Assembly: GCF_040807025.1 (NCBI RefSeq)
Contig: NC_090952.1
Span: forward strand, 26,657,068-26,721,067
Direction: 5' to 3'
Length of the DNA stretch: 64,000 bases
Source: Struthio camelus
Lineage: Eukaryota; Chordata; Aves; Struthioniformes; Struthionidae
This document shows positions 1-64,000 of the stretch, in pieces (the stretch's first letter is position 1; the number at the start of each line of letters is the position of its first letter). The translations under genes and the position numbers were made by a program. The notes beneath the pieces are model-generated. The model saw only the letters and a program-made list of their open reading frames with translations, was not told the DNA's origin and ran no database searches.

Positions 1-3000
1 CTGATTTGTCACTGCTCAGAGGAGATCAAAGCCTGCATGGTCCCTTTGCGATAAGGCTGTCTTGCCTTTGAAAGGATTCTTCTTTGTGCAGGAGGGATGT
101 CCACCAGGGCCACCACTCTGGGTGGGCCATTGCTTTCAATTAAAAACAGCAGAGGAGAAAAGTATGTACTCAGAGTGAGTTTAACCTTAGTGGTGAAGTC
201 GAATTTTTGGATGCTTGTGGCAAAGTGAAACTTAGTGCCTGACCTTCCCAAGATCACCTGCCCCATCGCCAAGCCTGGCAGACTGGGCTTTGCAGCCGGA
301 TATGTGCAGGGCAGCACAGGGCAGCATAAACATATATTTATGATGTGCCTGAAACGTTCTTGACAGATAATTAGACTCTAAGCAGCGTCATTTAAAACTG
401 GAAAATTGTCAAACTGCTGAAAACTTTTTTGTTTGTAAGTGCTCACAAACATGAATCCCAATGCTGATTTGTTGAGGAAGATTCATTGTACTTTTAAGGC
501 TTGCAATTTGCCGTGCTTGGACAGTGGCAGTGCGTAAATGATTTTTGCCTCACTCTACGTTCTGGTATTGATGTATTAAAATGGTAAAAACTTGGAATAT
601 TTAAATATCATTGTGGGATTTTTGGTTAAAATCTAAGCCAGAAGGCTGACTGGCTCCTGCAGATGCTAATCTCAGCACTTCCCATCTGATTACTTAGTAC
701 TTTAAAAATCAATCCTAATAATAGTAATAATGTCCTGGAATGCAGTGTGAATTCTTAGGGTCAGACAGTCCACATGAGTGTCTTTAAGCAGCTGAGGATT
801 CCAGAGAAGAATAACAGAATCGATTTATGCTGAAGACTAATAAAACTGTGCATTCAGTCTTCATTTGTGTTTGCATGCAAATTTGCCTCAGTTTTACATT
901 TGGTAAATGGTAGCATAATAATTTGGAAAGTGCTGTATCTGCAGCTAGCCAGACATTATTGATAGCTGGGAAGGGCTTCCACTTTGCAAACCGTCACGCC
1001 TTACAGATGCTGGTTGATAATGCGTCAGAAGACCACTGGTTTTTTTTCTTCGGTTGGTTTTAGTTTTTTTTCTTGTTATGTATAAAGGGCTAGAGAGAAA
1101 AGGTGAGAAGGGGTTAGCGGCTAAGAGATTTTTATCCCTGAGATATACATTCAAAGTGGATTCAGTGTTCCCCCAAGTGAAAATGCTTTGATCATTCGGG
1201 CAATATTTGACTACTTAAAACTCAGGTGATTTTCCCCTGAGGTGGGACTCTGCTGGGCAGGGGCAGCAGGGCAGCCTCAATCTGCCTCTGTCCTATTGCA
1301 CATACCCTGCACCAGCTATTCTTTTTTCAGCATCATCATCTTTTTCTTTTCTCCTAGGACACCCACAGCCTTCTGTGACCATAAAAAAACCTGAAGAAAG
1401 CAAGCCCATTTGGTAAGGCACTGAACGTAGCGCTAAGCACCAGCTGGACGGTCAGCTGGGTCATCCTTACCAATGCTGTAAGCTGAGGAGACCCCAAATG
1501 ATGGTGAACCCCACCGCTCTGGGGGTCGCAGCTGGGGTCCTTGCTGATTCAAAGCATCAGGACTCAACCATGAACTCCTGAAATACTTCTACTGTCGTCT
1601 CCTTCAGTTGTTTCCTGATGACCCTGACCTTGACTTGATGGCTACAGCGAGATGTTTGGGCTTTTGGCTTCTTGGCCCTTCCTTTAATCGCCATGTCCAT
1701 CCCCAGGACTGCAAAAGGCTTGGAATTTCCCAAACCCTACAGGATCCCTAAGCGAAAAGGAAGATTGTGATGAGGGTTTTTTTACATAGTCTTCTTGAGA
1801 GTGTCATGATGACATTTAAGTTTAAGACTATATTTGCTGATATCTTAAGTATACAGATAAACTTAGCAACTTACTGAGTGGAAGAAGCATGTGAATGGCT
1901 GAGGCTATTTTGATATGAACTGTGGATGAAGACAGGCAAAGAAAGTCACACTTGGGAAGCAGAAGATTCTAACAGAAAATTGTAATGAGGAAGCCAATCA
2001 ACTCATTAAGGCTATTATTTTAACACCCTGTTACATGACTATTAGGACTATATTTAAAACAGCTGAGGCAGACGGACCTCTAGTCTGTATGTGAATAAAG
2101 GCTCTTTTGATAAGCCTTTTAATTCTGAAAGGGAAAAAAGGAAGTAACTCAACACTTTCTGTGCTTGTCACTGACATTATTTAAGCTTGGTGACTTGCTT
2201 CTTCTTCACAAAGGTCAAGCTCCTATTCTAACTCGGTCAAAAAACTCTTATCAATAATTATTGAAGGTAAATCTCTTCATGTGTTCTTCAGATAGGAGCG
2301 CAGAGCCAATTATAATGACAAACTTTGTTTCAGCAAATTCTCAGTTATAAAAGGAAACTCTCCCCTCTCCCACAGAGAGAGTATTCTGAGCTTTGCTTAA
2401 CCCTCCTACATTAAATTTTTTTTAATCTTCCTTCCTGAAACCCACAAAATACACATTTTCATATTGATGTCTGCCAAATGATAGAATGCCCCTGAGGTTT
2501 TTGGTTGCAGGTGCAAAAATTCAGATGTATAGTTTGCAAGGAACAACCGAATTTAAATAAAGAGGTGCTTCCCTTGTGAAAATCCAGTCCTAAGTCCATA
2601 TGCTTCTTTCCCCCTCTAATTCACATGGCACTGTAGGGCTGAACCACACACACGCAAGCACAAAAAAGAGGTCAGGCAAGCTGCTGCTGCATGTGCACAA
2701 ATCACAGAGCCAGGAGCCACCACCAACTCTTTGTAAAATGGATTAGCACCTGTGTGGAGCCCTGCAGTGGAAAATGTCTGCTGAGGCAATCTGGATGGGT
2801 AAAATAATGGGAAATGGGTGTAGCAGCTTTTGTCATGAGTGTCCAGGACAACCTTCAAGTTCAGACAAAATAAGGTGAGATGGATCTCTGCCTCACAGGA
2901 AAACCATGGTCTCTCTTCCCTTCTGCTCCTAACCCCTCACTTAGAAAAATACTTGAATAATTTTTCAGGAAGACCAAACAATGCAAACTTCTCACCGTTG

Positions 3001-6000
3001 TCTAGTATGGAATAAAATAGCTGAAGTGGAAAAATAGTTAAGGCTCTATTTCATGAAAATCTGCTGGTTTTCACAAGCTGTTTTTACTCAGTGCTGACTG
3101 TCGGGCCCCGTCTGAGCTGCCACAGGAGAAGGCTGTGAGTAGCCGGAGCAATCCTGACAGCAAGAGCGGAGCCAGCTTCGCAGGCTGGCTGAGCCGCTCA
3201 GGATGGCAAATGGGCAACATCACAGCAAGGAAAAACACACCACAGCTCTTTGAGGCCTGAGGCGACACTTACTGCCAGGTCTGCTTTGTGCTACAGCTAA
3301 CGCAAAATGCTGTGGAAAGGCATAGAAATAGAAAATGTGAGCTGGAACTTTTTTTGTCCTCTGTTGAGCGTTTTGGGATGAAAAATTGGAACATTGGTAA
3401 AACCCAAACTTTCAGAGTTCTTTAAGGGACAACAAGAGGTTAAGATACAAGGATCAGGGTTGCTGTGAGGATCAGAGGTTCAAAGAGCGCATTAATCAGC
3501 CAAACTCTCAGTAAACAAACACCAGCTCTAAAAAAAAAGTCCTGCTATTGTGTGCAGTAAGTGAGAATAGTCCTACACCAAGGAGGTAGTAAGCATGCCT
3601 GTGAGAACAGGCAGGAGGATGAAAGGGAGAAGAAGATGGCACAAATTAAAGGCAAGGGAAGAGCTGAAGAAAATAAAGGCCCTGAGCCTCATTTAAACTA
3701 AGGCACTTTTGAACTATTCAGAGAGTAGAATGATGTCTTAACCTAGAAGTGAGCCCCTCTGTGCCCCGTTAAGGCTCCTTCACAAGACAACAGTGGTATT
3801 AAGGGGTCTATATGATAATGGGCATTAGCTGAATATTCCTTTGAAGAAGTAGATGATGAAGTGGTCTACAACAGGGACGTCAAGAGGAAGCTGGCCAGAT
3901 GCTACTGTAAATCTGGAAGAAGATGCTTTTCTGGTGGGAGGCTGAATTACTTTGCTGAGTGCATAAAGGAGAATAAGAGAAAAAAAACTGATTTTTGTCC
4001 TTATTAGTGTCAGCTTGGGAGTAACATGAAAGAAGCCAATGGAGCTGAGTTCGGAGGCAGGCCCAGAGATTCAGTGGTGGACTTCAATGTGTGTAAGCAT
4101 GTCAAAGAGGTGATACAGATGTGTTTGTGCTATTTAAACAGAGTAAGTTTATCTGCTCTATGCCAACACAACTCAGGGCTGCTCATGTGTTTTCCTCTGA
4201 GACTTTGAGGGTTAAAGCCACTGAGATGCTAACCTAGTGACCTATAAAACTGGACATATCCTGGTAGTTAATTTGCAATTTAGATGAGAAAGTAGCTCAA
4301 CTGTGGCCCATGATTAGTTTCTCCAAAAATACACAGCAAGATTTGTTAATTTGCAGTGCAGAAGCAATGTTATTTCTTTCGTAATAAATTATTTTATATC
4401 ACAATCCTCAGCCTAAGCCACCAGCCATTCAGAGCTTACCATGCTCTGAATAAATATGAATTTGCAACATGTATACCATATCTTGCAAACAAAAGTCCAA
4501 TGTAGACTTATTGCGCCATTACTTTGTGCCAGCAGTCAAGAACACCACATTGCCTGTACAAACTGATGTAGTCAAGTATAACACTAAGTTTCAAAGCACT
4601 GAAGCCTGGTCAATATTTTGAATAAGATGATAGATTTGCAGTTTTAATAATTCCAGAACTCCAAACACATATGAAATGAGCCCTTGATGTGTAAGGTCTG
4701 ATTACAAATAACCTGCATCAAGATGAAAGTTAGCTTTTAATATCTGTTTTTTAAGTCTACTTTAGACTTTCGAGAGGCTTCAAAAGAAAGCAAAGACTAG
4801 AAGACAATCTGATTTAATACTCTTAGATGTGTGAAATAAAATACTGGACAATAAGAGATGTAAAACAAGCAACAAGTGCAAATTACTTAAATCAAATTAA
4901 AGAGCTAATTGAAAATAATGGAATTAAAACCTTTTTTGGTTGTTTTTATTCATCTGTTTTTCATCACTGTTTGTAGCAGCATTTTTTTTTAATCTTCTTT
5001 ACTTTGAAGAACAAACTTTCTCCACCATAAAAGACAATGATTTTAATCAGTAGCTGAAATGTCATTCTGTGGGGTTGTAGATGCTAAATGCCAATGAGGA
5101 AGAGAAACACCGTCAACAGAAACCAGCAGGTAGTCATATACTGTACGGCCTTTGTATGCACAGCCCTGTGATATAACCTCATGATATCAAACTACTTTAT
5201 CTCCCATCGTAATGCTCCTCACTAACATTTCTTTACCTTCATTCCGTGCGGTAGCTAAAGCAAAAAAGTTTTTTCTAAGCTGCAGTACACATACTCTTAT
5301 GGCGTCACCCAAGCAATCCTCTGCCTCCCATGAGCAGCAAGGAGGTACGGGCAATCTGAAATTGATTGGTTTTGAGAAGAGATTTTGCTCAGATCACTTA
5401 TATGGCGTTAGGACTAAGAAAAGGTATTCTTAGTAGGACTTCAGGCTGTGCTTAAACACCACCTGAGGAGAAATGGGGCTCATGTAAGAGCATGTTTATG
5501 TGTTTTCAGGACAGCAAAGCAATAATTTCACTACGGTAAAACTGATACGAATGAGAAACTCTCTGTGCTATATGGATATATTATTCCTGGTTCCTAGTGT
5601 AAAGGTACTGTTGTGTGTCACACCAGATACCTCAGCAGAAAAGCATCTACCCTTATATCCTTATTGCTCTTTACTTTCTCAGTTGCTCTTGCCTTCTCCG
5701 CTGTCGTTCTCCTGCCAGGTTTCCTGCTCCTTGAGCTTGTCTTTCCCCTCCCAAGCCCAGCCCGCCCCCATGGCCATTTTCAAGCTCTCGAGGACACCTG
5801 GCTCTCTAAGGGACAGACTTCTGCAGTATGGCATGGGACCGGCTCAGCCCGCTGCCTTCCCAAGTGCTCGTTCGCTCGAAGGGCCGACAAAATCTGGAGA
5901 CCATGGCGCAAAGAGAACAAGAGTTGGGTACATGCAAATTGTGGAAATCCTGCAATTTTCCCAGGGAAGAAATTGTTACTGACAGCCTTGGGCTGCTTTA

Positions 6001-7744
6001 CAAAACTCAGCTTGAGCCACCAACCTGATAAACACATTTTGTACAGAGAACGGCCCCATGGATCCCTGTGCCATCAAGGTTCAGAAGCTTTTGTCCCCTT
6101 TCGAGAGGTGCTTTGCTCCACTCTGCGCAAGGGGGGATCATCTGTGCCCTCTCTATTACAGGCAACTTCCACTTCAAACCAGCTCCAAGAATGGGCGGAA
6201 AAAAATTCAGTCAAAAAAAACCTATGGACCGCCTGTGTGTGTAGTGTTTTTAAATGAAAGTCTCTCTCCTGTGTGCTCCTATTGCCGCCTCTTCATTAAA
6301 GGGAGGGGAAAAGTGCTTGCAGTTGCCCAACACCGAGCGCTCGTGGTACGTGGAGGCTGCATAAACAAATCATTTAGAGGACTGAAAACCAAACTGCCAC
6401 TACCCACTGCTCCTTAAGTTTGGTGAAATATCGAATCAGTCTCAGTGGGTTTTTTCAGGGAAAGGAATTAACAAAAAAAAAAAGGAAAAAAGAAAAACCA
6501 CCACCACCAATGCACTGCTGTAATGAAGGGTCTAAAAATGCCCCACTCATTGATGCAAAATTGCAGTTATTGTTTATCCTCCGTCTACTTCACACAGCTT
6601 TATACAATACGCACCACGAAAAATACAAGCAAACAACCGACACATTAGTTAAGAGACCTTCCATTTTACTTTGGCAGTTCACGATAATGGAATTTAATTG
6701 TGGAAAAAGCTGAATAATTTTAGCTGAATGTCATTTGGTTCATTCAAACTGGGAATCAGGGACATTTTTAACAAAGGTTTTCAAACTTCTTTTGAAATCA
6801 GGAAGCTGCTGTGCACAGATAAGGGGAGAGGTTTGAGGATTCTCTATCAGAAATTTCAAGGTTTTTTCCATCTGCTTTTTCACATTAACTGGTAATTATC
6901 CAGAAAGGCACATAATAGTGCAGAAATGACAGAAGCTGACAAAGGTTTTCCTAAGATATGTAAATTGTCAGTGATAGGCAAGGTGCAACAGAAAGGCTTT
7001 CTACAGCACAATTATTTATGCCAGTTTCATTTGCTTTTAGGTAGCACTGATGGCATACTACACAGCCGCCTCTTATCATGTGCGCTGCACATTAGCTCCA
7101 GCACCAGTGCGAAGGAAATGTGGCAAAAATGTAGCTTTAAGGTTGGTGGTCTCCTCTGACTCCGGTATTTCACATTAAATATGTGCGCGAATGTCTGCAT
7201 GTGAGTGTGTCTGCCTGTATAGATATTTCTAAGAAGTCTCTTGTTTATTCCTATAATATTCCTCTTCATTTCTCGCACTGCACAAATAAATAAATAAGTG
7301 GAAACCTTCCCATTGAAACGGCTTCCGCCTATTGATTACGTTTGGACTATGAGGATACCTTCCTCATAGCAGGATTGTTTGTGGGATGATGTATGAGAAG
7401 AGGCGCTCGGCTGTTTCACCGAGCATGGGGTGTTCATTAGCCATTTGCACTGATTGCATATTTTCAGCAAATAGGTAAGCCCATTAAAGATGCTGAGATA
7501 AACTGCCTACTCCAGTTGAAGAGCACAGCTAGCACGGCAAAATTCTCCCCTGCATTTCCCTACCCTGTTATAAAAAGGCAACTGCTGGAGCAGCTACTAC
7601 ATCTGCTTTTCAAAATCCTACACAAGTAAGGCCAGATTCTGCTACTTATACGTCTTAGGAAGGAAAGAAACTTTCTTGCTATGCTGTCTAGGTGGTGTCA
7701 GGCACTATTAAACGTACGAGTGCAAGAATCCAGCCCTTAGTATG

Positions 7745-7771
7745 ATGCTAGCTGTATGTTGCAGCTAGCAT
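7745..7771. repeat. Perfect 10-bp inverted repeat (hairpin, 7-nt loop)
   Basis: ATGCTAGCTG (7745-7754) and CAGCTAGCAT (7762-7771) are exact reverse complements separated by seven bases. Confidence 0.8.
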
Positions 7772-10537
7772 GGTGCAGGTGTTACACCATGGGGTCATCC
7801 AGATGGGCTCCGGTTTTTAAGCAGTACTTCTTACCTGGGTTATTTAGGTGCTATTTGGGCAGAGAGACAAAGGGTGAAGGTTTGACAAACACCCCTTTTA
7901 AAAAAAGATGTTGAGCACTTGAGTCCGTCTGAGAGGTTAATCTTTTCTTTAAGTAAAGCCTAAGGGACTGTGTCATGCTGCATATGGCAGAAATTCCTTC
8001 CGGACCACCACAGCATGCAGCTCCTACCAGCCTTATGAGATTTAATTAACCTTTTCTAAGGATGGGACTACATATGTAACCACATATGTAACCAGAGGTT
8101 GTAGGATCTTTAATGGATGAAAAGACTTTAGCTCTCACTCCATGATGTAGCAGCACCAGAAGTGTTATGGTGCTATGATTACTTTGAGTAACCATGTGAG
8201 TGAGATTAAGTTACTCTGGTGGGGGCTGTTTGTGTATGTGGGGGGTAGCATTAATTTCCTTTATGGTAATATTAACTTAAGTTAATGAGGCTGTGAGAAA
8301 GTAAACAGGGAAGTGGCGCAATAGATTTAGATAGGGAAAAGCCAAGCTTGCATCTGAAAGTCAGTGGGTTTAGCTGTAAGGACCTCATCTCCTAACTCGA
8401 GCTTCGTTTTCCCAAATTGGGAGGGTGGAGATCAAAACTACATAAAAGGATCTGAGTTGCCAGAGCCGGATGGGGCCACAGCAGGCTGCCAAGGCAGGGT
8501 CTTGGCCATGTGGCCACCATCCGGCAGGGGACCCGTGAGGCCCTGAACAGCCCGTGCAGCCACTCAACTGCTGTCTTTTCGGACTGGTTTTCTTCCAGGT
8601 GCTTTCATTCAAAATAAATAAATAACTTTAAGAGGCTGCCTAACTTTGGTGGGTGCTTAACTTCATTGTCTTTTGGGAGGCACAGAACCGGAGGCTTCAG
8701 ATGCGCTGTCCCAGCTGCCATGTGAACCAGAGCAGATCTGCAACCTGCGGCCCCACTGGAGTCTTCCCAGGGAGGCGGCCGACCGACAGAGCCCCAAGAC
8801 TGAGGCAGGAGGTGTTCAGCGAGACCTGGATAGGCAGAAGTGAAATTCTTAAATGGCTCTGACCTTTCCAAAGGAAAAAGGCTGCTCCTGTGCTTGTACC
8901 ACCTTTTGACCTGCCTCCTATTAAGCCACACGTATCCTCCCCCTCTCGCTTTCAGCTGGCTCTTGCTACAAAGCTTCTTGTAATGCCATAGGGAGAAAAG
9001 CAGTATGAAAACCTGTAACATATTGTATGTCGCACTGGCTAGCAGAGCACTAAAATAATTAAATTGCTCCTGAGCAGAGCTGGATCCAGGCAGGTGATGC
9101 TGGGCTGTTTAGCATCACCACCCAGTAGTTAAGACCCGAAACCTTTTTGCCTTCTGAATCTCTGTGTGCCCTTGCTCGCTGTGCCACTACTCCCATGTAA
9201 GCACAACCAGGACAGGCACTGGCGAAATATGTTGTAGGGGTGAAGGCTGGTGCGTGCACAGAGCAAAGGAGATGCTCAGGTCTCGGACAGGATACGTGCC
9301 CCGGGGGCAGAGGCGTCCTGACCTGCAAAGGGGCTCCTCCCCTTCACTACTGGTTTGAGCTAGGCAGCCACATCAGCACAAATTAAACCTGCCTACTTTT
9401 TTTAAGTTGAAGTGATATATTATTAATTGCAATTAATTGCCTAACCCATCAGGCCTGAGAAGTATAGGCATGCGTCTGCCAGCAAAAAGCACATCCTGCA
9501 AAAAGCCCTGTGAGAAGGCAGGAGGCCCAGGCATGCAGCAGGAGGTGTCATGAAAAGATGCCTCTCTGCAGCCTGGGAACAGCAAGCCGTGACAGTAAGG
9601 TCATTTTTGGAGTAGGCTGGCTTCAAACCGTTACTAAAATGTCCAAGTTACAATTTGGGCGATAATGAACAGCATGGAAATCTGTAAGACTTAATAGCAG
9701 AACTGATGTTCAGAGCTAATGGCAGGCCAGGGTCTAGATCATCCCCGAGCTCCCCGTCGCACACACCAGGCTTCTGCAGGAAAAGTCCCACAGCCCAGCA
9801 CGATAACACATCCAGCGCTTTCTTTGACTGCCTAGCAATTCAGTGCACAGGATTTCTGTCCAGAAAATTTGTTGCTGAGTGGCTCAAACGTTCATTTCTA
9901 CCAATGCGTCTGTTTAGTTTCCTAATGAGCTAGATTTTGTTTGCGTTTGCTTAGTGTTCCCCATGGCTATTTATGCAAAACGTGCCTCAGTCTAGTTTTG
10001 TTTCCTCCCTCAGGCTGCATTTAGCGCTTAAAATTCTTTTTTTGTCTTTTTTTTCCATTCATGTCTTTATGTATGAGCACTGGACCTAAAATGTATGTTT
10101 GATTTAATGATGCTTCGCATACACACCACAATATGGGGAAATAACAAAACACCAAAGTCTGAATGTTTTAACATATAAGATTAATTGTGGAAATTGTGAG
10201 ATTAGAGATGAACCGACGTGAAATTTCGGTTCCAGCCAGTAGCCTGACCCTGCTCCTAATAAGTCAATGGAGCTTTGCCTGAAAGGCGAATAGGATAAAA
10301 CAGCGATGATGTTTAGTACTTACAAAGCACTCCTTGGTCACATCTCGCACTTTTTAAAACAAGTGCTCGTAAACATCTTCACTTTATATCTGGAAAAAGT
10401 GTGACAGTGAGTTACAGGGGATTTGTACCAAGTCCACAATACATCCGTGACAGGGACGAGTGAGGAAACCCACATCCTTTGGCTCCAGCTGGGTTGCCTT
10501 GCCGCAGAATTGGGCTCAAAAGAGTCCCTTTGGCTGT

Positions 10538-10589
10538 AAAAAAACAAAAACAAAAACAAAAACAAAAACAAAAACAAAAACAAAAACAC
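10538..10589. repeat. Hexanucleotide array (CAAAAA)n, about eight units
   Basis: C residues recur exactly every 6 bp from 10545 to 10587 in an otherwise pure A run. The apparent KTKTKT, KQKQKQ and FLFLFL/FCFCFC open frames across it are artefacts of this array. Confidence 0.95.
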
Positions 10590-10959
10590 TTCCATCCGGT
10601 GCCCTGGGCACCAGGGTATGTCCTGGCCTCCACTGTGAATCCGGCATCTGAACCGGCCGCGTGCTCCTGCTATTGCTACCAAGCATTCAGAATACAATAA
10701 ATTTATCATCTGACTGAGAATTAGCTGTCTCATGAAACTCTTTGGGTTTTGCTTGTTAAAATATAGACCAAAACCTCATGTCTGCCAGGCCTATGAAGCG
10801 GATTTTAGGTGATCCCAATTTAGAAAGTGTCACCTGCTTAAATGAAATGATCACAAAAGAAACCAGAGTTAACTGGTGTCACTCATTTGCTTGGAGAACA
10901 GAGGGGGGAAAAACCATCAACACGACACGTACAACCAACCACACTTGCCCAGCAGAGCT

Positions 10960-11180
10960 TAAATTTTGACTATTAAATAATTGCAACAAAATACTCAACA
11001 TCCATCTACAACCAGAGAATTATTTACCAAAGCTATTCAGCAAATAATTGTGAATAATGAATCCATCAAAGGCAATTGTGTACTGAAAAAGAGGTGAAAT
11101 TCATTGGATGAATTATTCACTTCAACTTGTTCATTCAGCTCCGGTAATAATGAATTGAAATATAGGCTTCAAGGAGACTG
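10960..11180. promoter_or_regulatory. AT-rich block with a long imperfect inverted repeat
   Basis: GTGAATAATGAATCCAT (11050-11066) pairs with ATTGGATGAATTATTCAC (11103-11120) nearly throughout, with a spacer of about 36 nt. The surrounding sequence is rich in AATAAT/ATTAT cores and non-repetitive. Candidate conserved non-coding element or hairpin; function unknown. Confidence 0.25.
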
Positions 11181-13584
11181 TAACAGGCATGAGAGATTTT
11201 ATGCGGCAGAAGTGTATGGAAAGCTATAGCAGAATTTAAAGTGCCACCAAGGCTGCAGAGAACATGTCCATTTATAACGGATCCAGGAGGCAGGCAAAAT
11301 TTCTTACTTTAAGTTGCATGCATGTTCTGCGAGATACAGACTGTATATCACTTGAACATTTGTCTTTTCTCTAATCTTTATAGCATTATTAGACAAGACA
11401 TTAGTGCAAATATCCTAAAAAGTTCAATACAAGTCTTTCAGCTATGAAAGCCCGCATCTTCTTAGAGCGTTTTTATTAAACTTTGCGCATACGGTCTGTA
11501 AGCTTTCAGATCTTACTGTATTGAGGTGAAAGTGTAATTAATCTTGTAGGACCTGGACTGGCTCCAATGCTGAGACTGGGTTTCTTTCTGTAGACTGTCA
11601 CGACTGAGCAGTCACAGATAAACCACTCTTTCAGTCGTTCAGAGGTGGCTGAGCCTGTAGCCCTCACATTCACATGGTTCCTGCCGTCCTGCCTGGCTGT
11701 CGTACTGCCACAGGTCCTAAAAGGTTGGATATGAAATGCAAAAGAGCCTAACATTTTCTATTTGAAATGCTCCTGTTCTGATCCTTTTTTGGTAAAGGTT
11801 TCTTTAAACTGCTTGAGTCATACTTCAACCTGGTTCACACTGGTGCAATTTCTTGGACCTCAAAAAAGTCCTCAAAAAATTTACCTCAAGTAAAAATTTG
11901 GGTTTGTTTTCTTGCCACCCAATGGCATTCTGAGATGCTGTGAGCCTCTTCCCCAACAGGGCTGTGGTCAGGGTCATTTTTCCACAAAGGCCACTCACCC
12001 ACTCGGCCAGCAGCTACTCTGGTGTCCGACACAAGCATTCAACCAGGGCCAGCTCTTCCCAGGTTTCCCATATAACACTAGAAGGAAAAACCTCCTGAGC
12101 TCCCCTCAGCCCCACCAGGTAGGAGTCGCTCCCTGGAGACGCTGATTTCTCCCCAGTGACTTATAGCAGGGCTCGATAGCTGCCTGAGGGGAACGGGATG
12201 AATTTTGGGCTCTGCCGTCCTTCCCACTCTCTGTTGTATAAGTCCTTCCAGGTCTGAATCTCCAAAGCAACAGAAATTTTGCTCTTGCAAAATATAACTC
12301 ACTTCACTGGCTGGGAGCTCACATCTGAATGTGGCAGGACCTCTTCTCGGCTGAGTTTAGGCATGAAGACCCTTGCCTCTACAGACGTGAGCGGTAGGTC
12401 GGTTTGCTGATAAGGAGGCCAAGATTGCTGAAACTGGCCAAGTGAGGCAATGGCTGGAGACACCGAACGTGTCAGCTGGGCTTAAACGTCTCTGACATTT
12501 GAGAAAGTTAAAAAATGCCTTCTTTAATCATGTTACAGGATTTCACTCTTGCAGATCTTCGGTTTTACATTTCAGATGAGCTTCATGTTACAAGAGGATG
12601 CGTTTAAAGTACACTAACTGCCTCAGTTAAGTAGTATGCAAGAAAAATAGACCCTGTTTTTAAAAATAATGTCCCTGCTTGCAAGCACTGCCAGCTGTAA
12701 GATGCCCCACTTGGTTTTCCTTATTCTGTGGTTTTAATCAGACACTCTGAAGTTCAGAAGTGTTTTCTGAGTTATCCAGAATAACCCCTTCAAAGCCGGA
12801 AGGGGTTTTGGGAAGTGATGCGTTTTGCTTAAGCCCTTTGCTGTAAAACTTTGGAAACATTTGGAGGAAGCAAGATTCCTCCTGATACATTTCCCTCAGG
12901 GGCCCTGAAAAATCATAAAGAAAATGGTCCCTGGGGATGGCCAGAGCTCTGCATCTTTCCAGGTCAAGAGATCTGATAATAAAAGGACAAAAAAGAGCAA
13001 TGTAGAAAAAAAATACTTTCAGATTTCACATTTTCGTTAACCAAAACATTCCCGCTTCGACAAGGACGCAACTCCTAAATGTGATCCCCAGAGCTGAGTG
13101 TGTGTATGGAAAGCAGAATAAGCAAATGTGGCAGTCTAAATGCACAGAAATGGCCTGAATGCATTATCCAGGTTATTTGGATTTTTCCTGCAGCCTCTTG
13201 TTAGACTTTGAAAAAAAAAAAATTAAACATATTTCAGAGTCATTGAACTATGCTCACATTAACTTACACTGAAATTATTTTTAATTAAAAGAACTTCCCT
13301 TGTTTGTAGCTGGAAGGTACTTAACGTGTGATAAAAACTCCATCCTAATAACGCGGAGACTCACTACCACTTAATTAGCATCACAACTCGAGGCCGACTC
13401 GAGCAGGAAGGCGAGCGGGCGGCAGGTTCGCGCTGCCAGGCAGGATTTTGGGGCCAGACGCTCCCCGTCGCGGCAGCCCCCCGGTCGCGGAGCCGGACGC
13501 GGCGCCGTGCAGATCCTGCCCGCAGGATCCCACGCCTCGGCTTGGCCCAGGCGGCGAGGCGCGCCACGAGGCGAAATCCTACCT

Positions 13585-13850
13585 CGTGTTTGACACAGTT
13601 TATGGCAAAAGCAGTTATAATTAACATTATATTAAATATTAAGTCAAGATCATAAAACGTTGATTGGTACTGATTAGCTGTGTAATCCATAATTAGAAAT
13701 CACTGCACCCTTCACCAGGAACCGCAGTGCTTTTTGCTTATGATTTCACCGCTAAATTAAATGAGTGATTCAGCTTTTGCCCTGAGTTTTACTTTGGCAT
13801 TCAATTTAGGTCAGAACTGCATTCAAGCGAAGAAAGGCGCAAGAGCTGTT
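13585..13850. promoter_or_regulatory. AT-rich, TAAT-rich block between CpG islands (candidate conserved enhancer)
   Basis: Contains TTATAATTAACATT (about 13616), ACGTTGATTGGTACTGATTA (about 13657) and CATAATTAGAAATCACTG (about 13689), i.e. closely packed homeodomain and PBX/TALE-like cores, with no simple-repeat structure. Its position between CpG islands resembles developmental enhancers. Conservation was not tested. Confidence 0.3.
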
Positions 13851-14584
13851 TGGGCTGCGGATAGTCTCGACTCTCCGTCCCAAGCTCCGGCCCCGGGCTC
13901 TCCCTTCGGCTCTGCACCCGCGGGAAGCCAAATGCTCCTCAGCCGCTGCCAGGGCTCTGCCGGTTTTGTGTGCAAGACGCACGAGCTACGTGAGCATTCG
14001 CTCTTTTTCTGAAGAAAATGGGGAATGCAAGATGTGATAAAGGGAAAGGAATAGGTAGCGCCTGGGCTATACATGCCTTTCTAGCTCTTCTCTAGCCAAA
14101 GCAGATAAGCCAGCGTTAGACAGCTCCTAGGTGATGATTTATTGCCAGTATAAACTAGGAGTAAATTGATACCTTGCCAAGGACACAAAGGGAGCAAGAG
14201 GAGACTTTTTAGGCAGATCTGATTTTAGGAGACCAAACCCATCTCTGCTTCGCTCGTATTAATGAGATGGCAACACCAAGGCTTTGGTAAATTAGTTTCT
14301 AGACGACAGCCGCTCTGGGGCGGTGATTTGCTACACGAGGTCCCGCTTCTTCGGCTGTGCAGGAACGCTTGTTGCAGCAACCCTGCTTCCCCAAATGAGA
14401 AACTCCTGCCAGTCTGTGGAATCTGTGAAGGATAGCGCTATCATTCCGAAATATAAAGTTTTCCACTTTTACTAAAATAAACAAAAAAATCAAACTCCAC
14501 TTTTCATAAGATTTTCAGTGACTGTCTTGGGTGCAGACCTGCCAGGGGTTTCCCATAGTATTGCCACAGTTTCCCTGCTGTTTT

Positions 14585-14920
14585 ACGGCACGCAAGACCC
14601 GGGCGGTCGCATCGCACAGTCCTTGCGGCGCAGCCGGCGGGCGCAGGCGGGGGGCCGGGGCGCCTGGGAAAGGTACAATCCGGGCTCTACGCCGATTTAC
14701 TCCAGCTGAGGACTTGGCCTAAAACATAGAGCATTGCAGAGGACGCACGCAATCCAAAGATAACGTGGCTGCCGGTCAGACTGAGAAAAATAAGACTGCC
14801 GCGCTCCAGGTTTTCGCTTCCCTGTGATGGGCACGGGGCGACGCGAGCCGGGGCGGCCGCCGGCGCGGGAGCACCTCGGCCCCGGCGGAGGCAGCCAGCG
14901 CCCGCAGCCCAGCAGAGCTC
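14585..14920. promoter_or_regulatory. Most CpG-dense block of the cluster
   Basis: At least a dozen CpGs fall in about 80 bp at 14586-14664, and a similar density recurs at 14833-14890 (GGGGCGGCCGCCGGCGCGGG). GGGGCGG Sp1-type boxes are present. There is no TATA box or coding exon next to it. Confidence 0.55.
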
Positions 14921-17900
14921 CCACCCTCGCTCTTTTACCTCTTTAAATATCATCACTATGACATCCACAGTTATATTTTGGTCTAAACGACGACTTCTAA
15001 GCTTGCGCAGCTTGTCTCCTCCCGTCCCAGGCTAGTTCCCGCGCTCCTGCTGGATGCTCCTTGGAAGAGGAGCTGCCCTTGGCATCTCCCCGAGCAGCCG
15101 CACCCGGCTTCCCCCCATCCCGGGGCTGTCAGAGTCCGGGTCACCTGCATCCCTCCCCTGGACGTCCAACGGCCAGAAATAACAAGTGAGAGCAGCAGAA
15201 AGAGCCCCCGGACCTCGCGTAGTCCTTGCTGAAATGTTTGTAGCGTAGGCGTTACCTCTGAGACGGACGTTACATGGGCATGCTGCTGAGAAAACGCCGC
15301 ATTTCCATTCTTTTGGTACTTTCTTTAGGAAAAAAATAAATAAAAAATAAAGAACTGGTGGAGAAGAATGACTGATTTCCTGGCTGCGAAGCGGTGGCAG
15401 GTGCACGCGGGTGGGCGGCCATCCCCACGAGCGGTCGCGGCACAGCGTCCGCAGCGGATGCCCGGAAAAAGAGAAACACTCCACCGAGTCTTCAGAGACT
15501 TCATATAAAATACTTCAAAGCCCTCTCCTACTAGCTGAGAAGTAAAACGAATCCTTTCCGCAGACTCAGATCTTCAGTTGGTGCAAAAAAAAACCAAACA
15601 GAAAACTATATTTGCCTGCAGAGTCGATGCATTCGCTCCGGAGAGCGGGGCCAAGCGAAGACCCAGCGTTGCTGCCCGTCCACCCAGCCAGCGGAGCCCA
15701 GGATCTGCCGCTCCTGCCGACCTCGAGTGGCCTGACCCCCATGGGCACCTCAACTCTCCTCCGCGTTATGCCTGCTAAAGAAAAAAAACCCTTCCTCTGC
15801 GAAACGGCTGCAGAGAGTCAGCCTCTGCAGTCCCTTGTTAAACACCGAATATGTTTTCACTTAAAAACGTCTATTTAAAGGCATGTTTAATCTCAAACTG
15901 GCATTTTCAAGTATTAAAAAAAAAAAAATCCTTCAAAAATGCGTCTGGAGCTATTTCTCCTTCCGTTTTTTTTTTTTTTTTCCGATTAAATTAATTTAAA
16001 ATGAATGAAAACTGTCTCATGCCCTAAGATCCTGAAACCTCGGGTGTCAGCCGCAGCCAGCGCTTGTACTCGCAGCCCTAGCTGCAGGTGCCTCTGCTTT
16101 GAAGCCTTTGAAGTGTTTGTGGCACAGGCGAAGGCTCTCTGCAGAGAAAAACAGTGATTTTTTTATATACATTTAATGTGTGAAGCGCAGGTGTGTGGGT
16201 GTAAGTACGTATGTGTTTGTGTTGGTATAATATATATTTGCACAATGCACAGGGAGGAGCAAGAAAGATGCGGAAAAGTGCTTGAGGAGTGGAGGAAAAC
16301 GGTCTTTGCCGAGTGTTTGGTCCCAGGCTGGGCTCCGCTGCGGTCCGTGCTCCGGGACGCCGGCTCCCGCGGCGCCTTCGCTATGATTTCTTCTCTCTCA
16401 AAACCTATTTTTTCGAGCTCAGGCTCACGGGGCTGTAGCTGAGCCAAGACTTCCCCTCTCTCGTTTAAATTAGATCTGAGAAAAATTTTGAGCGTAAAAC
16501 CCGTGGGCTGGTTTCTACGCAGCGGTCGGACAAGGCGCGCTGTGATATACAGGCAACGGAGCGTTCTTCCTCCTTGCCCGGCCAGAGAGCGAAGCAGCTC
16601 CAGGTAGCACCAGGCAGCGGCCTCGACTCCGGCCCTGCTGTTCGGTTCGCTGCCTTGATACGAAATGATCTGGCAGGTCTCAGCCAGCCCGTGAGGTCCC
16701 CACCTCAGCCAGCAGTAGGTCTGCTCTCTCTGATTTGTCATATTTCCCTACTTTTTTTTTGGGGGGGGAGCAGGGGTAGATCCCGAGCAGACGCCTCTGT
16801 TTCCGAATGAGCCGCTTTTATTCACCGCACGCTGAAGTTATTTCAGCTTGTACCAGGGGGGCTTCAGCAGCGGTAAAAGCTTCGGATCTTATCCGCAAGT
16901 CGCATATTATTGCAGCGAAGGGTTTCCGAAGGGTTGGGGGAATGACTCCTCACCCACTGCAATTCTTACGCAGAAGAAAAGATTTCTGAAAACATCTGAA
17001 ACGGAAAAATAGTTACGTTCCGTGACTCTGCAAAAATGTTTCTGAGGGCAGGTAACGTATTTTGCCAGGGTAACGTCCCTGCTCTCCGACTGGTTCGGTC
17101 TTTTCAGCATTTGTTGCATTTTTAATGCAAGCCGTGCAAAGAAATATTGGAAAATGAAGAGGGAAACTATAATTAACCCTGTGGTTTTCATGTAGTTACC
17201 CTTTATGTTACTTTATTTTTATTTTTTCTAGCTTTTGCGAAGCCATCATTAATCTAGTTAGCCAAGGTCAGATGAGATTTTTTTTTTTCCTTTGCAGTCC
17301 CTAAAGCTTATAAAGCGTCAGTCTACTCTTCCATAATCAAACGTTTAATACCGGCCGTTCGGGTTAATTAGGAAGGATTCTTTACAGCTCTGGTAGTGGT
17401 CACAGCTACCGCATATTAGGGGTGGTTGCAGAACATTTCTTCACATTGTTATTTCTTCTTAACAGTAAACATTTGCGTAGTCACACTGCTTAAACCTGTG
17501 GGTTTTTTGGCTTCAACCAAGTGTTCCTGCTACAGTACCGCCAGTATTTCAGGTTCATGCAATAAGAGCACCACGTTCATTACTACTCCCCATCTAAGTA
17601 CTCCTCAAACACGGGGAAAGAGAAGAAGTGAGTATTCTTAGGAAAAAGATGAGAGGATCCAGCGAGTGTCCGGCACTGATTTACAAACTTGCATCGACAA
17701 GCAGTGGGAGAGGCACCTCCTCCGATCCGCTCTGTCCTTGGCTACTAGCATGGATAACAGGACCCGGCGTCCCAAGAGGGGTGAATGAGTCAGGAAACAA
17801 ATACTTTTCTGTAAACAAAGTTTTTCAGTTCAGATGTTTTTTAATAAGTGGGAAAAATCTTCTCCTCAAATCTCAAGTGCTTGAAAGACTAAAAATAGAT

Positions 17901-20900
17901 CACCGGAATAAATAAATTAACCCAGAAGACAGGAGTGATGCTCTGCAGGCATCAGGGATTAAATAAATTCACTAAATTCAAAGTGGTATTCTAGATAAGA
18001 GCTCTTTGTGCTGCAGCATGTACAGCCTATTGATTATAGGATCGAGGCGCTGCGCACTCTTGTAAAATGTACTCTAGCTGATACGACTTAATCCTGGAAT
18101 AATGTACAGCCTGGTGCCGAAAGCATGGAGCTGGTTTCTATTTACTTATTCATTTTAATTTTGTTTGTGCTTTAATTTGCTGCATCTGTGCCTGCTCCCA
18201 CCTGCTCGGTGGCTGCTCCCTGGCACCATGTCAGCACTTCCCAACGCCGCGACCACTCCGGATGACCGACACGGTGCGCTGCAAAACACGCTGATTCAGC
18301 AGTATGCGGGCCGGGCTGCTGCACGGGAACGCGTGGGACGCCTGCCACGGAAATCTGGAGATCGGAGATAAAGCTTGAGCACCTCTATATCCTTTTGAGT
18401 TTGACGATACAAGTAGGGATGGTTTGGCATCTTTCCACCAAGGTGACATCTCTACGTTACCGAGATGCAATAATTTTGGAGAGGGATGCTGCTGCTTCAA
18501 CGGTTGCACCCTGCTGGCTTTCTCCCGTGCCCCGAGCACCATCATGTTAGTGTGCCTTCCAGCAGTAAAATTCAGCGACGTGGCAAGCATCTGTCAGGTG
18601 TAGCTCTTTTCAGCTGCCAGGGTGTCCTGTGGGGGCAACCCTGTGCGGTGTAAAGGAGAATTTGTTCTCGTGTAAATGTACCTGGTAGGACAGCGCGTTA
18701 CCTGTGACAGCCCTTCATTCCTGCAGAGACTTAGCTGAGCCACCACTGGTTCCTGGGAAGGTGATCTATACCCGCTGGTGGCAATCTCACTTGAGCCTGG
18801 CGATGGAGAGGCCAATATGGACCTCCAAAACGTGGGCAATTTTGTCTCCTGCTCCCAGGCTGGAAGGAAGAACCAGGAATTTGCAGGTGTCTTCTGCAGG
18901 AAGTAGGGAGGAACAAGGTTAAGTCTGCCATTTTGGGGCTAGTTCATGTTACTTGGGGGAAATATTGCCATCCCCATTAAAGGTCTCATCCACATGCCCA
19001 GTGGAGTCCATGTTTGCTGCTGAGGTCAAGCGGGACCCTGAGCTTGAGTGACCGGCAAGTCCGTAAAGAAAGCCTCAGGGGAGTAGCTTGGGAGTGGGTA
19101 CTGGCTCTGCAGACATCCACATTTAGGTAAATGAGCCCATCAAGGTGGTAAAAGTGTGGTTTAAAGAAGATGAAAAAATTACCTGTCCAGATAAAATAGA
19201 TTCTTCTAAGAAAAATAGGAAGTTTTTTTGTAGATCTTGCTGGGTGAAATCATGCAAGCTTTGGGGAGTGGGGGTTGATATGCCTAACAGGGACTAATTT
19301 TAGTTAATTTTCCCTTAACCTCCTCGACCTCCATCACTCCTGGAGAGCAAAACCAACTCCTGGCATAAGCTGTACTTACAATTATGCCACTCATGAAATC
19401 TAGCCTCAGCCTCTTGCATGTACATCTGTGGCTGCTGCCACCTTCCTCTGAGCCTGCTCTCCTCTCATCCTGCACGTTCCTTTCAGCCCAGCCCGGGGCC
19501 CTCAGTCCTGTCCCCAGCACGCTGTAACCTTGTCTCTAGCCCTGTCTCCTGCCCAGACCTCTGGCTGGCCCTTGCTCATCGCCTGCCATGTCTGGGAGCA
19601 TCAATGGCCCCACCACCAGCACCAGCTCTGCCGTTGCAGTCAGCTCTGGTGGGATCACACCTTTGGGTGAGGGCACTGCGCTCTGGGGCCACCTCGATGC
19701 CTGGCTCAGCCTCTTGCGAGCAGCCCTGCTCCGGCTTCTCTCTGATGTCATCAGGCAAGAGGCACCATAAATGGTGGAAACAGGTTTATGCTGGACATGC
19801 TAGACATTAAGGCCTGACACATCTTGGGATGATGAGTTCAGTCTGTGCTGGTGGAAAAGTTTAAAATGGGCACACAAGTGCTAAGTGAAGCTGCATCTCC
19901 CAAGTCCAGATCCTCACATGTTTCAGTGATTTCTAGCATTCTTTCACTTCCCTGGCAACTTTTCAAATTTTAGCATGAAAGTCCTGTAAGTTAGAACTTT
20001 CAGGCCCAGAATGGTGATTTGCTGATGGGTAATTATCTAAGTTTATACCTGCTTGCTCAAGAAGACAACTGCTCTCTTCCATAGTAAATAGTGTTTTCCT
20101 CCTCATGGCTGGATGTTGAACAGCAATGGCCACTTCTTCACACTGGTATGGAAAAAATTTCTCTCCTTCTGGGGAAGTTCTTCTGCCTCTGTTGCTCAGC
20201 CCAGGTCTCTGCTGCAGGTTCCTTCAAAGAGCTCATAGGTGTGACTGAATGTGTCATTTTACCATATGATTTACCTAGAATGAGAAAAATCTCCAGGCTG
20301 CAGACCTCTTGAGACAGCAGTTGAGCACAGCAGTGCTGCTTTCATGACACTCGGGTCTCCAGGCCTCTGGGAGTCCTTGGGTGCTAGTTTTCTGACTCAC
20401 CAGTAGAAAAAGTGATCTGACCAAGGAGACAAACTCTGATCGTTCACCCTGCCACCACTGGGAGAAGCTGATACGAAGGAACGTCTGAACGAAGCAGTTG
20501 CACGGCTTGATTTCTGGGTGACTTCCCCAAATCTCCCACAAGCTGCTGCTACATGGAGCTATTGCATTCAAGTGTGTATACGGTGATATAGGAACCCAGG
20601 GCAAAGTGTGCCCTGAAACAAGATGGCTTTTGGCCCGGACACAGGTGACATCTTCTGACCAGAGAGGCTTCCCTGGGCTTCACAGCACTATTGCGGTCAT
20701 CGTGGCCCAGTACACAGCTGTGCAATGTGAACAGTGGACTGACGCAGACCTCAGGGTGTGAATCTGGTGGTGACCTGCCCTGAAACTGCTCTTGTGTCTT
20801 CGGGACACAAAGTAGCTTTTTCCATCCATCGATAATAGTCCTTTCTTAGACTGATCAATACCTTTTTTCACCGAAATCAAGCCTCTTAATCTCAAGACAT

Positions 20901-22370
20901 GCAGCCTCTACAGTATAACACTGCTTCCTTACTATGATTTGCAGCGCCTATATTTTGACACCCTAGATCATTAATATTTCCTGCAGGCTGTTGAGTAAGT
21001 AGCAAATAAAGCAGGAAGTGTCCCAGATGTTGGAAAGAAAAAATGGAATTATTCATTGCTTACTAACGTCAAATGCTAATGTGAGGAAAGCATCCTTGAA
21101 GAAATCCTTGACTAAAATTCATCAGAATGATATGAAATCACTGTTTTAATTATGCATTTTTGAATGTATTAGTTCCTGTTCTGATCTGACTTACAGATGT
21201 TTAACAGTGATAAGAGTCTACTGCAGTGACTAGAATTACTCATGATTTATAATGACAAAACTTGGATCCGAATTAGGGCCTTGTCACTGGTCTATAATAG
21301 CCTTTCATCAAACTCTTTCACATTCAACAGATGAGAGACTGTGGTTTCCATAATTTCAAACCATACCATTGAATCCATCAGCTTATTTTTGAAACTTCCC
21401 CTCCAGAAACAATGATTCTTATAGAAAAATTTGTCTGCTTAAGCTACTTTGGCCGTAAGAAATCTGAGACTAAAGAAACTAGACTTTTCTAGTCCAGCAA
21501 AATGATGCATTTGGTTAACACTTACTCTGACTATAAATGCCGCATTTTAATACAGGTACTAATTAACTTAATTATTCTACTCTATAATCTTATTTTCTAT
21601 ATCCTTATTGATGCGGATTATCACAGTACACTCAATAACAGAGTTTAAAAAGCTCACTGTTCAAGAATGATTCAAAGTCATGCCTTTTTGGAAAGAGTGA
21701 TTGAGTTTTAAACGATCACTCGTTCTAGAGCTAATCCAGAATGAGCAAGTCTCCAGGGAGGGTTCACTCCCGAAGGCGTGAATGCATGATCAAGCTAAAC
21801 GCATGCCGTAAAAGCCTTGATGACATTAAACTAAATTTTTTAAAGAACAGATGGAGAAAGTTAATAAATATTTCATTCTATAATATAAAACTCACTTCTA
21901 TATTCACAACTTCAGGGATCCTTCGTTTCACAGATATCAATAAGTCTGATGGATTTCTTGCTGCATTCTCATACTTCTGCCCTGGTGTCTCTTATGGGAT
22001 CATCATTTCTGCATGCTTGGATTGTTTTATGGGATCAGTGAAAGGCAAGTGACTGTAAATCTTGACCTCTTCTGCTCCTGGATTATATACTTTTATTCTT
22101 TGTGACCATAAGCGTTCATCTCCACGCTGAATAGATAATTAAATGACAAAAATTATTCAAAAGCAATTTATAGTAAGAAATTAGCACTTAAAGAACTGAT
22201 GGGGCACAGACATAAAGCAAGGAGAGACCATGAAAAAAAGCACTTTAAAATTACCAAATAAAACATTGAAATATAGATGAATTTATAAATGCCATGAATC
22301 ACCTATTCACTGGGAAAAAGAAAAAAATAACATGATTTTTAAGTATGTATACCAATTCTATGCAAACAGA

Positions 22371-22388
22371 ATTTCCATTAATGGAAAT
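22371..22388. repeat. Perfect 18-bp palindrome
   Basis: ATTTCCATTAATGGAAAT equals its own reverse complement and contains a central ATTAAT homeodomain-type core. It lies about 1.6 kb beyond the stop codon of the TMEM182-like gene. Confidence 0.85.
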
Positions 22389-23273
22389 CACTCTGAATTT
22401 TACTTAAGAACTGCTGACCAAGCTTTATGAAAGAAGTAATCTTTACATGTGAGAATTACAGTTTCTCACTCTATGTGTGCCATGAATCTTGCAAAAGAAT
22501 AATTAGAACTAGCTCGAAAAGGAAAGAAATGCCAGGCTTGAAAAATATTTTAGGAATAGAATTAACAAACGTTTTCATACCGCCAACGGTTTTCACTGCT
22601 TTCTAGAAGAGATTTACATTACATTATTAATTAACTATACTGAGTCAATAGTATGACATAAAACTTAGAAGATATATGTTTAGCACAAACCATGACGTTC
22701 ACGAGTAAAGCATATATTTTCAGTAAGTTTGATTTAAAATTTATGCAAATCATTTCAACAAGCAAGAGCCCAACAAACTACTTCAAAGCACTAAGATCCA
22801 ACCTGGAAAACATGACAAGATCAAATCTTGTCATTTCTCAAATATTTTTATAAACCTCTACGTATACAGTATAAATTACTTCACCTCCTTGTACCTAAAT
22901 AGTTTTGTACAGAATTAACATGCGTTACTCTTCATAGGAGCACAGTAGTCTGTCAAATAGCATGCACCTGAGCAACTGCAGGAATTTAGAAATATCTAAA
23001 TAGTATATACAGTCCGTCTTTTTAGAACCGTCTCTTTTTCTGTTTGTAGACTACAATAGGGTCCCATTCTGAGCTAGCTGATAGATTCTACCATTAAAAA
23101 ATAAATAAAAAATCACTATTGTTCCCATTCCCTTTTCCCCAACGATGACTACCTTTCAGTTTTTGGTTTGTGAATCACCAGAAAACTGACTCCTCGGAAA
23201 AGATGGAGAGCAGAGTAACATGGTAAAGAAAGGTTAATTAATTAAATGTTATGTTTCATGCCATAGAAACTGG

Positions 23274-23336
23274 TTTATTCATGTATTGAAAATTAGGCTC
23301 AGGTACATCTGTATCTTCCGAATCAGGGCTTTTAAT
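23274..23336 (-). terminator. Candidate poly(A) signals of the TMEM182-like gene
   Basis: Downstream of the stop on the minus strand, the first poly(A)-type hexamers I found are ATTAAA (23336-23331) and AATAAA (23279-23274), 630-690 nt after the stop codon. They would give a 3' UTR of about 0.7 kb. No strong GU-rich element is obvious after them, so a longer 3' UTR is possible. Confidence 0.3.
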
Positions 23337-23963
23337 GAAAAAGAAAACGTTTCTCATATTTCCCGACATGTCATTAAAACGGTTGTTCTTTGATGTCAAT
23401 TAGAGCTAGCGAAAAAAAATCATCCTTAATTGCTTTTCAGAAATAGACATTGTAGAGTACATCATCACAGCCAGATTCGATTACCTTTTACAAGAAACAA
23501 GAATGCTGGGAACGGTGTAAATTCCAGGCCTCTTGAGTACGCATGCAGCCCCAAGCAGGCCAACAGCAGCGGCTGGCATAGTGCAGTGAAGACTGTGCCT
23601 TGGACTGCAGAGAAAATGGACCTAAAAACTGATGCCTAAGTCTGAATACCAGTATTTCCATACTGGGCCTTTGGCCTTTACCATTATAGGGATAGGCTAG
23701 CTACAAAATGCATAAATATGTTCAAATTTCTCCAAAATGTAAAAATTCTGAAGCTGGATTTTCAGGTCAGGGCTGGTTTCAAAACGTCAGGATCTGTATG
23801 TTCAGGGCTTCAGCCCAGCTCTGTTTAAACAGTGAATTTAGTCATGCACCTATGCTGCCAGTTATAGCTACAAAAAGGATCTAGCCCTCAAAGCTTGTGT
23901 GTATTTCATTACAAGGAGCACCACTGATTCTCTCAGAGGCTTTCTCAGCATTGCAACTTTCTC

Positions 23964-24193
23964 TTACTCCAGGGACTTCATAATGTCTCTGCCAACAAGA
24001 TAGAAGAGAAGTCCAGACAGTAAAACCAAGGGCACCCCAGCAGCCGCAAACATGAACGACCACCCGTAATACACGTGTACTGGTACATCGTCCATGCACT
24101 TTTCACTTCTCTCCAGGAGAACGTACTTCTGAAGATCAGCTGCAAACTCCTTCCACATCACAAACAGAAATACGAGCAGGAGAAACAAACATC
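23964..24193 (-). CDS. TMEM182-like terminal coding exon 5 (TM3, loop 2, TM4, stop)
   Basis: Encodes the end of codon 170, residues 171-245 and the stop. The acceptor CTCTCTTTCTAG|GA follows a strong pyrimidine tract. The peptide completes TM3 (CLFLLLVFLFVMW), then loop 2 with C202 (SEKCMDDVP), YYGWSF, and TM4 (AAAGVPLVLLSGLLFYLVG) followed by RDIMKSLE. Spacing from TM3 to the YGWSF block and from there to the end matches TMEM182. The basic/acidic tail differs from the histidine-rich TMEM182 tail I recall. Confidence 0.93.
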
Positions 24194-27100
24194 CTAGAAA
24201 GAGAGACAAAGACCAGTTATTCTCAGAATGTAACCAGTACATGAAATATAGAAATCAAATTGAGAAAAGACTACGATGGATTTCCATCTGTCCTTGCAGG
24301 TCCCTTGCATTAGAGCTTAATGATGCATTATTATTATTCGCGAAATTGTTCTTCAAATTCCCGTGAAAACCAAGCCCACTCTGGGTGGCAGAAATCCACT
24401 GCTAACATGATCTGCTTCTGAGCCGTCAGTGTGTACAAGTGCTGCCACGTGCTCTTGCCATCTTGATGTCACCTTCTGACTGCCTGCTGGGCTTCCCAGG
24501 CCCAGAGCATTGCTGAGGGCACAGCTACAGCTGGAGATGGCAATGATGAAATGATCAGAAACGTGGCTTATCTTCACAATGTAGGATCCACATGGGGCTG
24601 ATTCTGGATTCCCATGTTAGAGACAGGTTGGCTTTTTTTTTTTTTTTCCTAACATGAGTTACAATGAGAGACTAAGAATTACTTTTTCCTTTACCAAGAG
24701 GAAAAATCTACTATTCCAAGTCCTGTCAGACCCAATTTCCACCAGAAATTCAAAGATATGGGGATTTGTTCTGCTGGTGGCAAGCTTTATTTGGCATGGA
24801 AACTGCTCTGCACTGGAGCTGCAGCCGGCCAAGCAGAATTCACAGCAGACACCGAAGCGCCGCTGCAGCCCTCAGGAGTTTCCCTTCGCATCTTGTGTTA
24901 CTCTTCCTTAAACCCAGCATTGCAACCAAGTACTAAAACACGTGGTAGGGAGTACAGATGATCCTATTTCATGGAGAAATAACAAAGTGGAACAGGCATA
25001 TAGCCATGATGTGTTAATCTCAGATCAGCTATTTAATAATAAAGTAATAAACAGCTTATATCATGAGGCTAGAAAGTCTTTTTGTGGCACAACACTGGCA
25101 AGTGATACTCTATTCACCCTCCTCTGCACCCACACGGGAGAACGGCAGAGGCCGTGCTCAACTCTGAGCAGCGAGTTCAAGGTCAAGATCTCGTTTAGGG
25201 CAGGTGAGGTCTTGCAAGTTGCTTGTGACCCAAATAGCAGATCTCAGGAGACCTATCGGTCTCGTATTTCCATATTCATACATGTAGAAGACTTCATGAG
25301 GTCAGCCCTTACAAGGAGAGTTCAGTTGCATCTGAAAACCACATGGAGAACACACAGCTCCCAGACCTCATCCTGCCCAGAATGGATTTATGGACTTGGG
25401 TAATCTGAACAGGAACCTTCTTTCCCCATAATTCAAAATGATGAGGATAAGAGTGTGCAGGTCTAGCTCCCCTGTATGAAACAGGTGACAAAAACTAGTG
25501 TGGTCCCAATATTATTTGCTGTGTCACATTTAAGAATATATACAGCACATTTAAAAGTCAACATATATTAAAACTAAATAGTGATGGTGTGGTGACAGAT
25601 CTGAAATTACTTCAGTGATGTTTGATGTTGCTACTTCACAAATAGAACCTTACTATATTTAAAAATTAACTATATAACACATATATACACACATACATAT
25701 GTATACATATATGAAAGAAACACAGTATCATAGATAATATTTTTACACTGGAAGTGAACAGCTCAAAATTAATTTAATCGATAAGTTACTATATAGTTCT
25801 GTCGGGGTGTTATGGCTTCTGCTGCATTTAATTTCTTCTTTTGCAGTTTTTTAATGAAAGGTAGCTGGTACTATATTTAATTATTCTTCCTGGCAGTTTA
25901 TAAACTACAAAAACTCAGCTTCCATGCTAAGCAGGGCAAGCAAGTAAAGTTTGACATTGACATATCTGCTTAGCAATGGCAGTTCCTGAAACTCAGGTCA
26001 GAGAAAACATGGCAGGGCTTAACTATGTTTTTGAAGCACATAAGCAAATCTATTGTTAGAAACCTCTGCTTCACATCTTGTAGCCTAAAATGAGATTTAT
26101 ATGAAGGCATACAGGTTTCAAAATATTCTTCAATTCTTCCTCCTTTTATGTTGAAAAAAAGTTGAAGCTCCCTAGCCTGAGCCGTCATGTTTATTAAAGC
26201 GTCTTCTATATCCTAGGTCTTGAACTCAAATTTGTGCAACCATACAAATATACTTTACAACCCAACACTCTGTTATTTCATATCATCCCCCCTTACATAG
26301 AAAAGTCCTTATGTTTACTGAAAAGGCAGGCTAGGAGTTACATACCAGCTGTCATAACATTTGCATGCCCATTGAGATTTTGATACCACTTGGAATTAAG
26401 TGCACAAATAAATATTTTACACTTAATATGATAGTTGTATGCTTAAAATATCAATTAGTCTACTATAAGAAAATGATTGAATATTTAACAGTCACATGTT
26501 CTTTACAAAATACAATATATTGATAAGAAGGCAATTAAGTCTTTATTACTGATGTAATTTAAAATTAAATTAAATTAGATAGCAGCTGAACCTTGGAAAG
26601 TGCTCTTTTAGAGATCAATTTATATTTCATTAACTTATAATACCTACTGTAACAGATAGAAATAAAAAAGTAGTCCCTGAGGGACAGAGGACAGGGGTAC
26701 AATATATTATTTTCTAAAGTTTTCTTGCATCTGCTTTTCTTTATAAAAACAAGGGGGGGTTTTTTGTGCGTAGGGGAACTATTGAAGCCTGCTTTCCTAT
26801 TTATTTGTGTCTTACATCCTTACAAGGCCTATTTGCAACAACTCCTGCTCCCCTGGGTGTCTCCGATGACCCTGCCCATGCTGGACGCCACCTGTTTGCC
26901 TTCTCCCTCAGGTTCACCAAACCTCCCAGTCCTCTACTTACATCTTTGGAGAGCAGCTCTTCCCCAGACCTGAGCGTGCCGTCTGAACCAGCACCAAGCC
27001 AAAAGACAGACCGCTCGAGCTCCAGCCACGCCACCGACTGGGGTCTGGCCTCAACCACCTGCCGATTTTGGCAGCTGCAGGAATTCAGTATCTCTGAGAC

Positions 27101-30100
27101 CTCCGTCTCCCGCAAAGTTCGGCTGAAATGGGCCGTCCCACAGGAAAAATAATGGGGCCGGGGAAAATCACAGGCTGGTAGAAAATAATTTAGTCCTGGG
27201 ACAACTGAGCTTGACTAAGTCCCACTTATTTAGGAAATCAGAGTAAAATCTATCTATCTGCTCACTTCTTAATTGTCAAGGTGAAGGGAGTAAACGGCAG
27301 TGGCTGCTAGCGCAGGAGCCCGGAGACGTGCACGAAGAGAGGGGTGGAAACCGAGGTTGCCAGCGTGCTAACGAGCGGGGAAACAGCCCCTTCGATCTCG
27401 CCAGGAATAGTGCCAGATCTCAATATTGAAGGATTTATGATTAAACAGGTACTGGAGGTGATGGCACAGCCACAACAACAGAATCTAAATTAAGAATGCT
27501 TTAACACTCTGTGAAAAATGACCAAAAAAATGTAAGGTAAGTAAATTCTTCTCTGGAAAACCTACAGCTGAGTAAGAGGAGTCCCTACAGACTCTCAGCG
27601 AGGAGGAAAAGAAAGTAAAAAGGACAAAGGAAATTTAAAAACAAAGACGGAAGTTCAGAAAGGAGAGCTGATTGAAAATTCGAGGGCAAAATTTTTTCAG
27701 CAAAAAATACTTTCTTGGAGCAACCGAAAGTATTCACAAATGTGCCTACAACTTTTTGTACTTTTAGACACTAAAAATGATCTGTTAGCAGCGAGACTAT
27801 CAGGATGTTTCACTTCCTTGTTTCCAAAGTAAGTGTTTGGCATTTTAATTTTCAAATTATATTTTATCTTGAATTTTTCATAAACTTTCACTTTAAATAA
27901 GCCTCACTTTACAGCTTTTGGGGGCTTTTTACTTCAATAATAGCTGAAAGATATATTTGTTTAATTCCAGCCCCAAATAGCTTTCTATATACGTAGACAG
28001 ATTTCTTCTTGTTTTGGTCAGCAAACTGAAAAAAACCTGTATTTTTTTTGCACAGCCGAGAGAGAGAACCGAAACCGGAGTCAACACACCTGCCCCAGAC
28101 GCTAGCGGAGGGAGCAGAAAGGTCACGGGGACATTGCACTCTCAAGATTTCAACTGCAGAAACCAGGGATGAATAAAAATTGATCAGATTTAGACTCTTG
28201 ACATTTACACAGTGACTATAATGCCATAAAACGCTTGCACAGCTCTAGATGAAGAGAAGAACAGGAAAACGTGTTGTGCTGAGCAGAGGAACCACTCTGG
28301 GGTCACTCTAAGGAAGCGACGATAGTATATAGAGATTGTTTTGCTACAGATGAGCTTTCTGCTAATAGAAGTGTGGAGACAGGCTGGCAGATGGAGAGGT
28401 TACTAAGGCAGACAGAAATGTCCTCCTGGAGAGCAGAGCGGTGTTGTCTCCGCTGTCGCGCGTTGGGTTTTGGTAAGCGTGAGCGACAGGCTTGTCAAAC
28501 GAGACAATCCCCACGTTCCTCCTAACAGCTCTGTGGTTTCTGCTGGATAGAAAATGAGCAAAGTGATCTCCTCCTTTCTCTCTCTGTCCCTCTTTGCCTC
28601 TATTCACTAGGCTGGTACGGAAAAAAATTGCCGGTGAAACTCAGGCTCAATGCTGATGAGGTCAATGGCATCTTCTGGGGAGGGGCTAATTGCGAGAAAA
28701 TTGAAGTAGGGTATTAAATCTTTCTCCTTCGTACATTGCTGACACCATCTAGGGGCTAACTGCAAGACAACTAACCCCTGGCGCTCACTCTTCCCTTTCC
28801 AAAGGAGAGTTGCACCTTAATTGTGAGTAAATTGGAGTCTATCTTTTCCTTTCTCTCTCTTTATATCCTTGTGACACCTTTATAGCTGTTAATTGTAGGG
28901 ACAGGTGAATGAACTCAATCTTTAACTGTTATTCTGTGGAAACTACTGAACTTTCATATAATCTGCTAATTACAAGAAAAACGAACTTTGACTATGTTAG
29001 CGACCCGTTTGCCTTTCTCACTAGTTGCCTCTTAAAGATGTTAATAATAAGAAAACGGAACGCTGACCTTCAGCAGCCTTTCCGGAAATGTTAGCTTTCG
29101 CTGCACGTGAAAAGCCCGAGAAGTGGCAACCTGGAGTACTCTTGATTTGAGAAGAGGAACCTGAGCATAAAATTCAGCAGTTTCCAGCTGTAAGACTGTC
29201 AAAGAGGCACTTTCTTTTTTTTTTAAATATTGCAATCAGCTAGCATTGAAGAACAGACTGATCTAAGCACACACGTTCACAGTATTCCTCTCACAGGACC
29301 ATTACACTTCTCCTGAAGCACAGGAGTGGTTTGCTGTTGCCTCTTGCTCACTGGAAATGTTCCTCTGTCATAGTAGTCTGATCCAAGGGGCAGCTGTGTA
29401 AAAATGGGAGCGCACTTGTGTGTACCACACAATTGGGTATGTTGTAAAAAGAGTATTGAGATCACAGTGGCTGGGAGAAATATAGACTATATGTTTAGTC
29501 GTGTACATGTGCTCTCTAGTATAAGGAGAGCTGGTAATGAACTCTCGCTTCTGTTGCTCAACATTACCCACGACAAATAGTCTTACTGCAGACTCCCTAC
29601 ATGTTCATCATTTGTTTGTATGTTTTATCCAAAACACCTTTCTCACTCTTCTCCAAGCTGTCAGGTTGATCTCAGGTCATTTCTTCTTAAACCCACCGCT
29701 TTGCAGCGGATCCAAAACTTATTACAGTAGCACTGCAGGCTCAGTAAGTCCCCTAGCTCTGGAGGAAGCATATTCTTACTTTTAAACCTGGTTGCTAAAA
29801 TGCCCAAAGGAAATGAAAATTGAGAAGCACAAGTACAGCAAAGTGGATTCATCTTAAGAATTTAAACAGTTTCCAGAAGATACAGTGTTCACCCACCCTC
29901 TTGGTGTCATTGCAATTGTAATTAATCATATTGTCATCTACCCATTGAAACAAGTTAAAACTAGTCACCAGATAGTATCTTTCTTGCCTTTGGAAGCACT
30001 GAAGCCAAGTCTAAGATGTCAAAAGCTAGAAAAGAAAGCGACGGGCTCATTATTTGCTCATGCATTTCCATCACTTTTGGAAGCAGCTTGGCAAGGACAA

Positions 30101-33100
30101 AGGCTTGGTTGGTGAAATAGATGTGCAAATGCAACAAGCAGTAAATGTTGGGTGGGATCCGGCTGTGTTTCCCGAGTCACCCAACAGAGAAAACCAAGAG
30201 AAGTGGCTCGTTTTTTTGGAAAGACCTCTTAGAAATACCACCCACCGGGCGCTACATTTGTTACGGTAGCTGGCAGACTATCGGATTTGTCCTTTTGCAA
30301 GTACAGCAAACAAAGCACATCTTGGAAAGAGAACCCAAAGGAATCTGACTGAGTGATAAAAACTTCACCCTAACACACTGAACCCCCCCCTAAAATGGAG
30401 GGACACACTACAGTCCTAGAAATAATTTAGAGCTGGGAGCCCACCTCTGCTGCCAGTGCTGCCCTTGAGGAAAATGTGCTGGTCAGTGGCTCCATACAGT
30501 AATACAAGTTTTAAAGGAAACTGTTCAGTTCTGCAAGTGATAGCAGTTTTATTAGCTGTACTATCAGGAGACTTGAAAGCATGTCTATGTGTGACTAGGT
30601 ATGACTATGTCAGAAGACTGAAGTACGCACCTCACTGCTCTAAGTCCAAATAGATCAATAATCTGCATGCAAGGTGAGCGACCAGCTTTCCAAAAGAAAT
30701 TCTGTAGCATCTGGTGAACCATAAATGTGCGTGGGAGCATATTTACACCCAGAATATCTTTAGAGCCTTTCAGTGGCAAATGTCTCGTTGCTTTATAATG
30801 ATACGGCTCTAATCTCGTGATAGTTTTAAGGCAGCCTCAGCGAGGGCTGCTGCAGAAAGGGGCTGGCTCGTCTGCCCCTCGCAGCCCCAGCTGCATCTGC
30901 CGTCCCTCCTGCCCGATGGCGTTATCGCCCTCTCCTTCGCTCCCCAAGAAGATCAGCTCAAGGGTAAAAGGATGGGCAGGGAAGTTAAGGACAGAATAAC
31001 GCTATATTTTGGGGCACCTCAACAGTCGGTGGCAGGAGACTCTGGCAGTCTTGGTGCCTAATCTCACCATCTAATTGCTAGACTACATTCCTGCTCTGCA
31101 AAGTGCCAGTGTTTTCACACTTCCTCAAGGAGAGATCATTTCTGTAAAGGAGGTTAATTAACACTGACCTATGGGCCATGATTAGAAGACAATGTGCGCT
31201 TTCTCCTGTATCATCACTCCACATCCTGCTATCCAAAGGAAAGCAATGGCTAGGGAGTTGAAGCTGTATTAAACCTATTGTTCCCACTGCTTAGTACAAT
31301 TATGCAAAAAATCTTTATAAGGGATGGCAAGAAAATAACCGTGGAGGGATGCATCCTAAATATAGCAGGAAGTCAGTTGCCAGCAGGATGCTGACGTTTG
31401 AATCTGGGATCCAAAAAAAAAAAAAAAAGAAAAGATCAAAAAAAGATCAATTGAGACTCTAAGTGAACTTACTGAAAATGCCGAAATAACATTGCATTCT
31501 TTTAGCTTCTTTTAAATTGAAAATATAGCAGTAAGTTTCTTTCAGCTGAACTTATTCCTCCTAATGGTAGTTAATAACAGTGATTGCTGTTCAGATTGAA
31601 ACTGCATTAACACAAAGTCTGCTTCAACAACAGCATTTTTGTCTAATGCCAAGAGGTTTATGTGATGCATAACCAGCTCTTTTAAAAAATGTCAAACTTG
31701 ATGTCCCAGTCTTTTAATCAGAAAGTAGTCAAACAAAGTGCAAAAACAATGAAAAAATGGAATACGGTGATTCAATGTTATTATACTTCCTTTTCTGTGT
31801 GATACTGCACTTCAAATTTTCTTAAAAATCTGGCCAGTGCCAGCATGGAGAATTCTTAATTTTTCCATTTTGGCAGAAAGTTTAATATTTTGAAGAAGTA
31901 GTGCTTTAACTGGGGTAACCACAAAGTGTCAAGTCCAAGAGCAATCAAATACTTGGCCCCAGCTTCACAACAAGAGATGGCTAATTCACATACATGTCAA
32001 ACTGCCAATGCTACTCACTAGAAGGCATTGGAGTACCTAATAGGGGTTTTGTAGGAAGATTTCTTGCATTCGCAAATTAAATTCATATGGGTAAAACCAT
32101 ATAAAATTTACCTTTAGAAAAATTAAGCTCAGGCTATCATTTATTAAATTATATATGAGAGAGACAAGCAGATATCCCCAGGCTTGCTAGCCATTATTTC
32201 AATATCTAAAGACCTGGAGGCAAATGGAAAATTGGACAAAATGCAAAGTGAATTAGCAGAGACAGGTAGGGCCACATTGATTTAGTGTCTTCGAGATTTT
32301 TTAGACAAATAGATAGATGTCATCTAGCTTCATTTGAACAAGCAGCACAGCTGGTGTCACGTGGTTAATTATTACTACATCTGGAGGAGAGAGAGATTAG
32401 GAAAGCAGCTATAAAATGGGTAGGGAGCCAAATAATGGGGAAAATAGCAAAAGGTAATAATGTAAGGGCATGACGAGCTTGAAAGGAGCTGAAAAGGAGT
32501 TCTTCCAGGGTCAATTTTCAGACCTCTCTTGTTAAATATTTTCATGAATGTTTTCAGCAGAAAAAATTGAGGCATACTAAAAGCCAAAACTGGCAGCAAA
32601 AACATTGGATCTTGTTCGATTCCTGCTGTGTTTGAGAAAGCAGGACCTGGTGCAGGGTCCCCAATTAACTATAATTGTTTCAGGGAAAGGCCTGACTTCG
32701 TTATGAAGGTCTTCATTTGGCATGGCTCATCTGAGCTTCAACCTTTAACTGCTTAGATTGCGATAAAGATGTTTTTCCAAGTTTGAGTCACAATTATAAA
32801 TCAACTTACAGTTAAGCCAGTTATCCATTCTCAAAAAGAGGAAAGGAAAAAGCCCAAGTTATAGAAATTGGTGATGATTCAGTGGAATAACTTGTAAGGT
32901 TAGCGGGAATAATGAATACATGCCTATTTTTCATTCATTTTCCTGCTTTGATAGCGCTTTATCTTTTCAGATTTTATTAAATGTGTCCTCCAGTTTTAAA
33001 TCATTGGGGATTCCTTCCACTGAGTTCTCAGCTCTGCCAGATGTTAGGAACAAATACGGGAGAGGTCCAAACACGAAGACTACTTACAGGAGCGGAGCGG

Positions 33101-36100
33101 AGCCCAGGCTTGTTGCGCCCATAGACTCCGCCGAGATACAGAGCTCTGCACCTCTGGGTTGCATAGGAGGGTCAGAAGTTGGCAGTAGAAAAAGAAAAAG
33201 CATATTTCCCAAGCCCCAGGCTCTCTAGAACTAAGGAATACCTTGCTAAGTCTTGATGGAGCATAGCAGCTTATTCCCAGTTGGGGAAGGGGGGGAAATC
33301 ATTTATTCAGAGTCAGCGCTCCTCGTCGGTGCTCCACGCTTTCTCCAGGAGCGCCTCATCATCCGCGTGCCTCCCCTTCACACGCCTGCACACCCGTGCG
33401 CGTGCACAAAGGGGGACGCGGGCTCCGCATCCCAGGGGCGCGATATCCAGTTACCGGGACTTGGCAGCTTACCAGCGGCGAGGAGGAATCCGCCCCCGAC
33501 TTTGTAGAACCGCGGGTTGACAAAGGGCACGCCGCACACCAGCAGGAACCCTCCCACCAGGCTGGCAGCCACGGCCACGGTGATGAACGCCGTCCAGAAG
33601 CCTCTGTACACTGCACAGGCGAGAAGAATACAGTGATGGGAAAGCAGAAGGATCCCTCGTGATCTGATCAGGTTTCAGATGGCTGCGTGAGACTGATGCA
33701 TGTAACTCCAGCCTGAGCAACAATGAAATAATAACCTCTTCCAGGCAGTATCCTAAAGCTTGGCCAAAGGCAGTGATCCACAAGTGAGAACCCTCTGACG
33801 ACCTGCTCCCGATTCCCCTGATGTCTCCGATCCGCTCAGACCATCGCCTCTCGCTCTACCTATCACTTTTCAGAAGCAATAGTCACAAAATTGGAGCTGA
33901 GCAGGAGCAACAGGTCATTCTGAAATGATTCATACTTGAACGGAAAAATGATACAGAGAAGATACATTTTGCTCATTTTAAACCATTTTGTCAGGAGAGC
34001 CACTTAGGAAAAGATAAGTGTCTTCAACTCTCCAAAACCACAGAATCCATTTCCACGTTTAACCTCACATCACTCGTTTCTCTCGGGGAGCTTACGAGGC
34101 TGCAGAGAAGGCAGAATTAACTCCGGAAGAGGCAAGGGCTGGAGGACCCCCTCTTCTTGGACTGCCTCCTGTTCTGTCATAATTTACACGCAAGTATCGA
34201 GTGGTTTAAATTAAGAAAGCAAGGCGCATGGGGAAGCTCTGTCTGTGCCGCCCCGGCTCAGAAATGACGCTTTAACCCTCTTCGGATGATCTTGCTGCAG
34301 CCGGTGGCAGAGGGATTTCTGAGAGGCCACTGCAGAGGGGTTTCGTGGCAGGGCTGACAGACGGGGACAGATGGCTCAAGGGCCCTTTATTTAGTACCGA
34401 AAAATTAGTGGGTTTATTAGCAAGATCGTTTAGAAACTAGATGTCATGGCGGTCTCTCACAAGCAAAAAAAAAAAATCCCCATGCTTAACCTGGATGTTT
34501 GTTATGCAAAGCCCGAAATGGGCTACTCTTTTTACCGTTGACAAGTTTCTCGTATCCATTTTATATTGCAGCGTGTTCCCTGAGGCAGGAATCTTACACA
34601 GCAGAGCAAAAGAAATAGCTGCTCTCCCTCAAATGCTCCTACTGACAAATATTTTTTTTAATTAATTCCTCATAAAAAAAAATAAAATAAAAAAGGTACC
34701 GCTAAAGGCTAAGGAAAAGGTCAAGATGTTTGTTTGTGCAGCATGCCTGCCCCAGATCCCCAGAGGCAACGCAGAGTGATGCACACTCTTTAAAGAAATC
34801 AATTCATTTCAAAAAAGATCATTGAATTAATTCTAGCTGCTGCCACCAATTTAGCAAATTAAAATTCCTAACAGCAGCTGATTCATTAAAGAACTCTGAA
34901 AATACAGAGAAACATAAATAAAAAGGGAACCAGTTGAAAGGAAAGCTCTCCAACCGTGCTGTACTTGGTGCATGAAAAATAAGTCACTCACTTGTGCGGG
35001 TCTTCTAAGAACTTGGAGTTGAGCTGATTTTTCAGTGATTATTTATCTCACCTTGTAAGAAATCAGCACTAGGGCTCTCCCAGGAAGCCAGACACTGGAA
35101 GTGAGTCAGTGCTGGGTTGCCTCAAGCCCAGCCCAGGAGCAGTATTTTCCATTGCCTCCCCACTTGGCCATGCTCAGGTTCTGGCTTTGGTCACAGAGCA
35201 GGAGCCCCTTGCCTTGGTGAGTGAGGGGGGGAGAGGAGAAGATGGATTTAGCATGGTCCCTCACCCTCAGGAGTAGCTACTGTGGTAACCTAAAGGAAGT
35301 TGCACTGCTCACAGCACAGCACATCTTGGACTGGAGGACAGAAGACGTAGGAGCACATCAGTCACAGCCATTTGGGACAGTCGTACAAAGCAAGATTGCC
35401 TCGTAAATGAGCTGTCCAAAAGCCTTGGTCACACTTTCCTCTTCTTCCCCAAAATAAAGGCTGGTGAGCAGCTGTGCTCCACTAGAAGGTGCCTGCAGGG
35501 TTTCACTGTCTTATGAGCAGGTACAATTTATGGCTGCCACAGCTCTGCTGGCTGCTTTCGTCACGGTCATAGATCTAGCCGCTCCTCTTGCCTTAGCTGT
35601 GGCCAATGGAAGTAGCTGGTGAACAGCCACTGAGTGCCCTTAAGTCAGAGTACTAAGTAGCTTGTGGCAAACTCTTACACAGACTATAGAAAGGCGAATA
35701 CGTTCTTCCCCACACACATTTGCAATAAGAGAACCACTGACATACACTGATTTTTTGGAAAAGGAGCTGTTGGGGAACAAGGAACCTACCTGCAGTTGAA
35801 TCATAGGAAGGATGTGGAAAAGGTCCAAGAGCAATGGGCATGGGAAACAGGTAGCCATGCATGCAGTGCTTGGGATGTGCTTGGCTAGCTGAAGAAGAAT
35901 AAAAACACAAAAAAAGGGATGCTCTTATTTTATGCAAAATCATACCCATACTATTCAGATAACAAATGTCCTGTTCTGCAAAAACCTACCAAATAATGGC
36001 TCTAGTCAGAAGGCTGGAGAGTAAAGTACAAGGTGAGTAAATCATGGTTTAAAAGAAAAGACGGAGGAGTGATGAGAAAGGGGAAATACAACAGGATCCG

Positions 36101-39100
36101 AGAATGCTACCCATACGGTGCTGTATCTTCATAACCTGAGTTTGAGGCAGATCTAAAACATGAAAAATGGAGTAGCTCAAATTAATGTGTATATTCCCAT
36201 TGCTATTTTCCTCTGGAAAATTTGTTAAACTTCCTGGGAAGGGCTAAGATATTTGGGTTCTGGAACAAGCTACCTTACGAGATCTCCAGTTTGTGAGAAT
36301 GGGAAGCACAATTAGAAAGGAAGTGCCCCATCAATATTAATACCACTGAGGCTTATCATGATTAACGGTAATAGAATGAATGTTAAATGAATTAATTAAT
36401 GGTTGGCCACTTATTCAAATATGTTCCCCAGCTCAAAGGAACGCTCTGTAATAGGTGGACATTAGTTCATGCTAAATTGACTATGGAATACCTATTGAAT
36501 TAATTATTACATCCATGAGAGCAGCAAATTAATTTGCCATGATCAATCCTATTATAATAAATACCTAAAGAAGTAATACAAATTTGCCTGTTATCAAAAG
36601 GAGTCATTTTACTTCAGGTAACATTATATTATATAATGTATTTCCATATAATGTAATTAGATGGTAAATTCCCTCTCTCGAGCCTTTCTTTCTTTCTTTT
36701 TTTTTTTTTAACAAAAAATTTCTGTATGAAAAACTCCAGTTTTTCTATTGAACAATGACAAGAACTGTTCCTAAAAGATTTTACAGGGAACAGAGGTCAG
36801 AGGCTGAGGAACAGTGAAGTTATCTGAAATTTTAATGACTGTGGAGTGAATTTACTGTGGGAACCTGCCTTATTTTCATACAAATGTCCCACGCAATCAT
36901 GCTTCTCCACAGCCCTGCCTGCGTCTCTTGGACAACCAAAGCAGCCCGAGCACAGTGAAACCCCACCACATGGGAAGACTAGGGCTCCTGCTGACGTGTC
37001 TCCAGGAGCCCACCTCCTGCAGACTCGTCCTTGAAAGGAACGATGTCACCGAAAACAGCATCCGGCAAGAACTGCAAGGCCCATGACGGCCGGAGCGAGC
37101 ACTGTTTAATGATGCAGGGCTGTGAGCGACTGCTAATTGCATTGCTGGAGGCCCTCTGGAGGTCAAGGCTTATGCAGTGCTGAAGACCTTTGCAGACCTT
37201 ATTTTAAAGATTTTTTTTTTCCCCTGATACTTCTCTAAGGTTGTAACACCCCAGGGAGATGCTGTCCTCTAATTATTCACAGTGCGTTAAGCCAGGGCAG
37301 TCAGCTGCCAGTGGAAACTGCTGCCAGGCGGTGCGTGTTGCATGGTGGTTTCGTTTGGTTGCTCTTTCTGGTGTGAGCACCCGATTCACTAGGCCAAGAC
37401 CCCACACTTGGTTGCACATGGGCCACCAGTCAGCACCAGCTCGTATCTCAGAACACATTTCATCTTTTCCTTCAATTCTTGAGGAAGTGAATGTGCTTTC
37501 AGAAGAAAATGATTTTTTTCACCACTCTCTGTTTGTTCACAGTGAAATCATCACACGTGTAATTTCAACTACCTTAAAAAACAAATCAGGCCAAAAAAAG
37601 GTCTTGGGCGCCTAAAAACGTAAACGCTTTTGGGTATTGTTCTCTATAGAGGAATTCCTGAGCACCAAGGGAGATTGCACCCACGCGCACTTTGCCTTAG
37701 CCCTGCTGAAGTCAATGAGAGGTGGGAGCACACAATGCCCTGCTGGCTGAAAATACTCATAAAAAAAGCAATGTTAAGGGCCAAGAAAGTCACGGTCTCA
37801 AATTTAGCAGTCTTTCAGCTGAGCTCAATCACACAGAGATTACGGGGGAGAGTTATCCTTGCTGGTGGAAGTTATCATCCCACGAGACTTTGTAGGTGAT
37901 ATTTCAACAGGCAGCAAGTGGTTCCTGCGCGATTGTGAACAACTCCCGCAGAACAAAATCCAAATAAAAAAAAAAAAAAGGAGCACAAAAAAAGTGACCC
38001 AGGTTTGCTTTTGATTGAGAGATAATGAGAATTAAAAAAAAAAAAAGAAAGAAAGAAACGTATAGACAACTTTATCCTCATCTATGGAAGCCCTCGTTTT
38101 ACTTGCTTGCTATTCAGGTTATGACTGAACTCTAAAAATACGATGGGACGGAATCAGAGGTTTGCAATGGCAGTGCTGACATGAACCTACAAGAGCAGTG
38201 TGCTCAGGGGAATTAACAGCAACGCCGGCTGGCCGGCAGTACTCACTGTACCAGAAGCTCCAGATGGTCCCCACGTCGCCCTCACCGAAGAACCAGCACC
38301 GCCAGAAGAAGCCCTCATGATGGAAAGTGAGGATCTCCTTTCTGACCTCGGTCAGCGTTTCAGCCTACAGGAGAACAAAAGCCGGGCTGATAAGGGGGCG
38401 ATCGCTGCACGCGTGGAACGGGTCTTTGGCTTAGCGGGTTGTTGGTTGCCTTATTTGCTCGGGGGGGAGCTGTTGGGGGGCACAGAGATGGCTGTTTTGC
38501 TGGGCTTCTTTGTTAAAATTACGGAACAGAGCAATGTTTTAGCTTCTTGCACTGAATGGCATCAATAATTTTAGGGGTGACTCAAGCAACAATGCTGATG
38601 TCCTTCCTTCTGTTTATACCCTGCAGGAGCCATGTGTGGTCTTGCTTAATCCCCAGAAGACAACCCAGCTCTAAAACTCCTGCTGGGCCTCTTCTAAACA
38701 TTGGCCCAAAGTTTTTCTTCTTTCTCTCCATTTGTCTAGCCCTGCAGAAGTTTATGTGAGACAGAAATTACTCTTTGTATGCAACAGTTTTCTCATGAAC
38801 AAGGCTAAGAACACTGACAAATATTCCTCTTGTGGCCAGTTTGCTTCAACCCAGACCAGACTGCCAAAAGCAAGGTTTAGGTCTTTCCAGAAGGCAGAAT
38901 ATTGCAATGTAAGTCCTGGATTAGTTACAAAAAAATTATTAAAGCTATACCTAAAAACAATTTTATCTTTGTCACATACAGTTTCATAAAGGAGACATGA
39001 CTGTCAAAAAAATCGCACTGTGGAGGACAGAGAAACTCCTTACAGGATTAGACCCTGCAGCTGTGAAGTGAAGAAAGGAGCTGGGACTCAACAGGGAGGT

Positions 39101-40939
39101 ATTAGATGATACTTCTCTGGCCTTGGAGTCTTCATGCATCAAGTTATGATAGCTTCTGGAGCGCTGACCTGATTCTCCTTTTTACTTTCAGGACAAAATA
39201 CAAACTATGACAATGGTACGTCATTAGATGGATGTCTGCTGACAGCGCCCCTATGGCATATTTAGCCACAGTTTGGCAGAAATTCAAGATCATCATTATT
39301 ATCTGCAAGGGACAAACTTTGCCTGTTTAAGAAAGCCTGGAGAAGGTAAAAACACAGCCTGTCGTACAGAACTGGCAACAACAATTCAAGCGTCTGCATT
39401 AGAAATAAAATAACTCAGAGGAAAGAATAAAAGCTGTTCCTAGTTCTGTCTGGCGCTTTTGAAGTCATTCTGCCTTAGCAATAGGTAAGCTAACATTATG
39501 CCAAGAACACATCTTAAAAGCCTGAGATGTTTATTTTGTGCAGTGCAACATCTCCAGTCTCTCCACTTTAAAAGATAATAGTACAAACAAAAATTTGAAA
39601 CAATTAATGTTGTCATTTCCTAAGCGCACAAGAACAGAGTTGCACTGCTCTGTCCATTATGCTCTGCCACCGTCGGGGCTTTACTGTTCTGCTTTGTACA
39701 GTAAAGACAATGTCTTCTGCTAGGTGGTCGTTGGCTCATAATTTTTTTCAGTAGAGAAAGCAATTTGGAAACATGGTTTCAGCAAACAGTGTCCTACATT
39801 TGATTATGAGCTCCTGAAACTAAAGAGAATACTTCACACCGGCATCCCAGCCCTTACCAAATGTGGCTCACTACACCAGGAAAAAAGTCAAACCTAACTT
39901 GACTGAACTTGGAAATAACAAAAAAGACTGCATAGAACAAGGACCTTGCTGTCATTTTTTAATTGAAACCACACGTTGATTGGCACAAAACTATTTTTGG
40001 AGAGCAGGAGGTGCAGGGGACTGATCTGGCTGTTGTTTCATTGATCAGTTAGACGGTAGCAAGTTCAGCTAAAATCAAGCTTTCTAAAAGGGTCTATAAG
40101 TAAGCAATATTAGAAGCTAGCGATAAAATATTAGTTGTAACTACAGGAAACGTCACAAAGCTGTCTCGAAAATTACATTTCCTGCTAACTAAAATCCTAT
40201 ATTAAACTTAATTTTAGAATATATAGATCTTTTCATGTTAGATGGAAAGGAATTCTCATCTACTCTCTTTTATGCATTTGAAGTTCACTTTTGTTTTCTA
40301 TCTATCTGCACTGTAGTCATATCACTTGAGATTTAACTGATTGCCAAGTTCTACACTTTAAAAGACGAACTATTTTTAAATGAAGAAACTACAGAGGGAA
40401 AAATAGTTTAATGGCAGATATCAGGAGAAATCTTTTGTTTTTAGAGGCAAATGCTGTCAACAAGTAAAGCTATTACATTTTTGTTTTTCATTCCCTAGCA
40501 TTAATATCTGCCAGAATACAGAAGTGCTGATTTTGATGGTTTCCTAGACATTACTTCAGTCAGAGTGCTAGATACTGTGAAAATGCTGGTTCCGATTACA
40601 AAGTTAGCTCGGGCTGAGTTTTTACATTAATGGGTCACATTCAATATGCACAAATATTATCACAGATTTAAAACTGCCAGGGCCCAAATTTAAAGTTGTT
40701 GTGTTGTTTTTAAGCATTTTCATAGCATATTACTTAAATAAGTTAACTCTTTCTCTTCCAAAGTAACACAAGATGCCAGTTTTTACCTCTCCAGTCTGCA
40801 GAGTATTATTTCTGTGCTCAAAGACTCCGCACGTCTCTGTAGCTAGAAGCCAATAGTCTGTCCCGAAAGCGATGAGAAACAGCAGAATGCCCGTCCCGCC
40901 GAGGAGCCCTGCTACAAAGGCTGCTATTCCAGCCTTCAT
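23964..40939 (-). CDS. TMEM182-like four-transmembrane protein (claudin-like superfamily), five coding exons, complete
   Basis: Joining 40939-40787, 38364-38247, 35888-35790, 33610-33473 and 24193-23964 on the minus strand gives 738 nt, i.e. 245 residues plus stop, with no internal stop and intron phases 0,1,1,1. Predicted topology: TM1 about residues 4-26, large extracellular loop 27-126, TM2 127-150, TM3 161-183, second loop 184-212, TM4 213-236, short cytosolic tail. Loop 1 holds an N-glycosylation sequon (N44-N-T) and the block F65-HHEGFFWRCWF, equivalent to the W...C...C signature of claudin-like proteins, plus C99. DYWLLATE (28-35), SYDS (118-121), YRGFW (125-129) and YGWSF (212-216) match TMEM182. 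TMEM182 is known as a muscle- and fat-enriched membrane protein that restrains myoblast differentiation and fusion. This protein is clearly related but differs at roughly half the positions as I recall the family and is about 15 residues longer, so I infer a paralogue. It could instead be a fast-evolving orthologue. The family assignment is near certain; the paralogue call is about 0.7. Confidence 0.93.
25660..25720. repeat. TA/CA-rich microsatellite (TATA-ACACATA type)
   Basis: Alternating purine-pyrimidine sequence built from ATATAC, ACACAT and ATACATATG steps. It is imperfect and about 60 bp long. Confidence 0.6.
32230..32610 (+). mobile_element. Ancient CR1 LINE fragment (ORF2 reverse-transcriptase region), degraded
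   Basis: The order of motifs follows the CR1 reverse-transcriptase segment as I know it from sauropsids: GATAGATGTCATCT near 32311, CACGTGGTTAATTATTA near 32358, GGAGTTCTTCCAGGGTCAAT near 32497, and TTGTTAAATATTTTCATGAATG near 32530 (the LLFNIFINDL-like stretch). Stops and indels break every frame, so it is an inactive fossil. The family call comes from memory of consensus sequence; divergence is high. Confidence 0.5.
33473..33610 (-). CDS. TMEM182-like coding exon 4 (TM2 and start of TM3)
   Basis: Encodes the end of codon 124, residues 125-169 and the first base of codon 170. Acceptor CTGTGCAG|TG and donor CTG|GTAAGC are both good. The peptide opens with YRGFW, continues with TM2 (AFITVAVAASLVGGFLLVCG), a short inner loop with FVNPRFYK, and the glycine-rich entry to TM3 (VGGGFLLAA). 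The FYK.GGG..AAG pattern is shared with TMEM182 without a gap. Confidence 0.92.
33611..35789 (-). other. Intron 3 of the TMEM182-like gene
   Basis: A phase 1 intron of 2,179 nt. It contains a non-repetitive AT-rich block with an inverted repeat (34780-34915) and otherwise no recognisable element. Confidence 0.85.
34780..34915. promoter_or_regulatory. Candidate intronic regulatory block with inverted AGCTGCTG arms
   Basis: AGCTGCTG (34835-34842) and CAGCAGCT (34872-34879) form a perfect 8-bp inverted pair. Both are flanked by ATTAATTC/ATTCATTAAA sequence that extends the imperfect symmetry. A CAGCTG E-box is at 34875-34880. The enhancer role is inferred only. Confidence 0.25.
35790..35888 (-). 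CDS. TMEM182-like coding exon 3 (rest of extracellular loop 1)
   Basis: Encodes the end of codon 91, residues 92-123 and the first base of codon 124. A long T-rich tract ending TTCTTCAG precedes the exon and the donor is CAG|GTAGGT. The peptide runs from SQAHPKHCMHGYLFP to HPSYDSTA. C99 and the SYDS block align with TMEM182. The middle (PMPIALGPFPHP) is proline-rich and lacks the sequon that TMEM182 carries just before SYDS. Phase 1 at both ends matches the neighbouring exons. Confidence 0.9.
35889..38246 (-). other. Intron 2 of the TMEM182-like gene
   Basis: A phase 1 intron of 2,358 nt. It holds a dense TAAT-rich block (36330-36660, listed separately), a CTTT/poly-T run at 36683-36711, and A-rich tracts with a short GAAA run at about 37965-38060. 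Confidence 0.85.
36330..36660. promoter_or_regulatory. AT-rich block with many homeodomain-type TAAT/ATTA cores (candidate intronic enhancer)
   Basis: The stretch is full of ATTA/TAAT cores, including ATTAATTAAT at about 36391-36400, AATTAATTATTA near 36500 and AAATTAATTTG near 36530, mixed with GATTA and ATCAATC motifs. It lacks simple-sequence structure. This composition is typical of conserved non-coding developmental enhancers, but conservation was not tested. Confidence 0.3.
38247..38364 (-). CDS. TMEM182-like coding exon 2 (claudin-type W..C..C loop motif)
   Basis: Encodes residues 52-90 plus the first base of codon 91. A pyrimidine-rich tract and CTGTAG acceptor precede GCTGAAACG, and the donor ACA|GTGAGT is a perfect consensus. 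The exon carries LTFHHEGFFWRCWFFGEGD and then IWSFWY, the most diagnostic segment of the TMEM182 family. The first dozen residues (AETLTEVRKEIL) have no counterpart in TMEM182 as I remember it and lengthen loop 1. In-frame AGs a few codons inside the exon could act as alternative acceptors and shorten the insert. Confidence 0.92.
38365..40786 (-). other. Intron 1 of the TMEM182-like gene
   Basis: A phase 0 intron of 2,422 nt. AT-rich non-coding DNA with no recognisable repeat or exon. Short open frames such as the one at 38556-38989 have no family features. Confidence 0.85.
40787..40939 (-). CDS. TMEM182-like coding exon 1 (start codon, TM1)
   Basis: Encodes residues 1-51: a short N-terminus, the first membrane helix (GIAAFVAGLLGGTG followed by ILLFLIAF) and the start of extracellular loop 1 with DYWLLATE, C37 and the N44 sequon. 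The ATG at 40939-40937 is chosen because family members begin a few residues before TM1 and it has A at -3. The frame stays open seven codons further upstream, but no ATG occurs there, and I see none in the 160 nt upstream on the minus strand. The exon ends in phase 0 at a GAG|GTAAAA donor, with the intron starting at 40786. Confidence 0.92.
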
Positions 40940-41135
40940 GGTAGAGCAGGTAGTCAGCAAAACTGAAGTGCAGAAAAGAAGAAAAATACTGAAGTATCCA
41001 GGGCTGCTGAAAGAGAGGGATGAAGAGAAGTGCTATTTTTGGACACAGATCTTTTCACGGCTGGTATGAGTTTCACTGGGCGGTGGGAAAAGGACTAATA
41101 AAAGCAGATGACCTGGCATAACCAAACAGCTGTGG
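40940..41135 (-). promoter_or_regulatory. Putative promoter / 5' flank of the TMEM182-like gene with muscle-type motifs
   Basis: No CpG island and no clear TATA box is visible upstream of the start codon. On the minus strand CCAAAAATAG (41042-41033), about 95-105 nt upstream of the ATG, differs by one base from both the MEF2 (YTAWWWWTAR) and SRF CArG consensus. A CAGCTG E-box (41127-41132) in an AACAGCTGTGG context, typical of MyoD/myogenin sites, lies about 190 nt upstream. A second E-box-like CAGATG is at about 41104. The motifs are seen; their function and the transcription start are inferred. Confidence 0.4.
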
Positions 41136-43518
41136 CATTAAAGAAACATGACAAATAGCTATTGAGACAGAGCAGGAAGATTTCCAAATAGACACATGGC
41201 TGCTCATTTGAAAAGAGCAATGCAGATAGTCTTTAGCTTTTGCCTGTTAGCCAACTTCGATAGGTCACAAGTATTTATTATGCAGAGCTGTCCAGGAAAC
41301 CAGATAGTTTTTAAAACCCTCTGCACGCATGGGGCATTGAGGCTGTACTCTGCATGAGCAAATCCGAATGTGAAGATTTTTACCGTTCCATTCACCATAC
41401 CATTTTACCATGGAGCCCACAGTTTCTAGAGCCACTTCTGTAAGATACCTTAAGTTATACCCTCACAACTGCAGTTCAGAAGTGGCTCTTCCTGAATTAC
41501 TTCTTTCCTTGTGTTTCTGTTTCCTCTAGAACAAAATACTAGCTCACATTTTACCAAAAAAAAATAATCCAAGAAATGACAGTAAAATATTGGTAACACT
41601 CTCTCCTAAAATCTTGGTGCTCTCAGATGTGATACCATCATCCCATGCAAACACATTTAAATCAGATAGGTCTACATCTAGCTATGTAAGAAGCATTTAA
41701 ATGAAGTATACACACAAGATCTCTAGAGAGTCTTGCTATGCAGATGAAGAAAGATAACCTCTTCTCCACTTCTCTGCTACAAAAGAGTGTAATATATAGC
41801 ATTCATACCCCTCCCACCACCTAACCGTGCTTTAGAAGAAATGTCTCATTGGGAATGAGAAGATTCCTTCATGGAATTTCGTTGCCATTTGGTTCCTAAT
41901 TTTTTTTGTCTTCTGCTGAAGCATCTGCTGTAGATCACTGCCAGGAAGAGAATGCCAGGCTAGGAAAATTATAATTTCTGTGTGGCAATAACTATATTCC
42001 TGTGACATGCCAAGAGTCTGGGGGAGAAAATTTAAATTACAGTGAAAATTCAAATTATGATTTTCTAACCTTAGCCTAAGTCATGAACGACTATAAAAGG
42101 AGGATAGATGAAGACGTTGACTTCCTTATCCTAAGGGATTTTGTGTTGCCAAATTAATTTCTGAATCAATTTAATCGTTAAAGTTAACTGTGCTCACATG
42201 GATATAGCAGAGAAACTATGCATTGCTTAGGGAAGCTGGAGAGAGGAGGGTAAAATTTTGACTACACTTCTAGCCAACTGTTGAGGCATATGGACTGATG
42301 AATACACTTGCTCTTGTTCTATGAACACAATAGATTTTAAATTGTAATAATTGATTGTATCATCCTCATTGTTCTTGCTTAAATATTGCAGGCAGGGGTA
42401 GCTTTTAAATAATACATTAGATCTCCCTTCCTCATAGTCACATTGGATGAGCTGCTATTTTTTTAATCTGACGGCACAAGCATGTGAGGCATTTGATAGA
42501 TTCCAGAAGAGAGGTCCCTGCCTGGGAGAGTCCCTATGTAGATAGATGGAGAAAGAAAAAGCGGGTCAGATTACAGAATTACAGTAACACAAAGTCTAAG
42601 AAGAGCCACAGCCTGCGTAACCCTGTTGCTAACTCTCACAGGTCAGTGTTGGAGCAGTGCTGCGCTGAGCAAGAGACAGTGTACGAGAAAAGTAGAAGGT
42701 ATTACTGCGTCTGCAACGCTGGAGCAGAAAAGGGGAGGTGGGCAATGAAACAGAAGAGTAGGTCTGAGCTGCAGGCTAGAGCCAGCAGACCGTCTCAAAG
42801 ATTAGACTGATATCCTGATGGCTCTCAAAAATGGTAAAATGCCTTCTGATGTTTATATAACGGAATTAAAACTCCCAAGACTGAACACATTGTTCTTGGC
42901 AGGCAAAGAGATCGTTGTGTGGCCTTAAAATATATGTGAATTCTTTTAACATAGGAAGCAATGGATGTGCATCTGATGGGAGAACGCAGTACACGAGCCA
43001 CTTACAGGGAAGCTAAAGTATACATCCTGTCTTGGCCCTGCTTAACCGTCCCTTTTCTTTAAATCAAACTATTTAGTCAGCTAAGGGAGAGGAGAAATCA
43101 TTCTGACATTATACATCCTCCCTTTCAGACCGCTTCGCATTCATGTGGGGGAGCAGAGAGCAGCTCTGCACCTCACAAGCTTGCTCAGCAGTTTTGCTTG
43201 GGAAATTAGTTGTTCTTAGCCCACTAAGTCTGAACGAATGAAAATGGCCCTCCTGGAGCACGTGCTTGTCCTCCCTTATTTAGCTGTCACCTCCCCTGGA
43301 AGCAATCTCCACTACTGCTATTGTACGCAGGTGCTTCTGGTCAACCCTTCCACACATTGCCTTGTCATATCAGATACTCTCGGATGCAAGATGAACAAGG
43401 TATTTTTTTAGAGTGGCCATTCACCAAGTCATAGGCAGGATCTGGTCAAATAAACCTTCATTTATGGGACTTGGTCCCATCAACCACACAAAAGGGTTTC
43501 TTGGACACCAGTAAAATA

Positions 43519-43705
43519 ACCACAGAATGACAGACTCACGGAGGTTGGCAGGGGTCTCTGGAGATCGTCTGGTCCAATTCCCACCCCTGCTCAAGCAGCC
43601 TTAGCTAGAGCAGGTGGCCCAGGATCACATCCTACCAAGTTTTGAAGATCTCCAAGGATGGAAAATCCACAACCTGTCTGGATAACCTGCTCCAGTGTTT
43701 GACTA
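43519..43705 (-). mobile_element. CR1 LINE 3'-end fragment, antisense
   Basis: Reads in order CACAGAATGACAGACTCA, GGAGGTTGGCAGGGGTCTCT, GTCTGGTCCAATTCCCACCC, CTGCTCAAGCAG, AGAGCAGGTGGCCCAGGATC, ATCTCCAAGGATGGAAAATC, CACAACCTGTCTGGATAACC and TGCTCCAGTGTTTGAC. This is the well-known complement of the avian CR1 3' region. Further antisense homology may resume after about 43753. No intact ORF. Confidence 0.9.
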
Positions 43706-43716
43706 AATATATTTAA

Positions 43717-43752
43717 TTATCTAAATAATCATCTAAACAGTCATCTAAATAA
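43717..43752. repeat. Three-copy 12-bp tandem repeat inside the CR1 fragment
   Basis: TTATCTAAATAA, TCATCTAAACAG and TCATCTAAATAA lie head to tail. They sit where the CR1 consensus would continue with the CAGTGTTCGGTCACCC-type sequence, so the array appears to have replaced or expanded that part. Confidence 0.6.
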
Positions 43753-46700
43753 CGCCTTTCCTGAACCCATGGTAAGATGCAGGATCTGTTTCACAGTGCG
43801 CAGAAGCTGAATAACACCTGCAAAATCCAAAGCACCAAACTGAACTCAGCTTCTCAGGCAAATACTCTCTCTTTAACTTGAACTCAGATCTCTGAATTTA
43901 GCCAGACAAAACGCCTACAGCATTTTGTGCTGATTCCCCAGCAATTCTGATTTACGTAACCCAAGTAAAGCCTTTGCTAGATACTAACCATCTCCCAGCG
44001 GATCCTGGGGCAGTGCATCATATCCATATCATATTTTGAACTGTAATAACATGCCCAGCTTGTAATCACCTGGTTACTCTGTAGGCAACAACTCCTACAA
44101 TGAGATAACCTCTTTATAGTCAATCTAAAATGGTTAATTAAATACAAAGTCCAAAATATGCATCATCTAACTAATCTTCAATAAACGTAATTTTGATCAT
44201 TTTCCATTTAACTAACATGTAGTACTGGTTAAACTTGACTTAAGTGACGAGTAAAATCAGTTGCCTTCTATTCTTGTAATCTTTCTTTGTCTCAAAGTAG
44301 AGCACAATTGACTGGGAAGCTTTGGTGATGCTTGAAGAAGCTCAGTGAAGACAAGGGTTTTCACACTAGAAGTGAGCACTTCTTTGCAAATTGCACTGCA
44401 ATTGCATAAAATTAAAATGCAGAGTGGGCACTTGTGTATTTAAAAAAAGGGATTAACACATACTTCTACACTTATGGGTATGCTTTTTTAGGCAGCTGTA
44501 TTCAGCATTGCTGTATTTATGCTAATGCATATTTGCAAGTTAGTGCTGTTTGCCATTTGGAAGATGTCCTTAGTGATTCTCAGTCCCATTGGCAGAAAAA
44601 CCCCGGGTGGCTGAGGTAGAGCATTGCTAGTGCCCAGCCTTGGCTCCTCATGGGCTGTTATGTGCACAGCCAAACATTTTCCAAATTCTTAGGCTGCAGA
44701 GTAGGAATTGAGTCTGCAAGGTCAAAACATCTCTCCATTCAACAAGCTTTCCCTTCTCCTTGGCACACCCCCCTGCACGTGTTCCTCCCCATTAGGATCT
44801 GAAAAATTCCTGGACATAACAGACAATAAAACTGTGCCTGGGGCATGGGCAGATGCAGCTGCGACGCAAACCTGGGGCTGTGCAGCTGCTGCAGAGCACA
44901 TGGCGGGAGCGCTCAGGCTTAGCAGGAGCTGGTCATGCATGCGAGGGGCTACAGCCCCTTTCTCCTCTCCCCTCACCCCCACCAAACCAAACCAGTGGGT
45001 CTCTGGTTCTCATCCCTATGCAGCGTTCAACATAATGGAAACTGGGCTTTGCTCTTGTACTATTTCCTTCTGTTTAGCTTGAGGACTTTTCTTTTTTTTT
45101 TTTTGAAAAACCCTCAAGGTGGGATGTTAGTCTGCTGCGTTAGGGGCTCGTGGCTATCAGAGACAGCGTCAGACCCACGTGGCCAGGGTCCACCCAAGCT
45201 CTGTGCACCTCCGGCACTCCTATTTCAGAGGTGCCTGGGTCTCCTCGCACGTCCGAGCCGGCTCCTTTTGCCGAAGGGCTCGACGTGCCTCGAGGCCGAA
45301 GCTACTGGTTACAGCTCCCTGCCCAAGCTGTGGCTTCCTCCTCCTTCTGCTTTTAAGGTAAATCCCCGTAATTGTATATAAATAGCCACCTATTTGTATG
45401 TATGTAGCTATTTCTGTCTTCCTTTAAAGAAATTTCCTGCTATTGGTGAGCAGAAAAAAGTAGATACAATTAAAATTAAAATAATAGGAATGCTTTTCCC
45501 AAAGACTAAAAGGCTAATAGAAAAAATAGCATCTTTACTCTTCAGGAAAAAAATATCTTTATTAATTACAAGGTTCAGGCCTATTCTGGTTTGAAGGGTG
45601 AGCTAGTTTCGTGTTTTCCCTTTGTAAAAGCATGCTGTTCATATAGATTTTACACAGTGCAAAGGACAGCCTTGTTAGTAGACAGGACATACGTATATTA
45701 GAAGAAGGGAAAGAAGAAACAGCAAGAAAACAGCCAATAAATCATTCTACCCCTCCCTCCCCCCACTGCAATTAGAAAGGACTTGGGATTTTCTGATGAA
45801 ATAACCAGAAACTGCAAGTTTTCAAAACGAAACCACCTTCCAGGAAGGGCTGGGATTGAGTGAGAGTCTCTGGAAAAACTTTTAAGAAAGGGGTTTCTTA
45901 ATTTTGAATGTTTCGTTTCCACAATTGTAAAGAAAAAGTTTCATTTTAGGGGGTCAAAATCCTTCTATATAGAGCACAAGACATGAAAATAATTATTAAA
46001 TATCTAAGTTGAAATAAAACTTTTAATCAAATTGTATTTTAAAAATTACTGATTGACTCATCCACTTTGTTTCAGCTTATTGCTTCCTGGACAGTTTTAC
46101 GACATTGCCTTTTCATCCTAATTCTGTATGGGAATATTGCAGGTGTAATTGCGACAAAAAGGATTCCGGGTAAAGGGGTGGCCCATACGCAGCTTTGCGA
46201 GCTCGTTGAACCTCACATTAGAGTTCAGTCTACGCAGTGCCTATGAACAGAGCTGTATTGCGTGCTTACAGCCAGAGATATGCGTGCTCAGTGCCCCTTG
46301 TGGAAATGCTATAGAAAGTGCTAAGGGATCAGGTTGCAGACTTGGAGCCCACACTAATGAACGTCCAGCACTTGTTGTCGGGAGGCCCCTAAAGAAAGTG
46401 CAGTTGCGCCGTAAAGCTGGCACACTGTCGGCCTGGACCAAGCCCTGCGCAGGTGCGATTCTTTGTGTGTTTACAGCATATTGTAGGATGGGAGGGAAAC
46501 AGAAAAAAAGCACTTTTTGCTACAAAAAATACTAAAAGATAAACCCTGGCTTTACTGAAATCAAGAGAAGATCTACAGTTGACTTGACATAACCAGGATT
46601 TCACTTGCCAGCTACTGGCATCACTAAGAGCTCAGGGAGCCTTGATTTTACTCTTCCCGTGAAGAGATATCCTTTAATTTGGGGAAGCAAAAAAAAAAAA

Positions 46701-47753
46701 AATATTTCACAGCCTGCTAACCACAAACCTTAGAGCAACATAGCAATGATACTTGGCCTGCTGGCCCCACCTCCTGTAGATGCTCTGGCCTGGACACATC
46801 CCACCCCTCTACATGTACCAAGAGGCACCTACAGAAGGTGATGCAGATCTTGGCTGGTCTGAATTAGCCTTCAGAGCTGCCAGTGCCTATCTACTAATAG
46901 AGCACCTTGGCAAAGTATTTATTTCACTTTTGATCCTTGGCGATGACCCAGTGCTTTTAATCCGGTGAATGGTATGTCCAAAATCAGCAGGACTGTTCTC
47001 CACAGTAAAGTGAAAAGCCAACATCTGCAGAACTAAGGCGCCTACAGCACCTCCCTTCTGCAGGTTCCAGGCTCACGAACCCCTGCCAACACAGTCTCCG
47101 AGCGCTCATGTCCCATTAGAGGTCACTCCTAAATCATCATCACAACACATAAAATAAACTTTGGATCATGTTATTGACTACAATCACTCCTGTGCTATCC
47201 CATGCAGCGGGTCCTACATGTGCAGAAAGGCTGTTCATCCCTTCCCCTGGCCCTGGCGCAGTACGTATAGTGAAAACTACAACTGCTTGTGGACCGCACC
47301 TTCAGTAAAGCAAGTCTCCGCTTGCTGAGCGTGCTATGTGATACGTAGCATGGGTGTACCAATGTGAAAACAAACATGATTTCTCCAAGAACATCCCCCA
47401 AACCCCATCCTTTCTCCACTAAACTCAAAGCAAACACTCCGGGAAGCTCGGTTAACTTCTACGTTTTCAACATGTTCCATATTCTCACACTTCAGCCCCT
47501 CTGAATTCCTCAAGGGCCTGACCCAGACCCAGCAGTGCTGAAATCCAGCAGAACAGACTCTCCTCTGTCCGCTTCTCCAGGCTGAAGGAATGTATTTATG
47601 TGGGAGAGCCCTTGAGGGAAGGGAAGCAATCATCCCGAACTAATCTGTAGCCTTCTCTCATCACTAGCTGGTGCCTAAGTAAGTTAATATAACATCCCTG
47701 AAGCACTACAGCAACAGAGCAAGGATCTGCATCTTTCCAGAGAGGAAAACCAC

Positions 47754-47860
47754 GTGGTGCAGTGGTTGGGATCCTGTAGCAGAGGCTTGAGGTCCCACCT
47801 TGTACTCTTAGTCCTGTACTTACCTTGCTGCTTAGCCCCAGGCAACTCCTTCACCAAGAG
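47754..47860 (+). mobile_element. Possible MIR-type (tRNA-derived) SINE remnant
   Basis: GTGGTGCAGTGGTTGGGATC resembles a tRNA A box and the MIR 5' end. GAGGTCCCACC could be a decayed B box. TTACCTTGCTGCTTAGCCCC followed by AGGCAACTCCTTCACC follows the MIR core spacing (ACTTGCTGTGTGACC, then GGCAAGTCACTTAACC). Strongly diverged. Confidence 0.45.
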
Positions 47861-50179
47861 GCCACATCTGAGCTGTGATTTCTCTGGGGTGAAATCGCAT
47901 TAGGAGGTGCATTTGTTCCATACGCTCATCTGTGAGAGTTCAACCCTTTGCAGTGCTTCAATCTAAACAAGTGAAACGAGTTGGGTTTGTATAAATCTCT
48001 CCTCCCTCCAGCCTCAGAAAGCAGTGATTCTTTAATGGATTATTTCACAGATCTGGTTTAGAAAGCAGGCCTTGTTGTTGGGGGAAAAAAAAAAAAGTAA
48101 CATCTAGCCATGCTTTTTAAATCTCTAAAAAATGGTAATGATGTTGATTGTCCTTTGTAGGTTGCTTTGTGATCTCTGGAAGAAAAGTGCTGTGCCAGAG
48201 CTAAGCAGATGCAGGAATTAAATATCACCATAATCCATGCAATCATCAGAAATAAAATATTACTCCCTCCTCCCCCCTCAAAAAAAAGACACTCTCTTTG
48301 CTCCCTTTCCTTTTCCGGTGCCATGGTGGAGCTGCTTTCAGGCTCCTCTTCTGTCAGTGAGATCTAACAAGGATGCGATCCAGGACAGAGTTGAGAGTTT
48401 ACACCTAAGAAGAGAGAAGCTACATCCTGGGCCTTTTAGTGACTCTCATTTCCTAATAGACCTTGATGATTTTTTTCGTTAAGCTGTTAAACTGAAACTG
48501 TGAATCTTCACAATATACGTACTCGAGCAAGGAGCTGGGACTACTCAGCTCCAATTTTTCCCAGAATCAGTATTTTACCTTTTGGCTGATCAAGGACTCC
48601 ATCATCTTCATCTGAGTTGTAGTGAAAGGCCACTTTCTTCTGTATTTTCACCTGTGCCCACAATAGCATAATGTCTTATGTAGACAGATCAACATATTTT
48701 CATTCTCTCATGCTGAAAGCACAGGATTTCTTTCAATTTTATAAATGGAAACAATTACAGGCCTTCTTTTCGCCCCCAAATCCTCCATGAATTCACCCTT
48801 TCTCATATGCTGAACCCCATTTGGTTACAGCCAGGAGCATTCACACTGCTGTGAAGCATCTACCTCCAGTCCCTTTGGAGATCTGCTCTGTCACGCTCTG
48901 GATGCCACTCCACTTAGTGCTTCCTAAGGGAGATGGGGTGAACGTCTCCCATGCTCCTCCTCTTTGACCATTGTCTCCACAAACCTCAGAGCGAGAGGAA
49001 ACCAACCTTGAGAGCAAAGCGATCCGGTTCGCAATGAGCAATGCGCTAAGTCTGTGTGCGAGCTTTGAAACACCGCCAACCTCCCCAGAGATGTAGCACA
49101 ATCAGTATTCTGGAGAGCAACCACCCCCGAGGATTAAATGAGAGGGAAGGGGAGTACATACTCATACTGACATTTCCCCCTTAATTCTGTGTTAAAATTG
49201 TTGTCACTGCTTCATCTCCATCAGGCTGTTTCCTTTTCAACGCTCCCTTCTGCAGGTCTTCGCAAAGAGGCATACAAACCTGGAGGCTGAAAGAGCTTGA
49301 ATGTTCCTTACGAGGCTGAATACCCCCAGTACTTGATATCAGGAGAGAAAACTGCTCAGTTTGCCTCGCTTGCTTCTTAAGGGTTGTCCGTACTTTCCAG
49401 GATTAAGCCATTATAATCATCTTAAATAGTCACGAAATAAAATAATACAAGCATGATTTTGGGGTCAAAATTGGAAGAAAAAAAAAAAGGCCACATGCTT
49501 CACACAAATTCTTTATCATAGAGTTGAGAGTGCAAGAAAGGTTTATAGCCTCATTGTAAAATATTTATTCTATATGCCCAAATCTTTCTGATGCAATTTT
49601 GGGATCTCACTTAGTCATTCAGCAATTGAGCTACTCAATAGCATCGACCACTTTTGCCTGTTGTAACCTTAACTTTCAGAAGACTCCAGTAAACTTCTAG
49701 TGTAAGCAAAGAGCAATAACTCTCTGAACTACCAAGGGAATCAAACTGATGCAATTTATTTCCACAGAACCATGCAATATTCAATGATACAGTGAATTCA
49801 TGTTTTAAACACTTTTTGAAGGACTAAAACCCTGCAAAGAATTAATTAGGCATGCACTGAAGCCTGAGCTTTTAACAGTTTTCCACTCAGTTGTTGAATT
49901 TTAAGACCACCAACACTGGATACTGGCAAAGATTATCAAATGTATTCTAGGCTGAAATTTATACTAGTCAGAGGGCTTGGCCACTGAGCAACTGGAAAAT
50001 ATTTCATGAAAGCTTTAGCTGTGCTATTATATTTTTTAACGAAACATTAAAAAAAAAATCCATGCTACGGGGGAGGTTAAATTTGGGGCAGAGTGACTCA
50101 TTGGGAAAGTATGTACTGCACAGAATTTTGTCTTCTCTGCAGATAAGGTAAAGTGTTAATACAGCAGAGAGATATTTAC

Positions 50180-50250
50180 AGGCCCAGTGCTGCAAAGTAG
50201 GTACGAAACAGATTAATGGGCTGGGTTGGTATCTTTGCAGGATCAGGCCT
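50180..50250. mobile_element. Short MITE-like remnant with 18-bp terminal inverted repeats
   Basis: AGGCCCAGTGCTGCAAAG (50180-50197) and CTTTGCAGGATCAGGCCT (50233-50250) are inverted repeats matching at 14 of 18 positions. They enclose only 35 bp. The GGCC..GATCCTGCAAA ends recall a non-autonomous DNA transposon common in birds and reptiles. No target-site duplication is obvious. Confidence 0.45.
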
Positions 50251-53200
50251 ATGCGTGTGCACGTGCATGCGGGGCTGGGTGAAGCCACTGATGTGGTAGG
50301 AAACTATGCAGCAGCCTCTGCTCTGGCACAGAGCCGCAGAGCACGCTCTGCCTCCGGGCCGCCTGAACGCCCCTGGTAACTCGGCCCTGGCACACGTGCG
50401 AGGGCTAACAAACTTGGAGCTGAACAACATCTACAATGTCTATAACCTGGGAAATTCTGGCATGGAAATGTTCCTTGCTGTACTAAAATAGGAGGAAAAC
50501 TTACAATTTCCAAACTGTTCAGAGACCAGTTATTCTGAAAGATTACAGATCGAAAATGGTGAAATATGAGATCTGACTGTTTCTGAGACTGAAAGGTTTT
50601 GTTACGTTGAATTGGTTCATAATACTTCTTTTTAAGACAAATTTCTCCTCTTGAGCTTTGTAAGCTTAGGGGTGTACCTCACCACGGTATTGCAAGTCAG
50701 CGCTGGAGAACATCTCCCGGAGAGCAGTGGAGACGTCGCTGTGCACAAGACAGACCGTCCTCAGGCGTCTTCCCCATCGGCACCGGGGCGTCAGGGTAGC
50801 CTACGCTGGCCTCACCGGTGGCTTCATGTGCCAGGGAAAATTATTTTTGATAAACAAACACAAAAAGAGGGTTTTTTTTTTAGCTCAACAGGAAACAAGA
50901 TATTTGCATCTTGACAGAAACAAGATGAAAACAAAAGATTTCCTCTTTTTTCCCTCATGAGAGAAAATTCCAGTTCTGCAAAGACCCCATTATCTGGAAG
51001 AGTATACTGCTTTTTCCGTTTCTATTGCCTGCTACAGTATTACAAAGAAACCTAGACATAACAAAACAGCCACCATTTGCTAAGGCCCTTGGTTACTGCT
51101 ACCAATATTGCAGAGAATTCGTTTTACAAGATGGGAAACTCATATAAAAAAGACCATTATTTAAGTACCCAGCACTCAGAAACATGCTGGATCCTGTATA
51201 AGACAAGGATGGCACAGACATTCATCCAGATACTTTGAAACGAACAAGGCAGATCAGAAGCCAAAACTAAAAATGAAAAAAACTAAAGGAAAAAAAAGAA
51301 AAGTAACGAAAAAACAAATCAGGCAAAGGATTCACAAAGTTTCCATCCCTGAATAAAAATTTGATTAAAAATTCTCTGGTAAGAAAATTAATTTCTCTTT
51401 ATTTTTGTTCTCTAGTTAAACAACCAGGAAACAGACATCTTAGCAAACCTTTCTATAGTTTTCATTACTACGCAGAATTTAAGCAAAAATTTTAAACATT
51501 GTGGACATTAAACTGGAGGCAAACAATGGACATTTCAACCCTAAATAGCCAAGAGCTTTTACAGTTAGCATTATTTTCCTCTCACTTGCATGCTGCTTAC
51601 GCCAATAAGCAGAGCGCTTTTATCATTACCGTTGCCGAACCTGCTTGTGATCCCCGGACAAGGGCTGCCCAGGGAAGGGCTGCACCCTTCGCTCCTCAGA
51701 AGGGGTCTCCAGGGCCTGCTGGGTTGGGGTTTGTTTAGGCCAACGACGGACAAACGGAGCATCTGTCTCAGAGAAACACCGCCAGCGATTTCATCCTGAG
51801 CACGTTGTGGATGCAAGGAGGTGATAACTCTTAGATGATCTCATAGCACGATATATTTAATTGAGATAGCAGCATAGGACATGTTGTACATCGCCACATA
51901 GTCAAGGATGAATGGCTTTCTAAACAAAGTGTCTACAAATCCACATGACACCCATGCAAATATGGATTAAACTAAGAAGCAAACCAACATGCTAGTAAAG
52001 TGGTTGAAGACAATAATAGAATTACACTAAAATCAGCAAATATATACATATATGTGTATATGCACACAGAATGCCTACCTAAGGCTAAGAGGCCTGATTT
52101 TCATTTGCAATGAGATGATTTTATTTCAATGGGGCAGTGAAGACTGGCCTTAAAGTAAAAAAAGAAATATGTCAGCCTGTGTCAGGACATCACAAAGGAG
52201 TTTGTTCAAATGAAAATGAGACCTGCAGATCTTTGTAAAACAAACATATTCAATTCTGCGTCTTTATTTCAAAATGAAAGCTGCAGCACGCCAGGCAGTG
52301 GTCTCCTGACGGAGTATTTCAGCACACAGACGACATTGATTCTGGAAGTATAAGAATATTGCGGACGGGAGTATGAGGATTCCTATACTTTAGTTTTAAT
52401 TCAGAAGGAGTGTCTTTGGCCACTTGTTCAGGATAAATGCTCTTGCATTATTTAATGCAGAGGAAGGGGAAGAGAAGGAAAAAATATTAACGTTCACAAT
52501 GCTAACCCTTAGCCTATTGGGTTCAGCTAGGGACAGCGATCTAAAAGCTTGAATACTTATTTGGCGTTTCAAGGAAAATTTCCCAAATGTGGAGAAGTCT
52601 TTCTTCCTCAGCACTATCCTGGGAGTGCTTCTCTCACCTGCATCTGCTCTGCAAAGGATCATGCCTTTCCTGACCGGAGCGCTCTACAGCAGAGAGACTT
52701 CTGAGGCCTTCTGTCTGCCAGGTCTCCTAAGGAGACTTACTCAAACTGCCTCTACCCCTGTAGGTCTCAGTAATCGGAGCAGAGATCTTCTCAGGGAGTC
52801 TCTGCAGACTGGCTGCAAACAACTCCGGTACAAAGGTTGCCTCTCTTTCTAAGGGCTGGCACTCTCAGATGATCTCTGGCACCAGTACTGGATTTGGAGC
52901 TTCCCAGGCACTACGAATCACTGCTGAGGAAACCCAGCATGTCAGAAGCACTGCTAGAAAGGGAGAGGGCGAAGACAGCTTAGGAGAAAGAACCTCAGAA
53001 TATGCTGGGGTTGCTTGTGGCGTGGGCACAAAAAATTGCATTGGTTCTTACCCGCTCTTGAGCAGATGTTTCAGCCCATCCCCAACAGATGCGCAGCAGT
53101 TTTGTGTGAGGGGAATGACTCAGTTCAGTAACTATCCCCCTCGTCCTCTCTCCTTCCTGCATCGTGCTTTGTGACAGTTTGCATTTTACGTGTTCCAAAG

Positions 53201-53484
53201 GGGAAAAATTGCTGATTTCTCCACAGGACAGTCTATTTCTGAGGGAAAGCGTCCCTTAAATAAATTTTTTTTAAAAATCACTAAAAATATATTTTCCCCT
53301 TTAAATCCAACTATATTAAATTTTCATTAGAAGAGCTGCATGAAGGTGTGAGACTTACTCTCTGGTAAGGCACAGTGCCTGCTTTTAACAACATGATTAA
53401 ATTTTGGAACTTACATGATCAGTCTTTCTTATTTAGGACTCACCTATTCCCAAGGATTAGAAGTGGACTTTCACTGTTTCTGCT

Positions 53485-53790
53485 GTCTTTCCTGGCAACA
53501 TGTTCCACTGCTTCATAAACCTCTCCTTAGGATTATAAAGTTTTCCCTAACATATAACCTAAATCTTCCCTGCCGTTTATTCTATCCCCACTGACTAATG
53601 AGAAGTCCTGATATCTCATCTTTTTAAACCGTTGTCTTGCACTTGCAGGCAGTTTCAGCAGTTTTCCCAGACTCAACAGGCTAATTTTTCTTAGCTCCTC
53701 TCTTAGGTACTATCTCTCATTGCTAGTGGTCTTCTGTGCATCCTTTCCGTTTTCCTTACATCTCTAAAAACACAGCGCTGTGCAATGAAA
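53485..53790 (-). mobile_element. Old CR1 LINE fragment, antisense
   Basis: Blocks in the order expected for the CR1 3' region read in antisense: CCTGGCAACATGTTCCACTG (about 53491), AAAGTTTTCCCTAACATATA and ACCTAAATCTTCCCTGCC (about 53538-53576), then CCCAGACTCAACAGGCTAAT (about 53667) and TCTTCTGTGCATCCTTTCCG. It is more diverged than the copy at 43519. A poly-A tract about 100 bp further on (from 53898) is probably unrelated. Confidence 0.72.
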
Positions 53791-55669
53791 GCCCATGTTT
53801 CCATGCAGACTGCTCAGGATATCTTGCTCTGTCCATGCTGTCCTTTTCAATATACCTCTTATTTACAATAACATCATGTTGCTGGCCTCTATTATCAAAA
53901 AAAAAAAAAAAAAGCAGATTGTATTGTATACATCCATGAAACAGAGTCAGATCCATCGTGGGAAGCCCACAGCATCACTTGTGCTTTTAGATGTCTGGAG
54001 TTAGCTCTTTCTCTGTTTCTTTCTTATTAACCCAAGCCGTACCAGTGGGCTGCAGAGGTGAGATGACACACACAGACTTTGATCGGTTGCGTTTCAGTTC
54101 CCGTGCCTTTTCCGCGTTCCCCACTGTGAGAAGAGAAAAACAGACTTGTAGGAGAAATGTTCTCCTTCGTGGGTCAACAGTAATGAAGAAATATTGAGAG
54201 CTATCGAGATGACTGTTTATTCACTGGGGATGAGCTATTCCACTACAAAGATCACATTTCAGTTATAAAACAGAAGACAAAGATCAGAGGTCAGTTGGAG
54301 GAAAAAATAGGCAATTTTAACCCTATTTTGTATTTTGAAATATGTTGCATAGCTGCATCAACATAATCATTCTTTCAGCAGTTCCCACCAGCGCAGAACA
54401 CACAGCTCGTGTAAGTGACTGCCTTCAAATAGCTTTTAAACTAACGGCTGTACTATCCGGGTGTCCTGCCAGAGCACACATAATTTTGTGTTGCCTTACT
54501 AAGTGACTGTTTGGATGTATACACAATGAGGACGGGAGGGTTATGGCCTTCTCCCGCCCTGTTGCCAAGGTGTGCAGGGGGTCTGTTCTGCTTACACCTG
54601 CCCTCGGGCACAGTCTTCACTAGAGAGGATGTAAAAAAAAAAAAAAAAAATCCCCACACACTGCTTTTTATCACTTTGCTCTACCACATTTATGTTTTGC
54701 TTCAGGAACAGTAGAGTTTAAACAGTTAATATAAACTCTAGATTAAAATATCTACATCCGCAACAGATATACTTTGGGCTTACCGTGTGATGGACACACA
54801 AATGTCACACGGTGGTATCCCTTCTTGCAAATTTGGAGTAATATACCTTAGTGCCGATGAAGTGATAACCTTTCTACAGCTATTTAGTAAGTTTTTAGTT
54901 AACCGTTTAAAGAAAATTACAATGGAAGAAAATATTAGAATTAGAAACAAAAGCAAAAAGAGTAAAAGGAAGTAATAATACTTTCTCGTTTCTTAAATAT
55001 TTTTCCGGTACACATGTAATAAAGAAATATTCTGTATGTCAGTGTTAGATCCATCCCCTTAATCCAACTCAGTCCATCTCTGGAGGAAATGTTATTTTAG
55101 GGATCAATAAAAACTGAAATTTTTCAGTGTATCACCTTTTCAGAAGTGATTGTGCCAAACAGTGTTGCACTAAGTGTTGTAAAAATTCATAATGTTCAGT
55201 ATCTCACACGCTACGTCTCTGGTAAGCCTGGAAATTAAACATTTCATTGTGGTTCAAAGGTTACAATATTGCTCTCTGCATTTTGAAGGATGTATTTTAA
55301 CCAGTTTTAACCAGTTACTCTTTGTGTGAGGCTTCATTGATATTAAACCACTTCTAAGCACAAAAAACTAAGCTTTCAGTTATCTAAAAACTGAGGCTGT
55401 GTTTATGAAAGAGGTGAAGTCTTGAGCTACTGCTCCTTCTATAGCTGATACTCAGAACAGTGCTGCTAATGGTGGGCTTGAAATGCATTTTAATACTACT
55501 TAGCGCAAAAAAAAAAAAAAAGTCTTCGAACCAAACAAACCCTAATTTTTGGAACGCGTTTAGGCATGAACTTCATGTTTTGAAATATTCATCTTCACGA
55601 AGTGTTAGTTCATGCGTTAGCTCCACCGCAGCCGGAACGCTCTGCAGTTAATTCCCTTAGCGCTGGGTG

Positions 55670-56110
55670 GGACGTGAGGAACGGTCCCAGTTTCCAGCGC
55701 GCGTCCGGCTGGCCGCCGGAGCCGACAAGACTCCGCGTCTAAACTCACGCCCTCCCTTGCGGCACACGGGGAGCAAAACATCTGCCTTGGGATTCACTGC
55801 TTCTCCCCGCTCCTGTCACTGCATCGCCGCCTGCCTCCAAGCAGCTGCCTAGAGCATCTTCGGCGCCGGCGGAGAGAAATGGGCATCCCGGCACACGGCG
55901 GGTCCGCTCTGCTCTACCCATCCGCTACAGGGGAAGACGGGCTGCGCTTAGCAAGTGCCCGTCTCTGCCGGACTTCGCGGGCGACCGGGGCAGGTGTGAA
56001 ACCCCCACCGGCAGGTGTGACCTGCTCCTCTTCAAAGGCTGAAGACTTTGCCTGGGCTATCTCACAGACCCCAGCGGTGCCGGGGACTTCTCACAAACCA
56101 TCGCTGTCAT
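55670..56110. promoter_or_regulatory. Second CpG-rich block with paired T-box-like sites
   Basis: CpG-dense DNA (CAGCGCGCGTCCGG, GGCCGCCGGAGCCG, TTCGGCGCCGGCGG, GACTTCGCGGGCGACC) stands out from its AT-rich surroundings. AGGTGTGA occurs at 55992-55999 and again at 56013-56020 in the same orientation. The 79-codon plus-strand frame starting at 55879 has no recognisable feature. It could be an orphan CpG island or the promoter of an unseen non-coding RNA. Confidence 0.5.
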
Positions 56111-57436
56111 CTCCTTGAACGCAGCCTGGCCAAGGGGCAGGGGGGAGAAGGCGGCATGGTAGGAAATCCCTACCAGCACCCGCCGGATTTCCCGCTTACC
56201 GGTTAAGGAGCGGCACAGTTTTGGCTTTGGGCTGGAGTCGCTCCGTGCTGAGGAGGAACCATCCTTCTGTGATTAAGGAAGAAAAGTACTTTAATGCATT
56301 TATGAAGGTTGCTAGCAAGGCTGTTAATGACACTCACGGCTCATAACCAAGCCACTTACAATCCCCAAGGACGCAGTTGCCGTTTGTTTTACTTTTGCCA
56401 AGAAAAACAAAAAGAATTACTTCTAAAAATAGACTAAATACATAGCAGGGATTTCTGAGGGGAAATATTTACAGGCGCTGACTTGTTTTGAGTTGATGAA
56501 AGAGGTCTGAACTCTCCCGGAGTAATTCAGCAGATCTAATCCGAAAGCAGCGGATCTGGCGTGAGGAGGACGCAGCAGATGAGCAAAGGGAAACAAAACC
56601 CACATCTAGGACAGGGACCTTGCTCACCTTGGCTGTCTCTCACCTTGGCTGCAGGCCAAGCAGGAAGGTAGCGAGCTTGCACTAACGAGCGCTCTGTCCT
56701 TTCACCTGAGAGCTAATCTCCATCCTTCAGAAAAATTCAGTTAGCACAATGCTGCCTGAATTGTTTGGTGTTTCTCGAAACCGGGAATAAGTCTCTTACG
56801 CAGCTGTGATTTGGCATCTAGGTCCAGAACCCAGGCTGCCAAATAACTCTGGACACCTCCCAGCCTGGTTTTCTGTCGTGTTTTGTTTCGTTTTTTCCCT
56901 CCCATAACGAGGGACCCGATGCCCTCAGTCCATTGTTTGCGGGTTTATTGACTATTTTAATAACAATGGCCTGCAGGCTCGAGCAGCAGTAGCCCAGCTC
57001 CCTAGAAAGCCATTCCCAGGGGCATTTAATGATTCTCAGAGCATGCTCCATAAAAGGACTCCAACATAATTACTAAAGGCAGTATGTCATTTATGCACAT
57101 GGCTTACAGGCAACTCCAAATAAGCTCCTTCTGGGGGAGTGTACTCGTGTTTTGGCAGAAGAAAAGAGTACTGAGTTGCCTGGCTACAGGTGCAAAGATT
57201 TTCTGGGTGCTCAGTAGTAAATAGAAGATATCCTAGGTCTCAGAAACCACAATGCCAGGATACTATGAGTTGGATCCTTTCCTAAAATAAGGGAGACCAA
57301 AAATATACACAGTGTTTAGAGCCAACATGATACACGGCTACAGGAAGCCAGTAGCCTTCTGCAGGAATTTTGTCCTCAGGCTGAGGAAGGTGCACTTTCT
57401 GCTGGAAATAGCAAGTCTTGGAGTTAATCCTCCGGG

Positions 57437-57570
57437 CTGCAATTCAGATCGGGACTCACCTCTTAGTTTTGCCGGGATTTCTCTGTCTTGTGTAAATCAT
57501 TTAATCTGTGCCTTTGGCTCAAGAGGGATAAAGATTGCTACTTTCTTACTTCTTTTCTCTGCCTTACCTA
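57437..57570 (+). mobile_element. Possible MIR-type SINE core remnant
   Basis: GTAAATCATTTAATCTGTGC followed by CTTTGGCTCAAGAGGGATAA and AGATTGCTACTTTCTTACTT matches the order of the MIR core and 3' part (CAAGTCACTTAACCT, TGTGCCTCAGTTT, GGGATAATAATACTTACCT). It is old and without a clear tRNA head. Confidence 0.45.
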
Positions 57571-59005
57571 CTTGGGCTGCAAATACTCGCTGGCAGAGGT
57601 TTTTCTAACGCAGCGTAGGATGCATCTCGTGATGCTCTAAAATCAAGAGCTGGACATCTAAACCGTGACAGCATCCAGTTTCGATTAGAGACTAGGGGTG
57701 ATTTTTCCTGGCTGAAAACAAGTGTTGACAGGAGGCTGGTGCCCATCCTGCTTAGGGTGCCAGTTTCTCTCCACTGACTACAGGAAGAGCCAGATGTCCA
57801 ACCGTCAGAAACCGAACATCCAGACAGATTGTACCCTTGGTGCCCCCTCTGGCTGGTGAACCCGCCTACCCACGGCAAGATATGTTTCCATATATACCTT
57901 ATGTTTCTGGTGACTGACACAGCAGGAAAAGACAGAACAACACATAATAAACTGTGAGATGAATCTAACGGAGGTACCACAGCCTCATATTCTAACAGGA
58001 AAAGGTTAAACAGGTTCACTAAAAAAAAAAAAAAAAAGCCCTACGGGCAGGCAGGCAGTGAACAGAAAAAGCTGCGTTTCTAGTGAATCAAATGGATTTC
58101 TTAGTTATCCGCTCAGCTTATAACACATAACTGATTGAATATATTGCAAATGCTTTTTTCAAATAGACTTAAAACAGAAGATGGCACACACGTTTCACCA
58201 ACGCTGCAGGATTTGCAGTGGCCTTTTGCTTAAAGTTTGTTTCACAGTCCCTTGATTTCCAGTTTGGTTCGCAAATATAATTGTAATGCTTCCATCTTGT
58301 GGCGAAATGTAGGATGGAAAACTGCCTAGAACAACACTGCATATTTTTTCTTGCTGCCTCAAAACCTGTAAGGCCAAATCCTTCCCTTTAGAACCAGAAG
58401 AAATGGCGTGTGTGACAATTAGCAACTCTCCAACACAAACTAGCTATATTTTTTATTCCTAACTTGTTAAAATAGGAAAATGGCATTTACTTATCAACTT
58501 GACATAAGATTCTAAATCGGAGAGGTTTATTTTAATTTTTTCAGTATGAAACTTCAAATAGTTGGCTGCTTTTAATGAGCTAAAATCTACCTTTTAGCAC
58601 AGTCTTCCTTCTTCCCTCTGAGGGAATTCTGATGTTGCAGCCTGTCTTTCGGCAGGGTGAAATAACGGCTTTCTCGCACCCTGCAACTTTGTGTTAATAT
58701 TCTGAAGGTCTTTCAGAATGTCGTCCTACAGTTTTCAGGGATCGCTTTATTTCTATTTGCGGTCATTAACAGATACAATACCGGACACGCAAAACACATC
58801 TGACTTTTCTTTCCGGGTGCAGAGGGCTGTTTCTTGGGTTTAGAGTAACTCTTAGGAATACCAGTAGAACAAGCTCTCAGTATTTACACTTGCTTTATTT
58901 AGACTGGAACAAAGCAAAGCTAGCTGCTCTAAAGGCACGTGATTAGCACCAACGAACGACTCCTAGGAGACAGCAGTATGAAGCATCAAATCAGCATTTC
59001 GTACA

Positions 59006-59060
59006 ATACCTGAAAGTATTATATTATGTATAATACCTAAAAGTATATACCTAAAAGCTG
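59006..59060. repeat. Three direct copies of ATACCTRAAAGTAT-type sequence
   Basis: ATACCTGAAAGTAT (59006), ATACCTAAAAGTAT (59033) and ATACCTAAAAGCTG (59047). The last two are adjacent and the first is separated by 13 AT-rich bases. Confidence 0.6.
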
Positions 59061-62000
59061 CATAATGCTGATAAGAGGACGCTGCCAACGGTGCTGCAGT
59101 GTTACAAACTACCTCCCGGAGAGGGGGCGATCTCCGCAGAGCCGTTCAGTGGCAGATCTCAGCACAAAATCAGAGCCCGTGACCAGGCTGTAGGACAGCT
59201 ACTCCCTTCGACACTTTGGGAGACCGCTGTAACAGCGGAAGCTGGTTTGCTGACTGATCTACGCTTTGCCCAGTAAATCCTACTGCTTTTGCTCTTCCCA
59301 GAAAACCTCACAAAGATTTTCCGTCCTCTGAAAGGCCAGTCCTAAGTATGCAGAGTAGCAGGAGTAACAGTCTTCCCAAAGGGGCTAAATTTCCTACTAA
59401 AGTTACTCCATTATCTGATGGGAGCAGCAGGGGATATCAAAGCAGGAGCTCAAGGGTTAACAATCAAACGTCCTTCCTTAGCGTATGTAATGCTGTGCAC
59501 AAAATCTGCGCTAGTTTGATGTTATTCTTTTGAAGTTTAATTATACCAAATGTTCTACAGGAACACACCACGTTCTTTCCTATCCATTTTGAATTGTAAG
59601 TACCAATCAGCATGTAAATGATCAAATTAAATCTTCTAAGTTGTTTGCAAGAGCCGGAACACCTTTCTGTGAAAGAAGGACTAAGCAGCAGAAGCGTTTG
59701 GAACGTTACTTCAGTTCTCGGTGGGCTCTTCAAGGACTGGCACTTCAACAAAGAAATCAGAGTGGAATAAAGCCTGCAGCAGTCCTGAGTTCTTGCGCTG
59801 TCATGGAAAACTACTATCTAAATTAAAGAAAGATAACTTATTTATTTTAAAAAGGTCCTTCTCTGTGATATGCTCTTAGCATACAGATTAGAGGCCACGG
59901 TCTGCATTTGGACAGTACTCAAGCCAGCAAAAGCTAAGACTCAGCGAAGTCGGTGAGATTTAGGGATGCATACCGCTCAGCAGTTACTGCCTGTTGAACT
60001 TTTTGACTTTGGGAGCAAAATACCTGCAGCTTAGTTGTGATTCCGCTAGAGTAACAGTTGTACAGAATGGGAGGAATCACGAAGGACCACCGCGTCCATT
60101 TCTAATGCACCGTTTCAGGGCCGTTTGTCTTCCCACGGGGAATTTTTTGCCTAACTTCTTTCATTGATTTCCAAAGAAGTCAGCAGAAGACATCCTTCAC
60201 CATCCATAGACATTGTATATGTGTCTCAGTGCAAAGTCAAAGCAAAGTATTTACCCTATTTCTCTTTTAATTCAGAACATGAACCACCATGGAATTATGC
60301 CAGTAGTAAATCTGGGCTTAGAGTACTTCTCTCAGGAATCTGATATGCAACCCTTCCTTCTATTTTATTTTCTTCAAGTCTGCCCAGAACTGTAGCTCCT
60401 TTTAAAAACAAAAAATCCACCTCCAAAATAAATAAAAAAGCTCAACAATAATGCTTCTGTCCTTTCAAAAGATTTGGGGGAAAAAAAACAGGACAGTTTC
60501 AAATGTTTACAGTATATCTGGACTGGTGACAATGGGCGTACCAAGTTCCATCCTTTTATGAAATCTCCCAGAAAAGAAAACTGGGAAAAACAGATCTTTA
60601 AATCGACAAACCAAGGCTCCGTTAATAACATTTGCTCAGTAAATAACTTTCCTAGTATGGATGGAAGCCTGTGTTCACAAAGAACAGACCAGTGCTATGC
60701 ACAAGGCAGTTCATTTGTTTGCCAGGAATTGGACTTTTTTTTTTTTTCAGGCCACACTCAGTATTTCCTAGTCATTGCAATGTAATTTAGGACTAAGAAA
60801 CCTTTTTTTTTTTTTTTTTAAGGTAACAGGTTGGTCTTTAAAGAGAAATACCACCAGCGACAAACAGCTCTCTTTCCAGTGTTGGTTATATCTGCTAGCA
60901 TGATATCTCTCATTAGGAAAAATGAAATATGCATTGTGTCTCTTTGCTGTTACAAGCTTTTCCCGCTCTCACTTACCTCTTTCCTGGAGCTGACTGTGTC
61001 GCTTTCACTAATTTCCATCCGCAGGCTCGTGTGCCGGAAGATCAGGATCTCTTTGGCCTGCTCTGCGGGCTCAGTCTCTCCGGGAAGGGTGTGCCTGTTG
61101 TATGCTGGCACCTGCTCACATCAAGCCAAAGAGACTGCTGTTAAATTTAGGAGGTGTGTAAGCAGCAATGCAAGGGGGGGCAAGGACTGGAGGCACCCTT
61201 TAGTCAGAGGAGGAAAGGGATTGCGGTTTCCCACTAAGAAGAAACCCTGCCAGGATGGACTCAGCACGCTGGGCTGCCACTGTCACTCCTGCCCGCTGGG
61301 ACGGACCAAGCCATGCTCCCCTCCTGGGACTGCCTCCTCTATACCCCGTACGGAGGTACAGAGGATACCCCGTAGTGATACTCCTGATAGGGAGCCAGGA
61401 CATCCTTCCTTCTGTAGCAGCAGAAAGATTCTGCTTCATGATTGCCTGCACCTTCCAAGGCCCTTCAGTTCCTTGTAACTACCATGCCTGGTTATGGGAA
61501 GGAACTGATTTACCTAAGGGTTGGAAGTGAAACTGGAACGAAAAGCCAAAGAGGACAGATGGGACTCCAGAGGCAGGGGCATGCCCTGAACAGCAGCATG
61601 TTCCCTGCTTCTTTGTGCAAAAAATAGCCAAGTGACCTCTGAATGACAGGCCTGAGACGCATCTCTTTTAGGCCAGGTGAAACACCAGCCTTAGTGCTTC
61701 AGCTGCTTCAGTCCCTCTGCCAAGCCCTCCAGTATTCCGTATTAGCCCCACCTTAATATAGAAATCATGTATTAGCATCCACAGGAGTAAGAAATCTTGC
61801 TTCAAAAGCTATAAAACCAACCAAGTGTGTAAAATCTCCCACTAACATCAATGGGAGTTGGGATGATGCCATTGCTAGATGGGGTTAGTCCGGATCTAGG
61901 CAAGAGTAAGTGCGAATAGAAGGAAGACCTTCATCTTTTCACCATTCACCACTTCATTAATTTTCCTTATCTGGTCACTTCTCTCAGCTCAAGGAAACGA

Positions 62001-64000
62001 CAGAGGCGGGTATTCAATCCCTCTGTCAAGATGCCTGTATGACTCAGTCACAGGCACATCCCCAAGGGTTCGCTATTTCGTGCACAGCCCATAAAACAAA
62101 AATTTAAGTCAATTCTAAGGATAAGGCTCCATGTTATCACCATGCAAACAGCAATTACAAAGCACAGTCAACAGTGCTATGTAAAACCTTAAGCAGCAAG
62201 ATTATTAGTATGTAAAAAGCAAGTGTTTTTATGCACTCCCAGATTTCATGGCAGAAACTGCTCAGTGGCTTTAAATCTCTGTAGATTAACTGTCACTAGT
62301 AGCCACTGGCTTTGTTCTCCTCTATAGGAAAAACACAAAGCAAGTACTACCCCATCCCAGCTCCCTCTGTGCCACCTTTCTATAGCTCTCCATTTCAGGG
62401 ACACATATATCCCTCATCTCCACGCCAGGTTCCCCCACGGTCTTCTCTCTCCCTAGGCTCTGGGCATCTCCTCAGTCTTCCCTCCTTTTATCCATAATTC
62501 CCCTTCTTTACTTATGTTTCTTCATTCTCTTACTTCGAGACATTCGTTCTGAGTACACCTGCACCACAAGCCCCCTTTTCCCTTTTGTCAACGCTCTGCA
62601 GTATATGGGTGCAGCATGCAGACCTGTGATGGAAGAGCGATATTGCACTGGGAGGCTTTAATGGCTGTCACCAGCCAAGTCTTCGGCCTGAAGGTAACCA
62701 GAAGCTCTGAAACTGCTGGATCTGCTAATTTGATGCTGGAATATCCCTGTGTTCCTCATTTCTTATTTCTGATTCTGAGAACTGATGCCTAAAACACTTC
62801 AAGAAATTACAGGCTGACCTGGTGAACCTTTCAAAAGCTGTCATATTACAAAGAGAAATGTGTCAATGACTTGGAAGCTGGCTCCTGCTTCACACAGCCA
62901 ACTAGCCTCTATTCACACAGAGACCTCCCTAGTAACTAGGTAAATATTCACATTTTCTCAGGCTGCTGAGGCAACTTTTGTTACTGGACATCTAAAAAAA
63001 TAGGTTCAGGAAAAAATGTACCGTTCTCCTTATTCGGTACAGGTTCCTTGCCAATATTTCCTGTATGTTTTGGAGTACCTCCGGATTCAGGGTATCCTCT
63101 GATTTTTTGTCTGTTACGACAGTCCTGTGGCTGTTGCTGCAAAGGAAAACAGAGTGCCTCAGTTCAGAAGCTATCTAGCGGCACAGCAGGAGCATCCCCA
63201 AAGCCCAGGGTGGTGTCAAGAGCCAGAGAGTCACACCAGCTCTTTCAGAGACCACCATCAGCAGAACAAGCTGACATAACTGTCAGCTACGTCTTTCAGA
63301 CAGAGCTCGTTGCAGACGGGGCATTTGGTATTCACATCAGAGTTGTGCCATCTGTATGCTCCCCGGAGGAAGTGGATAAAAGAGGTGTCGGGAGCCACGG
63401 TAGGGCAAAAACATTTGAGAGATAAGATGGCTGTTCCGACGTGCTAACGTTTGACTCTGCTATCTCAACCCATGCTCATTCGCTGCGCTGTTTCTTTCAG
63501 TAAACGTAAAGGTGCAAAGCCATCAAAAAGTAGTGCAAGTGCCGCTTGCTCAAAGCACCATTTCAGTGTAGCTCTTTGGGAGATACAGGTGCACCTACAG
63601 GCACAAGAACAGAAACTGTGTTTATCAATGCCAGGAGAATGCTTGTCCACCTGCTCATCTTTAAATAGTGTTTACTTTGCGCCTGCCCAGGCTGTTTTTC
63701 CTTCCTATGGTATAGCCAGGCAGGGAAGAGCAGATGAGGCAGAGAAGTGTGCAAGATCTTTTTGGAACAGTTCTCCCCAGCGTGGGAGGGAGGGAGAGGA
63801 AGGAAACAACTGCAAACTCCTGGTGCAAGACCATCCTTAGGAGCCACTGAGAGTCTTTGCAGTCCTACCCCAATGACTCTGGAGGCTCAGAGGTGGGAAA
63901 TACACAGAGTCGATAAAAGTTGCTGTCCTGGCCTTTTATCACCCGATAGAAACTGCACGCAAGGCCTGGGGTTACAGAAATGTAGTTCAGTTGCAGCTAA

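Follow-up and report, generated by a model that had tools for sequence, protein, structure and literature searches.

A second TMEM182-like gene in the ostrich genome, next to an NHE2-like exchanger gene

TMEM182 binds integrin beta-1 and acts as a brake on myoblast fusion. A stretch of 64,000 nucleotides of the Struthio camelus genome (NC_090952.1, positions 26,657,068 to 26,721,067; hereafter the window) contains a gene resembling it, which raises the question of whether this locus encodes TMEM182 itself or a separate member of the same family and, in the latter case, how that member arose.

The gene lies on the minus strand, running from an ATG at 40939 to a stop codon ending at 23964, and comprises five coding exons separated by four introns, all of them GT..AG and in phases 0, 1, 1 and 1:

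40787..40939, minus strand: coding exon 1 (153 nt), with the ATG, the first transmembrane helix (TM1) and the start of the first extracellular loop, ending in phase 0; donor GTAAAA
38247..38364, minus strand: coding exon 2 (118 nt), first extracellular loop, containing TFHHEGFFWRCWF; acceptor GTAG, donor GTGAGT
35790..35888, minus strand: coding exon 3 (99 nt), remainder of the first extracellular loop; acceptor TCAG, donor GTAGGT
33473..33610, minus strand: coding exon 4 (138 nt), TM2 and the start of TM3; acceptor GCAG, donor GTAAGC
23964..24193, minus strand: coding exon 5 (230 nt), TM3, second extracellular loop, TM4 and stop; acceptor CTAG

Joined, these exons form a 738-nt frame of 245 residues with no internal stops, exactly the five in-phase exons, conserved splice sites and 245-residue four-pass protein of the original prediction, which named no strand; the coordinates match. 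A processed copy was rejected, as the gene has its introns. Judged from its sequence, the gene looks intact and is predicted to be protein-coding and, presumably, expressed.

The window protein matches the Pfam family Claudin_2 (PF13903) with an E-value of 1.4e-27 and 97.2 bits (cut-off 29.1). A Kyte-Doolittle scan over 19 residues listed five peaks, the last two overlapping, which gives four hydrophobic regions beginning at residues 5, 131, 164 and 218, and C74 and C99, both kept in TMEM182, sit in the first extracellular loop. Both the score and the combination of four helices with a cysteine pair place the protein in the PMP22-EMP-claudin superfamily. A C74-C99 disulphide and a claudin-type four-helix fold are predicted; the first extracellular loop would be folded and would bind a partner located in that membrane too.

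A whole-genome search with the window gene, in which all 11 of 11 candidates were scored and matches were kept up to E 10, returned 10 matches in just two loci, the window itself and a second five-exon gene on another chromosome (C1:152980790-153002493), the second TMEM182 locus that the original prediction had proposed looking for. Four of the five C1 exons were matched at E 2.8e-12 to 4.6e-5 and the fifth at E 7.9 only. The two genes have identical intron phases (0,1,1,1), and their exons 3 and 4 are equal in length. The four-pass claudin-like layout, the five coding exons and their phases, TFHHEGFFWRCWF and the pair C74 and C99 are features in which the window gene resembles TMEM182 (C1, human and mouse), and all 13 residues of the exon 2 motif are identical in the window protein, the C1 protein and a provisional human TMEM182 sequence. 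Chance similarity is excluded by the Pfam E-value together with matches at the second locus in the same exon order, and full-length homology and a gene structure shared with C1 make the window gene a member of the TMEM182 family.

The two ostrich genes differ in how closely they follow human TMEM182, for which a provisional sequence was used: the C1 protein is identical to it at 167 of 229 positions (72.9%) and the window protein at 109 of 227 (48.0%). The window and C1 proteins share 105 of 231 positions (45.5%), the former being longer by 12 residues, and these values agree with the earlier estimate that roughly half the positions are substituted. TMEM182 is 71% identical between mouse and chick (PMC2564950). 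Because the C1-human value is near this figure and the window-human value is far lower, C1 is read as TMEM182 and the window gene as a separate paralogue. The window gene is thus not the closest relative of human TMEM182 in this genome, C1 being closer, and its status as a paralogue distinct from the TMEM182 orthologue, as originally proposed, is supported by these sequence comparisons. A reading of the window gene as the sole TMEM182 of the genome was rejected, given the second locus on C1. The PF13903 score is much lower for the window protein than for the C1 protein (186.4 bits), and N-glycosylation motifs number one in the window protein (residue 44, a new place), five in C1 and four in the provisional human TMEM182 sequence.

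The best matches among solved structures are voltage-dependent calcium channel gamma subunits (CACNG), gamma-2 for the window protein (E 0.0094) and gamma-7 for C1 (E 2.6e-5), with which the window protein probably has its four-pass claudin-type fold in common. The sequence similarity is marginal, however, and neither TMEM182 copy belongs to CACNG by sequence.

To the right of the window gene lie an NHE2-like exchanger gene, transcribed from the minus strand as well, and then SH3BGRL. The NHE2-like gene has seven exons in a single open frame of 474 residues, and its product is 71.8% identical to human NHE2 (provisional sequence) over 432 columns, against 65.7% to NHE4 over 166 columns and 55.8% to NHE5 over 355. 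The SH3BGRL gene has four exons and matches SH3BGRL at 1.4e-62 versus 3.9e-41 for SH3BGRL2. The final exons of the NHE2-like gene were not found; they may lie at the window's right end. An origin of the block in a human 3q-type paralogon (NCK1, IL1RAP) was dropped after SH3BGRL was found, and provisional probes for NCK and FHL1 gave no match at E 0.01 in 264 kb of C11, the chromosome carrying the window.

According to PMC8987715, NHE2, TMEM182 and MFSD9 share one chromosome from fish to mammals, so that the NHE2-type gene adjoining the window copy recalls the linkage of TMEM182 itself; the window copy differs from TMEM182 in lying on another chromosome than C1, with SH3BGRL nearby. The original prediction had named conserved synteny in a genome with no other TMEM182 as evidence against a paralogue; an NHE2-like neighbour of the TMEM182 type is indeed present, but the genome does have another TMEM182. 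TMEM182, POU3F3 and MRPS9 are grouped in one conserved-element cluster in PMC3436827, and the gene list for a 5.8-Mb interval of human Xq21.1 in PMC4593198 gives SH3BGRL and then POU3F4, with no TMEM182 and no NHE2 copy. This absence lends indirect support, for human only, to the suggestion that the gene was lost in mammals.

The NHE2-like neighbour and the two TMEM182 copies in the genome are read as a duplicated block. Very probably, the window gene is a TMEM182 paralogue that arose by duplication of a block together with an NHE-type gene, most likely in early vertebrates, and that was retained here while being absent from the human list. TMEM182 and an entire exchanger gene of the NHE type, introns included, would have made up the duplicated block, and the event would most likely belong to the early vertebrate genome duplications. 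TMEM182 would then lie in a POU3F3 block and the window copy in an SH3BGRL-POU3F4 block (with POU3F4 putatively on C11 and NHE2 putatively on C1), the latter copy having been retained in the ostrich lineage and presumably lost later in human. A provisional POU domain probe had no match in 264 kb of C11 at E 0.01, no NHE gene was found within the 30 kb that surround the C1 gene, and an unvalidated MFSD9 probe had no match in either region. Comparison of these 30 kb of C1 with the 264 kb of C11 at the DNA level gave 15 matching segments, namely three exons, two of one dispersed repeat and ten others with a best E of 0.009 (a reversed control gave seven, best 0.064), and thus no convincing conserved DNA outside exons in these regions.

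A younger segmental duplicate of the reptile or bird line, evolving fast and merely looking old, is unlikely. Just 26 sites bear on the timing, which leaves some room for it: among 227 ungapped columns, C1 and human agree alone in 72, window and human in 15 and window and C1 in 11, a three-sequence test that is weak (15 vs 11) and uses the provisional human sequence. A copy made within the bird line should nevertheless resemble C1 more than human TMEM182, and the counts lean slightly the opposite way. Between the window and C1 coding sequences dN is 0.45 (NG86) and dS has no value, which is read as saturation, and SH3BGRL links the window locus to human Xq21.1.

A reading in which the original NHE2-TMEM182 block sits on C11, with the C1 gene moved or derived and the window gene the positional TMEM182, is very unlikely. 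The NHE2-like gene does adjoin the window gene and not, within 30 kb, the C1 gene, but the C1 protein fits the provisional human TMEM182 sequence better, a published account places NHE4 next to NHE2 in birds and NHE2, TMEM182 and MFSD9 on a shared chromosome (PMC8987715), and the C1 view spans only 30 kb. An unexpressed relic that has lost transcription or splicing is equally improbable, since the open frame is complete, the splice sites are good and the five-exon phases are unchanged despite divergence from TMEM182 at about half the positions.

Block duplication being the preferred origin, a broader reading is possible, if somewhat doubtful: birds may carry an unnamed ohnologue block (NHE2-like plus TMEM182-like) between SH3BGRL and POU3F4, lost on the way to human Xq21.1 and encoding a second, claudin-type integrin-complex modulator that mammals lack, and some fish genes called NHE2 or TMEM182 may belong to it. 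Fish and mammal NHE2 share only about 40-45% full-length identity according to PMC8987715. If true, this would be a warning of hidden paralogy for both NHE2 and TMEM182, and the published gene list for human Xq21.1 would lack a block of genes next to POU3F4, a deafness gene the distant upstream region of which is clinically important (PMC4593198).

TMEM182 is reported to restrain muscle differentiation, fusion and regeneration (PMC12550946) and is cited as such a brake in a poultry-muscle review (PMC12650688). Our guess, held with a little less than even confidence, is that the window protein, its glycosylation and partner surface having changed, likewise modulates an integrin complex in cells of muscle or fat. 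The ostrich keeps a second, little-studied TMEM182 copy that humans seem to lack; the description of it as poorly described fits the literature, searches of which turned up only work on non-coding elements. If birds in general have this copy, bird and mammal TMEM182 results would not be directly comparable and redundancy would have to be considered.

Elsewhere in the window, 20 of 207 stop-to-stop frames of at least 70 residues were scanned against Pfam with none above the cut-off and two sub-threshold matches, 15 frames judged by eye were non-coding in appearance, Rfam gave no match and no ungapped repeats of at least 60 bases were found. Upstream of the window gene lies one candidate regulatory feature:

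41033..41132, minus strand: possible proximal promoter, with a CAGCTG E-box at 41127-41132 and a MEF2/CArG-like site at 41033-41042 (one mismatch)

Both motif types occur together in about 10% of random sequences drawn from a first-order model built on this 300-nt stretch, so that the pair is a weak hint at chance level. The 300 nt next to the C1 ATG contain no CAGCTG E-box; CAGCTG is found at -361 and CCTAAAATAG at -252.

The TMEM182-like gene in the window lies on the minus strand, where its five exons (153, 118, 99, 138 and 230 nt; window 40939 to 23964) read in a single frame into a protein of 245 residues, with introns that all run from GT to AG and have phases 0, 1, 1 and 1. A Pfam profile search placed this protein in PF13903 (Claudin_2; E 1.4e-27), and a hydropathy scan found four hydrophobic regions. 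The frame, the splice sites and the PF13903 match confirm the original prediction of an intact five-exon gene encoding 245 residues. No second gene was recognised inside the window, where 20 of the 207 longer open frames were compared with Pfam and none scored above the cut-off; the final exons of a neighbouring exchanger gene may extend into its right end.

Searching the entire genome (1.45 Gb in 262 contigs) at the protein level gave ten matches, five of them the window gene on contig C11 (29.8 Mb) and the other five a second locus on contig C1:

TMEM182-family gene on the second contig
C1:152980790-153002493, TMEM182 gene by sequence comparison, five exon matches in the genome-wide protein search

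Read from the DNA, the C1 gene has five exons (141, 100, 99, 138 and 224 nt) with the intron phases of the window gene, and encodes 233 residues scoring 186.4 bits on PF13903; the exons of 99 and 138 nt are equal in length in the two genes, whereas the other three differ. The C1 protein is identical to a provisional human TMEM182 sequence at 167 of 229 positions (72.9%), against 109 of 227 for the window protein aligned with the same sequence; the two ostrich proteins share 105 of 231. Because of these identities, the C1 gene is, on sequence grounds, TMEM182 and the window gene its paralogue, as had been proposed from the window alone. Mouse and chick TMEM182 have been reported to be 71% identical (Wu and Smas, PMC2564950). 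The genome-wide search with the window protein, which more distant relatives could escape, found no third locus. A dispersed repeat at window 43542-43703 and at C11 ~26749.0 kb also occurs in intron 4 of the C1 gene, to which these copies are 66% and 62% identical, respectively.

Comparison of the two coding sequences by NG86 gave a dN of 0.45 and returned no dS value, which is read as saturation. In a three-way alignment of window, C1 and provisional human proteins, 94 of the 227 ungapped columns are identical in all three, 72 are shared by C1 and human only, 15 by window and human only, and 11 by window and C1 only. Had the duplicate arisen in the bird line, sites shared by window and C1 would be expected to outnumber those shared by window and human; the counts of 15 and 11 thus speak against a late origin, but the evidence only leans that way, as the two counts are close and the human row is provisional.

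The first loop of the window protein retains TFHHEGFFWRCWF, which is the same in C1 and the provisional human TMEM182, as well as cysteines C74 and C99, and is longer and diverged outside TFHHEGFFWRCWF. The window protein has one N-glycosylation motif, at residue 44; the C1 protein has five and the provisional human sequence four. The PF13903 match and comparison with solved structures lead one to expect a claudin-type fold whose first loop binds a partner. According to published reports, TMEM182 binds integrin beta-1 and restrains myoblast differentiation, fusion and regeneration (PMC12550946; PMC12650688); in mouse, fat and muscle are rich in its transcripts (PMC2564950). By analogy, the window protein might tentatively be assigned a related role, which would be likelier than any other single one. 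Promoter motifs of the window gene occur at chance level.

Three neighbouring genes were recognised in the 100 kb of C11 on each side of the window:

Neighbouring genes on C11
C11:26742969 to 26721523, minus strand, NHE2-like sodium/proton exchanger gene, seven exons, one open frame, 474 residues
C11:26770877-26771688, plus strand, SH3BGRL3-like gene, three exons, intact-looking, PF04908 4.6e-27
C11 26777.3-26813.8 kb, minus strand, SH3BGRL, four exons, ~79 kb from the window gene

The exchanger gene and the window gene share a strand, the former lying upstream, just outside the window on its right and ~24 kb from the window gene's ATG. The exon joins of the exchanger gene have splice sites, and its seven exons are the part recovered of a gene neither end of which was found. 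Its protein is a b_cpa1 exchanger in NCBIfam (1.3e-211) and is closest among solved structures to NHE1 (651 bits), followed by NHE3 (482). Against provisional sequence stretches, identity is highest with NHE2 (71.8%, 432 columns), followed by NHE4 (65.7%, 166 columns) and NHE5 (55.8%, 355 columns). The SH3BGRL3-like gene, flanked by the exchanger gene and SH3BGRL, matches SH3BGRL3 best (1.5e-27), and the SH3BGRL gene matches SH3BGRL (1.4e-62) better than SH3BGRL2 (3.9e-41). In the 100 kb left of the window, a rough scan that had also missed the exchanger gene recognised no gene. There was no POU-domain match within the 264 kb of C11 comprising window and flanks, and no NHE gene within 30 kb around the C1 gene.

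POU3F3 and POU3F4 are paralogues. Published linkages place NHE2, TMEM182 and MFSD9 on one chromosome from fish to mammals, with NHE4 adjoining NHE2 in amphibians, reptiles, birds and mammals (PMC8987715), and describe a conserved-element cluster common to human TMEM182, POU3F3 and MRPS9 (PMC3436827). At human Xq21.1, the gene list for a 5.8-Mb deletion gives BRWD3, HMGN5, SH3BGRL, POU3F4 and CYLC1, and contains neither TMEM182 nor any NHE gene, nor, in contrast to C11, an SH3BGRL3-like gene at the corresponding place (PMC4593198). These linkages, the C11 neighbours and the paralogy of the POU genes make it most likely that a duplication copied a block carrying an NHE2-type gene together with TMEM182, that one copy stayed with POU3F3 and the other with SH3BGRL and POU3F4, and that human lacks the second pair; POU3F4 on C11 and NHE2 on C1 would be putative members. 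That this genome has a second TMEM182 copy, probably as part of a second NHE2-TMEM182 block, complicates comparisons between birds and mammals.

The window gene is presumably annotated automatically as TMEM182-like in public bird genomes. In the literature covered, a search by name and duplication terms found no paper on a TMEM182-like second copy or on TMEM182 with POU3F4, and the sole match for TMEM182 and duplication in vertebrates was a paper on non-coding elements (PMC3436827).

Window 12001-18000 is CpG-rich, the observed/expected ratio being 0.66, 0.84 and 0.75 over its three 2-kb steps. It contains A+T-rich blocks, shows no coding frame that was recognised, and may be part of a developmental gene's regulatory desert, for example that of POU3F4. 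Elsewhere in the genome, a pattern search gave three matches on contig C40, each with a partner on contig C41 (four matches); because the pairs agree in order and strand and nearly in spacing, the two contigs look like two forms of a single chromosome, which may be haplotypes or a sex-chromosome pair with little differentiation.
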